From: Bacillota bacterium | GTDB taxonomy: Bacteria > Bacillota > Sulfobacillia > Fermentithermobacillales > Fermentithermobacillaceae | Assembly (NCBI GenBank): GCA_012841065.1 | Contig: DUVI01000029.1 | Span: 20,394-84,393 of the forward strand | DNA length: 64,000 nt | Reading direction: 5' to 3' | Shown: positions 1-64,000 of the stretch, piece after piece | Numbering within the stretch: position 1 is the first letter of the stretch | Layout: the number at the start of each line of letters is the position of its first letter | Program-made: the position numbers and the translations under genes | Notes under the pieces: generated by a model | The model's input: the letters and a program-made list of their open reading frames with translations, nothing else | Told to the model about the DNA's origin: nothing | Database searches by the model: none

Positions 1-1475
1 GTCACCAAAGAACCAGGTGCAGCTTGTGGGGGCTCAAAGCCTTTGCCGTTGTCTCTTACCTCTATTTTGAGTGAGTTTTCTTCAAACCCGAGCCTCAGTT
101 CTATCAAGTTTGCTCCCGAGTGTTTCACAGCGTTGGACAGGCCTTCCTGGACTATCCTGAACACCAGCGCCTCCACTTCCCGCGGAAGCTCCCGGACAGT
201 ACCTGATACATCAAACACCACACGGAAACCTTCCCTTTCAGCCTGGTCACACAGCCACTCACACGCTGGCACAAAGCCGAAATCGTCGAGTACCGGCGGC
301 CTCAGATTCCTGGCAAACTCTCTCAAGTCCGCGATAGTCTCATCTAACAGCGAATCTATGTCTGTAAGAAGTACTTGTACATGGTCATCAGGGGATTGGT
401 TTTGCGACACGGCCTTTTCAAGAAGGTCAAGCCTCCTCCTGAGTGCTACCAGATACTGAATCGCCCCGTCATGAAGTTCTCTGGCAATCCTGGCTCTTTC
501 TTCTTCCTGGGCCAGGTCGGCCACTGAAAGGTACTCGCGCATCATCTCTTCACGGTTTCTGGACACATACAGAGCCTTGTCCCTCTTTTCAATCTCTTCC
601 CAAAGGCGCTTTTCAGTGGAGGTATCCCTGGCGATTCCCTGGTGGTGGAGCAGTTCAAAACCCTGGTACAAGAGGGATGCACGCACATCCAGTTTCACCA
701 TGTGCCCGTCTTTCCGCTGTATAATCCAGGAGTACTCGATATGCTTCTGACGGTTGCGCACCGCACTCTTCAATGTAGACACAGTAATCGCCCACGACTC
801 AGGAGTCACAAATTCTCCGAAATACCTGCCGCACAGTTCTTCAGGCTCATATCCGAGCATCTCCATGCTTTGGGAATTGACATATAGAAAGCGGCCGCCC
901 CTGTCCAGCACGAAAACAAGGTCCCCTGCGTTTTCCATGAGCATATGGTATCTTTCTTCAGATCGTTTGAGATCCTCGATTAAGGCCGCTTTAGACGCTA
1001 TCATCGCTGCCTGGCTTGCAACCGCCATTATGAGCTCAGGGTCGGCCTGGAAAAACCGGAGGTCATCTTGACGGGCCAGCAGCATAAAGCCAGTTACCTC
1101 GTACCCAAGGATCATAGGAACTATGGCTGCAAATGAAAACTCAAGCGTTCCCAACACCGAATCCTTGTGGCCTTTGGTGAGAATATAAGGGCGGTGCGGG
1201 TTAAGCGCAGATTGCATGAGGCAAGAACCGGCGTCCACGCGCAAAGTGATATCGGGCGAGACCAGCAAATTGTGCTTGCCAATTGACGACACCACATAGG
1301 CCGATTTTGAAGCGGGCTCATAGAGCAGGATGGCTACCGCATCAATTTCAAAACTGTCCAGGATAAGCCGGGCGATTCTATCCAGCGCCTCATCCCGTGT
1401 AAGATTACCACGGGTTATCCTCCCCATTTCGAGCAAAAGAAAAGTGCCTGCTTTCCAGCCGGGCATATCACCCAT
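1..1475 (-). CDS. Sensor histidine kinase (GAF-PAS-HisKA_3-HATPase, NarL/DegS type), C-terminus cut by window edge
   Basis: Own translation of the minus strand from ATG at 1475 (MGDMPGWKAGTFLLLEMGRITRG...) stays open to position 1; contains ...EEERARIARELHDGAIQYLVALRRRLD (HisKA_3 H-box) and ...EVRDNGKGFEPP (HATPase). Absent from the ORF track because no stop lies in the window. Start overlaps the response-regulator stop. Confidence 0.88.
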   Translation of the reverse strand, partial: MGDMPGWKAGTFLLLEMGRITRGNLTRDEALDRIARLILDSFEIDAVAILLYEPASKSAYVVSSIGKHNLLVSPDITLRVDAGSCLMQSALNPHRPYILTKGHKDSVLGTLEFSFAAIVPMILGYEVTGFMLLARQDDLRFFQADPELIMAVASQAAMIASKAALIEDLKRSEERYHMLMENAGDLVFVLDRGGRFLYVNSQSMEMLGYEPEELCGRYFGEFVTPESWAITVSTLKSAVRNRQKHIEYSWIIQRKDGHMVKLDVRASLLYQGFELLHHQGIARDTSTEKRLWEEIEKRDKALYVSRNREEMMREYLSVADLAQEEERARIARELHDGAIQYLVALRRRLDLLEKAVSQNQSPDDHVQVLLTDIDSLLDETIADLREFARNLRPPVLDDFGFVPACEWLCDQAEREGFRVVFDVSGTVRELPREVEALVFRIVQEGLSNAVKHSGANLIELRLGFEENSLKIEVRDNGKGFEPPQAAPGSLV

Positions 1476-2247
1476 CAGGGTTCACCTCAATGTGTTCCCG
1501 CGTGATGATACCTTGTTTGAGTCCTGCAACCACCGCCTGAGTGCGGGAGCTAACCCCCAACTTGTCGAAGACGGAACTCAGGTGCGACTGGACGGTCCTG
1601 GGGCTGACGTCAAGCTCAAAAGCGATTTCTTTGTTGGACAAGCCGTTTGCTGCAAGTTTAAGGATGTGGGTTTCCCTGGGCGTAAGCACCCCATCTTGTG
1701 ACAGACGGCCTGTATCCTGAGAATCGCTGTCAGGCAAGTGAGTTCCACTTTCAGAAACCTCAGCCCCTCTTTCGCCTTGATTCTCCGGCGGATAACCCGA
1801 CCACCTGGCAATCCTGGTAAACACCTCTCTGGCAATGTCGGGATGAAGAATGCATTCTCCCAGGGCGGTAGTTCTGATAGCTTGGACAAGTTCTTCTGAC
1901 CTGACGCTCTTGAGAATATAGCCAGAAGCACCGTTTTCAATAAGGCGGGAAACATAGGCAAAGTCGTCGTAAGCAGTTAGGGCCAGGATGAATATGTCAG
2001 GAAATCTCTCTTTGATCTGTCTTGTAGCTTCTATCCCGTTCATGCGGGGCATTGACACATCCATTGCAATTACATCAGGGGAAAGCTTCGCGGCCAGCTC
2101 AACCGCTTCAAATCCGTCAGAAGCTTCCCCCACCACTTCGATGTCAGGTTCCCCTTCAAGCAGCCGCCTCGTGCCCTCTCGCACAAGGGCGTGATCGTCA
2201 CATAGGAGAACTCGTATTTTCCCCTTACTTGGACCCTTGGAGGGCAT
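1468..2247 (-). CDS. Two-component response regulator, NarL/LuxR family
   Basis: N-terminal receiver (RVLLCDDHALVREGTRRLL...DVIAMDVSMPRMNG) and C-terminal LuxR HTH (LTPRETHILKLAANGLSNKEIAFELDVSPRTVQSHLSSVFDKLGVSSR). Confidence 0.95.
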   Translation of the reverse strand: MPSKGPSKGKIRVLLCDDHALVREGTRRLLEGEPDIEVVGEASDGFEAVELAAKLSPDVIAMDVSMPRMNGIEATRQIKERFPDIFILALTAYDDFAYVSRLIENGASGYILKSVRSEELVQAIRTTALGECILHPDIAREVFTRIARWSGYPPENQGERGAEVSESGTHLPDSDSQDTGRLSQDGVLTPRETHILKLAANGLSNKEIAFELDVSPRTVQSHLSSVFDKLGVSSRTQAVVAGLKQGIITREHIEVNPDG

Positions 2248-3337
2248 TTTTCACCGCCTCAATAACTCCTTCGCTCGCGAAGGTCGCCCCCGCAACCGTA
2301 TCAACATCAAGGCTTTGCTTGTCAATGATGTCTTGGGGGACATACTTGAACGCCGGGTCGGATATTCCGGCGGTCTCCCTGTGTTCAAGCACCTTGATGT
2401 CCACTATCTTGCCGCCTTCCATGGTCACAGAAACCTTTATGGGACCGAACAAACCGTTTCCGGTACCCCCATACTCGCCGTCAGCTATCTCAGTGATATC
2501 TTTGGGTACATCCCCTGCACCCTGTCTCACGCCAAACGGCTTCAAAGCGTCTTTGACTGCGTCAATGATGCCTTCACTTGTAAACGTAGCTCCTGTGATG
2601 GTATCCACATCAACAGTCTGCTTTTCAATCATGGACTCGGGAACGCGAGAGAAGGCAGGATCGGCAATCCCTGCAGTCTCACGGTGCTCCAAAACCTTGA
2701 TTTCCGTAACCTTACCGGCCTTTGCGGTCACAGCTACCTTAATAGGGCCGAACAGCCCAGTGCCGGAACCTTCATAAGTCCCGTCAGGCAATTGTGCAAA
2801 GTCTATTGCCAGCTCACCGTCACCGGCACTCGGGGCAATAGCTGCCGACAAAAAAGCCAGCGCCTTGCTCACTCCGGCTTTTACAGCCCCTGAAGACACA
2901 GTGGCGCCTGAGATGCCGTCAACCCCGGCCGGATTGTCAATTCCCCTGAACCGGGCCAGAAAAGCTTCATCCTTAACGCGTGTGCCAATGCCGGGCGTTT
3001 CAGACATGGAGACTATCTGCACATCAGTAATCTTACCGTCTGTACCTACACCGACCATCATCTGGATGGATTCAGAACCGTAACCCTGGGCTTCCACCTG
3101 CACAGCTGCTCCTACTACCTGAGAACCTTTCTTACCTATCCAGTATCTCGTGCCGTCAAGTGCTTGCTCTTCAACAGCGGAAGCTCCGGAAATAACTTCT
3201 CTTGCTGCATTTAGAAGGTCTTCCTCAGCGCGTTTATCGATTATAGGCTTGGTCTTAGCGTACACCGCAGCCAGTCCCAGTCCGGCCACAGCACAAATAA
3301 GCGCCAGAGTCAAGCCCAGCTTGGCCACTTGTTTCAT
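2225..3337 (-). CDS. Secreted/membrane-anchored FMN-binding protein: RnfG-like domain plus two further FMN_bind repeats
   Basis: N-terminal TM/signal; RnfG-like SETPGIGTRVKDEAF; three Dxx(S/T/A)GAT motifs: DGISGATVSS, DTITGATFTS, DTVAGATFAS; repeated YxGxGxGLFGPIKVxVT units. Confidence 0.88.
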   Translation of the reverse strand: MKQVAKLGLTLALICAVAGLGLAAVYAKTKPIIDKRAEEDLLNAAREVISGASAVEEQALDGTRYWIGKKGSQVVGAAVQVEAQGYGSESIQMMVGVGTDGKITDVQIVSMSETPGIGTRVKDEAFLARFRGIDNPAGVDGISGATVSSGAVKAGVSKALAFLSAAIAPSAGDGELAIDFAQLPDGTYEGSGTGLFGPIKVAVTAKAGKVTEIKVLEHRETAGIADPAFSRVPESMIEKQTVDVDTITGATFTSEGIIDAVKDALKPFGVRQGAGDVPKDITEIADGEYGGTGNGLFGPIKVSVTMEGGKIVDIKVLEHRETAGISDPAFKYVPQDIIDKQSLDVDTVAGATFASEGVIEAVKNALQGSK

Positions 3338-3499
3338 GTCGCCTACCTCCTCAAAATTGCAGACTTCACACTGTATGGGTTACCATCTTGAATGATAACA
3401 TATCAGCTATGTTTTGTGCAGGAGGAACCAAATCAGAGGGTGTATTATTGTATACTAATATATTGACGGTACCGGCAATGCCCGCTATTGGAGGATAAA

Positions 3500-4312
3500 A
3501 TGGGAAGAGTAAAGTTAGAGCACGGATTGGTCAAATATATCGCCGACGACAAGATCTACTATGTGAAACAGCACTTTGACCCATCCCTCATGCCCGGCCA
3601 TTCTTCCCACCGATTCGTGGTCCATGAAACTTTCTTCAGCTACGGGCCTATCGAGAGAATTGTAAGCCTCCTGGGAATAGGGCGGGTCAACATCGTATCG
3701 GTAAAGCTTGAACACGAGATGGATCTGAGCCACGAAGACCGCGAAAAGCTCACTGAGCTGGTTGGCCCCAAGTTCTACTTCTCAAGAGCTGCTTACCAAT
3801 ATGACAAGAACTCCCTGCCCCACAAAGATCCTGAAACCGCTATGGGATACCAAGTCGTATTCGACACAGTGATGAGAAATTGGGATAACGGCGAGAGAAA
3901 CATATGGTACGTGTCCGGTGTTCCGGTTTGGTTTGACTTTGGCGCCAGCCTTGATCCCCGGTGCCACAACATATACCGTTTCTTGCTCAAACTGCAGGAC
4001 GCTGCAGATACCGGACGGGTCTCGTCAATCAAGCGTTACTTCGAGAACTTCTCGCGACATAGAAATGACATCCTAAACAGGGCGATAAGCATGGTCAAAA
4101 GCATAACTCTAAGTGAAATCAGAACCATCGTTGACGTTGCGGAAGATCGCTACGCCGGATATTTCGCTGAATACCTTGCTAAGAACGTGTCGCAAATTGA
4201 CGATGACATTGATATAATGAGGGGAGCTTTTTTGCAAAAGGAACTCGAAAGCGATCGTTCGCTTATCTACACGTCAATACCGAGAGAAGTCTTCGGGCGT
4301 CAAGTCAAGTAG
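3500..4312 (+). CDS. Putative HipA/PI3K-like kinase-fold protein
   Basis: Motif FDTVMRNWDNGERNIWYVSGVPVWFDFGASL resembles the catalytic and metal-binding loops (D-x-RNxDN...N...D-[FH]-G) of HipA-like/PI3K-like kinases; ATG 3500 preceded by GGAGG. Confidence 0.5.
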   Translation: MGRVKLEHGLVKYIADDKIYYVKQHFDPSLMPGHSSHRFVVHETFFSYGPIERIVSLLGIGRVNIVSVKLEHEMDLSHEDREKLTELVGPKFYFSRAAYQYDKNSLPHKDPETAMGYQVVFDTVMRNWDNGERNIWYVSGVPVWFDFGASLDPRCHNIYRFLLKLQDAADTGRVSSIKRYFENFSRHRNDILNRAISMVKSITLSEIRTIVDVAEDRYAGYFAEYLAKNVSQIDDDIDIMRGAFLQKELESDRSLIYTSIPREVFGRQVK

Positions 4313-4344
4313 GGTTGCCGAAATCTTTGGACCGGAGGAAACCT

Positions 4345-5007
4345 TTGACCAAAAACCGTGGCTTCCGAATGGATTTGCACATACACTCGATGTACTCAGG
4401 CGAGTCCCTGGCAGATCCCCGGGACATCCTGGAGACAGCCATCGAGCGGGGGCTTGATGGCATTTGCATCACCGAACACCATAGTTTATATGCCAGTCGA
4501 CCTTTTGAGAGACTGAAGAAACAATACCCTTCTCTGGTTGTGCTAAGGGGAGTTGAGATTTCTACAGACGCCGGTCATATGCTGGTCTATGGGGTTGACG
4601 ACACTGAATGGGATGACTGGGGAAACAGCAAGCCGGTCAACGGCCAGGAACTGATAGACCGTGTCCTGAGACTTGGGGGAGTCGCCATCCCCGCTCATCC
4701 GTGGCAAGTTATGGAGAGTGCAGGCAACCAGGAAGGCCTGCAATTCACTGTAGATGAGAGGATTAGTACCCTCAGCAATCTCACCGCCATAGAAGTATGC
4801 AACGGCAAACAGTTGGGCCACCCAAGCATATGTGAGATCCTGGGCGCTTACGCCAAACAGATGGGCCTTGGCGGAATTGGCGGAAGCGATGCCCATGCAC
4901 CTGAAAACGTAGGCAATGCGTACACTGTTTTCAAAACTCCGGTTTGTTCATCCAGGGATCTTGTCAAGGCCATCCTTTCAAAGATGTATTACCCCCAAAC
5001 CTCATAA
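4345..5007 (+). CDS. PHP-domain metal-dependent phosphoesterase
   Basis: MDLHIHSMYSGESLADPRDIL...GLDGICITEHHS...RGVEIST...AIPAHPW...GIGGSDAHAPENVG, typical PHP motifs. TTG start with GGAGG upstream is likely; the ORF track extends to 4315. Confidence 0.88.
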   Translation: MTKNRGFRMDLHIHSMYSGESLADPRDILETAIERGLDGICITEHHSLYASRPFERLKKQYPSLVVLRGVEISTDAGHMLVYGVDDTEWDDWGNSKPVNGQELIDRVLRLGGVAIPAHPWQVMESAGNQEGLQFTVDERISTLSNLTAIEVCNGKQLGHPSICEILGAYAKQMGLGGIGGSDAHAPENVGNAYTVFKTPVCSSRDLVKAILSKMYYPQTS

Positions 5008-5168
5008 ATTCAAAATTCTAAACATCTAACCTCAGCTATGCTAATACACCTATAGAGATCCAAATGCTTTGTAGATCCGGGTAGCAACCCGTTTGTGTAC
5101 AGGCAGGCCAGACAAAAACAGGGCAGCCCCTGTACTTGGGCACATCACTGAGGTTAGGAGACCGGACG

Positions 5169-6224
5169 GTGAAAAGAGCAAGGGTTTCGGTTTTGGCCTT
5201 GGCCGGTACCTATATAGGCACTGTGGTAGGGGCAGGTTTTGCATCAGGCCAGGAAGTGCTCCAGTTTTTCGGTATGTTCGGCCCTCTGGGGATTCCAGGG
5301 GTAATCGTAGCGGTAGCAGGTTTCTTCCTGTTCGGGTTTGCATGCATAGAAATCGGAAGGGAAACCGGGGCTTCCTCCCACAAACCCGTGTTCATAGAAG
5401 CTACCGGCAAGGCTCTTTATCCCTTACTTGACTTGGTGACCGCCTTCTTTCTGTTCGGCGCCCTGTCTGCCATGATTTCAGGCACAGGCTCAATACTCAA
5501 CCAAGAATTCGGCCTACCGTGGATAGTCGGAGCTTCTGCGATGGCGATCGCCACTTTCATAACCGTGCTCACAGGGCTCAGAGGGATCACCTACGCCATC
5601 GGCTCTGTGGTGCCCTTCTTGCTGGCAGGTGTGTTCCTCATCTCAGCGAAGGTAATTCTTACAAACGGCTTGCACATGGGACTGCCCCCTCCTGACTACA
5701 AACCTCCTGTAGGGCATTGGGCAGTGTCAGCATTCAATTACGTGTCCTACAATATCCTTATGGCCGCCCCTGTTCTGTCCGCCATAGGAGGTATACTGGA
5801 TACCAAGAAGCAGGCGTTTACCATAGCTGCCTTGGGAGCTCTGGGCCTAGGGGCCGGGCTTTTGCTTGTGTACTTGACAATAGTGTCTTCCCTGCCCGGT
5901 ATCGCAGGGTTTGAGATCCCCCTGGCCAGGTTGGCGTCACAAGTATGGAAGTTTGGGCAACCGCTGTACGTCACGATTTTCGCAGCTGAAGTGTATACCA
6001 CCGCTGTGGCCAACCTTTACGGTATCTCAGCCAGGCTGATACCTCCGGGAAACAGAGGATTCATGCTTGTTGCGTTTGTCACGACAGGAGTTGCGCTCTT
6101 GGCCGCTTCAGCCGGCTTCTCTAACCTGGTGCGAGTGGTATACCCCCTGAGCGGCTGGGCCGGTACAGTTTTCATTGGAGGCCTGGCGGTTTACCTTGTG
6201 AAGGCATTCATACAGAAACACTAA
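5169..6224 (+). CDS. YkvI-like integral membrane protein (APC-type transporter fold)
   Basis: Multiple hydrophobic segments; ALAGTYIGTVVGAGFASGQEVLQFFGMFG is characteristic of YkvI-family proteins; likely GTG start after AGGAG. Confidence 0.75.
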   Translation: MKRARVSVLALAGTYIGTVVGAGFASGQEVLQFFGMFGPLGIPGVIVAVAGFFLFGFACIEIGRETGASSHKPVFIEATGKALYPLLDLVTAFFLFGALSAMISGTGSILNQEFGLPWIVGASAMAIATFITVLTGLRGITYAIGSVVPFLLAGVFLISAKVILTNGLHMGLPPPDYKPPVGHWAVSAFNYVSYNILMAAPVLSAIGGILDTKKQAFTIAALGALGLGAGLLLVYLTIVSSLPGIAGFEIPLARLASQVWKFGQPLYVTIFAAEVYTTAVANLYGISARLIPPGNRGFMLVAFVTTGVALLAASAGFSNLVRVVYPLSGWAGTVFIGGLAVYLVKAFIQKH

Positions 6225-6231
6225 CACATTA

Positions 6232-6257
6232 CAGGGAGTGGTGCATGCCACTCCCTG
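6232..6257. terminator. Hairpin between convergent genes (possible terminator)
   Basis: CAGGGAGTGG-TGCATG-CCACTCCCTG perfect 10-bp stem just after the 6224 stop and before the 6308 stop; no clear T-tract. Confidence 0.45.
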
Positions 6258-6307
6258 AGACAAATGCCTGAATATCATGCGTGGAATCCATAACTCCGGT
6301 AGCTCAA

Positions 6308-6934
6308 TCACCCTGGTGGCTCAAGTCCAGCCTGTTCCAAAGCCGCACCAAGCTGAGACCTGTACGATGCCGCCTTTTCCCTGGCCCTCTTGAGGGAATC
6401 GACACTTGCCTGCTTGAACTCCTCATCCTTGATGGAAGCAAGGTTGATTTCAGCGTTCATGGCCGCTCCGTGCATGGCAGCCTCAAGTAGCAGGAAACCA
6501 ACGGCAACATCGGTTATGGCGTTTGGGTTTCCGTATTCGAGCAGCCCAGGCACGAGCTCCATCGCCTCAATGCATACTTCTGCGGTCTTGAGCGGTGATG
6601 TGGTCGCTCCAACAAACGCCTCTTGTATCGCCTTCCTCCGCCGTGCCTTTTCCTCAGGAGTAGCTTTTGGCAGTTTGAAAGCACTTTCTACGCTCTTATA
6701 TGCTTTAGCGTCCTCATCAGCCAAGGCCAGAAGCTTCCCGTACAATCTTTCAGAGGCCAACCTGATTTCTTCCAGCTTGTCCCGGCCTTCAGTAAACCTG
6801 GGCAGCATCAATGTAATCCCTGCAACCATCTGGAACAACCCACAACCCATGGCGCCTGTAACCGCAGCAGCGGCACCTCCCCCAGGTGCACTGGTAGCGG
6901 CTCTTAAGTCATCCAGAAAACTTGACAGATCCAA
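6308..6934 (-). CDS. fchA: Formiminotetrahydrofolate cyclodeaminase family protein (copy 1)
   Basis: SFLDDLRAATSAPGGGAAAAVTGAMG...; FTCD_C family signatures; next to glutamate formiminotransferase. Confidence 0.88.
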   Translation of the reverse strand: MDLSSFLDDLRAATSAPGGGAAAAVTGAMGCGLFQMVAGITLMLPRFTEGRDKLEEIRLASERLYGKLLALADEDAKAYKSVESAFKLPKATPEEKARRRKAIQEAFVGATTSPLKTAEVCIEAMELVPGLLEYGNPNAITDVAVGFLLLEAAMHGAAMNAEINLASIKDEEFKQASVDSLKRAREKAASYRSQLGAALEQAGLEPPG

Positions 6935-7001
6935 GTGTGTCGCCCCCCAACTTGTGACAAGTCAAACACCATGCGAAGCGCTCTTAAAGTCAATTATACC
7001 C

Positions 7002-7892
7002 TTACACCATGAGATCAAGAATCCTTTGCTTAGAAAACCCTTCCAGCTTGAGGCGGGCAGAAGCTACATCCAAGAGTGCGTCTAAGGGAACCAGCCCGAT
7101 TAGTTCCGAGTCTAGGATTGCCACCCCTCTGCTTGCTGCTTCCTCCTCAATTTTGCTGAATACAAGTTCCATCGAAGTAGACCGGTAGTCCAAAAGGTTC
7201 ATGGTAACCTGGGCAAGCCCTGTCTCGTCTATTGTTATCCCCATAGCTTGAACGTGTGGAAGGCCGCCTGACGACTCCCTTATGCGCCTGGCAATGGCAC
7301 GTGCAATTTTCACGTCACTTGTATTGAGGTTGACGTTGAATGCGATAAGAGGAGGTCTTGCGCCAACGGCAGTAGCTCCTGCCCTTGGATGGAGCTCACC
7401 CGGTCCGAAATCGGGTTTCCTGTCAGGGTCTGTCTTGATAGCTTGTTTGAGCCCTTCATATTCGCCTCTTCTCACATCAGGCAGTCGCACCCGATCCGGC
7501 CTTGTAGCAGCTTTTGCGTAAAGATACACAGGTATGCCCAGTTCCTCACCTATCCGCTTTCCCACACCTTTGGCCATCGCCACACAGTCTTCCATGGTGA
7601 CTCCCTGGATGGGAACAAAGGGTATCACATCGGTGGCACCTATCCTGGGATGTTCACCGTGGTGTTTTTCCATGTCTATAAGTTCACTTGCCCTCTTTGC
7701 GGCACAAAATGCCGCCAGTTCAACATGTTCAGGCACCCCGATAAAGGTGACGACCGAACGGTTGTGGCTGGGATCCATGGATGCATCCAGTACGTTACAC
7801 CCTGAGGCTTTGATTACCGTGACTATCTCATCTAAGAAAGATTGATCTCTACCTTCGCTGAAGTTGGGTATGCATTCGACTATCTGTTTCAT
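7002..7892 (-). CDS. ftcD: Glutamate formimidoyltransferase
   Basis: IVECIPNFSEGRD...DPSHNRSVVTFIG...HPRIGATDVIPFVPIQGVTMEDC...; typical formiminotransferase. Confidence 0.95.
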   Translation of the reverse strand: MKQIVECIPNFSEGRDQSFLDEIVTVIKASGCNVLDASMDPSHNRSVVTFIGVPEHVELAAFCAAKRASELIDMEKHHGEHPRIGATDVIPFVPIQGVTMEDCVAMAKGVGKRIGEELGIPVYLYAKAATRPDRVRLPDVRRGEYEGLKQAIKTDPDRKPDFGPGELHPRAGATAVGARPPLIAFNVNLNTSDVKIARAIARRIRESSGGLPHVQAMGITIDETGLAQVTMNLLDYRSTSMELVFSKIEEEAASRGVAILDSELIGLVPLDALLDVASARLKLEGFSKQRILDLMV

Positions 7893-8020
7893 ACCTCCAC
7901 CCTCCTCATGGACGATTGTTTAAAGAGCGTCCCAACCGGCCTACGTTGGCTGACAATAACCAACCGGGTTCTTGATCAATCACCAAGTAGTTCCACAAAC
8001 ATCCCGTGCATCCCATAAAG

Positions 8021-9550
8021 CTACTTAAGGGACCCAATCGCCTGTGCCACCGCCTTCTCCAAGGCACCGGTGACAATCAGGTTTCTCGCCTGTGCTATAT
8101 CACGGTGCATCTCCCTGTCCTCATTAAGCGCGGGCACCTGGCTACGCAAGAGATCATAAGCAGCCCTGCCCGCCTTGGACAGGAGTCCCGGCCCTCTGAA
8201 CCCAAGCGCCTGGCAGGCTGCAAGATACTCAATTGCCAGGATATGCGATACGTTGTCGCAGATCTCCTTAGCTTTTCTGGCAGCAGTTGCAGACATGCTC
8301 ACATGGTCCTCCTGGTCAGCTGAGGTTGGAATAGTATCAACGCTGGCAGGATGGGCCAGTGACTTGCACTCAGACGCCAGGGAAGCCGCGGTGTACTGCA
8401 TGATCATAAAGCCCGAGTTGAGTCCCCCATGTTCTGTGAGGAAAGATGGCAGTCCCGTCTTGTTGCCATCCATCATCCTGGCGGTTCGCCTCTCAGACAT
8501 GTTGCCGAAGGAACACAGGGCTAAGCCCAGGTAATCACCGGCAACTGCCAGGGGCTGGCCGTGGAAGTTGCCTCCTGACACCACCCTGCCATCAGGCAAG
8601 ACCAGCGGGTTGTCTGTGGCAGAACCCGACTCGATTTCAACCACTGAAGCAACGTGATCCAGGGCTTGCCGCACAGCGCCGTGGACCTGGGGAATGCAAC
8701 GCAACACGTAAGGATCCTGAACTCTTATCTCCCCGGAAGCCGTTGCCAATTGCGAGCCCTCAAGCAGTGCCCTGAGGTTTTCCGCCACTGCCTGTGCTCC
8801 TGCGTGGGGACGCAATGTTGTAATCCATGGGTCAAAGGCGTCTCTTACCACTCTCAAAGCTTGCCCGGTCAGGCTTGCAATTATGTCAGCTGCCTTGGCT
8901 AAGGTATATCCCTGATGTACCGCCAGGCCAAGTACCGCGGCGGTTATCTGGACGCCGTTTGTCAGAGCCAGGCCTTCCTTGGCCTCAAGCTGAACCGGGG
9001 CAATCCCGGCACGGTCAAGCGCATCCTGCCCTGAAAGCAATTCACCTTCATAGAACGCATAGCCCTTCCCCAGCAACACTAATGAGATATGTGAAAGGGG
9101 AGCCAGGTCACCGCTGGCTCCTACTGAACCTTTCTGGGGCACAAACGGCACAACGTTTTTGTTCAAGAGACTACAAAGGGTTTGAACCACCTCGGGCCGG
9201 ATACCTGACATCCCCTTGGCAAGGGCATTCGCCCGGAGGAACATTGCTGCCCGCACTTCGGGTTCCGAAAACTCCTCACCCACACTTACTGCATGGCTCA
9301 ATACCAGGTTAGCTTGGAGTCTACTTATGTTTTCGATTGATATGGCGACGTCAGCAAACTTCCCAAATCCTGTGTTTATTCCATACACCCCGTTGTTTTC
9401 GGATATGATGTGTTCGATGATTTGCCGCGAAGCTTGCATTTTATCCCATGTATCCTGAGGAATCTCAACCTGTTCTCTGTCAAACGCTACCCTGGCTATT
9501 TCCTGGATTGCCTTGGGATTTCCGTCTACCGCAATCGTCATGAATACCAT
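8021..9550 (-). CDS. hutH: Histidine ammonia-lyase
   Basis: MIO-forming ASG in GSVGASGDLAPLSH; GINTGFGKFADV; typical length (509 aa). Confidence 0.97.
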   Translation of the reverse strand: MVFMTIAVDGNPKAIQEIARVAFDREQVEIPQDTWDKMQASRQIIEHIISENNGVYGINTGFGKFADVAISIENISRLQANLVLSHAVSVGEEFSEPEVRAAMFLRANALAKGMSGIRPEVVQTLCSLLNKNVVPFVPQKGSVGASGDLAPLSHISLVLLGKGYAFYEGELLSGQDALDRAGIAPVQLEAKEGLALTNGVQITAAVLGLAVHQGYTLAKAADIIASLTGQALRVVRDAFDPWITTLRPHAGAQAVAENLRALLEGSQLATASGEIRVQDPYVLRCIPQVHGAVRQALDHVASVVEIESGSATDNPLVLPDGRVVSGGNFHGQPLAVAGDYLGLALCSFGNMSERRTARMMDGNKTGLPSFLTEHGGLNSGFMIMQYTAASLASECKSLAHPASVDTIPTSADQEDHVSMSATAARKAKEICDNVSHILAIEYLAACQALGFRGPGLLSKAGRAAYDLLRSQVPALNEDREMHRDIAQARNLIVTGALEKAVAQAIGSLK

Positions 9551-9576
9551 GCTCCTTTGGCCGCCGATTTCAGCAT

Positions 9577-11235
9577 TTACTCTAGCATCGGGATCTTTAT
9601 ACCCTTTTCCTTTGCAGTCTGTATAGCTTTTTCGTAGCCTGCATCAGCGTGGCGCATTACACCTGTCCCAGGATCAGTAGTCAGAACCCTTTGCAGTTTG
9701 GCTGCAGCCCGCTCAGTACCGTCCGCCACTACTACCATGCCGGCATGGATCGAGTAGCCGATACCGACACCTCCACCATGATGCACCGAGACCCAGCTGG
9801 CACCTGCCGCAGTATTGAGCAGCGCATTGAGGATGGGCCAGTCAGCAATGGCGTCTGAGCCGTCTTTCATCGATTCAGTTTCACGGTTGGGAGAAGCTAC
9901 GCTTCCGCTGTCCAGGTGATCCCTGCCAATGACTATAGGCGCCTTGACCTCGCCTTTTCTTACCAATTCATTGAAGAGCAGCCCCGCTTTGGCCCGCTGG
10001 CCGTAACTCAGCCAACATATCCTTGAAGGAAGCCCCTGGAACTGTACCTTCTCCTGGGCCATCTTGAGCCACCTGATCATGCTCTCGTTCTCAGGAAACG
10101 CCTCGATGAGGGCTTCGTCTGTGCGGTAAATGTCGGTAGGATCTCCGGACAACGCCACCCATCTAAAGGGACCACTGCCTTCGCAGAACATCGGACGGAT
10201 AAAAGCCGGTACAAATCCAGGAAAGTCAAACGCATTTTTCAATCCTGCTGAAAACGCCTGCTGCCTTATGTTGTTGCCGTAGTCAAACACGATTGCGCCC
10301 TTCCGCTGCCAGTCGAGCATGGCCTGAACGTGAACCACCACGCTTTCGGTAGCCCTACGTATATACTCATCAGGATCGCTCCCGCGTAAAGCATACGCTG
10401 CTTCCAGAGTCATGCCTGCCGGAACGTACCCGCCAAGCAAGTCGTGGGCTGACGTCTGGTCGGTCATCAAATCAGGTACCACGCCACGTTGCACAAGTTC
10501 AGGATGGACTTCTGCCGCGTTTCCCAGCACCGCCACTGACTTGGGCTCACCTTTAGCCAAAGCATCTTCAACGACCTCAAGGGCATGATCCAAATCCCTT
10601 GCAAGCATATCGCAGTATCCGGTATCCAGCCGGCGCTGGATCCGCCAGGGATCAACCTCTACAACCAGCGCTACGCCTCCGTTCATGGTGATAGCAAGGG
10701 GTTGAGCGCCACCCATGCCTCCCAATCCTGCGGTGACCACCAGCTTGCCTTTAAGGCTACCGCCAAAGTGCTGCCTTGCTGCTTCGGCAAATGTCTCGTA
10801 GGTGCCCTGTAGGATTCCCTGAGCACCTATGTAAATCCAGCTCCCTGCAGTCATCTGCCCGTACATGGTGAGCCCCTGCCGCTCAAACTCACGGAACTGT
10901 TCCCATGTTGCCCATGCTGGAACCAGCAACGCATTAGCTATGAGCACCCGTGGCGCGATTTCATGTGTCTTGAAAATCCCCACAGGCTTACCTGACTGCA
11001 CAAGAAGGGTCTCATCACTCTCAAGTTGCTTAAGGCTCCTGACAATAGCGTCAAACGCTTCCCAGTTGCGTGCTGCTTTGCCTGTGCCACCGTATACTAT
11101 CAGTTCGTCAGGTTTCTCTGCCACGTCAGGATCAAGGTTGTTCATGAGCATCCTCATCGCCGCTTCCTGTTCCCAACCTTTACATGACAAAGCCGGCCCT
11201 CTCGGTGCCCTCACCGTACGCTTTGCCATTTTCAA
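9577..11235 (-). CDS. hutU: Urocanate hydratase
   Basis: 552 aa; [17 protein letters not shown]...; [26 protein letters not shown]; typical HutU. Confidence 0.97.
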
Positions 11236-11514
11236 GTACCTCCTTCCTGATGGTTCGCAGTATTAAGCACCCGATTCATACCTTGCCAGAATTGTCAGTA
11301 CTGTATTACATCTAATTCATCGGATTGATACCTCTATCCTTCGTCTAAAAGCTGATTATGGGAAATCATGGGGCGCCTCATCCTACTCGAACGCGGACAA
11401 ACATACCCTTACGCTGCAACTTGGCATCTGGAATCCCCGAAGTCCGGTTGAACAGCTTATGAGGCTTGGTAGTTGGAGGATGGCGGACGATAACGACCAG
11501 GACGCAATCAAATT

Positions 11515-11546
11515 GGCCAGGGCACCTCACAGGAAATGCCCTGGCC
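11515..11546 (-). terminator. Hairpin downstream of the lipoprotein gene
   Basis: GGCCAGGGC...GCCCTGGCC inverted repeat 3' of the minus-strand CDS ending at 11565; weak T-run. Confidence 0.5.
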
Positions 11547-11564
11547 CAAAGACGATACTACACC

Positions 11565-12602
11565 CTATTTCCCGCCAAATCCGACGGGAACCATAAGTTC
11601 TTCTACCCTGGAGCCATCTTTGGCGGAGTATGTCACAAAGATTATGGTTCCGTAAGGGCTCGTGGCAGGCTCGAGATCGATCCAGAAATCAAACCGTCCC
11701 CATCCGGGGGCTCCCTCAGAAGCCGTAACCTGCTTGATACCCAGCACGTTGTGCCCATCTTCAACTTCTACTATGAAGTTTGCTTCAAAAATGCTTGCAA
11801 ATCCTGTCATCCTGACCCTTTCGGTGAGAATGGAACCGCGCTCAGGCCACAACAATACGATGTTCTGGTCCTCTTCCACCACTGATACAGGCGCGGGAAT
11901 TAAGTCATCTCCACTGGTTCCTGGTTCAATGAGCCTTACGTTTACATCTGCGAATTTGGATAAGGTAAAGGTCGCCACAGGGTAACTGACGACCTCCGCA
12001 CCGGCTTCAGGTGGAACCAGCCTTATATCAACAGTAAGTTCACCGGCAGAACAGGATACATTTTCCAGGTTCATCTTGTACCCTTCTCTGGGCCTTTGGC
12101 CGGCCATTACCGCAAGGATAGCCTGATCCCCCCGTTTGAACAACAGGGCCACAGGCCGGTCAACCTGGGACATGGTTTCAAGCCACTCTGAAATCTCGTC
12201 ATCCTGAAATCCGGCGGTAACGACCGGCGGCAGGCCGCTTACCTGCGCCAATAGGGCATCAATATCTGCCGAGTATACGTTCTTATTGCCTTTATCGATG
12301 AATATCAGGTATTTGCCCTGAGCGTCGTAATATACCTTGCTTTCGCCTGAGTAAAACACGTACTCAGCCTCAACTTCACTCCTTGCATCCTTGGGATCCT
12401 TCACGAGCTTCGCCGACTTGAACGCTGCAAGAAACTCCTGGGAATTGTCGACTTTGACCCTGTTTCCGTACCTGTCGCCTACATACAGATCAGCCTTGTC
12501 CAGGCCGGCCAGGGAAACCAGATCTTTTGCACCGCACCCTGTTGCGAATATGCTTAGCACCAGCAAAGCTATGAGTAAAAGAGGCCATTTGTTTCCTCTC
12601 AT
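11565..12602 (-). CDS. Lipoprotein with C-terminal Gmad2 (spore-germination Ig-like) domain
   Basis: Signal plus lipobox (LLVLSIFATGCGAK); C-terminal WPERGSILTERVRMTGFASIFEANFIVEVEDG...GTIIFVTYSAKDGSRVEELMVPV is Gmad2-like. Confidence 0.72.
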   Translation of the reverse strand: MRGNKWPLLLIALLVLSIFATGCGAKDLVSLAGLDKADLYVGDRYGNRVKVDNSQEFLAAFKSAKLVKDPKDARSEVEAEYVFYSGESKVYYDAQGKYLIFIDKGNKNVYSADIDALLAQVSGLPPVVTAGFQDDEISEWLETMSQVDRPVALLFKRGDQAILAVMAGQRPREGYKMNLENVSCSAGELTVDIRLVPPEAGAEVVSYPVATFTLSKFADVNVRLIEPGTSGDDLIPAPVSVVEEDQNIVLLWPERGSILTERVRMTGFASIFEANFIVEVEDGHNVLGIKQVTASEGAPGWGRFDFWIDLEPATSPYGTIIFVTYSAKDGSRVEELMVPVGFGGK

Positions 12603-12875
12603 CTTGTCCCCTCCTTGTAATCGCAAATGATTCCGACTTCTTACACGACCGGCCCGTTACCGGTCTACCGATAGTGTTTCCCACTCAGTTCCTGATGTTC
12701 CTTCCGGCACTTCCACCCAAACACCATTGCTTAATGGGTCTTGTTTTACTGACGTACCTCATTACCCCTGAGTTCCTTAGTAACCGTGCTGCAAAACTCA
12801 AATATGTATTGACCATATTCTTAAGACAGGATAGCCTAGTTAATGATGTAATTTGGAAGGCGAGTGGTATTCCTG

Positions 12876-14015
12876 ATGGCAAAGTCAAAGGCATCGGTTC
12901 TCATGCTCCCTATGAGTCTAGATATCGGCGGTGCCGAAACCCACGTGGTCAGCCTTTCAAAGGGTCTCAAGTCATTAGGCTGGGAAGTATATGTAGCTTC
13001 CCACGGAGGACAAAGGGTAAGAGACTTGGAAGCCGCAGGAATTCCACATTTTTACGCCCCACTCCACTCCCGGCGGCCGCTGAACATGGCAAGGGCATAC
13101 AGAGTTATCTCAAGACTTGTGGACACTTACGAAATCGACTTGATCCACGCCCACGCCAGAATCCCTATATGGATTGCTGAAAAGATTGCGGCCAAACGGA
13201 ACATCCCCCTTGTGGCAACATATCACGGATGCTTCAAGGGAGGGTTTCCCTGGGTGTTTTTCAGCCGCCAGGGTGACAGGACCATAGCGATAAGCGAAGT
13301 AATCAGACAGTACATAGTAAGAGAGTTCGGGTTTGATGCGGACAAGATCACCGTGATCCCAAACGGCATCGATGTGGGGGTTTTCAACCCTCATGCCCAT
13401 CGGACCAGGGCAGAGACCAGGCAAGCTCTTGATATCGCTGAAAACGTAGACGCCGTGATTGCATACGTGTCCAGGATGGACGGAGACTTGGCACACGCCG
13501 CAGTAGTGGCTGCTGAGACGGTTTCTGAGCTTTCCCGGAAATATCCTGACATAATGCTGCTGGTGGCCGGCGACGGCAGCGATTTCGGCATAGTCAAGAC
13601 AAAAGCTGATGAGATCAACAGCCGGCTTGACAGAGAGGTCATACGCTGCCTTGGTTTCGTCTTGGACATCCCGTCGCTGCTTGCAGCGACGGATATAGTG
13701 CTAGGGATGTCCAGGGCAGCGTTGGAAGCCATGGCAATGGCAAAACCGGTAGTGATCTTCGGGCCGGAAGGCATTTTCGGGCCTGTCTCCCCTGACAACA
13801 TTGACATGCTTGAAAAAAGAAACTACGTCTCCCTGGATGCCCCCTACCCGCCCACATCTGAAGTGCTGTACAGATTTATCGATGAACTCATCCCGGATCC
13901 CGCCAAATGCGCCATACTTGGCGATTTCGGACGCCAGATGGTAGTTGAACGCCATTCTGAAGAGAGCGTGGCCAAGGCTACAGAAAGGATCTACCGGGAA
14001 ATCCTCACTATGTAA
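12876..14015 (+). CDS. Glycosyltransferase family 4 (group 1)
   Basis: SLDIGGAETHVVSLSKGLKSLGWEVYVAS...; DKITVIPNGIDVGVFNP; AALEAMAMAKPVVIFG. Start ambiguous (GTG 12864 or ATG 12876). Confidence 0.9.
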   Translation: MAKSKASVLMLPMSLDIGGAETHVVSLSKGLKSLGWEVYVASHGGQRVRDLEAAGIPHFYAPLHSRRPLNMARAYRVISRLVDTYEIDLIHAHARIPIWIAEKIAAKRNIPLVATYHGCFKGGFPWVFFSRQGDRTIAISEVIRQYIVREFGFDADKITVIPNGIDVGVFNPHAHRTRAETRQALDIAENVDAVIAYVSRMDGDLAHAAVVAAETVSELSRKYPDIMLLVAGDGSDFGIVKTKADEINSRLDREVIRCLGFVLDIPSLLAATDIVLGMSRAALEAMAMAKPVVIFGPEGIFGPVSPDNIDMLEKRNYVSLDAPYPPTSEVLYRFIDELIPDPAKCAILGDFGRQMVVERHSEESVAKATERIYREILTM

Positions 14016-14106
14016 GCCATACAGTATATCCAGGAACCCAATCCGCTTTCCTGCGTCGGAAGCCATAGCGTACAGCCGAGAATATCTTTCGCTTAGGAGG
14101 CAGATA

Positions 14107-16380
14107 ATGCTATTTTTGATGACACAGTTTCCGATTGGACTTAGTTCAGGAATCAATTCCAAGGGCACCCGCAGGTTGACGAAACGTTGTGCCGCTGTAG
14201 CTCTTGCATTGGTTCTTGCGTTCTTGCATTGGACGGGTGCCTTTGCAGGCAGTTCACTACATAATGATCCGGCTTCCCTTGGGTATCTCAGGGGCTGGTA
14301 CAACCAGAAACAATTCAAGTTCATGGTGGCCACAGACAGCCATTTTGGGTCATGGCAGGGCAACACAAACTCAGCCCTGGCTCTCGCCCACATCGCCCAG
14401 AGCCACCCTGACGCTGCTTTTATGATTCACATGGGCGACATAACCGAAACAGGCGGAGATGAAGAATACGGATTACTCAAGGCGCACATGGCCGGTTTGC
14501 GTTTCCCGGTAATGGCAACCATGGGGAATCACGAGTCCAGGTGGCAGGACCCCCAGGGCTCAAGATTCCGGAGCTATTTCGGACCATCCACCTATTCCTT
14601 TGATTACGGCATGTGGCATTTTGTGGTGTTGGACACTTCGTACCCTGAGCAGACCTACGGTACGCTTGAACCGTCGGTGCTTGCCTGGCTGGAACAAGAC
14701 CTGGCATCTCAACCGGCAAACAGGCCTGTAGCTTTGTTCTCTCACCATCCCCTGCTCTATCAGGAAAGAAACTTCCAGGATTCCGACGATGCCCTGCTGG
14801 CGCTCATAAGCAAGTATCCGGTTCATGCAATCTTCTCAGGCCACGGGCACTCATTCATCACATGGAAAGTGCAAGGCTGCTCCTGTTTCATGAGCGGGGC
14901 GCTCATGGACAACACTTACATGTTTGTGGAAGCAGACGGTTTGGAGCTCAAGGTTTATTCTGTAACGCCGAACACCCCGGACAAAGAGCAACCAGAAGCT
15001 CCTCCATATGAAGAATCGCTACTTGGGATTGTTTCAGCATCAACCCAAGACAGTCTTGGCAATCCCCTTAGCAGATTGTCAGTCCAACCGGAAGACGACA
15101 CCCTAAGAGCCAAGTTCCACCTCTCAGAACCTGCATCCGTATGGTTTCAGATCGACGGCGGGCACTACAACCTGCTGGGCGACAAAAGACGGGGAATCCA
15201 CGAATTTTCAATTGACATCACGGCCCGCGCCCCTGGCACCCACACCCTGCGAATCAAAGCGGTCACTGGGGACGGACAATATATCACAACCGGTGAGTTT
15301 GAAAAAGGCACAGATGAACTGGTGCTATGGAAACAAGATTTGGGGAGTTCGCTTGTGGCCCGCATGCTTAAGGCATCACCTTCTAATGTGATTGTAGGCA
15401 CCAGGAATGGCGTGGTGTATTCCCTTGACGCTGAGAGTGGCAACATCTTCTGGAAATACGACGCTGGATCGCCGTGGGGCGGTGGGGTGATTGACGGGTA
15501 CAACCTTTATTTTGGTACTGCAGCCGGGGAGATTCATTGTCTGGACAAGAATACAGGCCGGATGACTTGGAAGATTGCGCTGGATTCTGCAGGGTTTGTA
15601 GAGCCTCCCGCATTATGCGATACGGACACAGGCAGGTGCTTAATTATAGGGTCACCTTCAGGCAAGGTGTATGCCCTGAGCACGGTATCGGGAGCTGAGC
15701 AGTGGGCTTACCAAGCCTCAGGAGCTGTAACCAACACCCCTTCAACCGGGCTCGGCATGGCGTTTTTCGGCGATTGGGCACAAAAACTATACGCCTTAGA
15801 CGCAAACACCGGACAGGAAAAATGGGTAATACACCTTGGCAGGCAGATGTACTACTCTCCTGCAGGCAATTCCCTGTTCTACGGCAATACCCTGTTTGCG
15901 GTAACCCCTGCTGACAATCACAGCGGGGGCAGTTTCTTGTATGCCCTGAACCCCCACACCGGCAAGCAAAACTGGGCTGGGGTAAACTGGAGGTCTTTCT
16001 TGGAGCCCTCTATCCCCCTGTACTCACAAGAAACCACAGTAAGACGGCCGTTCATTTTGGTTCCCGATTCAGGCGGACGAATTACGGCATACTATCGGGC
16101 CTACGGTGAGATTCCCTGGCACTTACAGGGTTACTCCACCTTATTCGCAGGCGTACCCAATCTTGATGGCATCTATGTAACCGGCGGCGTTAGAGGGGTA
16201 CTGGCAATCCATGCGGGTGACGCACAGTTCGACTATAAGGTCCGGGACACGTTTCTGTTCGTGGACCCGTTGGTACTGAAATCACAGGATAACCAGGTGA
16301 AGTCCGGATACGAGTACTTCCTGGTTCAAGGCGACAACCGCGGCACTCTGTGGGCGATCAAGATCCCTATCTCTCCCTAG
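14107..16380 (+). CDS. Secreted calcineurin-like metallophosphoesterase with C-terminal PQQ-like beta-propeller repeats
   Basis: Signal peptide; VATDSHFGSW, HMGDITETGGDEE, TMGNHES, SHHPLL, FSGHGHS; then repeats such as GVVYSLDAESGNIFWKYDAGS, GEIHCLDKNTGRMTWK, KLYALDANTGQEKWVIH. Confidence 0.88.
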   Translation: MLFLMTQFPIGLSSGINSKGTRRLTKRCAAVALALVLAFLHWTGAFAGSSLHNDPASLGYLRGWYNQKQFKFMVATDSHFGSWQGNTNSALALAHIAQSHPDAAFMIHMGDITETGGDEEYGLLKAHMAGLRFPVMATMGNHESRWQDPQGSRFRSYFGPSTYSFDYGMWHFVVLDTSYPEQTYGTLEPSVLAWLEQDLASQPANRPVALFSHHPLLYQERNFQDSDDALLALISKYPVHAIFSGHGHSFITWKVQGCSCFMSGALMDNTYMFVEADGLELKVYSVTPNTPDKEQPEAPPYEESLLGIVSASTQDSLGNPLSRLSVQPEDDTLRAKFHLSEPASVWFQIDGGHYNLLGDKRRGIHEFSIDITARAPGTHTLRIKAVTGDGQYITTGEFEKGTDELVLWKQDLGSSLVARMLKASPSNVIVGTRNGVVYSLDAESGNIFWKYDAGSPWGGGVIDGYNLYFGTAAGEIHCLDKNTGRMTWKIALDSAGFVEPPALCDTDTGRCLIIGSPSGKVYALSTVSGAEQWAYQASGAVTNTPSTGLGMAFFGDWAQKLYALDANTGQEKWVIHLGRQMYYSPAGNSLFYGNTLFAVTPADNHSGGSFLYALNPHTGKQNWAGVNWRSFLEPSIPLYSQETTVRRPFILVPDSGGRITAYYRAYGEIPWHLQGYSTLFAGVPNLDGIYVTGGVRGVLAIHAGDAQFDYKVRDTFLFVDPLVLKSQDNQVKSGYEYFLVQGDNRGTLWAIKIPISP

Positions 16381-16688
16381 TTTCAAACCTAGAGTAAAAC
16401 AGTAACCTGGTCATCTGCCGCAACTCTATACTTCTACAGTCTCATAAATCGCTAATCCGGTGGCCAGCGTACTCAAGTATCTGCCATGTTTCTATACTTC
16501 CCTATTCTCCGCCGGCTGTCTTTAGCAAGTGCCATGAAGCATAAACGTCTCTTTGGGGAAGGTTAACTAGAGAAGCACTCAAAGCCAAACGGATTAGTAC
16601 GTATGCCAACTACGTGCGTCAACTACATATGCCGAACCTTAGCTTAAACGCATCCAACGGCATATCAGCCTATACGGAGGGAAGTCCC

Positions 16689-17915
16689 ATGACAGGTGTC
16701 TCGCTTCAGAAACCTTCTAAGGTATCAATCATAGGTGCAGGACGGGTTGGCAGCACTTATGCTTTCACCCTCTTGCTCAGGGGAACCGCCGATGAGATTT
16801 GCCTGATCGATGACAACAAGGAAAGAGCTCTGGGCGAATCAATGGACTTAAACCACGCCATGTCCCTGGTGGAACGCACGACTATCTGGGCAGGCAGCAT
16901 CCAAGATGTTGTGGATTCGGACCTTGTGGTGATCTCTGCCGGTTCGGCACAAAAACCTGGAGAAACCCGGATGGACCTCATCCATAGAAATGCTAAAATC
17001 GTCGGCGACATTGCAGAAAAAGTGGGCCAGCTGGCGCCAAACGCCATACTGATGGTAGTGACCAACCCGGTAGACGTCATGTCCTATGTGGCCATGGTGG
17101 GATCAGGGCTCGCTCCGCAACGGGTTATAGGCTCCGGAACCATGCTCGACACTGCCAGGCTCCGTTATGTGATAGGAGACGAGCTGGGCATAAGTCCTCA
17201 ACACATCCATGCATCCATCATCGGCGAACACGGCGATTCCGAAATCGCAGCTTGGTCACGGGCTGCAATTGCCGGAACCTCTTTGCGGAACTGGGCTTTA
17301 TCGGAAACTCATCTGCAAAGCATGTTCGAAGAAGTACGGGACGCAGCGTATAATATCATCAACCTCAAAGGAGCCACGTACTACGCCATAGCAGTTGCCA
17401 TGGCCAAGATAACTGAAGCCATACTTAGGGACCTCCGCAGCGTCTACTCGGTTTCGTGTTATATTGGCGGAGAGTACGGCGTAAGGGGCGTGTACCTAGG
17501 CACACCGGCGGTGGTGGGCAGAGAAGGTATATTGAGGGTGATCGAACTTCCCCTTTCTGACGATGAACTTGAAGCTCTAAAAAACTCAGCTGACACTGTA
17601 AGACAGGCCATAAATGACCTCAGCCTGAAACCTGCTCCCTTTTATCAAAGGCTGCTGAAGAAAGCCTCAGGGTTTGATTTCTCTCAGGAGCTGGATATTG
17701 AACCGGAACTGCTCACGCCCCACCCCTCCACCGGCTCTTCCGGCAATGTATCACCGTCAGGTATGTCAGCGTCAGATATATCAGCAGGAGATGTGTTAAC
17801 GTCAATAGAGACAGGAGCAGAAGATAAGGTAAATGTTCAAAAGAAGGCCGTCTATCACAAGCAGCCAAGACCGATCAATGCACGCAGGCCGCACCGAACC
17901 TCCCGTTCTGTATGA
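16689..17915 (+). CDS. ldh: L-lactate dehydrogenase family protein with about 80-residue C-terminal extension
   Basis: VSIIGAGRVGSTYAFTLL, SAGSAQKPGETRMDL (Q in substrate loop), VTNPVDVMSYV, GSGTMLDTARLR, IGEHGDSEIAAWS. Confidence 0.9.
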   Translation: MTGVSLQKPSKVSIIGAGRVGSTYAFTLLLRGTADEICLIDDNKERALGESMDLNHAMSLVERTTIWAGSIQDVVDSDLVVISAGSAQKPGETRMDLIHRNAKIVGDIAEKVGQLAPNAILMVVTNPVDVMSYVAMVGSGLAPQRVIGSGTMLDTARLRYVIGDELGISPQHIHASIIGEHGDSEIAAWSRAAIAGTSLRNWALSETHLQSMFEEVRDAAYNIINLKGATYYAIAVAMAKITEAILRDLRSVYSVSCYIGGEYGVRGVYLGTPAVVGREGILRVIELPLSDDELEALKNSADTVRQAINDLSLKPAPFYQRLLKKASGFDFSQELDIEPELLTPHPSTGSSGNVSPSGMSASDISAGDVLTSIETGAEDKVNVQKKAVYHKQPRPINARRPHRTSRSV

Positions 17916-18023
17916 AGTCCCCTTTGGAGGCTGATAACGTACCACCCGTCGAAAACCAAACTGGCAAGTGCAACCAAGCGCTGCGTTAGCTGCTTACCAA
18001 GTGATTACCAAATCGAATAAGAG

Positions 18024-18048
18024 AGGCCGGGTGAAATCACCCCGGCCC
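18024..18048 (-). terminator. Hairpin between convergent ldh and PLP-lyase genes
   Basis: GGCCGGGTGA-AA-TCACCCCGGCC near-perfect inverted repeat downstream of both stops; weak T-run. Confidence 0.5.
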
Positions 18049-18095
18049 ATCTAAAAATCGCTGGTATCTTACATGAGTACAAGCAGTAACCGATG

Positions 18096-19289
18096 CTAGA
18101 ACCCCGTGGCCTTCTTGAGCGCCTGGCTCAGGTCGGCAATAATGTCGTCTACGTGCTCCAGCCCCACGGAAATCCTCATAAGGCCGTCTGAAATACCTGC
18201 AGCTTGCCTGGCCTCGGGAGTCATGACTGAATGGGTCATAGACGCAGGGTGCTGAACCAGGGTGCTGGTTTCGCCAAGGCTTACTGCAAGGTGACACAAC
18301 TTCACTGAATCCATCAAGGTCTTCCCTGCCTCGAATCCGCCCTTGAGTTCAACGGATATCATTCCACCGAAACCTATCATCTGTTTCTTGGCCAGCTTAT
18401 GTTGAGGATGGGACTTGAGTCCAGGGTAATACACCCTTTCCACTCCAGGGTGGTTCTCCAAAAACTCGGCCACTTTCATGGCATTGTGCTCATGGCGCTC
18501 CATCCTTACATGGAGGGTCTTGATGCCCCGGAGTATCAGCCACGCATCGAATGGACCCAAAGCTCCGCCCAGATCCTTCTGTGTGGTTTGCGCAACATGG
18601 TCCATGAACTCTTTCGGACCTACAGCGATACCTGCAAGCAGATCCCCGTGTCCGCCCAGATATTTGGTGGCGCTGTGAACAACCACGTCTATGCCCCAAT
18701 CGATTGGCCTTTGGAAAACCGGAGTCATGAAAGTATTGTCCAGGACTGTCATGATGCCATGCTTCTTGGCGATTTGAACCATAGCTTCCATATCCACCAG
18801 TTTGAGCACGGGGTTAGCAGGAGATTCGAAATATATCAGTTTGGTATTTGGCTTAATAGCCCTCTCCACCTGCTCAGGTTCAGAACAGTCAACAAAATCC
18901 ACCTGAACCCCGAATCGTGTCAGGAGTTCAGCCAACAACGAGTAAACACACCCGTATACGCATTTGTCCGCCACAATGTGATCCCCGGCGCTGACCATCG
19001 CTATTGCCACTGAAGATATGGCGGACATACCAGAAGCAAATGCTATGGCCTTTTCCCCGTTCTCCAAGGCGCTCATACACTCTTCCAACGCAGCAATTGT
19101 GGGGTTGCCCAACCTGGTGTAAATGTAACCCTCAGACTCTCCGGAGAACCTGGCAGCCCCCTCGTCTACGCTGGGAAATACAAAGGTGGATGTTTGGTAA
19201 ATTGGCGTGACTATTGAACCAGTGTAAGGTTCAGGCCCCTGGCCTATGTGGGTTGCCTTGGTCTCAAGCCGCATGCCATCCTTATCCAT
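18096..19289 (-). CDS. Cys/Met-metabolism PLP enzyme, probable methionine gamma-lyase
   Basis: MDKDGMRLETKATHIGQGPEPYTGSIVTPIYQTSTF...; PLP lysine in SATKYLGGHGD; Cys in KCVYGCVYSLL at the position expected for the MGL active-site Cys. Confidence 0.85.
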   Translation of the reverse strand: MDKDGMRLETKATHIGQGPEPYTGSIVTPIYQTSTFVFPSVDEGAARFSGESEGYIYTRLGNPTIAALEECMSALENGEKAIAFASGMSAISSVAIAMVSAGDHIVADKCVYGCVYSLLAELLTRFGVQVDFVDCSEPEQVERAIKPNTKLIYFESPANPVLKLVDMEAMVQIAKKHGIMTVLDNTFMTPVFQRPIDWGIDVVVHSATKYLGGHGDLLAGIAVGPKEFMDHVAQTTQKDLGGALGPFDAWLILRGIKTLHVRMERHEHNAMKVAEFLENHPGVERVYYPGLKSHPQHKLAKKQMIGFGGMISVELKGGFEAGKTLMDSVKLCHLAVSLGETSTLVQHPASMTHSVMTPEARQAAGISDGLMRISVGLEHVDDIIADLSQALKKATGF

Positions 19290-19433
19290 ATTTACGCCTC
19301 CATAAGAAAACTTTGAATGCTTGCACTTACAATATTCTTCGTAACTCAAAATTTTCCTTTTCAGACGGGAAGGGATCAAAAAAAGGGATTGGCAAAACGC
19401 CACCCCATGGCATTTAAAACCTTTATCGAGAGC

Positions 19434-20378
19434 TTATTGAGCCATCTGTTCCAGGTATTTCACTGCATTGAAAATAAGTTCTATGAACCGCTCTCTGTCT
19501 ACTCCCAAGGCCACATGGCAGTTAGGCTCCCTTCCCGTAACACCTCTGAAATCCACCACGGTCCTGCCTAGGGTAAACTCCGCCGATGTCTCCACACATA
19601 CGCTAAGGTGCCTGGTTGACACGATATCAGGTTCAAATACTGCGGCAACCGCCAGGGCGTCATGGATAGGATTGCCTTCGAACCGCTTGCGGTAGTGGTT
19701 CCCGTAGAAATCCATAAGTTCGGCAACGGTCCTGCCTATTCGTCCAAATCTGCGCAAAGCCTCGATTTCGTCGGGATATATCAGCGCTTTGTGGGTGACG
19801 TCAAGTCCTATCATGGTGATAGGCACGCCTGATTCAAACACAATCCGAGCAGCCTCCGGGTCAACGTATATATTGAACTCTGCGGCAGGCGTCCGGTTGC
19901 CTTCCAGGGCGGCGCCACCCATGAGCACGATCTTTTCAATCTTGCGTTTGATTTCAGGCTTTGCAAGCAGGGCTATAGCTAAATTGGTAAGCGGACCTAC
20001 CGGCACCAGGGTCACTTTTTCAGGGTGATTGAGCAAAGTATCGGTTATAAGGTCAAACGCGCTGCGCCCGGAAGCATCCGGATCCTCGTCTCCAGGTTCA
20101 CCGAGCCCGCCAAGCCCGGTCTCTCCGTGAACTTGAGGCGCTGTAACCAGCGGCCTGAGGATAGGTTTATCCGCCCCCCTGGCCACTTCCACATCTGCCC
20201 CGATAAACGACAAGAACTTCCTGGCATTGCGGTGCGTGTTCTCACCTGTGGTGTTGCCCGCAACGGTGGTTACTCCCAACACATCCAGCTTCCCGCATCC
20301 GAAGGCCAGGGCAAGAGCTACCGCATCATCGATTCCAGGGTCGCAATCGATGATGACCGGGATTTTGCCGTTACTCAT
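19434..20378 (-). CDS. Inosine-uridine preferring nucleoside hydrolase (copy 1)
   Basis: PVIIDCDPGIDDAVALALA; VGPLTNLAIAL; IEKIVLMGGA; AEFNIYVDPEAA. Confidence 0.95.
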   Translation of the reverse strand: MSNGKIPVIIDCDPGIDDAVALALAFGCGKLDVLGVTTVAGNTTGENTHRNARKFLSFIGADVEVARGADKPILRPLVTAPQVHGETGLGGLGEPGDEDPDASGRSAFDLITDTLLNHPEKVTLVPVGPLTNLAIALLAKPEIKRKIEKIVLMGGAALEGNRTPAAEFNIYVDPEAARIVFESGVPITMIGLDVTHKALIYPDEIEALRRFGRIGRTVAELMDFYGNHYRKRFEGNPIHDALAVAAVFEPDIVSTRHLSVCVETSAEFTLGRTVVDFRGVTGREPNCHVALGVDRERFIELIFNAVKYLEQMAQ

Positions 20379-21294
20379 TGGAAGACCTCCCTGACTTAAG
20401 CTGCCTTCCTGAATACACTGCAAGCACCACGAGGGTTACTACATACGGGATCATCTGGATAAACTCGCCCGGGACCCTCAAGCTTTGCATGTAATTGGAC
20501 AGCGCATCAGTGAATCCAAACAAGAGGGAAGCAAGAAACGCCCCAATTGGGTGATTGCGTCCTAGAGCTTTGGCTGCCAAAGCGATAAACCCTCTGCCTG
20601 ATGTCATGTTCCGGGAAAACCAGCTCACATACCCCATGGAAAGGTGAACCCCACCCATACCGGCCAGGGCGCCGCTCAAGGCCAACGCTATGAACTGCAC
20701 CTTGTGTACTGAGATCCCCACCGAATCAGCAGCATCAGGATTTTCGCCTACGGCCCTGAGCCTCAAGCCAAAAGATGTCTTGTAGAGGAACAGGTATATC
20801 ATTACCACGGCGATAAGTGCCAAATATGTGAGCACATTTTGCTTGCCGATGATGGCTCCTATTACTGGGATGTCCTTAATGATTGGGATTTGGATCTCAG
20901 GCATCACTTTGCTGGGCAAGGAACTGGAAACACCTTTGTCATGGGCGACTGCGTACAACAAGAACACAGTCCCCTCGGCAGCCAGAAGGTTGAGTGCAAT
21001 CCCCGCCAAGATCACGTTGGTCTTAAGCTTCAGGTGAAAATACCCGAGCACCAGGCCCATCAGGATACCAGACGCCACTCCTGCCAGAAAACCAACCCAC
21101 GCTGATCCAGTAAACGCAGATGCGATTACCCCCATAAGCGCTGAAATCAGCATCATACCTTCCAGAGCGATGTTTACTACCCCTGACAAATCGGCAACCA
21201 CTGCACCGAGGGACGCAAACAGGACAGGAGTCGTAACACGCAATATGGATGCAGCAAAAGAAGCTGAGAACACTGCCCTAAGAAGCGGATGCAC
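20371..21294 (-). CDS. Nucleoside ABC transporter permease (NupQ-like)
   Basis: SLGAVVADLSGVVNIALEGMMLISALMGV; BMP-type ABC permease; overlaps neighbours. Confidence 0.9.
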   Translation of the reverse strand: MHPLLRAVFSASFAASILRVTTPVLFASLGAVVADLSGVVNIALEGMMLISALMGVIASAFTGSAWVGFLAGVASGILMGLVLGYFHLKLKTNVILAGIALNLLAAEGTVFLLYAVAHDKGVSSSLPSKVMPEIQIPIIKDIPVIGAIIGKQNVLTYLALIAVVMIYLFLYKTSFGLRLRAVGENPDAADSVGISVHKVQFIALALSGALAGMGGVHLSMGYVSWFSRNMTSGRGFIALAAKALGRNHPIGAFLASLLFGFTDALSNYMQSLRVPGEFIQMIPYVVTLVVLAVYSGRQLKSGRSSNE

Positions 21295-22336
21295 GTTGCT
21301 TCACCTCTTTCAGCGTCAAGCGGTGTCTGTAGCCGGCAAGGAAAGCTTCAGCGGTCACCAGCAATATGATCACAGCTTGTATGATGGATACCATTTCAGC
21401 CGATACGTCAGCGTACATGGCCATGACATCAGCACCTACCCGCAGGTATGCAAGGAATACAGCAGCCAAAGGCACCAAGAGGGGGTTGTTCCTGGCCAGA
21501 ATCGCGATAATCACCCCGTCAAACCCGTATCCCGGGCTAGCCTGCCACTGGAAGCGGCGGTAGATGCCGAGCATCTCAACTGCGCCTCCAAGCCCCGCGA
21601 CGGCACCTCCCAATACTTGGATCAGCAACATAACCTTGAGGACAGGGATCCCTGAGTACCTGGCGAAGCTGATGTTCTGTCCTGTCATCCTGGCCTCATA
21701 TCCCTTGCTTGTCCTGTACAAGAAGTAGTAGCAGGCGAAAACCACCAAGAACATCACAAATACGCCGGCATGAAGCTTTGTGGTCCTGGTAAATTGGGGT
21801 AACCATGAACTCTCCTTCAACGGAAGAGATACCAGAGCTCCGGCCGAAGGATCCCTGAGGTGGTAAGTTATCAGGTACATCCCAAGTTTGAGAAACACAT
21901 AGTTAAGCATTAGCGACGCTACCAGTTCAGACGCATTCCAACGCGCCTTTAGAATCCCCGGAATGAAGCCTCCTATCGCCCCGGCGACCATTCCTGCTGC
22001 CAAACATGCCACTGTGTGTATTACAGGCGGGAGATCCAGGAAAATTCCGGCTGCCGTCGCAGCTACCGCCCCTATGAAAAACTGGCCCTCCGCTCCCATA
22101 TTGAACTGGCCCGCAGAAAACACCAAGGATACTGCCAAACCTGTAAAAGTCAGGGGAACTGCCGCTTCAAGAAAAGACCCGAAGCGTCTGATACTTGTGA
22201 ACGGCCCCTTCAGAAAATACCCGAAAGCCTCCGCAGGCGATTCTGAAACCAATGAGGTGACGATAAAACCTATGATAAGCGCTGCGGCAATGGCTACTCC
22301 GGTCCTAAGCAGTTCGAACCAAGCATTTCTCCTCAT
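21278..22336 (-). CDS. Nucleoside ABC transporter permease (NupP-like)
   Basis: FTGLAVSLVFSAGQFNMGAEGQFFIGAVAA; typical of the family. Confidence 0.9.
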   Translation of the reverse strand: MRRNAWFELLRTGVAIAAALIIGFIVTSLVSESPAEAFGYFLKGPFTSIRRFGSFLEAAVPLTFTGLAVSLVFSAGQFNMGAEGQFFIGAVAATAAGIFLDLPPVIHTVACLAAGMVAGAIGGFIPGILKARWNASELVASLMLNYVFLKLGMYLITYHLRDPSAGALVSLPLKESSWLPQFTRTTKLHAGVFVMFLVVFACYYFLYRTSKGYEARMTGQNISFARYSGIPVLKVMLLIQVLGGAVAGLGGAVEMLGIYRRFQWQASPGYGFDGVIIAILARNNPLLVPLAAVFLAYLRVGADVMAMYADVSAEMVSIIQAVIILLVTAEAFLAGYRHRLTLKEVKQRASAS

Positions 22337-23934
22337 TCAACCGGCCTCCCCATCATCGAAGCCGTAACCTCGTCAGGCTCCTGACGTTTCAGCCCCAACA
22401 TGTACAGCCCGATCTCTTCTTCCTCAAGTCCCTGAACTTCGTCGAAATAAGCAACAACCTGCCCTTCGTACATTACAATCAGCCTGTTTGAGAGGCTCAT
22501 CACTTCAGTAAGGTCCGCAGATACTAAGAGTACGGCTGTGCCGCTCTCTGTAGCATCCACGAGATACTTGTGGACAGATTCTGTAGCTCCTATGTCGATC
22601 CCACGGGTAGGCTGGTTTGCAATGATCACCTTAGGTTCAGTAGAAAACTCCCTGGCTATAACAACTTTTTGAATGTTGCCTCCTGACAGGGTGCCAACAG
22701 CTTGCTGGGCGGATGAGGCCTTTATACCGAACCTGCTGATGAGATCTTGGCCCAACTTGGCAACCGCCTTGATGTCCAAGGAAAATCCATTGCTCACAGG
22801 CCGTTTATCGTACCTGGTCGAAATCAGGTTCTCAGATATAGATGCATTGGATGCCACCCCAAAGATCATCCTGTCTTGAGGTATGTGTGAAAGCCCCATA
22901 TCTCTTATCTCCCCAGGGCTCTTTCCAGTGGCATCCTGCCCGCAAACCCATATTTCCCCACTGTCGCACGGTGAAAGCCCGGTGATCACTTCCGCCAGTT
23001 CCACTTGGCCGTTTCCCTCAACTCCTGCAATCCCGAGGATTTCCCCTGCCCTTACCTGCAAGGTTACATCTTTTAGCACTTGGGTGCCGTCCTGGACAAG
23101 GTTGAGGTTCTTGGCCAACAGCCGGACTTCACCGCGAGTGCCTGTGGCCTTGGGCCGCATGGGCTTTAGGACAACGTCGCGGCCTACCATCATCCTGGAT
23201 ATTTCTTCAACCGTCACTTGATCTGTGTCCCGGGTTCCTATCACCTTGCCTGAGCGTAAGACTGTTACCCTGTCTGATAGCTCTTTGACTTCACGGAGTT
23301 TGTGGGAAATGAAGATGATGGTATGCCCCATCGCTTTCAGTGATTTGAGGGCTTCAAACAGTTCGTCGGTTTCCTGGGGGGTGAGCACTGCAGTAGGCTC
23401 GTCCAACACAAGGATATCTGAGCCGCGCATCAGGGCTTTGAGGATCTCTACCCTTTGTCTGATGCCTACAGGCACATCCTTTATTTTCGCGGCAGGTTCC
23501 GCATGCAGGCCGTACTTCTCGCTCAACTCTTTGCACACCTGTTCGGCCCGCTTCCTGTCAAACCAAATGCCTTTTCGCGGTTCTGCCCCCAGCACGATGT
23601 TTTCGGCCACGGTAAGGGAAGGAGCAAGCATAAAATGCTGGTGAACCATGCCAACTCCGTACCTTATAGCATCATTGGGGGAAGATATCCTGACTTCTTC
23701 GCCTTTGATAAAGATACTGCCTTCATCCGGCTTCTCCAGCCCAAACAACACTTTCATTAAGGTAGTCTTGCCCGCTCCGTTTTCGCCTACAAGGGCATGG
23801 ATTTCTCCTTTGCGCACTTCAAAGGTTACGTTTGAGTTGGCCACCAAGCCATTGGGATAGACTTTGGTGATTCCCTTCATCAACAAAATGGGATCTGTTG
23901 CTTGAGGTTGTGCTTGAGCCCTCACGCCATCCAC
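22333..23934 (-). CDS. Nucleoside ABC transporter ATP-binding protein, two ABC domains (NupO-like)
   Basis: GENGAGKTTLMKVLFGLEKPDEG; LDEPTAVLTPQE; second half GVEGNGQVELAEVITG...LSGGNIQKVVIAREF. Confidence 0.95.
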   Translation of the reverse strand: MDGVRAQAQPQATDPILLMKGITKVYPNGLVANSNVTFEVRKGEIHALVGENGAGKTTLMKVLFGLEKPDEGSIFIKGEEVRISSPNDAIRYGVGMVHQHFMLAPSLTVAENIVLGAEPRKGIWFDRKRAEQVCKELSEKYGLHAEPAAKIKDVPVGIRQRVEILKALMRGSDILVLDEPTAVLTPQETDELFEALKSLKAMGHTIIFISHKLREVKELSDRVTVLRSGKVIGTRDTDQVTVEEISRMMVGRDVVLKPMRPKATGTRGEVRLLAKNLNLVQDGTQVLKDVTLQVRAGEILGIAGVEGNGQVELAEVITGLSPCDSGEIWVCGQDATGKSPGEIRDMGLSHIPQDRMIFGVASNASISENLISTRYDKRPVSNGFSLDIKAVAKLGQDLISRFGIKASSAQQAVGTLSGGNIQKVVIAREFSTEPKVIIANQPTRGIDIGATESVHKYLVDATESGTAVLLVSADLTEVMSLSNRLIVMYEGQVVAYFDEVQGLEEEEIGLYMLGLKRQEPDEVTASMMGRPVE

Positions 23935-23959
23935 CTCATCCTCTTCAAACTAGGCCAAC

Positions 23960-23986
23960 GGGGCAAGGGGACATCCCCCTTGCCCC
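23960..23986 (-). other. Intercistronic hairpin between the binding-protein and ATPase genes
   Basis: GGGGCAAGGGG-ACATC-CCCCTTGCCCC perfect 11-bp stem in the 60-bp gap. Confidence 0.7.
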
Positions 23987-23994
23987 ACCAACGC

Positions 23995-25116
23995 TTACGG
24001 AGCTACTGAATCACGCAGTTCCTTCACGGCATCAGGGCCCATTTCTAAAGCAGAAGGCACCTGTATTTCGCCTGACTTGACTTTTTGTGCAAGTTCGTCT
24101 AGTTTGGCCCTCATTTCCTCGGGTACATTCCTCTCATAAAACTCGTTGATGGCAAGCCCTACTGCGTCTTCCTTGAGGCCCAGGCTTTCAGCCTTGCCAA
24201 GTTCAAGCTTGCCTTCCTGGAACAGCTTGGCTGCCCTAAACAGAGAGTTGTCAACGCGCTTCAGCATAGAAGTAAGCACCAGTTCAGCCTTTTCCGGGTC
24301 TGAATCCTTGAACAACATGGCCTGGTCAGAGTCTACTCCGATGGCATAAAGACCTCTTTCTTTGGCTGCGTCAAGCTGCCCCAAACCGCTTCCACCGGCT
24401 ACGTTAAACCCGATGTCGACACCCATGTCATACTGGGCCAGGCACATTTCTTTGCCCTTGGCAGGGTCGCTGTAGGATTCTACATAGGACACTGCCACTT
24501 TGATCTCAGGATCTATGCTCTTTGCACCCTCGATGTAACCCACCAGGAAGTCATTGATTACAGGTGCATCCATGCCGCCCAAGAAACCGATAAGCTTTTC
24601 TTCGTTTGCCCGGGGCAGATCTGAAGTGGTAACCATCGCGGCAAGAGCTCCGGCAAGATAAGAGCCTTCGTTCTGTCTGTAAAGGATCGAGTATACGTTG
24701 CTGTAATCGCCATTCGCGTAGTCCACGGATACGTCAAACAACACGTATGTCTTCTCGGGGAACTTAGGAGCGACTTCTTCAATCTGTGTCTGCATGTTAA
24801 AGGTTCCGGTGATGATAAGGTCCCAATCCTGGGTAGATACGTCGGTAAGGGTAGGTTCCCAGGCAGAGGGGTCTGTACCCATTTCGATTACCTTGACCTC
24901 CCAGCCCAGTTGCTCTTTGATCATCTGCATGCCCCGGTTAGCTGAATCCAGGAATGACATGTCTCCAAGGTTGCCCGCCAGCAAGAGCACGGCTTTATAC
25001 TGCTGCTCCTGCCCTTCGCCGTTTTGAGATTCCGGGTCCTTAGTCCCGCATCCGACCAAAACGACAGACGCAAGCAGCGCCGCCACCAGCATTAGCCCTA
25101 CGAGTCTCTTGTTCAA
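23995..25116 (-). CDS. BMP/PnrA-family nucleoside-binding lipoprotein
   Basis: Lipobox ASVVLVGCGTKD; LAGNLGDMSFLDSANRGMQ; FNVAGGSGLGQLDAAKERGLYAIGVDSDQ. Probable TTG start after GGAGG; the track extends to 25143. Confidence 0.92.
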   Translation of the reverse strand: MNKRLVGLMLVAALLASVVLVGCGTKDPESQNGEGQEQQYKAVLLLAGNLGDMSFLDSANRGMQMIKEQLGWEVKVIEMGTDPSAWEPTLTDVSTQDWDLIITGTFNMQTQIEEVAPKFPEKTYVLFDVSVDYANGDYSNVYSILYRQNEGSYLAGALAAMVTTSDLPRANEEKLIGFLGGMDAPVINDFLVGYIEGAKSIDPEIKVAVSYVESYSDPAKGKEMCLAQYDMGVDIGFNVAGGSGLGQLDAAKERGLYAIGVDSDQAMLFKDSDPEKAELVLTSMLKRVDNSLFRAAKLFQEGKLELGKAESLGLKEDAVGLAINEFYERNVPEEMRAKLDELAQKVKSGEIQVPSALEMGPDAVKELRDSVAP

Positions 25117-25142
25117 TTCTTGCACCTCCGGTTTTCCGGTCA

Positions 25143-26072
25143 TTATTTTGCGTTGATCGCATCCAAGAACATGTTTTCAATCTTGGCACGATCGCAAGCA
25201 AGAGCGATTGAAGCATTTGGTTTGCTTCCGTCATCCATGCGCTCATCGATTACAGTAAGTCCCCTGCTGAACCGTCCGCCGGTCTCTACTGTAACCTTTG
25301 CATTCAACTGTTGGGTAATCACAGTTGGGTCAATCGCCGCACATGCGGCCAGCAGATCGCACAGCAGAAGCACTTCTGAGCCAAGGTAAGCTTTTGTTCT
25401 TCCCACCGAGTACTCCATAGCTTGGGCAAACGCCTTGCCCACTTCGGTTGAAGATCTCCTAATCCGGACAATAACTTCTGATCCAAACACTGTGTCAAGG
25501 CATGTCTCCCACGGAACCATTATTATAGGTATTCCTGACTCGAACACCACTGCAGCAGCTTCGGGGTCAGCAAATATGTTGAACTCCGCCAACGGGCTTG
25601 TATTGCCCCTGGCCCGTGAAGTGCCGGCCATCATCACAATCTGCTTAATCCGCTTTTCCAGTTCCCTCTCTTTAGCTATAGCTAAAGCCACGTTGGTAAG
25701 GGGGCCCAGAGTAAGCAAAGAAACCTCCTGCTTCTTTGTAGATTCAATGATAAAGTCCACGGCATATTGGTCTTGGGGTGCAATACCCGGTTCAGGCAGT
25801 GAGGTATTGCCAAACCCATTTTCTCCATGATACTCCGCAGCATGCTCACGTTGTTGCAGAATAGGCCTGCTTGTGCCCTGATAAACCGGCACGTCTCCAC
25901 CCATCAGTTCAACGAGTTTGAGCGCGTTTCTGGTGGTGTGATTTAGTCCAACGTTGCCGTGAACCGAGGTGATCCCTAAGATGTCCAAAGCACCTGAGTT
26001 GACAGCCGTAATGATGGCAGAAGCATCGTCAATGCCAGGGTCTGTATCGATTATCCATTTCACTTTGCTCAA
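25143..26072 (-). CDS. Nucleoside hydrolase (copy 2)
   Basis: WIIDTDPGIDDASAIITA; LLTLGPLTNVALAIA; AEFNIFADPEAA. Confidence 0.95.
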   Translation of the reverse strand: MSKVKWIIDTDPGIDDASAIITAVNSGALDILGITSVHGNVGLNHTTRNALKLVELMGGDVPVYQGTSRPILQQREHAAEYHGENGFGNTSLPEPGIAPQDQYAVDFIIESTKKQEVSLLTLGPLTNVALAIAKERELEKRIKQIVMMAGTSRARGNTSPLAEFNIFADPEAAAVVFESGIPIIMVPWETCLDTVFGSEVIVRIRRSSTEVGKAFAQAMEYSVGRTKAYLGSEVLLLCDLLAACAAIDPTVITQQLNAKVTVETGGRFSRGLTVIDERMDDGSKPNASIALACDRAKIENMFLDAINAK

Positions 26073-26216
26073 CCTCCGGAGATAAGCTTGTTGGATACGT
26101 CCTTGGGAGTCCGCCTTATGTTCTGGCTCCCACCCCCTATTCCAAACCAGGTTCTACCTGTCGAAAAGCTATGCACTTAACATTATCATGTTATTACATT
26201 CGCGCAGAAACAAGGA

Positions 26217-27134
26217 TCAACCTTGGAGAAGAGCTTCAACCTCACCGCGTTCCGGCATAGAAGGCTGTGCACCTTTGCGCGTAACAGCCAATGCACCTAC
26301 CGCATTTGCAAACCTGCACGCTTCTTCAAGGGATTTGCCCTCACACAGAGCCACTGCCAGCCCGCCGGCAAATGCATCACCTGCGGCGGTGGTGTCCACA
26401 GCCTGAACCCTGTACCCCGGAATGCTGCCAAACCTGCCGCCTTCAGCATAAACCAGGCCGCTTGCACCTAGTTTTATCACCACAGCTCTTGCCCCTGCGG
26501 CAAGCAAGTCAGACGCAGCAAGTTTCGCGCTTTCCACATCCACCACCCGGCGCCCTGTTAGGAAGGACGCTTCATGCTCGTTAGGTGTAAGCACATCGAT
26601 TCCACTGAGCAACTCCCGTGACAGGACAACAGGTGGAGCAGGGTCAAGCATCACTTGTGTGCCGCATTGTCTCGCGACCTTCACGGCATACTCCACGGTT
26701 TCGAGGGGTATCTCCAGTTGAAGCATTAGCACCTTTGCTCTTTCCAAATGAGGCTTGAGTGAATCAACGTCAGCCGTGCTGCAATACCCGTTGGCACCTG
26801 GAACAACGATAATCGAGTTGTCTCCTGTATCATCCACTGTTATGAAAGCAGAGCCTGTAGGTACGTCTTGAGTGGTGGCAATAAGTTCCTTACCCGCTCC
26901 TGCTGATGACAGACTGTCAAGCACTACCTTGGAAAAGACGTCGTCACCTATCCTCCCTGCCATAGCCACATTACCACCCAGTTTTGCTGCCGCCACAGCT
27001 TGGTTGGCGCCTTTTCCTCCCGGAAAGATGGAAAACTCAGTGCCCTGGACAGTCTCGCCCACGGCCGGGCGTCTTGTAACCCTCACCACGAAATCTACAT
27101 TCATGCTGCCCAGTACAATAAGGTCTCTGTTCAC
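26217..27134 (-). CDS. rbsK: Ribokinase (PfkB family)
   Basis: VLGSMNVDFVVRV; FPGGKGANQAVAAAKLGG; VDTTAAGDAFAGGLAVAL. Confidence 0.93.
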   Translation of the reverse strand: MNRDLIVLGSMNVDFVVRVTRRPAVGETVQGTEFSIFPGGKGANQAVAAAKLGGNVAMAGRIGDDVFSKVVLDSLSSAGAGKELIATTQDVPTGSAFITVDDTGDNSIIVVPGANGYCSTADVDSLKPHLERAKVLMLQLEIPLETVEYAVKVARQCGTQVMLDPAPPVVLSRELLSGIDVLTPNEHEASFLTGRRVVDVESAKLAASDLLAAGARAVVIKLGASGLVYAEGGRFGSIPGYRVQAVDTTAAGDAFAGGLAVALCEGKSLEEACRFANAVGALAVTRKGAQPSMPERGEVEALLQG

Positions 27135-27300
27135 GCCAGTGTCGCCTCCTCACGTTAAATCTATCTTCAACGGGAAGCCAGGGCAAGCTGTTCCGATTGA
27201 CAAACGACATACTTGGAAAAAGCCAAATACGGCTGATTCCTGTGTCAGATAAGGGTTTACCGGCATAGCGTTATGTGACAGATGTTTTCGGAGGTGCACC

Positions 27301-27771
27301 ATGCACATTCAAGGGTTCTCAGCAACCATTTCAAAGGAAAGCCTGGCGCGGCTCCTGAAGGCCATAAGGTTCCCCGAGGGCGTAACCCTCATTGATTCGA
27401 TGCTTGCCGACGGAACGATTATCCTGGTACTCAGAATGGCATCGTACTTCGGGATACCGGTAAGGGTTAGATTAGAACTTGATTCCTTCCTTGGCTCGAG
27501 GATCATTTTCAAGGCAACTCCACCTATCAGGTTTCCAATTGAAGGTGTCTTGGAAATGTCACCGTCCGATGAACCGGAGACAGTTTCACACAACCGGTAC
27601 ACATTGGCTGAAATGGACTTGGTGAAGCTTTCTAAGGGCATGATCACGGCCGCTACGATAAGCAACTTGTCCATTACCACGCATGGAATCTTTCTTGAGG
27701 CACAAGGCATTCAGGCAGACCCACACAAGATTCTTGCTGCGTTCCAAAGCGTGTCAACCAATCACAAGTGA
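27301..27771 (+). CDS. Conserved-looking hypothetical protein, 156 aa
   Basis: ATG with upstream GGAGG; intact ORF in otherwise unoccupied space; no family recognised. Confidence 0.65.
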   Translation: MHIQGFSATISKESLARLLKAIRFPEGVTLIDSMLADGTIILVLRMASYFGIPVRVRLELDSFLGSRIIFKATPPIRFPIEGVLEMSPSDEPETVSHNRYTLAEMDLVKLSKGMITAATISNLSITTHGIFLEAQGIQADPHKILAAFQSVSTNHK

Positions 27772-27851
27772 CACAAGGGATTCATATTGTATCTTGACAT
27801 AAGTGCGATTACCGGTGCCTGCGGCCCAGGGGCACCTAAGGAGGGAACAGC

Positions 27852-28313
27852 ATGGACAACACCGGCGAAGAAAGGAAAGACATGGCGGAACCCATAAGCC
27901 CACAGCAGCATGTACACCATTATTACGGAAGAACCACCACAGACCAGGACCACTTCCACGTGTTCGACGGCACCACCGGGCTCAATTACGTAACAGGTGA
28001 AGGCCATGTTCACCGCTTCAGCAATGAAACTTCAAGAGCTCACGGCCATACCCACAGAATGCACGGGAACACGTCGCTTCAGGTCAGGTCATTTGGGGGG
28101 CACGTACATCAGATTTCCGGCATAACAAGTTTTGACGACGGACACACCCATCGATTTGACGTGTTTAGCGGCCCCCCTGCGAGACCCAGGAGAAGGAGAC
28201 CCAGGCTCATGAGTTTGGCCAGATCGGCACAACAAACCCCGGACGAGGAATCTGCCTCACCCAGACGGCGCCGCCGCTTCCGAAAAATCAGGCCATCCTC
28301 TCGGAAACAATAG
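27852..28313 (+). CDS. YmaF-like His-rich repeat protein
   Basis: AAGGAGG RBS; repeated HxH units (DHFHVF, GHVHRF, HGHTHRMHG, GHVHQI, GHTHRF), YmaF-type. Confidence 0.82.
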   Translation: MDNTGEERKDMAEPISPQQHVHHYYGRTTTDQDHFHVFDGTTGLNYVTGEGHVHRFSNETSRAHGHTHRMHGNTSLQVRSFGGHVHQISGITSFDDGHTHRFDVFSGPPARPRRRRPRLMSLARSAQQTPDEESASPRRRRRFRKIRPSSRKQ

Positions 28314-28920
28314 ATACGGCCTTTTCCCTTAATCTGCAGGCCTGCTCCATCAGGCCTTCCTTTTCTTTGATTGCTTGACGGACAAAGCCCTGATCCTTCA
28401 TCATGGGCACGTTGATATCCACATTGAGCAGCACAGACCGCAAACCCGCTTCTGCAAGATAAGCGGCCACGCCCGCATCGCTGATTGCCATGGTGTTTCC
28501 TATCGGCGCCAGTTCACACACAATTTCCAGAAGTTCAACACACGCCCTGGCGGCCTTCAAAGGGGTCTCGGTAGCGCCTTTGAGCGCTTGCTGAAGGAGC
28601 ACTTCACGCTTTTCCTTTTCTCCCGGAGTGTTTCTCGGAAGCCTGTATACCTCCATGAACTTGCCGAACTGGCTGATATCTTCCTCGACCAAGGCCTCAA
28701 AGGTTGACATCAACGCAAGCGCTTTGTCCCTGAGCACAATAACCTGCTCTTCCACATCCCGGTACTTCTTTTTGCCAATCGTAAGGTTGCCTACCATGGC
28801 TGCCATAGAAGCCGCAAAAGCTGCGGCTATCGCCGACACACTCCCGCCGCCGGGAGTAGGAGCTGAAGACGCTGATTCCTGAAGTATCTCAGATAAACTC
28901 TTGTCAAAGAGGCCGGCCAA
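28288..28920 (-). CDS. fchA: Formiminotetrahydrofolate cyclodeaminase family protein (copy 2)
   Basis: SLSEILQESASSAPTPGGGSVSAIAAAFAASMAAMVGNLTIGKKKY; FTCD_C family. Confidence 0.9.
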   Translation of the reverse strand: MAGLFDKSLSEILQESASSAPTPGGGSVSAIAAAFAASMAAMVGNLTIGKKKYRDVEEQVIVLRDKALALMSTFEALVEEDISQFGKFMEVYRLPRNTPGEKEKREVLLQQALKGATETPLKAARACVELLEIVCELAPIGNTMAISDAGVAAYLAEAGLRSVLLNVDINVPMMKDQGFVRQAIKEKEGLMEQACRLREKAVSIVSERMA

Positions 28921-28956
28921 CGAAATCTCCCCTTTCTATATGTGAACCTGCTATAC

Positions 28957-29811
28957 TTAAGCCTGCTCCTTTTGCAGTTCGATTGCCTTAAGCAGGTTGT
29001 TCTGCAAGAGGGCAGTGGTAAGGCTTCCAACACCGCCTGGAACCGGGGTAATCGCACCGGCGACTTCCGATAACCCTTCAAAGTCCACATCGCCTACAGT
29101 CTTGCCGTCAACCTCGTTAATGCCTGCATCTACGACTATCACGCCAGGACTGACCATATCCTTGGTCACAAGTCTTGCCTTGCCTGCGGCAGCGATAATC
29201 ACATCAGCTTTTTTGGTGTGGAATGCCAGATCTTTGGTACGGGTGTGACACACGGTCACAGTAGCGTTCTCATTAAGCAGCAGGAAAATCAAAGGCTTAC
29301 CTACTGTATCACCACGCCCGATGAGGCATACGTTCTTGCCTTCCAGGGAAATCCCTTCCCTCTTCAGGATCTCTATGCAGCTTTGAGGAGTAACCGGAAA
29401 CAAGCCGGATTTCTGGGTGAACATCATCCCCCTGTTTATTGGGTTGATGCCGTCCACGTCTTTCAGGGGATCAATTGCCATCATCACACGTTGCTTATCC
29501 ATATGTTTCGGAAGCGGGAGTTCGATCATAATGCCGTGGCAATCAGGATCCGCAGAAAGCTCTTCGAGTTTATTGATTACCTCTGATTCTTGAGCATCTT
29601 CGGGAAATGTGAACAGCTCATAGTCTATGCCCGACTTGCGGCAAGCCCTTTCTTTCGACCTTGCATAAAGCACAGAGGCAGGATCGTCTCCCACCAGGAT
29701 AACACACAGCTTGGGGGTAATCCCCGCTTCCTTTAGCGCAGATACCTTTTCCCGGACTTCAGATCGGATCTCAGACGCAATCTGGCGTCCGTCGATTATT
29801 CTCGCGGGCAT
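28957..29811 (-). CDS. folD: Bifunctional methylenetetrahydrofolate dehydrogenase/cyclohydrolase
   Basis: VGDDPASVLYARSKERACRKSGI; IELPLPKHMDKQRVMMAIDPLKDVDG; ITPVPGGVGSLTTALL. Confidence 0.97.
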   Translation of the reverse strand: MPARIIDGRQIASEIRSEVREKVSALKEAGITPKLCVILVGDDPASVLYARSKERACRKSGIDYELFTFPEDAQESEVINKLEELSADPDCHGIMIELPLPKHMDKQRVMMAIDPLKDVDGINPINRGMMFTQKSGLFPVTPQSCIEILKREGISLEGKNVCLIGRGDTVGKPLIFLLLNENATVTVCHTRTKDLAFHTKKADVIIAAAGKARLVTKDMVSPGVIVVDAGINEVDGKTVGDVDFEGLSEVAGAITPVPGGVGSLTTALLQNNLLKAIELQKEQA

Positions 29812-30031
29812 GATCCCAAACCCCTTCCTTAACTTGTCAATTCAGCCAATTACTCGCCTGTTACCTGCTTTCGACACGAGGTTCCTGCATACCTCTTAAT
29901 AATCATGCAGGACATGATCCATTACTCCACAGGGGCGCTAGACCGGAAAAACTAGTCACATTTGAGCTCAATCAAAAAGTGCTGCCCTTCCCCTCTTTTG
30001 ATTCAACCCCATACTTACCACCGTGCATTTC

Positions 30032-30068
30032 AAAAAACCACCGGGCCCCATCCGGATGAGGGCCCGGT
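30032..30068 (-). terminator. Rho-independent terminator of the zinc-ribbon gene
   Basis: ACCGGGCCC...GGGCCCGGT hairpin followed on the minus strand by GGTTTTTTG. Confidence 0.85.
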
Positions 30069-30089
30069 AGCTACAGGTACAGTAGACGG

Positions 30090-30527
30090 TTACCTAAGTT
30101 GGTTTCCGCATTTGGAACAGAACTTGTCATCCTCGCTTGCCAAGGCACCACACTGAGTACAATACATCCGGGATACAGCTTCATCCTGGGGAGTGCTGAC
30201 GCTTTCGGCCTTCTGGACTTCCTCAGCAGGAGCTTTTTCAATCTCCTTGTTCTTGGCGTCGATCTTAGCCTCAATTTCATCTATGGCTTCAAAATGTTCG
30301 TGGAGCTGCTCGATAGTCCCGCCTTCTTTGTACAAGGTATGAGCCAATCGCCCAATCTCTTCAAACTTCTTCGCCCGTTCGTTCTCGAGTGACAACACTT
30401 CTACCTTCAACTTGCCGACCTTGGTAAGCTCCTTGGTTTCCTGCATCAACGTTTCTGCCCCGGACCTAATTGTGCGGCTCAGCTTTGATAATAGGTCTCT
30501 GCCTTTGCCTTCAAGATTGTGAGACAT
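30090..30527 (-). CDS. Coiled-coil protein with C-terminal zinc ribbon
   Basis: YCTQCGALASEDDKFCSKCGNQLR at the C-terminus; charged helical N-terminal region. Confidence 0.8.
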   Translation of the reverse strand: MSHNLEGKGRDLLSKLSRTIRSGAETLMQETKELTKVGKLKVEVLSLENERAKKFEEIGRLAHTLYKEGGTIEQLHEHFEAIDEIEAKIDAKNKEIEKAPAEEVQKAESVSTPQDEAVSRMYCTQCGALASEDDKFCSKCGNQLR

Positions 30528-30632
30528 AAAATCACTTCCTTTCCAACCTGTTATCGGATGCTCAACGAGCTACCCCCAGTAACTTCTATTTCAACTTTGC
30601 CCATTAAATAATCCCATCTTGCAGCGAAAGAA

Positions 30633-30842
30633 TTAACCCTTGCATGTGCTGCACGTTCCACCCGAACATGCGGCACAGGACGATTGGCCTCCTGAGCCTT
30701 CCCTTACGTTTGTTGAGAACATCGACATCAGTTTGGTAAGGTCTTCTGAACCGCACCCCGGGCATACCGGAACATCGCCTTTTCTGACCAGGCACTCAAA
30801 CACTTCACCGCATTTCCGGCACCTATACTCAAAGATTGGCAT
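30633..30842 (-). CDS. FmdB-type zinc ribbon protein
   Basis: MPIFEYRCRKCGEVFECLV...VCPGCGSEDLTKLMSMF; CxxC-rich tail. Confidence 0.92.
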   Translation of the reverse strand: MPIFEYRCRKCGEVFECLVRKGDVPVCPGCGSEDLTKLMSMFSTNVREGSGGQSSCAACSGGTCSTCKG

Positions 30843-30896
30843 GAGACACCGCCTCCCGCCAATAGTTTAGATGAAGCATCGTTGTTGTGCAAATTC

Positions 30897-31175
30897 TCAT
30901 TCCGTACGCTTCTCAGCATCCTCCAGCAGTGTATCCAGAAGATTGATTATTTCCTCAGTTGTACCTTTGCCTGTGTAGATCAGAGGTTCACAGTTCCATC
31001 TTGTAATCACATAAAGTAATTCCTTGGCCATGGATTCAATGTCATGGGCGAGTTCTATTGCTTTGGATAAGCTATTGTCTTCGTCTGATTTCATCGTTTC
31101 AGACAGCATATTGGCTGCTTCTGCAATGTCTTCCAACCGGTCAAGGAAAACTCCCACACGCAGAAATCTCGACAC
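30897..31175 (-). CDS. Hypothetical protein, 92 aa
   Basis: Acidic helical ORF between fmdB-like gene and divergent ORF; no family recognised. Confidence 0.5.
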   Translation of the reverse strand: MSRFLRVGVFLDRLEDIAEAANMLSETMKSDEDNSLSKAIELAHDIESMAKELLYVITRWNCEPLIYTGKGTTEEIINLLDTLLEDAEKRTE

Positions 31176-31301
31176 TCTTCGACCCCCCCTTTGTCACATT
31201 TCTCTCCTGCTTCTGGATTTCCTTTAGTTGTGACCGGTTTTATTAATAAGAAAACAAAAAACGAAAACACTAAAGGACGAATCAGGGAAAGGGGGGGTTT
31301 T

Positions 31302-31847
31302 GTGATTGAACATGAAGATTATCCAATAAGCAACATAGATGGCCAGAGTTCTGCTTCCCACGTTGTGGAGGAGATGAGGCGCTCTTTTATACCTCCGGGG
31401 GCCGGTGCGCCAACTACACCCGCCGAAAAAATGGAAGTAGCCCTGTCAGAAGTTCAGAATACCGTCAGGGAGCAGCAGATGCTCATCGAACAGGATCTGC
31501 AGGGCGCATTGAGCAAAGCTTCCGCCCATGTGGCTGACTCTCAAGCGGTAGACACGCTGCTTGCCCTCTCACAACAAATTGCTTCGATAGTGTCACAGGG
31601 CAATGAAGCAGTGCGCTCCAATTCACAACAGTTAAACGATCTCATAAGCCTGCTGGGAGACCAGCTATCGATGCAACAAGCCAAGGTTGACAGGCAGGTT
31701 GCGCAAGCACTTCAAAAAGCAGTCGTTTCTCTGGCTGATGCCCAGAATGCAATGTTCCAAAGCATGGCGATCTCACAAATGTGCCATTACGTAAAGGGCG
31801 CAGAACAAGTTGTAAAAGACATTATTGCCCCTGGCCAGGTTCAATGA
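31302..31847 (+). CDS. Hypothetical Gln-rich coiled-coil protein
   Basis: Probable GTG start after AGGGAAAGGGGGGG; long heptad-like Q/A-rich helix. Confidence 0.6.
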   Translation: MIEHEDYPISNIDGQSSASHVVEEMRRSFIPPGAGAPTTPAEKMEVALSEVQNTVREQQMLIEQDLQGALSKASAHVADSQAVDTLLALSQQIASIVSQGNEAVRSNSQQLNDLISLLGDQLSMQQAKVDRQVAQALQKAVVSLADAQNAMFQSMAISQMCHYVKGAEQVVKDIIAPGQVQ

Positions 31848-33015
31848 CAGAAGTAGGACTTATGTTCTGAAAACCAAAGCCCATCCGCGCAAGGGACGGG
31901 ATGATCTCAGCCAACGCTTCAGCAGTATGGCCAAAACCTTCATGAAGCAAAATTATGGCTCCGTCCCTTGCCCAAGCAAGTACCCGCTCAACCACTTCCC
32001 GTGATGATCCAGCCCCGATGTCTGCACCCCCGATATTCGTCCACATCAGCACTCTCATTCCAAGTTTCTGTGCCTCTCTGATTTGTGTCTCGTCGAGCAT
32101 TCCGTGGGGAGGGCGGTAAAGGTATGGCTTTTGCCCTGAAATCTGGGTTATGCACGTTTGCGCCATCTGCAAATCCGTCTCGACTTCCCGAGGAGAGAGT
32201 CCGGCCAATATCGTGTGTTCGTAACCATGCACACCGATAACATGGCCCCTGTCAGCCATGTCTTTCACAAGTTCAGGATACTCCCTTGCTTTCTTTCCGA
32301 TCACGAAGAATGTAGCCTTGATCCCATACTGGTCCAGCACATCTAGAATTGCAGGAGTGGTAACCGGATCAGGGCCGTCGTTGAAGGTAAGGCATATGCG
32401 TTTATCAGGCACAGGCAGCTGTTCAAACGGGGGTAAGACAGGTTCTTCAGGCAGTTCCTCAGGGGATTCCTGATTTCCCGAAACAGGGGCTGCATCGTCA
32501 ACCCTAAGCGCCAGGACATCCCCTGGGAACAAGCGATCCGGGTCCTTCAGCTTGTTTATCTTGATGAGATCAGAAACACTCAGGCCGTACTTGGCGGCAA
32601 TAATCCACAGAGTCTCCCCTGCCGAAACTGTATGCTTTGCCGGCGGGTTGAGTTTCATCAGTTCGTCGTACAAGGCTGACTTGGTTCCAGGCCCGGCTAT
32701 GCCGTCCCTGACCAGGCCTTTCCTTTGCTGGAATTCCAGTACTGCAGCCTTTGTCTTGTCTCCGAAAACTCCGTCTACACTTGATCCGTATAAACCCAGT
32801 TGCTTTAGGAGTGCTTGCAGCTGCTTGACTTCCTCACCGGTGTGCCCATATCTCAAAACCCGCCCGCTTCCGAAAAGGTCTGCGTAATCAGTTGCCTCTG
32901 CGGCAACCCATCCTGGGTATGTGCTCAGGACTAGCGCTACCGGAAGCAGCCAAAACACCGCTTTCACGAACGTCTTCTGAAATGTCCGGACCAAGGCAAA
33001 AACCCCCAGCAACAA
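31822..33015 (-). CDS. Polysaccharide deacetylase with peptidoglycan-binding and LysM domains
   Basis: PG_binding_1 (RYGHTGEEVKQLQALLKQLGLYGSSVDGVFGDKTKAAVLEFQ), LysM (HTVSAGETLWIIAAKYGLSVSDLIKINKL), NodB (ICLTFNDGPDPVTTPAILDVL; GVHGYEHTIL; RPPHG). Confidence 0.95.
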   Translation of the reverse strand: MLLGVFALVRTFQKTFVKAVFWLLPVALVLSTYPGWVAAEATDYADLFGSGRVLRYGHTGEEVKQLQALLKQLGLYGSSVDGVFGDKTKAAVLEFQQRKGLVRDGIAGPGTKSALYDELMKLNPPAKHTVSAGETLWIIAAKYGLSVSDLIKINKLKDPDRLFPGDVLALRVDDAAPVSGNQESPEELPEEPVLPPFEQLPVPDKRICLTFNDGPDPVTTPAILDVLDQYGIKATFFVIGKKAREYPELVKDMADRGHVIGVHGYEHTILAGLSPREVETDLQMAQTCITQISGQKPYLYRPPHGMLDETQIREAQKLGMRVLMWTNIGGADIGAGSSREVVERVLAWARDGAIILLHEGFGHTAEALAEIIPSLARMGFGFQNISPTSVIEPGQGQ

Positions 33016-33065
33016 CCTGTGTTTCTGAGGGTATCATGCGTGTTTCGCAGGTAGATTATTCCTTA

Positions 33066-33491
33066 TCAATTATTTACCCCAAGCACTCCGCCACAAGCTC
33101 CGGCCAATACGCAAAAGCCTATCCGTTTCAGCAGAGCTCCGAATCCTATGAAGGGAGGATAAAGGATTGCACCTACAAGGCATGTTATTATAGCGTATGA
33201 TGCGCCAATAGCTGCTCCGTATACAAGGCCATAGCGCCTGGCTCTCCTCGCTGTCACAAAAGATGCCAGCCCTAATATGGCGAAACTCCCTATGTTAACC
33301 ACCCAGTAAACGATACTTTCCTCCAACTTGGTCAGGTATACCACCGCTGACGCAACTAATATGAGCAACACTGCCATGAACAGGGCGTACCCTACTCCCT
33401 TACCGACCATCGAAACCGAGAAGCTCTCTTCCACCTTGTGCCTTTGACTCCACCGCGAGTATCCTGGTTTGCCAGGAGGGCTGTACTTCAT
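33066..33491 (-). CDS. TIGR04086-type four-TM membrane protein
   Basis: Four hydrophobic segments; ASFVTARRARRYGLVYGAAIGASYAII pattern. Confidence 0.72.
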   Translation of the reverse strand: MKYSPPGKPGYSRWSQRHKVEESFSVSMVGKGVGYALFMAVLLILVASAVVYLTKLEESIVYWVVNIGSFAILGLASFVTARRARRYGLVYGAAIGASYAIITCLVGAILYPPFIGFGALLKRIGFCVLAGACGGVLGVNN

Positions 33492-33525
33492 ATGAAAACA
33501 CCTCCTGGTTTGTGTATATTAGAGT

Positions 33526-36036
33526 TCATTGGTTGCTATTACCCGAACTTACCCATTTGAGCGCTTGTGTAATGCCGATTTGCTGCGGACACACGACAGA
33601 CCTCACGTCATGGAATTGGGCCATGAAATCCCTGCCCCAACCACTCTGCCCGGGCAAGATCTTGGGGTCGAGGAGTATCACCGCAGTCTTCCCGGCACTG
33701 CGGCTCAAACTCTCCATGTAAGTGCGGAGGGCAAGCACAACAGGCAGCACGCTTACTTCAATGAATCCGCTCTTCCCGAGGCCTGATACTTCCCTTTGCC
33801 TCAGGTCTCTAATTGTATTTGGAGGCAAGAAGGGAATTTTGGGTATTACCAGGATCCGGGGAACGGCTGATGTATTATCCAGAATATCCACTCCGAACCT
33901 TGCCAGGACCAAAGTGCCCGGCTCGCTCAAGTGTTCTAGTACCCTTGGCCCGCCGTCTACTCCCTGGGCAAACACTGCAATTTGTTCGCTTTCAAGGAAT
34001 CCGGCAATATGGGAGCTAAGGTTCCTGATAAACGAATACGAAGGGCACAGGCACAAAACGTTTTCAGATGATTGAAGGGCCAACTGCTTGAGGAACTCAG
34101 CCGTGACCTCCAGGTGCTCTGAATAGGACATCCTTTGTCCCTTATCTATGGAGACCAGCAACGGACCGCTGTCTGCTTCAGCCTGAGTCATTGTATGACC
34201 CATATGGTGGATCATGTCTCCAGGCTCGAACCCGTACAGGCGCCTGAGTCCTTCAAACTGGGACACGAAACCTGCGTTGGGCGAAACCAACACTACGTTT
34301 CCGAAGCGCTCAACCAGCGCATGCTTAGCTTCGATGGCCGGCCACAGGGCTTTTCCTGCAATAATCCCACGGGCAACGCCATAACCTCTCTCCAACAGGT
34401 ACATAGAGGAACTATCTCCGGTCAAGATGGCCTGAATTTGTTCCATCCAGTATTCCAACCTACGAAGATTCATCCCCATTACAGGTGGATCAACCGGTTG
34501 CCCCACGAAGGCACTTGAAGAGTGTCTCAGCTCCTGCCTCAGCCTGGAAAGCACAGGCTCAACTTCCCGGTGCACGGATGCAAGGGCCCGGACAATATCG
34601 TCCGGTACAACCATGTCGTGGTTTGACCCGAGGGCATCCAGACTCTTAAAAATGAGCCTGTCAACCCGTTCAGCATCCTGAGTGCATCCCAAATCTTCCA
34701 AGGCCTCTCTCAACCTTTCCAGGTTGAGCCTTGGCTGTTTGCGCTCCCATATATCTCCCAAGTCGTCAAAACCCAGCACTATACACCCGGCTGGATTTAC
34801 CTCCGTAGAAACATCAAAGCAGTTGTATTTGGGAGTGAGGATTACCCGGCTGCCTGCGGCTGCATCTAGAGCTTTGGAATAGAAACATTCCTCAGCATAG
34901 GGGCAGTGGCCCTGACAATCGGGAAAGCCTGAGCAGCTAAGTTCGCGGCTTAACGCATGTGCTTTCCCTACAACCTGAATCTCCCTAAACAAACCGTCAC
35001 GTGTAGCATCCCTCCACACAACGATGGTTGACAGAAACTGCTTTGCCTCAACGTCCAGGTGATCCAGTAGACCGCAACGGGCGAAGTCTTCAACCAAATT
35101 GGCTCTTAGCAAACAAAGGTAGTCCTCAGGCACGGACAAGAAACTCACGCCTAGGTCTGATAAGGACAGGGTTTCCACGTCTGCAGCGACAACCACCGGC
35201 CCGACATGGGAAGAAAGACTCGCAGCGATATTGCCGGGAGTCAGCGCTTCAAGAGGAAAATCTACGAAAGTATAGCGCTGCTGTGCCTCAAACAGGCCTT
35301 CCAGCCAATCAACAGGGACTTGTTCCAACTTCCCCTCATCAAGCATTTCCGGCAGGAGCCGGGTTTCAACAGGCAGACTCCTACCCGCTGATTCTTCAAG
35401 GAAGAGCGACAGTTGATGACCGGGACTCTCTCGGCGATCAAAAAGGCATGCAGATACCCAGGCTTTGCCCATTATGCGTATAATCTTTTCACGTACTGCC
35501 CGGGGCAGCCGGACAATCTTGCGCTGAATGGCTCCAAAGATCATACCTGTGGCTTCCGCATCATCACACGCCCTGTGGGCGTCGCATAACTCAATATCCA
35601 ATTGCTGCGCCAAATCTCCCAGCTTGTAGCTCTTGAATCCGGGAAATACAATGCGGGCAAGTTCAAGCGTGTCGTAAACGGGAACGCCTGGAAATCCCTG
35701 AATCGCTCTGGAAAGAAACGACACGTCAAACTCAGGATTGTGCCCAACCAAAGGCAAGCCGCCCCGAAACTCCTCAATCTCGCCGCAGACTGAAGCTATA
35801 TCAGGACTACCGGCCAACTCCTCCGGGGGTATTCCTGTGAGCCTCAGGACCTTGAGCCCAACCTCCCTGCCCGGCCGGACAAGGGATGACCACTTTTTGA
35901 CAGGTACACCGTTTTCAAAACGAACAAACGCGACTTCTATAATGCGATCCTCTTCAGGGGAAAAGCCTGTGGTTTCAACGTCAAAGGCTACGTAATCCGG
36001 TACAGGTAAAGCCAACAGTGTACAACTCCTCTCCAA
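33526..36036 (-). CDS. DnaQ-like 3'-5' exonuclease fused to a degenerate DinG-like helicase region
   Basis: DEDDh motifs FDVETTGF, GHNPEFDVSFL, AHRACDDAEATG; FeS-like Cys cluster CSGFPDCQGHCPYAEECFYSKAL; DinG-like C-terminus (AVILLDPKIL) without a canonical Walker A or DEAH box. Confidence 0.82.
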   Translation of the reverse strand: MERSCTLLALPVPDYVAFDVETTGFSPEEDRIIEVAFVRFENGVPVKKWSSLVRPGREVGLKVLRLTGIPPEELAGSPDIASVCGEIEEFRGGLPLVGHNPEFDVSFLSRAIQGFPGVPVYDTLELARIVFPGFKSYKLGDLAQQLDIELCDAHRACDDAEATGMIFGAIQRKIVRLPRAVREKIIRIMGKAWVSACLFDRRESPGHQLSLFLEESAGRSLPVETRLLPEMLDEGKLEQVPVDWLEGLFEAQQRYTFVDFPLEALTPGNIAASLSSHVGPVVVAADVETLSLSDLGVSFLSVPEDYLCLLRANLVEDFARCGLLDHLDVEAKQFLSTIVVWRDATRDGLFREIQVVGKAHALSRELSCSGFPDCQGHCPYAEECFYSKALDAAAGSRVILTPKYNCFDVSTEVNPAGCIVLGFDDLGDIWERKQPRLNLERLREALEDLGCTQDAERVDRLIFKSLDALGSNHDMVVPDDIVRALASVHREVEPVLSRLRQELRHSSSAFVGQPVDPPVMGMNLRRLEYWMEQIQAILTGDSSSMYLLERGYGVARGIIAGKALWPAIEAKHALVERFGNVVLVSPNAGFVSQFEGLRRLYGFEPGDMIHHMGHTMTQAEADSGPLLVSIDKGQRMSYSEHLEVTAEFLKQLALQSSENVLCLCPSYSFIRNLSSHIAGFLESEQIAVFAQGVDGGPRVLEHLSEPGTLVLARFGVDILDNTSAVPRILVIPKIPFLPPNTIRDLRQREVSGLGKSGFIEVSVLPVVLALRTYMESLSRSAGKTAVILLDPKILPGQSGWGRDFMAQFHDVRSVVCPQQIGITQALKWVSSGNSNQ

Positions 36037-36215
36037 TTCCTCCGCTCAACTGTCACAACCATGGGTCCACAGGTCTTGCTAGTTCTGGGACGACCTGCAC
36101 AATTCCTGGAAAATGTGTCTGGCTGCAAAAATGGGCAAACCCTGCACACTAGGTTATAATTAGTCAAAGCAATCGGAATTGCCCCAGCTACACATTTCAC
36201 TAATATAGAACCGAG

Positions 36216-37514
36216 GTGGGTTCGTTGCAATTATCGGGTGTCATCGCCGCTTTTGTGATCATCATCTTGTTTTCGTTCAAAAAAGTGTCCCTGGCTTATA
36301 CAATGTGTGCAGCCACCGTTGTCATGGCACTCACTTCCGGCCTTCCCATAGCGCAATCCATACAGGTAATCTGGAGTGCGTTTACTGACGCCACCACCCT
36401 TGAGTTGGCTGTGACCGTGTTTGCAATAGGCGTGTTTTCCACCGTAATGAAAGAAACAGGATACCTTGACAATATGGTTCAAGGGCTCTCGGGATTTCTC
36501 GGCAATGTAAAGGCGGCGATTATGGCTGTACCTGCGCTAATCGGGTCTATGCCGGTTCTGGGAGGGGCGGCGGTCTCGGCGCCCCTGGTAGACCGGTTGG
36601 GAGACGAGCTGGAACTGTCCCCCGCCCAAAAGGCAGCCATAAACCTGGTGTTTCGCCACGGGATGTTTTTCATATTCCCCCTATCGCCCTCCTTGATTGT
36701 GGTAGCTAACCTGATCGGCGTATCTGTAGGTACCCTCCTCTCTAAGCTTTGGACTTACGGGGTTGCTTTCTGGGTTGCAGGCTATTGGTTTTTTCTTAGA
36801 AGCGCTGGACAGGTTAACACGTTAGAAGCTTCGCCGGCAAGAGATCAAGGAGCTGCAGGCGAACCATCTGCCCAGATACCAACCGAAGCATCCAGTAGCA
36901 ATTCCAGGGCCGGCCACTTGAGACAGTTCCTCCGCTACGGCTCTCCGCTACTTGCAGCTTTGATATTGAGCATCGCTTTTAAGGTCTCGTTGTGGGCGTC
37001 CATGACAGCAGGGATAGTCCTGAGTATCGCCATGGCTCATCTGGAAAAAGCAGCATTGCCTTCAGCACCCACAGTGATCAAAGGAGCTAACCTTCCTCAA
37101 GTAGCTGCCATGTTCTGGATAATGGCGTTCAAGGAGTTTGCCGCGCGTTCGCCGGTATTCCCGGCATTGGTAGACTCAGCAAACAGCCACGGAATGTCTC
37201 CTGCACTGCTTGCAGTAGTTTTTCCCCTGCTGTTCGGATACGTAAGCGCCAATCACATGACAACCACAGCGGTGCTCATCCCAATCCTGGTACCGGCAGG
37301 TGCTTCACCGGACGCAGTGCTGTATCTTACTAGCGTGATCTACGGTGCAGGTTTTGTGGCATATTTCACCTCGCCGCTTCACCTGTGCCAGGTACTTACA
37401 TGCCAATACTACCACATCGACTTGGCACAAGTATACAAGACATACTGGCCTGTGATCGCTGTAGTGGCAGGTGTGATGCTGGCACTTGCAGGCGTGGCCG
37501 CCAACCTTATCTAG
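36216..37514 (+). CDS. DUF401 family integral membrane protein
   Basis: Multi-TM; GFLGNVKAAIMAVPALIGSMPVLGGAAVSAPLVD...KAAINLVFRH typical of DUF401; GTG start. Confidence 0.8.
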   Translation: MGSLQLSGVIAAFVIIILFSFKKVSLAYTMCAATVVMALTSGLPIAQSIQVIWSAFTDATTLELAVTVFAIGVFSTVMKETGYLDNMVQGLSGFLGNVKAAIMAVPALIGSMPVLGGAAVSAPLVDRLGDELELSPAQKAAINLVFRHGMFFIFPLSPSLIVVANLIGVSVGTLLSKLWTYGVAFWVAGYWFFLRSAGQVNTLEASPARDQGAAGEPSAQIPTEASSSNSRAGHLRQFLRYGSPLLAALILSIAFKVSLWASMTAGIVLSIAMAHLEKAALPSAPTVIKGANLPQVAAMFWIMAFKEFAARSPVFPALVDSANSHGMSPALLAVVFPLLFGYVSANHMTTTAVLIPILVPAGASPDAVLYLTSVIYGAGFVAYFTSPLHLCQVLTCQYYHIDLAQVYKTYWPVIAVVAGVMLALAGVAANLI

Positions 37515-37549
37515 GCTGAACCACCTAGCCCGGCTTTCGCAAATAGTAA

Positions 37550-38338
37550 CTATGTTTCAGCCTGCAGCAGAAGCTGCTGCATCTGAGCAGCGTTGATTGC
37601 AGCCTGGCCTTGGTGGCAGTTGTTGAAAAGGACGTAAGTATCTTCACTGGCCTCTGCCATTTGGAGCGCTTCCGGTACCCACTGGGCCAGCTCATCCTGG
37701 CTATACAGGTAATCATACCTCTCCCAGGCTTGTTTATGGTTAAACCACTTGGCGGCATTTCTCCCGTGGAACCTGACATAGCTCACCCCGGAGGTTACCA
37801 CAGCCACTCTTGGGAAAAGCCCTCTCAGCTCAGGTTCATCTACACAGCAAAACCCGATGCCCCGCTCCCTGAGGTATTCGTACACTTCATCCCTGGCCCA
37901 CGCATTGTTCCTGAATTCAACCACGATTTTTGCGTAGTCCAACCTGTCGGGAAGCGACAGCACATAGTCATAGTTGCGTTTGGAAGGCCGGAACGACCAG
38001 GGGAACTGGAACAACACGCATCCAAGTTTCCCCGATTGGGCCATGGGCAATATCCCCTGGCGGAATTGTTCAAACTCACTGGCCACAAGCGCCTCCTGGG
38101 GGATCTCGTGGGTCATGGTCCTGTGAGCCTTAACCGTAAACCTGAAGGAATCGGGTACTTTGGCTGCCATAGTCTCAATTGAGTGGGCCGCAGGCTGCCT
38201 GTAGTAAGTGAAATTGAGTTCCACACAGTCAAAACGTTCCGAGTAGTAGGAGAGGAACTCGCTCTGTTTCATGGTTTGGGGATAAAACACGCCCCGCCAG
38301 TCGGCGTAGCTGTAACCTGACGTTCCAATATAAAGCAT
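37550..38338 (-). CDS. DUF72 (YecE-like) protein
   Basis: MLYIGTSGYSYADWRGVFYP...; YVRFHGRNAAKWFNHKQAWERYDYLYS; typical DUF72. Confidence 0.93.
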   Translation of the reverse strand: MLYIGTSGYSYADWRGVFYPQTMKQSEFLSYYSERFDCVELNFTYYRQPAAHSIETMAAKVPDSFRFTVKAHRTMTHEIPQEALVASEFEQFRQGILPMAQSGKLGCVLFQFPWSFRPSKRNYDYVLSLPDRLDYAKIVVEFRNNAWARDEVYEYLRERGIGFCCVDEPELRGLFPRVAVVTSGVSYVRFHGRNAAKWFNHKQAWERYDYLYSQDELAQWVPEALQMAEASEDTYVLFNNCHQGQAAINAAQMQQLLLQAET

Positions 38339-38432
38339 TGAAGCCCCTCCCCTGTCCAATCTGTGTACCGTAACACCCGGCCCGGCACGGGGCCGGGGCC
38401 GGCGTCTTCAGGCACTTCACAAAGCCGGTGTT

Positions 38433-38888
38433 TCACTCCCCGGTGATGTACTTCTCGTGGGGCCTCTTCCAGCTGTAAATCTCCTCTTCTTTGAAGAACA
38501 GCTCGATCTCCCGCCCGGCCGACTCCACCGAATCTGACCCGTGTACCAGGTTGTTGGAAATATCCATCCCAAAGTCTCCCCGTATTGTACCCGGCTGGGC
38601 TTGGGCCGGATTAGTGGCACCCATTGTACTCCTGACCACGCTTACAGCTGACGGTCCTTCCCATACCATTGCCACAACAGGAAGTGAAGTTATGTACTTC
38701 AGCAACCCCTCAAAAAACGGCTTGCCTACGTGAGCTGAGTAATGACGCTTGGCGAGATCTTCGTCAATCCAGATCATCTTGAGTCCCGCAAGCCTCACAC
38801 CCCTTGCCTCAAGCCTGCTGATAATCTCGCCTGTCAATCCCCGCGCAACTGCATCGGGCTTAGCTAACACGAGAGTTCTTTCTGTCAC
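38433..38888 (-). CDS. ndk: Nucleoside diphosphate kinase
   Basis: TERTLVLAKPDAVARGLTGEIISRLE; GATNPAQAQPGTIRGDFG; NLVHGSDSVESAGREI. Confidence 0.96.
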   Translation of the reverse strand: MTERTLVLAKPDAVARGLTGEIISRLEARGVRLAGLKMIWIDEDLAKRHYSAHVGKPFFEGLLKYITSLPVVAMVWEGPSAVSVVRSTMGATNPAQAQPGTIRGDFGMDISNNLVHGSDSVESAGREIELFFKEEEIYSWKRPHEKYITGE

Positions 38889-39015
38889 AGGTCCGTCTCC
38901 CCTTACACTTATTCTTGTGCCGTTATCCTTAATATACCTCATACCGGAGCCCTGGCGACACCCTGTCGTGTCCTGGAAGTCAACGGGCCGGTAAATCTAT
39001 CGCCCATAAAGTGTA

Positions 39016-39062
39016 TCAAAAAAGATAAGACCCTGCGCTGCTACATGTGTGACGCAGGGTCT
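39016..39062 (-). terminator. Rho-independent terminator downstream of speD
   Basis: AGACCCTGCG...CGCAGGGTCT stem; minus-strand tail TATCTTTTTTGA. Confidence 0.85.
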
Positions 39063-39128
39063 AGTCTTTTAGTGTACCGTCCTCATCTGAACCTACAATA
39101 TGACATCACCTTTCCCGTAGTATTTTGG

Positions 39129-39500
39129 CTAACCGGCCGCTTCTACGGATTTTAAGAGAACTCCTCGTTTCACTTCTGTTGCAGTTACTGACGTCGCTCC
39201 GAATTCTTCTATAATGGCCTCCATTGCTACCCAGGGATCGACCTGGCTTCCGCAAGTAAACGCATCTATAGCAGCGTAACCAAGTTCAGGCCATGTGTGG
39301 ATTGCAAGGTGTGATTCGGAGATTACAACTACGCCGCTTATTCCCTGAGGTGAAAACCGGTGAAAAGTTGTTTCTATCACTTCCGCTCCGGCGGAGAGAG
39401 CCGCACTGACCATGATCTTCCGGATCTTGTCGAGATCATTCAGGATGTCAAACTCGCATCCGTAAACCTCAGCCAGGACATGACGGCCCAGCCCCTTCAT
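39129..39500 (-). CDS. speD: S-adenosylmethionine decarboxylase proenzyme
   Basis: GRHVLAEVYGC...; VVISESHLAIHTWPELGYAAIDAFTCG (ESH processing site). Confidence 0.96.
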   Translation of the reverse strand: MKGLGRHVLAEVYGCEFDILNDLDKIRKIMVSAALSAGAEVIETTFHRFSPQGISGVVVISESHLAIHTWPELGYAAIDAFTCGSQVDPWVAMEAIIEEFGATSVTATEVKRGVLLKSVEAAG

Positions 39501-39737
39501 CTCTCAGCCCCCTTTCGATGTTTGAAAACTCAGGGCCATATAAAACAAGCCAATCACATTCTAGGTGACTCCCTCTTGGGTGTCAATGCAATATATGCGC
39601 AAAGCATCCCGGGGGCACGCACCTATTACATATTTTAGTATACAGAAGGAGTCTGTTAAATCGAAGAGGAAGTAGAGTAGGTGAACAAGTTTGTGAATTG
39701 ACACAATTCAGTCTAAAGCCTTTTCATTCTAAGGCAG

Positions 39738-41198
39738 GTGATGCATATGGACTTCTCCAGGCTTGCGATCGCGGAAATCCGGCGCAACCCCACCCGGACC
39801 GTTGTAGGTATCATCACTTGTGCGCTGGCTGCCATGATCGTTGTGCTGCTCCGTGTAGTGCCGGAAGGCTACAACGTGGGGGTTGCCTTGCCTGAGCGTA
39901 CCTTTTCCGGCGGCGATATCCTCATATTCCCTGCACAAGCTCCTTTGTCGTCAGCTGAAACCAGCATGCTCGTCTGGAGACACTGGCAAGGAAGCGATTG
40001 GCAATCCCACATACTCTACTATTTCTCCGATACTGCCGCAAAAGGTTACCTTGCTGAAGTGGATTGTGCTGGATGGAGAGGGATGATCCCCAGGCACGTT
40101 ATAGAGCGGATACTGAGCGTCCCCAATGTAAAGCTGGTTTCAGCCTACCGTTCCCTGCCCTGCATAGTCACCACTGACCGCGGGACAGCCCCAGCTATCC
40201 TGCGTGGCTTTGACTTAGAAGGCCATCCCATAGAGCCCCACCTGACTCAAAACGTTGAGCGGCACCCTGCTTTCACCCAAGGGGATAATCTGGAGGTGGT
40301 AGTTCCCAATATGGGCAGGCCTTTTTCAGAACTTGGGGTGGGCGATGTAGTACATATTAGAGTGCCTAAGCTCCTGGTTTACCATTCCGGCTCACCTGCC
40401 GGCCTTGTGCCCCAGCTGGCTGTAGACTGGGATGAATCTCAGCAGTTTACATTTACGGTTTCCCAGAAATACGCCGTCCGAGTAGGCGAGGAAGTTGATC
40501 TTGAGGCTCCCAGAACCGATGGGGGCCCTCCCCCGACTATACCTATCTACTGGGAGCGGCCGGAACTTCTTGTGCCTATGGAAGTGTTTGAAAGAATCCT
40601 CAGGGACCTGGACCCGGGGCTCGCCGGCTATGGCGCCGGCAACTTCAGTCTGGACTTCCCCACCTATCAGATCGCAGTCACCGTAGACAGGAATTCGAGA
40701 CTCAGGGAAACCACAAGGCTGATACGGGAAGCCTTAGGCAAGGACTACGGCGTGTACGCAGTAGCTGAAGCAAGGGGTTATCACACCAGCCACGTGGTTA
40801 TGCCACCTGCAATGCATAGCGTATACTCAGCTCTTATAATCGGGTTTGCCTCTGTAGTGGTAGCAGGCAACATCTACATAACCGTCGCGCAGCAAAAGCG
40901 CAAAATCGGGCTTTTCAGGGTAGTCGGAGCTACGTCAGGCAATATCATTCAATACATCTTGACCCTGGTAGCGTATGTTTCAGCTACAGGTAGCTCCTAC
41001 GGCGTGGTTGCAGGTAACTTGCTGTACTTGATTACACTCCTCGGGTCTGACCTTACCTTCAGAGAATGGTTAATCCAAGCCCTTGGCGATTGCGGCAAGA
41101 TAATGGGCCTCTCAATCGGTTTATCCCTTGCCATCGGTTTCGGAATCGCCTGGTGGGCATCCCGACTATCATGTGCGGAGGTGCTGAATCGTGAGTAG
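39738..41198 (+). CDS. FtsX/MacB-like ABC transporter permease (first)
   Basis: N-terminal TM, large extracytoplasmic domain, three C-terminal TMs with VAQQKRKIGLFRVVGATSGNI; next to cognate ATPase. Confidence 0.85.
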   Translation: MMHMDFSRLAIAEIRRNPTRTVVGIITCALAAMIVVLLRVVPEGYNVGVALPERTFSGGDILIFPAQAPLSSAETSMLVWRHWQGSDWQSHILYYFSDTAAKGYLAEVDCAGWRGMIPRHVIERILSVPNVKLVSAYRSLPCIVTTDRGTAPAILRGFDLEGHPIEPHLTQNVERHPAFTQGDNLEVVVPNMGRPFSELGVGDVVHIRVPKLLVYHSGSPAGLVPQLAVDWDESQQFTFTVSQKYAVRVGEEVDLEAPRTDGGPPPTIPIYWERPELLVPMEVFERILRDLDPGLAGYGAGNFSLDFPTYQIAVTVDRNSRLRETTRLIREALGKDYGVYAVAEARGYHTSHVVMPPAMHSVYSALIIGFASVVVAGNIYITVAQQKRKIGLFRVVGATSGNIIQYILTLVAYVSATGSSYGVVAGNLLYLITLLGSDLTFREWLIQALGDCGKIMGLSIGLSLAIGFGIAWWASRLSCAEVLNRE

Positions 41199-41901
41199 AT
41201 GGACCGGGCCCATAATCAGTTGTCATGAGCTTTCCAAGTTCTATCCTGTAGGAGAAGGGCTGTTTGCCTTAAGGGATGTAGAAATGGAAGTGCCTGAAGG
41301 CTCGTTTGTAGTGATCATGGGGCCTTCCGGCTCAGGCAAGACTACCCTCCTTAACATCCTTGGAGGCATAGACCGGCCCAGCCACGGCGAGGTTATTCTC
41401 AAAGGCCGCAAATTTTCGCGGCTTTCCGAAGATGACCTGGCAATTCTAAGAAGAACTGAAATAGGCATGGTGTTCCAGTTCTTTAACCTGCTCCCTGAGC
41501 TTACCGCCGTGGAAAACATCGGATTGCCCATGAAGCTGGCGGGGTACAAAGACGATACAATCGCCGAGAGGACCGCAGAGCTCCTTGAAACTGTCGGCTT
41601 GGTTGACAGGATGAAACACTACCCGTCAGAACTCAGCGGCGGGGAGCAACAGCGCGTGGCAATATGCAGGGCTCTGGCCACACGCCCCGCAGTAGTGCTT
41701 GCAGATGAACCTACAGGCAACCTTGATTCAGCACGCTCCAGAGAGATCATGGATCTGTTTGCCAAGTTCAACCGGGAAGAAAACCAGACCTTTATCATTG
41801 CCACCCACGACGCAAGCTTCATCGAGTATGCTGACATCGTAATCAAGATCGTAGACGGCGAGGTGGTTGAGAGGAGTGACCGGCATGGTACGCTCATCTG
41901 A
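41191..41901 (+). CDS. ABC transporter ATP-binding protein (LolD/MacB type)
   Basis: IMGPSGSGKTTLLNILGGIDRPSHG; LSGGEQQRVAICRALATRPAVVLADEPTGNLDS. Confidence 0.95.
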   Translation: MSRWTGPIISCHELSKFYPVGEGLFALRDVEMEVPEGSFVVIMGPSGSGKTTLLNILGGIDRPSHGEVILKGRKFSRLSEDDLAILRRTEIGMVFQFFNLLPELTAVENIGLPMKLAGYKDDTIAERTAELLETVGLVDRMKHYPSELSGGEQQRVAICRALATRPAVVLADEPTGNLDSARSREIMDLFAKFNREENQTFIIATHDASFIEYADIVIKIVDGEVVERSDRHGTLI

Positions 41902-43075
41902 CAGGACACACATTCCAGGCCAAGGCCGGCCCCTTCAGATACAGCGCCCGAAGCCTAATTTTCCGGTTTACAATCTGCTTGCCCAGCGCCGGATCAGGTT
42001 CACCCGGGCCTTCGCCCTGCTCGTAACTTGTTCAGTGTTCCTCAGCGCCACGGTATCGTTCTTGATTACCACGATTATAGCCAAGAACGTAGAGGTGCTT
42101 GCCGCAAAGGTGCATCTAAACAAGCTGCCCTTTGATGGGCTGATTGCATTTGGCAGCCCCACAGTCACATTTTCCCGGCCGATCAGGTGGCCTGGCGAAA
42201 CGTATGATGTACAATGGGCGGAAGTTGAATCCAGCGTGGGAAAACTGTCCCTTCTGGGAGCGGGCTACGACTTGCCCGAAGATACAATCCAGCTGCTTTT
42301 CCCTGTAGACCCTGCCCACGGCCAAGGCGGCATTTCTGCATGGGTTGGCGACAACCCCTCCCACAAGTTCGGGTGGGCAAACGTGATTCTGCCTGACACA
42401 GATGAAGGCTATCCGGCGCTTTACGGATGGGCGTTAGTGAGCCCTGATCTTATCGACAGAATTGATAACAGGCGCCCTGCAGTCTTGCTTGAACTGGCGG
42501 AGTATTACCGGTTCGACTCTGAGAATCCAACGAGTATGCCATCGGTAAACAAGTACTTCTCAGACATTGAAAAAAACGTCCCTCCGGGGGCCAGGGCGTT
42601 CACACCCTATTCAGGCACCATCTCGCTCAGGCAGGCAACCAGGAGTGCTTTCTCGTCCTGGCAATTTATCTCCCTATTGGCGCTCATGGCTGCCGCAGCT
42701 GCAATCACTTGCGTGCTCACCGTATCATTTTTGGGACGCAAACGTTCCCTGGGGATTTTCAGGGTCTTGGGTGGCACAGTCTCCGATCTGCGACGGTCAA
42801 TGGCGCTTGAAACCGTTTACATCGGGTTGCCCGGAATAATCTTGGGAATGGTTGCAGGACACTATCTGGCGGGCATGCTTGAAATCGGAGAGGCGCTTCC
42901 CGGAAGTGCTTATGTGACTGCAGTAATCACCGGGATGCTTACCATGGCAGCAGGAGTATGGATGCCACTTCAGCTTATCAAGAATGCTAACTGTGACCAA
43001 TTATTGAACAACAGGCCAGTGTATGTGATTTCCAACCCCTCTTGCGCCAACTGCGGCCTGTGCGGAGGGATTTAG
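41867..43075 (+). CDS. FtsX/MacB-like ABC transporter permease (second) with Cys-rich C-terminal tail
   Basis: N-terminal TM; C-terminal TMs with FLGRKRSLGIFRVLGGTVSDLRR; ends NPSCANCGLCGGI. Confidence 0.83.
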   Translation: MRGVTGMVRSSDRTHIPGQGRPLQIQRPKPNFPVYNLLAQRRIRFTRAFALLVTCSVFLSATVSFLITTIIAKNVEVLAAKVHLNKLPFDGLIAFGSPTVTFSRPIRWPGETYDVQWAEVESSVGKLSLLGAGYDLPEDTIQLLFPVDPAHGQGGISAWVGDNPSHKFGWANVILPDTDEGYPALYGWALVSPDLIDRIDNRRPAVLLELAEYYRFDSENPTSMPSVNKYFSDIEKNVPPGARAFTPYSGTISLRQATRSAFSSWQFISLLALMAAAAAITCVLTVSFLGRKRSLGIFRVLGGTVSDLRRSMALETVYIGLPGIILGMVAGHYLAGMLEIGEALPGSAYVTAVITGMLTMAAGVWMPLQLIKNANCDQLLNNRPVYVISNPSCANCGLCGGI

Positions 43076-43081
43076 GCGGAG

Positions 43082-44905
43082 GTGGTACCTGTGGCAGAGC
43101 ACATCTTGTTCGCCGACGCAGGAACTACGTTTACCAAAGTCAGCCTGCTGGAACGCAAGGGGAACACATGGCGCGTCCGCGAAAGGGCTTGGGCGCCCAC
43201 TACCGTTGACTCCCCGTATTCCGATGTGATGATAGGGCTTAGGCGGGCTATCACTAAGTTGGAAACGTGGGCGGGGGTCAAGTTGCTCTCTCAGAACCAC
43301 CTGATTTCCGAAACAGGAAAGCATCAGGGAGCCCGCGAGTTTATGGCAACGTCCAGCGCCGGAGGCGGGCTTCAGGTGTTGGTTGCAGGGCTGACCGAGC
43401 AAATCACCGCCGAGTCGGGCCACCGGGCAGCTCTGGGTGCAGGCGCTGTGGTTACAGAAGTGCTGTGCCTGAACCAAGCTACTACCGACTTCAAAACCTT
43501 AGAACGCATTAGTAACGTGCCATGCGATATGATACTGCTAACGGGCGGAGTGGACGGCGGAAACATTTCAGACGTGCTCACCCTGGCACAGCTTCTGGCT
43601 CTGGCAGCCCCCAAGCCGCGGTTTGGCGCCCAGGGGAAGAAGATCCCTTTGGTTTACGCAGGTAACATAGATGCCCGCAACTACCTGGAGAGTATAGTCG
43701 GCGATTCAATGGAGCTTATTTGCATCGACAATATCCGGCCTACCATGGAAACTGAATTGCTCCACCCTGTCCGGCATGTGATCCAGGAAATATTCCTCAA
43801 ACATGTGATGTCGGGCGCGCCGGGTTTCAGGAACCTGGCGCTTTGGGCACAAGACAGGGTCCAACCTACACCTGTAGCTGTGGGCACAGCGCTCACTCAG
43901 TTTGCACAGCATGACAACCGCAACATTCTTGCCGTGGATGTGGGAGGCGCGACAACCGACGTGTTCTCTGTAATTGACGGCCGGCTTTACCGGAGCGTGT
44001 CTGCCAACGTGGGAATGTCATACAGTATGGGTAATGTGTTGGAACAAATAAGTCCCGATATGATTATTCGATGGTTGCCGTGGATACAAGATGACGGGGT
44101 TATCCGCAACTGGCACCTCAACAAAATGATACGTCCTTCAACATTACCTCAAACGCCCGAGGAACTGGTGTTAGAGCAGTGTTTTGCCAGGGAAGCGGTG
44201 AGGCTGTCCCTGAAGCACCATCGCTCAATTGTCACCGGCCTCAAGGGCGTAAAAATATCAAGACAGATAGGAGATATCTTCACCCAGCACGGCACAGGCC
44301 ACACCCTTGTAAACCTAATGGCAACCGGTGCCATAGTAGGTATGGGAGGCGTCATCGCCAATGCGCCCCGCCTAAGCCAGGCTGTGTCTATCATGCTCGA
44401 CGGAATCCAACCTGAAGGAATAACAGACATTTTCATCGATGAAGGTTTATTCTTGGCGTGCGGTGGGCTTGTTTCAGCAGAAAATGACGGCCTGATGAAA
44501 CCTGTTCCAGGAATTGGAGCACCTACCTTTGCCGGGACATGCATTGCACCTGTGGGTCCTGATGTAAACCCGGGCACAGTGATTGCAGAAGTAGACTATG
44601 GCGGCTACACCTACAATATCGTTGCCGGAGAGATCTCAGTTGTGCCTCAGGTAAATCCTCCGGACGGTTCCCTTCATGTAGAGATTTCAGTGCAACCGAA
44701 CAAACGCTTCGACGTGGGCGCAGGCCAGGGCCATCCTGTAACTGCAAAGCTTGCGGCTAGCAGAATGGGCTTGATCCTGGACGGCCGGGGACGGCCGGTC
44801 GCCCTGCCCAAGAATCCGGAGCAGCGCGTGTCCAGACTCAGACAGTGGTATAAAGCCCTGGGCATATATCCCGACAAGGTCTTAGGCATTGGGGGGAATG
44901 ATTAG
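43082..44905 (+). CDS. GlmL/MutL-like actin-fold ATPase
   Basis: LFADAGTTFTKVSLLE; LLTGGVDGGN; LAVDVGGATTDVFSVIDG; glutamate-mutase-L family organisation. Confidence 0.82.
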   Translation: MVPVAEHILFADAGTTFTKVSLLERKGNTWRVRERAWAPTTVDSPYSDVMIGLRRAITKLETWAGVKLLSQNHLISETGKHQGAREFMATSSAGGGLQVLVAGLTEQITAESGHRAALGAGAVVTEVLCLNQATTDFKTLERISNVPCDMILLTGGVDGGNISDVLTLAQLLALAAPKPRFGAQGKKIPLVYAGNIDARNYLESIVGDSMELICIDNIRPTMETELLHPVRHVIQEIFLKHVMSGAPGFRNLALWAQDRVQPTPVAVGTALTQFAQHDNRNILAVDVGGATTDVFSVIDGRLYRSVSANVGMSYSMGNVLEQISPDMIIRWLPWIQDDGVIRNWHLNKMIRPSTLPQTPEELVLEQCFAREAVRLSLKHHRSIVTGLKGVKISRQIGDIFTQHGTGHTLVNLMATGAIVGMGGVIANAPRLSQAVSIMLDGIQPEGITDIFIDEGLFLACGGLVSAENDGLMKPVPGIGAPTFAGTCIAPVGPDVNPGTVIAEVDYGGYTYNIVAGEISVVPQVNPPDGSLHVEISVQPNKRFDVGAGQGHPVTAKLAASRMGLILDGRGRPVALPKNPEQRVSRLRQWYKALGIYPDKVLGIGGND

Positions 44906-46283
44906 CATGGCCATGTTTTCTCAGATAATCGTAAGACACAACACCAGGTTGCTTAAGGCGCGGACCCTCCCCTCCCCCGGAAAGATCCTGGTAAAGCCGG
45001 GAGATGCTGTAGGGCCTACTGCAATCATCGCCAAGACCGACTACCTCCGCGAATCCCCGAGGGTAGTAGACCTGAGAGCAGAACTCAACACTCCTGTCTC
45101 CCCGGACCTAGTGGACTCCATTGTGCTGAAGCAGCCCGGCGACTCAGTTAAGACCGGTGAGATAATAGCAAGTCTGCCTGACGGTGAATCGGGCGGCAGG
45201 CAAGTGCTTTCGCCGTGTGACGGGGTAGTCCGATATGTATCCAGGTTAGATGCGAGAATTCTTATCCGCGAAGACGCAGATTCTATGAAACCCATGTGCG
45301 TAGTGCCTGTGAGTCGCATTCTGAAGTCCAACCCGAAATGGCTCAGGACCCATGTGACAGTCAAAGAGGGCCAGTATGTAAGAGAGGGCCAAATCATCGC
45401 CGGCTTTCCTGAACCCGGCAATCCTGTAGCAGTCTATGCCCCCATCAGCGGCGTCATAGCAAGGATTTGCCCCAGGACGGGCAATGTGACCATAGTAAGG
45501 CCCATGGAAACCCTGAAAGTGACTGCCCTCGTACCCGGCCGGGTAGCCAAAGTCCTGCCTCATATGGGGGCGGTGGTTGAAAGTTACGGGTGCTACCTGG
45601 AAGGGGTATTCGGCGCAGGCGGCGAGTGCCACGGCCGGCTCTGGGTTATGACCCAAAGCCCCGGAGATATTTTGGATGCATCGGATGTTGGCCCTGAAGT
45701 CGACGGCAAGATAATCGTGGCAGGAGCGGGAGCTACATATGAAGCGATAGACAGTGCACTGCACTTTGGCGCCAAGGGCATCATAGCAGGAGGGCTCAAC
45801 CAGAAAGACGTCGCCAGGATTTCCGACTCAGATGTTGCGCGAAACCATAGATGTGCTTTGATCATGATGGAAGGAGCAGGGTTCATGCCGATGAATCACC
45901 GGGCATGGGCCGCATTGTGCCAAAATCACGGCAACGTAGTCTCAATCGACGGCACTAGCCGGCTGTCGGGAGAGCTTGTACGTCCCTGGATTTTCACAGG
46001 AAGGTTTCCTGACGACAGCGTACCTGACCACGAACTACGCGAAACAGGCACTGAGTTCAAGAGGGCCGCGCCGGCAATGAGAAACCAGGTGCAACCAGGC
46101 GACAGGGTCAGATGTGCGAGACAACCGTACTTCGGGCTCTGGGGGGTTGTAGAAGAAGTAATACCGGGGAGAATACCCCTGGAATCTGAAGGGCTGATGG
46201 AAGCGGTGAGAGTCCGTCTGGATGACGGTTCTCTGGTACAGGTGGCAGAGGCTAACGTTGAAGTGGTGGAACAAGGCGCGTGA
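44889..46283 (+). CDS. Uncharacterised protein with repeated barrel-sandwich-like (biotinyl/lipoyl-hybrid-like) segments
   Basis: KILVKPGDAVGPTAIIAKT, KQPGDSVKTGEIIASLP, VLSPCDGVVRYVS, TVKEGQYVREGQIIAGF, VYAPISGVIARI; start overlaps the GlmL-like gene. Confidence 0.65.
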   Translation: MGGMISMAMFSQIIVRHNTRLLKARTLPSPGKILVKPGDAVGPTAIIAKTDYLRESPRVVDLRAELNTPVSPDLVDSIVLKQPGDSVKTGEIIASLPDGESGGRQVLSPCDGVVRYVSRLDARILIREDADSMKPMCVVPVSRILKSNPKWLRTHVTVKEGQYVREGQIIAGFPEPGNPVAVYAPISGVIARICPRTGNVTIVRPMETLKVTALVPGRVAKVLPHMGAVVESYGCYLEGVFGAGGECHGRLWVMTQSPGDILDASDVGPEVDGKIIVAGAGATYEAIDSALHFGAKGIIAGGLNQKDVARISDSDVARNHRCALIMMEGAGFMPMNHRAWAALCQNHGNVVSIDGTSRLSGELVRPWIFTGRFPDDSVPDHELRETGTEFKRAAPAMRNQVQPGDRVRCARQPYFGLWGVVEEVIPGRIPLESEGLMEAVRVRLDDGSLVQVAEANVEVVEQGA

Positions 46284-46293
46284 ACCTGGGGGC

Positions 46294-47085
46294 TCATGCC
46301 CCGAAACCTGACACCCCTCTTGCAGGAGCCACTTTGATGTCCGGCTTGTAGCCGCATGCTTTAAGTTTGTCCCCTACAACTCGTTCGGCAATTTCGGGGC
46401 AATTGCAGTCTATGCTCAGGTGGCTCAGGATGACTTGTTTGGTATAGGGTGTGACCAATCTGCTCAATGCATCGGCCGCGTCATCATTTGAGAGGTGTCC
46501 GAACTTCCCCATAACCCGTTGAATCAGAAACCGGGGCCTGCCTGAGTTGATTTCCATTTCTACATCATGGTTAGCTTCGAATACCAGATATTCGATGCCC
46601 CTGAGCAGGTTTTTCACAGACGGGGGTACATACCCCAGATCCATAGCAAACCCAACGCTGGAAGATACGCCGTCTATCCTGTACCCCATCGGTTCATTGG
46701 CATCATGGGGTTTCAAGAACCCGTGAACAGTATACCCCGAAATCTCCACACGCTGTTGGTCTTCTATGCAGTGAACCAGGCATGGATCCAAGCAGCCCGG
46801 GTGGCGCGCCTGAAACCATTTCCAAAACCCAAAAGACGCAAACACGGGTATATTGAACTTCTGGGCGAACGGAGTCTTGAGACACATAGCTCTAACATGA
46901 TCGCTGTGTTCATGGGTTACGAATATGGCTGCTATATCCTCAGGGGACAACCCTATTTCAGTCAAGGCGTTTACAAGCTGCCTTAGTGAAAGCCCACAGT
47001 CTATAAGCAAAGGCCGCTTTGAATCTTCCCAAACAACGTAAGCATTGCCGTAACTGCTCGAACTGGACAACGAAAAAATACGCAT
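46294..47085 (-). CDS. MBL-fold metallo-hydrolase (YycJ/WalJ-like)
   Basis: IFVTHEHSDHVRAM; FAMDLGYVP; LVFEANHDVEM; GHLSNDDAADAL; VILSHLS. Confidence 0.92.
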   Translation of the reverse strand: MRIFSLSSSSSYGNAYVVWEDSKRPLLIDCGLSLRQLVNALTEIGLSPEDIAAIFVTHEHSDHVRAMCLKTPFAQKFNIPVFASFGFWKWFQARHPGCLDPCLVHCIEDQQRVEISGYTVHGFLKPHDANEPMGYRIDGVSSSVGFAMDLGYVPPSVKNLLRGIEYLVFEANHDVEMEINSGRPRFLIQRVMGKFGHLSNDDAADALSRLVTPYTKQVILSHLSIDCNCPEIAERVVGDKLKACGYKPDIKVAPARGVSGFGA

Positions 47086-47256
47086 AACAATCACCAATTC
47101 CAGGAACATATTGGGTACAAACAGTCAGGTGTACCAGAAACGTATTCACCATTTCAAGGGGATAGTCCTCTAATTATCCCGCTCCCCGCAGAAACGGAAA
47201 GTTTGATGTGCACCTCATGAGGCACCGGCAGGATATGACCCTACGACGCAGGCACA

Positions 47257-48288
47257 TCATACGTTGAACCTTATGTGTACGATGTCACCGTCTTTCACAA
47301 CGTAGTCTTTGCCTTCTAACCTGATTAAGCCTTTGTCCCTGCACTCCTTGACGGATCCCACCTTCGAGAAATCATCAAAGGAAACTACTTCTGCTTTGAT
47401 AAAACCACGCTCCATATCGGAATGGATCTTGCCTGCAGCTTCCTTTGCCCTGGTACCCAGTCTTATCGTCCATGCCCTCACTTCATCGGCATTGACCGTA
47501 AAGAAGGAAATCAGCCCCAGGGCTTCGTATGCCGCCTGGGCAATTCTTGCTGTCCCCGGCTGAGTGATACCGTAGGTGTTCAGAAACTCCGTCCTGCTCT
47601 CCTCATCCAGCGACTCTATCTCCTCTTCCACGGTCCCTGAAAACGGCACAACCTTGTATCCCCTGTCTTCCCCTATCTTGCTAATCTGCTCCATACCCGG
47701 GTAACTACCGGACGTCAGGTGCTCCTCGGCTATATTGGGTGCCAATATCACCGTCTTACTGCTGTAAAATGCGAAATTGGAGACCAAGTTCAGTTCGTGA
47801 GGCAAGAAACCTATATCCCGCAAAGGCACCTCTCTATCAAGCGCTTCCTTGCACTTTTCCAGGAACGGGATTTCCATCTGGTTGACAGGCTTAGCTTTGT
47901 TAAGCTTCAACCGCTCAAGCCTACTCTCTACTGAAGCAAGATCAGCACAGCAGAACTCCGTCTCCATATTGTCTATGAAGTCCAAGGAATCCTTGACTCC
48001 CGGTTCATCCATGAAACACCCGAGCACGACAACAAGGGTATCGAGGTTGCGGACTCCGTTGAGAAACTCCTGACCCTTGTGGACTTGAATGTCCGCCAGG
48101 TCAATTCTTGCATATGTGGTCTTTCTGAGATTGTATATCTCAGACAAAATACGCACCCGCTCATCAGGCACTTCCATGACGCCTATGCTACTTGTGCGGC
48201 TTCCCGGCTTTGAGCCGGCCACTCCCGTCAGCAACCTGAACAAGGTGGTTTTGCCTGCCTGAGGACTTCCTGTTATTCCAACTTTCAT
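47257..48288 (-). CDS. YchF-related GTPase (DUF933/TGS-like C-terminus)
   Basis: GITGSPQAGKTTLFRLLTG; LAPNIAEEHL (NxxE-type); LISFFTVNADEVRAWTIRLGTRAKEAAGKIHSDMERGFIKAEV. Confidence 0.9.
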   Translation of the reverse strand: MKVGITGSPQAGKTTLFRLLTGVAGSKPGSRTSSIGVMEVPDERVRILSEIYNLRKTTYARIDLADIQVHKGQEFLNGVRNLDTLVVVLGCFMDEPGVKDSLDFIDNMETEFCCADLASVESRLERLKLNKAKPVNQMEIPFLEKCKEALDREVPLRDIGFLPHELNLVSNFAFYSSKTVILAPNIAEEHLTSGSYPGMEQISKIGEDRGYKVVPFSGTVEEEIESLDEESRTEFLNTYGITQPGTARIAQAAYEALGLISFFTVNADEVRAWTIRLGTRAKEAAGKIHSDMERGFIKAEVVSFDDFSKVGSVKECRDKGLIRLEGKDYVVKDGDIVHIRFNV

Positions 48289-48372
48289 CTGCGCACGCCT
48301 CCGGTGAATACATGTATCATTCAGGACACTATAAATATAACATCAATATAACATCAAACTGCTGTATAAGAC

Positions 48373-48403
48373 AGCAAGTTCCGGTGGCCGTCCGGAACTT
48401 GCT
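48373..48403 (-). terminator. Hairpin downstream of the hydrogenase operon
   Basis: AGCAAGTTCCGG-TGGCCGT-CCGGAACTTGCT perfect 12-bp stem; weak T-run. Confidence 0.55.
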
Positions 48404-48500
48404 TATGGCAGGCTATCGCTAACCTTCGCTGTTTCAGGCTTGGCCCGAGTGAATTGGACTCAGCCCAAGCGGCCTATCCACCTGTCACCCACTGAGCTGC

Positions 48501-50291
48501 TTAATCGGTGCCGGCAGCTTGGAACACCCTTTTCTTGCGTGTTCCCCGTGAGCCAATTTCCCAGGTGGTCTGATCTGTATGAAGCAGTTTATGGGCAAGT
48601 TCTGAGCCGGGTTCGCTTAAGAACTTCTCGTATACTTCCTTTACAGCCGGGTTTTCGTGTGAACACCTTATGGCTGCCTTGTCGTCGAGAGCATACAGCA
48701 TCTGTGACCGTGCACCTGCCCTTTCTTCGTCCTCTACTGAAATGGGCTGGCCTCCTCCTCCGGCACAACCTCCGGGACAGGCCATGACCTCGACGAAGTC
48801 GTACTCAACCTGGCCTTGCTTCATTGCTTCAATCAGTTTGCGCGCGTTGCCCAAACCGTGAACCACAGCTACCCGCAGAGTCTTGCCAGGCAATACGAAC
48901 TTGCTTTCTTTCCATCCCTCAAGCCCTCTTACTTTAGTAAACGCATCGGGCTCAGGATTCTTGCCTGTCACCAGAGCATACGCCGAGCGGAGTGCAGCTT
49001 CCATTACGCCGCCGGTAGCGCCGAATATTACACCGGCACCTGACGATACTCCAAGGGGAGTATCCCATTCTTCTTCCGGCAACAGTTGAGCCTGTACGCC
49101 TTCTTCCTTAATCATGGCGCACATTTCCCTGGTGGTAAGCACCAGATCCACGTCCTGCCCGCTTCCGGCTTGATTCATTACAGAAAGCCCCGCTTCATAT
49201 TTCTTTGCAGTACACGGCATTATGGATATTACTGCAATCTTGTCCGCAGGAACGTCCAGTATTTGTGCATAGTAAGTCTTGGCTACAGCACCAAACATCT
49301 GCTGCGGCGACTTGGTGCTGGATATGTTGGGCAAGAGTTCCGGATACTGAGTCTTCGCGAATCTCACCCACCCGGGGCAGCATGAAGTGAACAAGGGCAA
49401 CGGGCCCGGTTTATGGCTCCCCTCTTTTACTCCAAGCCTTTCAAGCAGTTCAGTGCCTTCCTCCATGATCGTCAGGTCCGCAGTAAAGGAGGTATCAAAC
49501 ACGTAATCAAAGCCCAGGTGTTTCAGAGCGGCAACCAGACGTCCGGGAGTTGCCAGTTCTGCAGGAATATCCAGCGGTTCGCCCCACGCAGCGCGTACTG
49601 CAGGTGCAACCTGAACCACTGTAATCGTGTCCGGGTCAGCCAGCAATTCCCAAGCACGATCTGTCTCGTCTTTCTCGCTCAAAGCTCCTACCGGACAGTG
49701 GGTAATGCACTGGCCGCACAGAGCGCAATCAGATTCACCCAAACGGGCTCCGTAAGCAGGCTCGATTAAGGTCCTTGCCCCTGTGCCTGAAATTCTCCAT
49801 ATGGCTAGAGACTGAACCTTGTCGCAGAAGCTTACACATCTGTAGCACATGATGCATTTCTTCGGATCTCTGACTATGGAAGGAGTGCTGGTGTCTTTTC
49901 TCTGAATGGGAATCTCTTTGTTGAGCCTTACATCACGCACGCCAAGGTCACGAGCAAGGTTCTGGAGTTTGCAGTTTCCATTCCTTGAACAAGTCGGGCA
50001 ATTGCTGTCATGTTGGGTCAACAATAGTTCTACCGCCATTCTCCGCGCGTGACGGACCCGTGCGCTGGCAGTGCGGATTTTCATACCTTCTTGCACCGCT
50101 GTATTGCACGCCGTTACCAACTGCTTGGAACCTTCCAGCTCAACAACACATACCCTGCATGCCCCTACTTCGTTTATGTCCTTGAGGTAGCAGAGGGTCG
50201 GAATTCTCAGCTGCGCCTGCTGTGCAGCTTCCAGAATCGTTGTGCCCTCAGGCACTTCTACTACCTTGTTGTCTATCGTGAGCTTGACCAT
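48501..50291 (-). CDS. [FeFe]-hydrogenase catalytic subunit with NuoG-like N-terminal FeS domains
   Basis: H-cluster motifs FTSCCPGWVRF, IMPCTAKKYEA, EVMACPGGCAGGGGQP; N-terminal 2Fe-2S (GACRVCVVELEG), His/Cys 4Fe-4S, and two CxxCxxC...CP clusters. Confidence 0.97.
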   Translation of the reverse strand: MVKLTIDNKVVEVPEGTTILEAAQQAQLRIPTLCYLKDINEVGACRVCVVELEGSKQLVTACNTAVQEGMKIRTASARVRHARRMAVELLLTQHDSNCPTCSRNGNCKLQNLARDLGVRDVRLNKEIPIQRKDTSTPSIVRDPKKCIMCYRCVSFCDKVQSLAIWRISGTGARTLIEPAYGARLGESDCALCGQCITHCPVGALSEKDETDRAWELLADPDTITVVQVAPAVRAAWGEPLDIPAELATPGRLVAALKHLGFDYVFDTSFTADLTIMEEGTELLERLGVKEGSHKPGPLPLFTSCCPGWVRFAKTQYPELLPNISSTKSPQQMFGAVAKTYYAQILDVPADKIAVISIMPCTAKKYEAGLSVMNQAGSGQDVDLVLTTREMCAMIKEEGVQAQLLPEEEWDTPLGVSSGAGVIFGATGGVMEAALRSAYALVTGKNPEPDAFTKVRGLEGWKESKFVLPGKTLRVAVVHGLGNARKLIEAMKQGQVEYDFVEVMACPGGCAGGGGQPISVEDEERAGARSQMLYALDDKAAIRCSHENPAVKEVYEKFLSEPGSELAHKLLHTDQTTWEIGSRGTRKKRVFQAAGTD

Positions 50292-52123
50292 CTTGCAACT
50301 CTACCTCCTTCCATGGCACCGGATCCGTAGTGATCGCACCGCAGGCACCGTCGGGCCTCGTGAAGAGCTTCTTTGAAGTCCATGCTGAGTTCAATCTGCT
50401 GCCAATCGTTGATTCTCTCGGAAGCAGACCTTTCCCTGAGGTTGACTCTGCCCTGGGGCGACAAATCTCCGGGAATGGCAGCGGGTATCTCAATACCATC
50501 ATCAGGTATACGTCTTTGTCCACCCAGATACATGTCTATATTGTAAGCAGCCACTTTACCCGCACCTATTGCCATGATTGCGCTTGCAGGGCCGCTGACA
50601 CAGTCTCCGCCTGCGAAAATCCCAGGATTGCCCTCAATTGAAAGGTCGTCGTAGGCAACAACCCTGTCTCTTGAGCGTGGAATACCGTCTTCACCGAGGA
50701 ATCCCGACTCAATGGCCTGCCCTATTGCGACAACCACCACATCACAGGGGATTCTCTGATCCGGCGCACCGCTGGGAACAGGCTTTGGCCTGCCAGACGA
50801 GTCAATAGCTCCTACTGTCATCTGCTGTACCCGAAGGGCTGCCACGTTACCATTGGCATCCTTTTCCACTTCAGCAGGAGCAGTAAGTTCAAGAATGTCT
50901 ACTCCCTCAGCGAGAGCTCCTTCTATCTCTTCTCGTAGCGCGGTCATATCTTCCATCCGACGCCTATACGCTACTACTACTTTCTGCGCTCCCAACCTTA
51001 CTGAACTCCGGGCAGCATCCATTGCGACGTTGCCTCCGCCGACAACCACGACTGTCTTGCCCTTCAAGTCGATTGGTTGGCCCAGTCCGATATCCCGGAG
51101 CATCTTCACTGCCGGTACTACTCCGGCTGCATCTTCGCCCGGAACACCTAGTTTTCTGTCTCCATGTGCACCTATGGCGATGTAAATAGCATCATATTTC
51201 TTCTTCAAGTTTTCAAGAGTTCCATCGCGGCCAACTTCGAAGTTGGTGTGGACGGTTACTCCGAGATTGAGGATGGTTTCGATTTCTCTGTCCAACAGTC
51301 TCTTGGGAAGCCGGTATTCGGGAATACCGTACCTAAGCATCCCGCCGAGTTTAGGCTGTTTTTCAAAAACAGTTACATCGTGACCCATAAGAGCCAGATA
51401 GTAAGCAGCTGTCAGCCCTGACGGGCCTCCCCCGATAATGCCTACTTTCTTGCCTGTAAGGGGTAACGGTTCGGGTACCGGCACATCCCCTGCAGCTTCA
51501 ACCGCGTATTTCTTAAGCCCTCTGATATTGATTGCGTCATCCAACATCGAGCGGCGGCAATGAGATTCACATGGATGTTCGCAAACCAGGGCACACGCTG
51601 ACGGGAACGGGTTAGCACGCCGTATGACTTTCACAGAGTCCTGAGGCCTGCCAGCCCTGATCAACGCAATGTATCCCGGAACGTTTACACCTGCGGGGCA
51701 ACCTGAGATACAGGGAACAGGGGCCGCAAAAGTCCCGAGACAATACCCTTCTTCGATATGGGAAACATAATCAGTTAGGAACTCCCTGACCGACCTTAAT
51801 ACCATGGCTGCTGCATCAGAACCTATGAGGCAGTCGGCTGTATCCACTATGGATTCAGACACTTCTTCCAGAAGCTTGATGGTTTCATCGTCGCCCTTGC
51901 CACTCAACATGTCTTCTAAAAGATCGCCAAGCCTGCCAAGACCTATCCTACACGGAACACATTTTCCGCACGTCTGTGCGTGACACAGCCTCAAGAACAC
52001 CAAGGCCATGTCTACCGGACATATGCCCTGAGGAGCTGCGGCTAAACGTCTCTCCATTTCATGGACCATACGTTCCATAACGATCTCAGCATCGTCCGGC
52101 GTATAAACAGTAAGTCTGCTCAT
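50273..52123 (-). CDS. Fusion of NuoF-type 4Fe-4S domain with GltD-like FAD/NAD(P)-dependent oxidoreductase
   Basis: TCGKCVPCRIGLGRLGDLLEDM (NuoF C-terminal FeS); CISGCPAGVNVPGYIALIRAG; VGIIGGGPSGLTAAYYLA; VVVVGGGNVAMDAARSSVRLG; FAGGDCVSGPASAIMAIGAGK. Confidence 0.93.
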   Translation of the reverse strand: MSRLTVYTPDDAEIVMERMVHEMERRLAAAPQGICPVDMALVFLRLCHAQTCGKCVPCRIGLGRLGDLLEDMLSGKGDDETIKLLEEVSESIVDTADCLIGSDAAAMVLRSVREFLTDYVSHIEEGYCLGTFAAPVPCISGCPAGVNVPGYIALIRAGRPQDSVKVIRRANPFPSACALVCEHPCESHCRRSMLDDAINIRGLKKYAVEAAGDVPVPEPLPLTGKKVGIIGGGPSGLTAAYYLALMGHDVTVFEKQPKLGGMLRYGIPEYRLPKRLLDREIETILNLGVTVHTNFEVGRDGTLENLKKKYDAIYIAIGAHGDRKLGVPGEDAAGVVPAVKMLRDIGLGQPIDLKGKTVVVVGGGNVAMDAARSSVRLGAQKVVVAYRRRMEDMTALREEIEGALAEGVDILELTAPAEVEKDANGNVAALRVQQMTVGAIDSSGRPKPVPSGAPDQRIPCDVVVVAIGQAIESGFLGEDGIPRSRDRVVAYDDLSIEGNPGIFAGGDCVSGPASAIMAIGAGKVAAYNIDMYLGGQRRIPDDGIEIPAAIPGDLSPQGRVNLRERSASERINDWQQIELSMDFKEALHEARRCLRCDHYGSGAMEGGRVARWSSSR

Positions 52124-52318
52124 GAGAGAGCCCTCCTCTCCACTATGTGTCTTGCCGCAGATGTTGCTCGAAGAAATCCGGTTTTGTGAATGCGTTCACA
52201 AGTTACAGGTCAATCATAACACACACAGTACGAGAATGCAACAATGTTCAGTACAACTTAACGCCATTTAGTGAGACCGGACAATCTGCCTAGGTCCGCA
52301 GCCATCCTCAGAAACAAA

Positions 52319-52370
52319 ACAGCTTCCCGAAAGATCTGTAGGATTTTCATACGACCTTTCGAGAAGCTGT
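52319..52370 (-). terminator. Terminator hairpin downstream of the CNNM-like pair
   Basis: ACAGCTTC-CCGAAAG...CTTTCG-AGAAGCTGT inverted repeat; minus-strand tail TTTTGTTT. Confidence 0.75.
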
Positions 52371-52384
52371 ACTCTTCCTACACG

Positions 52385-53470
52385 TCAGTCTGTGCCGCTT
52401 AAGGTTATCTCTGACCGATGATACCCTGGTAGTGTGCCGGCAGTCTCATCCAGATGAACTTCCTCCGGCATATCGCCCACGAGTTCCTCGAGCAAGTCGT
52501 CCATGGTTACTATGCCGACAGGTGTCTTTCCCTGGACTACTACGGCCAGATGCACTTTCATCCGCTGCAGCCTGGAGAACACCGACAGGAGGTTTTCCCC
52601 GGCCATCACCTGATGTACCGGACGCATCACTTGGGTAACAGACAACGCCTTGTTCTCGGGGTTAGAAACAACCTCACGCACTACATCTTTAATATATGCA
52701 ACACCTATAACTTGGCCGCCGGCTTCAGAAACCACTGGAATCCGGCTGTACTTGTGTGAATCGAACAGTTCCACGGCTTCCCACAAGGTAACACCGGGCT
52801 TATAAGCTACCACATTATCCCAAGGTTGCATTATCTCCGCCACAGTCTTGCTTCTGGAGCTAAAGACGCTGTCAATGACATCCTTATCCTCCGGTGTTAC
52901 ATACCCGTCTTCTTCGGCGATTTCGAATATCGCCAGCACCTCTGATTCCGGTTCTCCGGCAACCCCTTTGTCATCCCGTGAAAACACAGAAACGAGAAAC
53001 GCCGGAACTGCTGCCATCACATATGCCACGGGGCTCAAGAGCTTCACCGCAATTCCAAGCGGGATAGACACAGCCAGAGCTGACTCAGTTGGAGCGTTAG
53101 CTGTGTAAGTCTTGGGAATCAGTTCTGAGAATATGAACACAATGGCTGTGGCAAGCAGCGATACAACAGTCACATGGATCGGCCTGTTGAAGCCCAGGGA
53201 AACAGCGATTGACAGTGCGCTCACCGAAACCAAGATCGTGAATACGTTAGTGCCTACCAGGAGTGCAGACACTGTGTTTTCGGAATTCTCCTTAAGTTCC
53301 TGGAGTATACGTGCCCTCTTGTCACCTTCGTTTGAAAGGCTGCTTATGACCCACTTATCCATTGCCAAGAAAGCAGTCTCTGCCCCTGCGAAAAACCCTA
53401 CGGCCAGAACGGATATGACCAGCGCGCCACTTCTCAAGAGCACTGAAACGATCGGAATGTCAGCATTCAT
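52385..53470 (-). CDS. CNNM/CorC-like DUF21-CBS hemolysin-family transporter (copy A)
   Basis: FFAGAETAFLAMDKW; FSELIPKTYTANAP; CBS pair (EIMQPWDNVVAY...; VTQVMRPVHQV...). Confidence 0.92.
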   Translation of the reverse strand: MNADIPIVSVLLRSGALVISVLAVGFFAGAETAFLAMDKWVISSLSNEGDKRARILQELKENSENTVSALLVGTNVFTILVSVSALSIAVSLGFNRPIHVTVVSLLATAIVFIFSELIPKTYTANAPTESALAVSIPLGIAVKLLSPVAYVMAAVPAFLVSVFSRDDKGVAGEPESEVLAIFEIAEEDGYVTPEDKDVIDSVFSSRSKTVAEIMQPWDNVVAYKPGVTLWEAVELFDSHKYSRIPVVSEAGGQVIGVAYIKDVVREVVSNPENKALSVTQVMRPVHQVMAGENLLSVFSRLQRMKVHLAVVVQGKTPVGIVTMDDLLEELVGDMPEEVHLDETAGTLPGYHRSEITLSGTD

Positions 53471-54777
53471 GATTGTCCGGTTTCTCCCTCAATTCTTTCT
53501 ACCAGTACCTTGTTAATTCTAGGGCCCTTTACCTCTTCTATGGTGAAACAGACTTTCGGTTCGATAAGGCAAAAGGCGTCGCCCGGCACCGGTACCCTGT
53601 CAAGGCATGTCATCACAAGGCCTGCCAAGGAGTCACAGTCTTCAGCGTCGATCTCAAGGCCTGTAAAGTCCTCAAGTTCCACCAGGCTGATACTTCCGGG
53701 TACCCGCCATTTCCCATCGCCTACCACTACATATTCATGATTTTCAGAATCATACTCGTCCTCTATGTCTCCGACGAATTCTTCAATCAGGTCTTCGATG
53801 GTTACCAGCCCTGAAACGCCGTCATACTCGTCTACAACAATTGCCATGTGTACTCCCAACGCCTTCATTTCATTCAGGAGATCAGACACATTCTTGCTTT
53901 CAGGTACAAAATGCGGCGCAACCGCAAACTGGCTGACGGGAATGTCAGCCAGAGCGCTCCCCCAGTCTGAGGGCCTTTCTCTGAGAAACCTCGCCAGAGA
54001 CTTGATATTTGCTATGCCGGTGATGTTATCCCTTGACCCATGATAAACAGGGATCCGTGAAAACCCTTCTTTTAACATGAGGTTAAGAGCCTCAAGCGCA
54101 CTTGCGTGCTCCTGTATAGCTACCATTCTTGGGCGTGGAACCATAACTTCGGATACGTCAATATCCCGGGAGTCTATAACCCCGGTGATTATCTCTTTTT
54201 CAGTACAGCTTATAGCTCCGACGTCCTCCCCATACTCGAGAGCAGCCATTACCCTGGCTTCGGACATCTCCTCCAAGTACGCTGAATCATGGGCGGGCTT
54301 TGGAAGCAACCATGAAAACACAGCAGCCGCTTTCTCCAATATGCTTGTAAAAGGCTTCATGATGAGTTGCAGCCACGAAAGGCTTCCCGCAACCTTTATT
54401 GCAATGCCCTCGGGGTTTGAGCCCACCAGGAGTTTCGGGGTAATCTCGCCAAACAGCAAGATCAGAACGGTGCCGAACGCAACTGACACGACCTCTGCTA
54501 ACCCCTTTGATTTGGGAAGCAAAGCGTAGACAATGACGGTGAATGTGGAAGAGAACAGGATGTTCACAAGGGTATTGCCAAGCAAAACACTCGAGAGCAA
54601 TGAATTGGGGTTCTTTTTCAAGTGGAGAACTTCTTGAGCCCTCTTGTTCCCAGGATACTTGCTCTTAAGTTTTACTTCATCCGAGGAAAATATGGCGCTC
54701 TCTGAGCCCGAGAAGTATGCAGACAACACCAGACAAAATAAAGCTACAAGGTAACTACTACCTCCGGGGTCGTCCAC
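53467..54777 (-). CDS. CNNM/CorC-like DUF21-CBS-CorC_HlyC transporter (copy B)
   Basis: YFSGSESAIFSSDEVKLKSK; LLFGEITPKLLVG; CBS (VSEVMVPRPRMVAI); CorC_HlyC domain (DGKWRVPGSISLVELEDFTGLEI). Confidence 0.95.
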   Translation of the reverse strand: MDDPGGSSYLVALFCLVLSAYFSGSESAIFSSDEVKLKSKYPGNKRAQEVLHLKKNPNSLLSSVLLGNTLVNILFSSTFTVIVYALLPKSKGLAEVVSVAFGTVLILLFGEITPKLLVGSNPEGIAIKVAGSLSWLQLIMKPFTSILEKAAAVFSWLLPKPAHDSAYLEEMSEARVMAALEYGEDVGAISCTEKEIITGVIDSRDIDVSEVMVPRPRMVAIQEHASALEALNLMLKEGFSRIPVYHGSRDNITGIANIKSLARFLRERPSDWGSALADIPVSQFAVAPHFVPESKNVSDLLNEMKALGVHMAIVVDEYDGVSGLVTIEDLIEEFVGDIEDEYDSENHEYVVVGDGKWRVPGSISLVELEDFTGLEIDAEDCDSLAGLVMTCLDRVPVPGDAFCLIEPKVCFTIEEVKGPRINKVLVERIEGETGQS

Positions 54778-54968
54778 TCATTATCACCTTCCGACAATGT
54801 ATATTTTGTTAGCGGGTGTCACCTATATCTTAACTCGTAAGTAACCGTCTGGCAATATGTTTCACTGGACGGACCGGCCTCACACGGTGCGCAATCAGGC
54901 ATTTGGGGACGTATCCTGGGAGCGATTTGTAAACTAATCAGGATCGTCCCCAACATTTTAGGTCAAGT

Positions 54969-55589
54969 TCACTTGATCAGCCCGACCCAATCCCCCAGCA
55001 AGAACTGCATTCTGCCGAGGAACAGCGATACACGCGCCATGACCGTGTTGCCGAAAGCCGCTCCAAACGCGAGCATCATAACCCAACGGCCCACGCTGGA
55101 TATCTTACCCTGGACACCCTTCTTCTCAACTGTGAACAAGAAGTACACCAGAGCGCTGAACGTACCAACGATGTAGAGAATGTTTGATACGCTTTGCCAC
55201 CAGTCACCTGCAACCCAAAGCGGCAGGAAAGTTGCACGGATCTGGTCTATGAACATCGGCTTGAACTGCGTAGTCAAATAGTACGCTGAACCAATTCCCA
55301 ACAGGAAGCAGATGTGGTAACGGCTAATCCATGCAATGGGCCTCACATACCTGGTGTAGATCATGAGGCCAATGAGTACGGGGAAAATGTACCACCATTT
55401 GCCTTCCTGCATAATTCTCAACTGGATACTCGGCCTGATATACTGGAACCACTGCAACGCCACCGTATAACCGGCATACAGGCCTACATAAGTGTTCTCA
55501 GCAAACCTGTACAGAGGGTTATCTTTGAACACCACTGAAAGCAGCAAGATTGTGAAAATTGCGTTAAGCCAAGTGCCCAACAATTCCAC
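54969..55589 (-). CDS. Uncharacterised polytopic membrane protein, paralog of the 63311-63889 product
   Basis: Multiple TMs; C-terminal VSNILYIVGTFSALVYFLFTVEKK...GRMQFLLGDWVGLIK aligns by eye with the 63311 ORF. Confidence 0.82.
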   Translation of the reverse strand: MELLGTWLNAIFTILLLSVVFKDNPLYRFAENTYVGLYAGYTVALQWFQYIRPSIQLRIMQEGKWWYIFPVLIGLMIYTRYVRPIAWISRYHICFLLGIGSAYYLTTQFKPMFIDQIRATFLPLWVAGDWWQSVSNILYIVGTFSALVYFLFTVEKKGVQGKISSVGRWVMMLAFGAAFGNTVMARVSLFLGRMQFLLGDWVGLIK

Positions 55590-55632
55590 TGGGATTCACC
55601 TCCTGTCGTCAATCCAGGCCAAAGTTACAAGG

Positions 55633-56457
55633 TTATTTCTCCTTCTCCCGGGTCAAAAGATAACCCACGTTCCCTAAGATGATGAAGATTATGATTAGCG
55701 CGTGTGAGAACGACTGCGCGTCCATACCGGCTGTCGCACTGCCCGGGTTGCCAACCAGGAGCTCGTACTCAGCTGCTCCCTTCATTCCAAGCACAGCCGC
55801 ATGGACCTGGCCGGCCTGAATCAGCGGCATTAGCTCAGGAACGCTCACTGATATGGTTGACACAAGCAAAGGCTTGTTGTGAGGCGATGTCACGTGTGCA
55901 ATATATTGCCTTTCACCCGGGGTTCCGGTAACAAATATGAACACCGCGTCGACGTCCTTGAGGGTCGCCACTTCTTTCATAAGAGGCAGGGTGTTCAGGT
56001 CATTGCCGTAATGATCCACGCCAACGGCCGCTTCGTAGATGCTGGAAAGCATCTTCTGCAAGAGCACTTCGTTGCCGGGTTTGTAACCTACGTTAACCCA
56101 GTCGACGCCGTATTTCTTGTCGGGGAACTCTTCCTGAACAATTGAGAAAGCAGTGTCTGCCATGTCGCCTGCCATTACCCACATGCCAGCGCAGACGAAC
56201 CGCAGGTCTTTCCTGAATCCCTGCCTTACCAGTGACTGAGCTGCCGGCATCAGTTCAGGGATTCCGCCTGCCGAAAAGTCAAACCCAAGGTATACCATGC
56301 TACCTGGCTCTAGGGCTTCGATAAAGTCGTATACCTTTTGGGTTTCTGCAGAAGGAACAATAGCTAGCCCAACAGGTTTTATGAGAGACAGGGCGATTAT
56401 GAGAATCATCAGGGCGTATATAACCCGCCTGTCGATGTTGGCTAGTTTCTCCCACAC
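55633..56457 (-). CDS. Uncharacterised protein with terminal TM helices and a soluble central domain
   Basis: N-terminal TM (VIYALMILIIALSLIKPVGLAIV), central alpha/beta-like region, C-terminal TM (ALIIIFIILGNVGYLL). Confidence 0.82.
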   Translation of the reverse strand: MWEKLANIDRRVIYALMILIIALSLIKPVGLAIVPSAETQKVYDFIEALEPGSMVYLGFDFSAGGIPELMPAAQSLVRQGFRKDLRFVCAGMWVMAGDMADTAFSIVQEEFPDKKYGVDWVNVGYKPGNEVLLQKMLSSIYEAAVGVDHYGNDLNTLPLMKEVATLKDVDAVFIFVTGTPGERQYIAHVTSPHNKPLLVSTISVSVPELMPLIQAGQVHAAVLGMKGAAEYELLVGNPGSATAGMDAQSFSHALIIIFIILGNVGYLLTREKEK

Positions 56458-56478
56458 AATGATTCACCTCCTCCACTA

Positions 56479-57114
56479 TTACTCACCGGTACCCCCAAGG
56501 TGCGCACGTTCAATTCCAACAAGAATTCTCAAAGCAGTTGCAATACCACCAAGGGTAGCGCCGATTTGGATGCCCCGCATACCCGCAGAGTTGGGCACGT
56601 TCAAAATCCAAGCCGAAGCGTCTTGAATCCAGTCCCCGAGCAACACCGAGCCAAGGGGTACCTGGCCGAGCATCATCACTATAGCGGCAAGCAACAGCAC
56701 CGCAGCTTCTGCGTTTCTGACCCTAAAAGCTCTATAGGCAGCAGCGCCGATATAGAACACCAAGGTGGAGTAAACGGTAGCGTTCATTGGCGCAATCAAA
56801 TTGTTGTACATGAATTTCCAGCCGTCATGGTCTGCACTCTTGGCAATAAGGATGCCGAAGAGAGCCATTCCGAACATGCAGATCATGAGCCATAGGCTGT
56901 AGAACCAGCCTTCGCGCTTTTGCTGGACCCGCTTGCCGTGAATCTGGGTCAGGTTGACGACACCCACTGCAACGGCCCAGGCAGACACGACCAAGAACCA
57001 GTCGTCGACGTAGTTCTTTGCCGTTGCAAGGGCGTCAATGCCACCTAGAAACATGGCTGCCACTATTAACAATCCAAAGGCTAATCCAAACAAGATCGGC
57101 AATTCTTGTTTCAA
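56479..57114 (-). CDS. Uncharacterised polytopic membrane protein
   Basis: About six hydrophobic segments; same strand and tightly spaced with neighbours. Confidence 0.82.
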   Translation of the reverse strand: MKQELPILFGLAFGLLIVAAMFLGGIDALATAKNYVDDWFLVVSAWAVAVGVVNLTQIHGKRVQQKREGWFYSLWLMICMFGMALFGILIAKSADHDGWKFMYNNLIAPMNATVYSTLVFYIGAAAYRAFRVRNAEAAVLLLAAIVMMLGQVPLGSVLLGDWIQDASAWILNVPNSAGMRGIQIGATLGGIATALRILVGIERAHLGGTGE

Positions 57115-57179
57115 TTGGTTTCCCCCCTCCCGTTAGGAGTTACAAGTATGAATCTAAGCCAGGTGTGGTTGTCACAAAC

Positions 57180-57962
57180 TTATTTACCCATGATGTCGGT
57201 TAGGAAAGTGATGTTGAACGTCCTCAAAATGACGCCAAGCACTATGCAAATGGCTGCGAACATCTTGCCCCAGTCTTGGACGATGATGCTGCCCATGAGA
57301 ATGGGTTCTCTGGTGAGGTATGCGCTTGCCGCGTAGAGTTCCTCGCCTATAAGGCAATAGTCACAAGCTGCAACGAAGAATGGAATCTGGTGGGTGTTAG
57401 CAGTACCTGCAATCTGGATTGCGCCGGCCGTAGCGCCAACTTCTGCGAAGACCAGCGACTCGGCCCAGAAACCACCGAGAAGCAGGTTGGCTGCAGGCTT
57501 CTCCCTGTACATAATTCCCGTTACGCCGGTGGCGTAAGCGAACTGGTCTTCGGAAATGAAGCGTACGTTCTCTACCTTAAAGTTCTGGAGTTTGCCTTCC
57601 TGGATAAAGGCCTGCCTTACGATTTCTTCCGAGATAGGATACACTACTGTTCTTCTGTTGGTTACGATGATGTCAGTGTCGTACTTTGCGCACTGTGCTG
57701 CCACATAGCTCAGGATAGACAGTCCTGCCAGGGTCTGGGCATCATCAACGCCTGCGATACCCGGCGAGAAGTGCAGGGGCCTGCCCATCTCAGTGCACCG
57801 TCCGATGGCCTCGTCCATGGCTTCGAGACCCGGAACCTGATACAGCTCAGGAATCTTCATGCCTTTCCGCGCCCTACCAATCATCATCAACACGGCTATG
57901 CAGTAGATCAGTAGTGTAATGAAGGAAAATACCTGCCCTTGTGCAATCGTCATTGTTTTCAC
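57180..57962 (-). CDS. Uncharacterised membrane protein, possibly DUF6754-like
   Basis: N-terminal TM, central conserved-looking GIAGVDDAQTLAGLSILSYVA...DIIVTNRRTVVYPI...GFWAESLVFAEVGATAGAIQIAGTANTHQIPFFVAACDYCLIGEELYAASAYL, C-terminal TM(s). Confidence 0.78.
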   Translation of the reverse strand: MKTMTIAQGQVFSFITLLIYCIAVLMMIGRARKGMKIPELYQVPGLEAMDEAIGRCTEMGRPLHFSPGIAGVDDAQTLAGLSILSYVAAQCAKYDTDIIVTNRRTVVYPISEEIVRQAFIQEGKLQNFKVENVRFISEDQFAYATGVTGIMYREKPAANLLLGGFWAESLVFAEVGATAGAIQIAGTANTHQIPFFVAACDYCLIGEELYAASAYLTREPILMGSIIVQDWGKMFAAICIVLGVILRTFNITFLTDIMGK

Positions 57963-58321
57963 CTGCCTTCCGAATAATCGTTTGTACTATCTGACTTTTC
58001 AGCTAATGGATCCGATTCTCAATAATCTGTCTATGCTGGCTTCGGGGGAAAAATCCTTAATTCCCCAATAACATTGGGTGCTAATCGTTGTATGGTCATG
58101 TGGTACTGTATATGCAGCGTGCACTTATAATATGAGGCTTCCGGGGCCAAACGTGTTTGGGATCAGATCTGAGGCACAGAAACCACAGACACGGTTGAAA
58201 CCAAGCCACAATTGACAATCCACTCAGGCTGAGGCATAATCAAGCATATCAACCGCCGAATAATAGTCACAGGATATTGACCTGAGGACATGTTAAGCTA
58301 GGCAAATAGAGGGCCTATGAC

Positions 58322-58552
58322 TGAGAATAGTAGAAGAGCCCGGGATGCACAGAAAGTGAACCAGTAGCTGAAAGGTTGACCTTCCACACTCTTCGAACCC
58401 GCTCACGAGGCTATAGGCGATGAGTCTATCGGAACCCCACCGTTACCCGGGGAGATGGCTGGCAGGCCATCGTTTTAAGGGGCACAATGCCCGAACTAAG
58501 GTGGTACCACGGAGACAAACCTTCGTCCTTAACGGACGGAGGTTTTTTTGAT
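58322..58552 (+). promoter_or_regulatory. T-box leader, apparently tRNA-Pro responsive, upstream of proline biosynthesis genes
   Basis: T-box sequence AAGGTGGTACCACGG (about 58498-58512) with TGGT able to pair with ACCA; candidate specifier GAA-CCC-G at 58395-58401; intrinsic terminator ACCTTCGTCC-TTAAC-GGACGGAGGT plus TTTTTT at about 58519-58549. Confidence 0.88.
58519..58549 (+). terminator. T-box-controlled leader terminator
   Basis: 10-bp stem (one G-T pair) followed by a run of T, immediately 3' of the antiterminator sequence. Confidence 0.85.
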
Positions 58553-58591
58553 GCTTGGGGGTGTGCTTTAACAGTGAACAAAGCAACAACA

Positions 58592-60295
58592 ATGAGGAAC
58601 ATTAAGGAAATGAACGGCACGCAAATTGGGTTTATCGGAGCAGGCAACATGGCCACAGCCATTATCAAGGGCCTTACTTCATGCACAAATGCGCCAGGTC
58701 CCAAAATGACGGTGATAAACAAGAACAACCGCAACCGGATTTCATACCTTTGCGGCACATACGGCGTTACAGCCGCCAAGAACTTCGAGGAACTGATGAC
58801 GGTATCAAACATAATCATACTTGCCGTAAAGCCTGACCAGACACCGGAAGTGCTGGAGGCTATATCAGGTCTGGTAACCGAAGATCACCTGATAATTTCA
58901 GTTGTAGCAGGTATCACCATAAACGCCGTTGAAAACTGCTTGAATCAGAAAGCCCCGGTAGTACGGGCTATGCCCAATACCCCCGCCCAGGTCGGCGAAG
59001 GGGTATCTGTGCTCTGCGGAAGTCACCGGGCGACCGATGAACATAAGGCGCAGGCGGAAGCTGTGTTCTCTTCTGTGGGGAAAGTTTTCTGGATGGACGA
59101 GATCTATATGGATGCAGTCACGGCATTGTCAGGCAGCGGTCCTGCGTACTTCTACCGTTTGGCGCAGGAGATGACCGAGGTAGCCGTTGAAATGGGGCTG
59201 GAAAGGCAACTGTCTGAGAAACTGGCCCGTCAGACCCTGATAGGAGCAGGTTACCTACTGAAGTGCACTGACTTGACGCTCAAACAACTCATTGACCAAG
59301 TTGCTTCCCCTAACGGCACCACTGAAGCAGCGCTCAGGGTGTTTGAATCAAACGGACTCGGCCTCTTGGTGGAAGAAGCAATGGGCAAAGCGCTCCGCCG
59401 GTCAGAGGAGATTTCTGCAGCATACTCAGAATCTGAAACCACAAAGCGTACTGCCATCACCAGGGCCATAAGAGTGATAATCAAGATCGGTTCGTCAACT
59501 GTCACCGACGAAAACGGGATGTTCAACGAAAAATTGCTCAGAGGTATCGTCGAACAAGTATCGTCCCTCATGGCAGAAGGCCGGGAAGTGGTAATCGTCT
59601 CGTCGGGAGCCATGGCGGCAGGCAGGGGCCGGATAGGCAAGGAAAAAGGTTTTTCCATTACCGAAAAGCAGGTGCTGGCTGCGGTAGGCCAAGGGCTCCT
59701 CATGAGAAGCTATGAAACCCTGTTTGAAGAGTACGGGCTCACTGTGGGGCAGGTGCTGCTAACCAGGGATGACTTGGGAAGCCTCAAACGTTCAGCTCTT
59801 TGCAAAGACACCCTGGAAGTCATGCTTGGAAGGGGGATCATCCCCATTATCAACGAAAACGACACCGTGGCTGTAGAAGAAATACGGTTTGGCGATAACG
59901 ATACCTTGTCAGCAAGGGTCGCCGTATTGATTAACGCCGACTTGCTCATCATGCTTACAGATACAGACGGGTTTTACGACAAAAACCCCCGCATCCACCC
60001 TGACGCCCGGCTCATCACTACAATCAGGAATATTGACGGCAATATCCTGGCTATGGCAAAAGGAACCCACAATGCAGACGTAGCTACCGGAGGGATGATA
60101 ACCAAGGTGTGGGCTGCCAACATGGCACTGGAACACGGGATCCCGACGGTAATAGCCAACGGAAGCAGGCCCGGCGTACTCAAATCGATCCTTGAAGGCA
60201 AGTTGATAGGCACCTTGTTCGTAGAAGACAAAGCATTTCAGGGGCACAAACCCGAAAACGCAGCAGCAGGAGGAGAAATACATGACAGTGATTGA
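58592..60295 (+). CDS. Fused pyrroline-5-carboxylate reductase (ProC) - glutamate 5-kinase (ProB)
   Basis: ProC half: IGFIGAGNMATAIIKG...VRAMPNTPAQVGEGVSVLC...ALSGSGPAYFYRL...QVASPNGTTEAALRVFE. ProB half: IRVIIKIGSSTVTDENG...REVVIVSSGAMAAGRGRIG...IPIINENDTVAVEEIRFGDNDTLSARVAVLINADLLIMLTDTDGFYDKNP...GTGGM-type site (VATGGMITKV). Start is 58592 or 58610; the track start at 58487 lies inside the T-box. Confidence 0.93.
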   Translation: MRNIKEMNGTQIGFIGAGNMATAIIKGLTSCTNAPGPKMTVINKNNRNRISYLCGTYGVTAAKNFEELMTVSNIIILAVKPDQTPEVLEAISGLVTEDHLIISVVAGITINAVENCLNQKAPVVRAMPNTPAQVGEGVSVLCGSHRATDEHKAQAEAVFSSVGKVFWMDEIYMDAVTALSGSGPAYFYRLAQEMTEVAVEMGLERQLSEKLARQTLIGAGYLLKCTDLTLKQLIDQVASPNGTTEAALRVFESNGLGLLVEEAMGKALRRSEEISAAYSESETTKRTAITRAIRVIIKIGSSTVTDENGMFNEKLLRGIVEQVSSLMAEGREVVIVSSGAMAAGRGRIGKEKGFSITEKQVLAAVGQGLLMRSYETLFEEYGLTVGQVLLTRDDLGSLKRSALCKDTLEVMLGRGIIPIINENDTVAVEEIRFGDNDTLSARVAVLINADLLIMLTDTDGFYDKNPRIHPDARLITTIRNIDGNILAMAKGTHNADVATGGMITKVWAANMALEHGIPTVIANGSRPGVLKSILEGKLIGTLFVEDKAFQGHKPENAAAGGEIHDSD

Positions 60296-61523
60296 CAAGG
60301 CAAAACTCGCCAAGCAGGCATCGAATCTACTGGCAGCTATGAGCCCGGAGGCGAGAGCCAGGGGTTTGATGTACATGGCCGATGAGCTGGAAGCAGGACA
60401 GTCTCAGATATTAGAAGCTAATCAGGAGGACCTGGATGCTGCCGACAAGGCAGGCATTACCGGAGCTATGCGTAAGCGGCTTGCCCTCTCAGAAGATAAG
60501 ATCGGCCGGATGGCACAAGCTCTCAGGCAGATAGCCCTGCTTCAAGATAACCTGGGCAAGACGATCCAGATGATCACCCGCCCAAACGGACTGACCATCA
60601 AGAAGGTAAGAGTGCCGTTCGGGGTGATAGGCATCATTTATGAATCCAGGCCCAACGTTACCGCAGACGCTGCAGGGCTTTGCATCAAATCCGGCAACGC
60701 GGTGATCCTCCGTGGAGGCAAGGAAGCGCTCAGAAGCAATACTGCCATTACCGACAGGCTGCGGTCAGGACTGGACAAAGCCGGAATCACCCCTGAATGT
60801 ATTCAGTACGTAGACAATCCGGACCGCTCAGAGGTACACACCATGATGAACCTAAGGGGATTAATCGACCTCCTCATCCCCAGAGGCGGCCCCGGTTTGA
60901 TCAAGGCCACCATAGAAAATGCAAGCATACCCGTTATTGAGACAGGCGTGGGCAATTGCCACACGTACGTAGACGCCGCAGCTGACCTGGAGATGGCTCA
61001 TTCGATTGCGGTGAACGCCAAACTAAGCAATCCCGCAGTGTGCAATGCCATGGAAACCTTATTGGTCCACGAGAGTATAGCAGACAAGTTCCTGCCCAAA
61101 TTAGCCCGGGACCTGGCTGCCCAAGGCGTAGAGCTCAGGGGCTGCCCGAAAAGCCGGGAGATCGTCGCTTTTCTGGAACCGGCCATGGAAGAAGACTGGC
61201 ATACAGAATACCTGGACCTAGTGCTCGCCATAAAGATTGTGTCCGGGGTCGATGAAGCTATAGAGCACATTTCAACATACGGAACCGCCCATTCGGAAGC
61301 GATAGTCACCGAAAATCCTGACGCGGCCGCTAAGTTCACCCGGTCGGTAGATGCAGCTACGGTTTATGTAAACGCCAGCACGCGCTTTACCGACGGCGGC
61401 GAATTCGGCTCTGGTGCTGAAATGGGTATCTCAACCCAAAAACTCCACGCCAGAGGCCCCATGGGCATCAATGAACTGATGACGTACAAGTACGTGGTAG
61501 AAGGTACAGGGCAAGTCCGATAA
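60282..61523 (+). CDS. proA: Gamma-glutamyl phosphate reductase
   Basis: VRVPFGVIGIIYESRPNVTADAAGLCIKSGNAVILRGGKEA; LIDLLIPRGGPGLI; TRFTDGGEFGSGAEMGISTQKLHARGPMG. Confidence 0.97.
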   Translation: MTVIDKAKLAKQASNLLAAMSPEARARGLMYMADELEAGQSQILEANQEDLDAADKAGITGAMRKRLALSEDKIGRMAQALRQIALLQDNLGKTIQMITRPNGLTIKKVRVPFGVIGIIYESRPNVTADAAGLCIKSGNAVILRGGKEALRSNTAITDRLRSGLDKAGITPECIQYVDNPDRSEVHTMMNLRGLIDLLIPRGGPGLIKATIENASIPVIETGVGNCHTYVDAAADLEMAHSIAVNAKLSNPAVCNAMETLLVHESIADKFLPKLARDLAAQGVELRGCPKSREIVAFLEPAMEEDWHTEYLDLVLAIKIVSGVDEAIEHISTYGTAHSEAIVTENPDAAAKFTRSVDAATVYVNASTRFTDGGEFGSGAEMGISTQKLHARGPMGINELMTYKYVVEGTGQVR

Positions 61524-61539
61524 TTCTCCATAGAAGAAT

Positions 61540-61587
61540 GGCTGCCGCCGGCAACATGCCACGTGTTGGTTCCAGCCGGCAGCAGCC
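61540..61587. terminator. Hairpin between convergent proA and D-aminoacylase genes
   Basis: GGCTGCCGCCGGC...GCCGGCAGCAGCC, 12 of 13 paired, loop about 22 nt; no clear T-run. Confidence 0.5.
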
Positions 61588-61684
61588 ACCTCTGTGCACA
61601 CCTTGCCTACAACGCTCCATCAAAGCCTTGCCGGTAGCCTGTCAGCCGGAATGGTCGCGTTCCAGGGCACCGATGGCTTCACTC

Positions 61685-63274
61685 CTAGCGTTTCCTCAAG
61701 ACCTTACCTGGCCTGAGGCCTGTACACTCACCCTCCCAGATTACAGGCCAGCCGTTGACGAACACCCCGAAAATCCCCGAAGGGAACTGCCAGGGCTTTT
61801 GGTATGTGCTGTTATCGATAACCGTATCGCTGTGGAAAATCACAACATCAGCGGCAAGTCCTGCTTTTAGCACGCCCCTGTCGCGGATATGCATCTTAGA
61901 AGCAGGCAAAGAAGTCATCTTCCTGATTGCCTCTTCCATGGTCAGTACTTGCTTCTCTCTGACATATCGGCCGAGCACCCTGGGATAGGTGCCAATGCTT
62001 CTGGGATGGATATTCCCTCTCGCCTCTGTTGCCACGTGACCGTCGGTCACAAAGCATACCCTGGGATGCTTCATGGCCGCTGTGAGGTCGTCTTCGCTCA
62101 TTGAATGCCTGATTATGGATACGCTCATCTTGTTGCTGGCCAGGATGTCCAGGGCTTCCTCCTGAGGCGGTTTTCCGGACTTGCGTGCAATCTCGTCCAT
62201 ATTAAGTCCTTCCATCCACTTGTCTGCGGGGTTTTCTACCGAAGTAACAACGATCTTATCCCATCCCCCCTGCTTTTCAGTGCGGGCATGGGACTCGGCA
62301 GCTATCCGCTCACGCACAGGGCTGCCCTCTAACAGCAAGTCTACTGCTGCAGCTTTGCCCTCTCCCAACACCCAGTCAGGCAACACAATGGCAAGTTCAG
62401 TGCTGGAAGCCAGGTATGGATATACATCGGCGGAAATGTCTATGCCCCGGGCATTCGCCTCATCAAGCATCTCCAAAACCTTGGGAAGTTTGCCCCAGTT
62501 GTCTTCCCCTACTGCTTTGAGGTGGGATATCTCAAACCTCACACCGGTCTTTTCAGCGACTTCCATTGCTTCCTGGACTGCTTCAAAAAGCGCAGGGCCT
62601 TCGTTGCGCATGTGCATCGAATGGATGCCGTTAGCTTCTGCTACAGGTATTGATACGGTTGCCAGCTCATCCACATCTGCGAACCTGCCCGGTACATATT
62701 CAAGCCCGCTTGACACGCCAAACGCGCCTGCCTGCATCTGCCCTCGGGATATCTCGAGCATCTTGTGTTTTTCCTCAGGTGTGGGTTTCCTGCCTGAGTT
62801 TCCGAGCACTTGCACCCTTACATCGCCATGGCCAAACAACATGGCAAGGTTGACTGCAGGCTTCACTTGCTCCACTGCACGTAGAAACCCGTCAAAATCG
62901 TCCCAACTCACTCCAAGTTCCAGATACTTATCCCGGTTTGTGTGCTTCTCCGAAGACGTTCCACCGGCGCTGCCTCCACAATTGCCTCCCACAGAAGTTG
63001 TAATCCCTTGCTTTATGAGACATTCGGCCTCGGGATGAAAGATTATACCCCCGTCTGAGTGGCTGTGGATATCTATGAACCCCGGTGAAGCGCAAAGCCC
63101 TGTGCAATCGTACTTGACTGTCTCAGCCGGGACAGCTAAACTGTCTATCCGTCCGGCTGCGACAATCTCGCCGTTGCATATCAAAATATCGCCTGATATG
63201 GGTGGAGCGCCTGTACCGTCATAGATTGTCAGGTCTTCTAGGAGGAAACAGTTTGCTGCCTTGACTTGTTTCAT
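61685..63274 (-). CDS. D-aminoacylase / N-acyl-D-amino-acid amidohydrolase family protein
   Basis: LLEDLTIYDGTGAPPISGDILI; APGFIDIHSHSDGG; EISHLKAVGEDNWGK; DISADVYPYLASST; CFVTDGH; LKAGLAADVVIF. Confidence 0.9.
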   Translation of the reverse strand: MKQVKAANCFLLEDLTIYDGTGAPPISGDILICNGEIVAAGRIDSLAVPAETVKYDCTGLCASPGFIDIHSHSDGGIIFHPEAECLIKQGITTSVGGNCGGSAGGTSSEKHTNRDKYLELGVSWDDFDGFLRAVEQVKPAVNLAMLFGHGDVRVQVLGNSGRKPTPEEKHKMLEISRGQMQAGAFGVSSGLEYVPGRFADVDELATVSIPVAEANGIHSMHMRNEGPALFEAVQEAMEVAEKTGVRFEISHLKAVGEDNWGKLPKVLEMLDEANARGIDISADVYPYLASSTELAIVLPDWVLGEGKAAAVDLLLEGSPVRERIAAESHARTEKQGGWDKIVVTSVENPADKWMEGLNMDEIARKSGKPPQEEALDILASNKMSVSIIRHSMSEDDLTAAMKHPRVCFVTDGHVATEARGNIHPRSIGTYPRVLGRYVREKQVLTMEEAIRKMTSLPASKMHIRDRGVLKAGLAADVVIFHSDTVIDNSTYQKPWQFPSGIFGVFVNGWPVIWEGECTGLRPGKVLRKR

Positions 63275-63310
63275 CAGCTAACGCCCCTTTCACCTTAGCA
63301 GGAACTGCCG

Positions 63311-63889
63311 TTACTTAATAATGCCAAGCCAGGTTCCGAAAATGTTCTGAAGGAATCCAAGGTAAGTCGCAGTGTTGGCTGCAACCGACGTAGCAAATGA
63401 CAACCCGAAGGTGACCATCATGAGATATATGCCAGTCTTGCCAATGGCTTCAGTGTTCTTCCTCGGTTTAACGGTAAAGAGGAAGTAATACGTGACGCAG
63501 AAGGTACCCACGACTATTATGATGTTGCTTACCGAATTGAGGGGGAGCATTGTAGCCGCAACCTGCGAGAAGAGCTGTCCGCTGATAGTGCTCCTGAGGA
63601 TTATGCCCGCCCCTAATCCGATGGGAAACGCCAGAGCAATCCGGCTAAGGTATTCCAGCTTCGGTATGAACTTGGTGTAAAGCAGGGCTACCAGCACTAA
63701 CGGTATAATGAGCGTCAGCCGCTTTTCCTGGAACAGCATCAATCCCTGGGACAGCCTATTGGAAATCATTGCTTCATGTGAGTTCGAGAAAGAAAAGAAG
63801 TAACGTGTTTGTGAGGTGTCTAAGTGCCCACCACAATAGCTGTGCTGCGAAGATTTCAGACTGTTAGTCGAAAGCACCTGATGTTCCAC
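63311..63889 (-). CDS. Uncharacterised polytopic membrane protein, paralog of the 54969-55589 product
   Basis: LTLIIPLVLVALLYTKFIPKLEYLSRIALAFPIGLGAGIIL...SVSNIIIVVGTFCVTYYFLFTVKPRK...YLGFLQNIFGTWLGIIK matches the 54969 ORF by eye; N-terminal about 30 aa look unlike the paralog; GTG start uncertain. Confidence 0.72.
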   Translation of the reverse strand: MEHQVLSTNSLKSSQHSYCGGHLDTSQTRYFFSFSNSHEAMISNRLSQGLMLFQEKRLTLIIPLVLVALLYTKFIPKLEYLSRIALAFPIGLGAGIILRSTISGQLFSQVAATMLPLNSVSNIIIVVGTFCVTYYFLFTVKPRKNTEAIGKTGIYLMMVTFGLSFATSVAANTATYLGFLQNIFGTWLGIIK

Positions 63890-64000
63890 GATTGTCTCCC
63901 TGTTCTATGCAATCGTCTTCTGGTATTTCCTGGCTTCATTTTCAGGTCGCTTGGTTCCTAACCGCTTGTTCCTCGCTTCTATGAACACTCAACATATGAT

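Follow-up and report, generated by a model that had tools for sequence, protein, structure and literature searches.

A conserved four-gene membrane cassette with a DUF6754 protein and a MutL-type ASKHA ATPase as proposed partner in Bacillota, candidate phyla and archaea

Described members of the MutL/GlmL family (PF13941) of ASKHA ATPases are encoded beside genes of B12-dependent glutamate mutase, not beside transporters. In the system reported here, a member of this family is linked instead to a putative membrane complex encoded by four genes, which were named A, B, C and D in order of transcription. Protein A is a full-length member of the uncharacterised Pfam family DUF6754 (PF20539), for which literature searches gave no paper, function or structure; Pfam is silent on B, C and D and on the link to MutL and its companion, Lip. 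By analogy, the system may resemble the ECF transporters in having few shared cytosolic energising sets and many specificity cassettes beside catabolic genes. It is not an ECF member, however: no Pfam or NCBIfam match to an ABC ATPase, EcfT or S-component is found in A–D, the whole cluster, an ABC ATPase is not a regular companion of ABCD in the loci read, and the ATPase is of ASKHA type, with four membrane subunits per cassette. Assemblies of the PilM-PilN-PilO/GspL type also combine a cytoplasmic ASKHA fold with membrane partners, but A–D have no sequence match to them and the cassettes are variable and multi-copy. Lip shares an RnfC_N-type barrel-sandwich with the N-terminal domains of RnfC and NqrA, but Rnf/Nqr membrane subunits are absent and Lip gives no Pfam match to the Fe-S or NADH-binding domains of RnfC. 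To our knowledge, no known system joins an ASKHA ATPase to such a four-subunit membrane module.

The window, a stretch of 64,000 nucleotides from a Fermentithermobacillaceae genome, contains one complete cluster, which had been singled out in a preliminary description as four minus-strand genes with gaps of 43, 21 and 65 bp. The ORF coordinates agree, the gaps being 65 bp between A and B, 21 bp between B and C and 43 bp between C and D (Table 1). A purine-rich, Shine-Dalgarno-like stretch can be read in the sequence 5′ of B, of C and of D. The start codon of gene A is probably the ATG at 57953 and not the GTG at 57962, given that the former is where most homologues begin. The hairpin downstream of D is nearly perfect (arms TTGGGGACGATCCTG...CAGGATACGTCCCCAA) and has no T-run; its arm has two weaker matches elsewhere in the window, and an Rfam search near the cluster, hairpin included, gave no element. 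It is possibly a transcript end or the remnant of a mobile repeat. Downstream of ABCD, two neighbouring CNNM/CorC-type (CBS-domain) membrane proteins are encoded with a 4-bp overlap (52385-54777, minus strand).

Table 1. Positions in the window of the ABCD cluster, its proposed partners and nearby features
Feature	Position	Strand	Description
Gene A	57180..57962	-	DUF6754 protein; N-terminal TM, Rossmann-like domain, C-terminal TM
Gene B	56479..57114	-	211 aa, about 6 TM; no family
Gene C	55633..56457	-	TM, Rossmann-like soluble domain, TM; no family
Gene D	54969..55589	-	206-aa polytopic protein, at least 5 TM; no family
Hairpin	54903..54953	-	Between D (directly downstream) and the CNNM/CorC genes; -24.8 kcal/mol, z -4.6
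MutL-family ASKHA ATPase, proposed partner	43082..44905	+	PF13941, 4e-98, 329.5 bits
Lip, proposed partner	44904..46283	+	About 460 aa, barrel-sandwich (RnfC_N-like); RnfC_N, 2e-7
Gene D of second ABCD cassette	63311..63889	-	4.7e-24 to D
Amidohydrolase resembling N-acyl-D-amino-acid deacylase	61685..63274	-	PF07969, 2e-20

The match of A to DUF6754 spans model positions 8-256 of 257 (5.2e-95, 317.9 bits, cut-off 27), so that what had been a guess by eye is borne out. For B, C and D, no family was found above threshold in Pfam, NCBIfam, PADLOC or PHROGs, and the profiles of these four collections place ABCD in no characterised transporter or secretion family, in line with the earlier inspection by eye. 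The TRAP/TTT components DctQ/DctM and TctA/TctB were not matched by B, C or D above the Pfam cut-off, nor did A–D match phage families in PHROGs. Several candidates were rejected. A type VI, type IV pilus or other secretion system was indicated by TssN alone, at noise level (E 0.65, 9.8 bits against a cut-off of 30.3), and anti-phage defence by a best PADLOC match, NDT_II-A, that covers a partial stretch of A (E 0.0036, 15 bits). Weak matches to beta-eliminating lyase and ABC-TMD0 fall under the curated cut-offs and were taken as noise, and profile comparison gives no support for homology of A to C or of B to D.

Hydropathy over alignments gives two TM segments for A, six for B, two for C and at least five for D. 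The polytopic nature ascribed to B and D thus holds; for A and C, the N-terminal TM and the soluble domain stand, but the several C-terminal helices proposed earlier are reduced to one each. In AlphaFold2 models of A (pLDDT 93) and C (pLDDT 96), a Rossmann-like domain lies between the N- and the C-terminal membrane helix. Sequence and fold searches with A and C gave no PDB match at E ≤ 0.001, and the top fold matches were discarded as generic Rossmann-like or spurious. The positive-inside rule gives B an N-in/C-in topology. In A, positive charge follows TM1 (mean of 4.2 K+R in 18 residues), and many homologues carry N-terminal extensions of ∼100 aa with signal-like starts; on these two grounds the N-terminus of A is probably outside and its soluble domain cytoplasmic. 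In WOR-3/Stahlbacteria, TA06 and Coatesbacteria (loci L046, L052, L065, L070, L092 and L102), such extensions measure ∼100-170 aa and look like fibronectin III, a likeness set aside because Pfam gives no match. Both termini of C are rich in K/R, with about three positive charges each, so that its soluble domain is probably extracytoplasmic.

With one genome taken per species, a pattern scan yielded at least 564 DUF6754 loci, the best 80 of which were analysed with profiles of all four proteins. Those in Bacillota come from Fermentithermobacillaceae and Symbiobacterium; other bacterial hosts are WOR-3/Stahlbacteria, Cloacimonadota, Poribacteria, Zixibacteria, Fermentibacteria/Aegiribacteria, Coatesbacteria, Latescibacterota and Sumerlaeota, and the archaeal ones are Bathyarchaeota and Methanomethylicota. 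In every complete locus among the best 80, the genes stand in the order A-B-C-D on one strand, in most with tight packing or overlaps of a few bases; contig-cut, tandem and spaced-out copies are the exceptions. Since gene content and order are identical in all complete homologous loci examined, the cluster is not a product of chance, and the retention of order and strand is the main reason to regard it as a functional unit. The ABCD gene set is, with high confidence, a real system. The synteny check proposed in the preliminary description thus came out in its favor, into the archaea, and its suggestion, a membrane complex of several subunits and of unknown function, is supported by these profile and synteny results. 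Among the matches listed, the closest named relatives of the window copy (67%) are two loci of Candidatus Fermentithermobacillaceae (L037 and L038). Tandem or tail-to-tail ABCD cassettes, up to three in a row, were also seen in Fermentithermobacillaceae, Coatesbacteria, Zixibacteria and further bacteria (L045 2442-8455; L065; L084; L100; L102; L105).

The preliminary description had captured only the membrane half: a MutL ATPase, Lip and a protein of ∼130 aa belong to the system too. These families were brought out by clustering of the genes that neighbor ABCD, and profiles place at least one of the three next to the cassette in 19 of the best 80 of at least 564 loci. The order is small-MutL-Lip-ABCD in Fermentibacteria/Aegiribacteria and Sumerlaeota and ABCD-MutL-Lip-small-MutL(-Lip) in Bacillota and Symbiobacterium. 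Lip measures ∼380-460 aa across loci and the small protein ∼100-130 aa. Among relatives of the window genome, Lip is present in all 45 DUF6754-positive genomes vs. 6 of the 56 DUF6754-negative ones (Fisher p 1.6e-22, computed over genomes regardless of phylogeny). The window genome itself has several MutL-Lip pairs, one of them in the window; on another contig (C75), both MutL-Lip copies flank the small protein. Directly upstream of that MutL-Lip-small-MutL-Lip set, a membrane protein of ∼220 aa and unknown function is encoded (L127 5603-6265), and similar small membrane ORFs occur upstream of ABCD in Symbiobacterium (L042 8268-8792, L044 8396-8848). MutL retains both ASKHA phosphate motifs, DxG[ST]T.TK and DxGGxTTD, and is weakly similar to EutA and Hydantoinase_A. 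Lip is also similar to NQRA_N. Lip has no lysine, as read from the sequence, in the hairpin that would carry a lipoyl or biotin group, which makes a docking role more likely than that of a carrier.

Beyond the single cluster described at first, the module is multi-copy. The window MAG (80.7% complete) contains five intact A genes and, at a contig end, one D gene, whose A-B-C would lie beyond the end of contig C11 (base 84393, window base 64000); the deacylase-like gene is directly downstream of this second cassette. Relatives in the same family have 6-15 ABCD cassettes and one genome of the class has 23. Across the relatives' genomes, ABCD copies range from 1 to 23 vs. roughly 1 to 12 matches for Lip, and genomes with a single ABCD copy often retain the linked operon. 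In a tree built from 77 A proteins, many old orthologous groups are common to several genera, which indicates that the multiplicity is ancient specialisation and not recent amplification. The main A copy of the window groups with copies in three other genomes (G010, G006 and G008) and in genus g2, outside all deacylase-linked groups.

In six genomes of one family, three of them from one genus, N-acyl-D-amino-acid-deacylase-like genes lay within 1.5 kb of a cassette in 11 of 35 cases against 1.3 expected (Poisson P 1e-7), a P value that is optimistic because uniform placement is assumed and half of the genomes share a genus. The protein family was picked after being noticed in two genomes, G002 and G004 supply 8 of the 11 adjacencies, and two truncated cassettes that were added manually, the contig-end D of the window and a copy in G004, account for one adjacency each. 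In the same six genomes, M20 peptidases are weakly enriched (7 vs. 3.0 expected, P 0.03) and aminotransferases, the control, are not (1 vs. 2.0). A Pfam tally of the nearest genes, read by eye, also contains M20, S9, gamma-glutamyltranspeptidase, DUF885 and amidohydrolases, with few of these in genes farther away. Outside the tested family, cassette neighbors vary, and many cassettes, the main one of the window included, adjoin housekeeping genes. The start of the window deacylase has no evident signal sequence; its substrate must therefore enter the cell. Counts of the oligopeptide-binding family SBP_bac_5 show no decrease in ABCD-rich genomes, and a simple replacement of Opp/oligopeptide ABC transporters by ABCD was rejected on this ground. 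Elsewhere in the window, a row of histidine degradation genes (6308-11235, minus strand; formiminotransferase/cyclodeaminase-like, histidine ammonia-lyase and urocanase) is consistent with an amino-acid fermenter. Proline biosynthesis is represented by a 602-aa ORF (58487-60295, plus strand), by eye an apparent fusion of ProC (pyrroline-5-carboxylate reductase) and ProB (glutamate 5-kinase), with ProA (60282-61523) directly after it.

We propose, tentatively and with doubt slightly outweighing belief, that ABCD is a new family of importers linked to an ASKHA ATPase, in which four-subunit cassettes are interchangeable and handle acyl-amino acids or peptides. ABCD would be the membrane core, in which B and D may form the membrane path, C would expose a receptor domain of Rossmann-like fold to the outside and A would hold its own Rossmann-like domain inside. 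An assembly of the cytosolic MutL-type ATPase, Lip and the ∼130-aa protein could dock on the cytoplasmic domain of A and spend ATP to drive or reset transport. Few MutL-Lip sets would serve many cassettes, each specialised for one class of acyl-amino acids or small peptides, and neighboring cytosolic hydrolases would cleave what is imported. Two polytopic subunits with an outer receptor-like domain, an inner domain and a cytosolic ATPase resemble an importer most, and the many specialised cassettes beside cytosolic amide hydrolases suggest one with a partly shared energising module. Against an importer stand the absence of any resemblance of A–D to a known transporter, the usual place of MutL relatives beside B12 mutases, the many cassettes next to housekeeping genes, the undiminished SBP_bac_5 and a deacylase link that comes from one family. 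The broader claim, an undescribed transport class in Bacillota, candidate phyla and archaea that is powered by an actin/Hsp70-fold (ASKHA) ATPase and not by an ABC, V-type or PTS engine, is possible but doubtful.

One conserved operon with an ASKHA protein and both bitopic and polytopic partners would also be expected of a membrane-anchored macromolecular machine for envelope assembly, export or scaffolding, in which an ASKHA ring or filament meets A–D in the membrane, functionally modelled on PilM-PilN/O, GspL or MreB-MreCD. The signal-like extension of A in several candidate phyla fits such a machine, but substrate specificity is a better match to the 5-23 diverged paralogues of a genome and to the link with deacylases, and A–D match no pilin, secretion or cell-shape family, so that we consider it unlikely. 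A membrane-bound enzyme complex, in which A and C use their Rossmann-like domains to hold a nucleotide or substrate and to carry out a catabolic or redox reaction, MutL is a reactivating ATPase of EutA/DdrA type and Lip an RnfC-like docking protein, would account for these folds, for the similarity of Lip to RnfC_N and NQRA_N and of MutL to EutA and Hydantoinase_A, and for the catabolic neighbors. It is likewise unlikely, since inspection of A–D by eye revealed neither a cofactor motif nor an Fe-S cysteine set and no enzyme family is matched.

A sensor in which C detects a ligand outside the cell and A relays the state to cytoplasmic MutL and Lip would agree with a soluble domain on either side of the membrane and with the fact that A weakly resembles CARF and nucleoside-deoxyribosyltransferase folds. 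Such a signalling complex has no conserved output domain, however, and would leave two polytopic subunits superfluous, which makes it improbable. Most cassettes lie apart from MutL-Lip and six genomes have Lip without DUF6754, as would be the case if ABCD alone were a secondary transporter and the co-occurrence reflected shared ancestry or lifestyle; the operonic linkage to MutL-Lip recurs in phyla far apart, however, and this explanation is the most improbable of those considered.

A gene set found in hundreds of loci (at least 564), in many phyla and in archaea, with up to 23 copies per genome and no assigned function, represents a real gap. Even if the importer proposal is false, the question can be put to the test with the defined set of A–D, MutL, Lip and the small protein. 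Should ABCD prove to be an importer driven by an ASKHA ATPase, transport would be powered in a new way, and the feeding of amino-acid-fermenting anaerobes and of uncultured phyla would be easier to explain.
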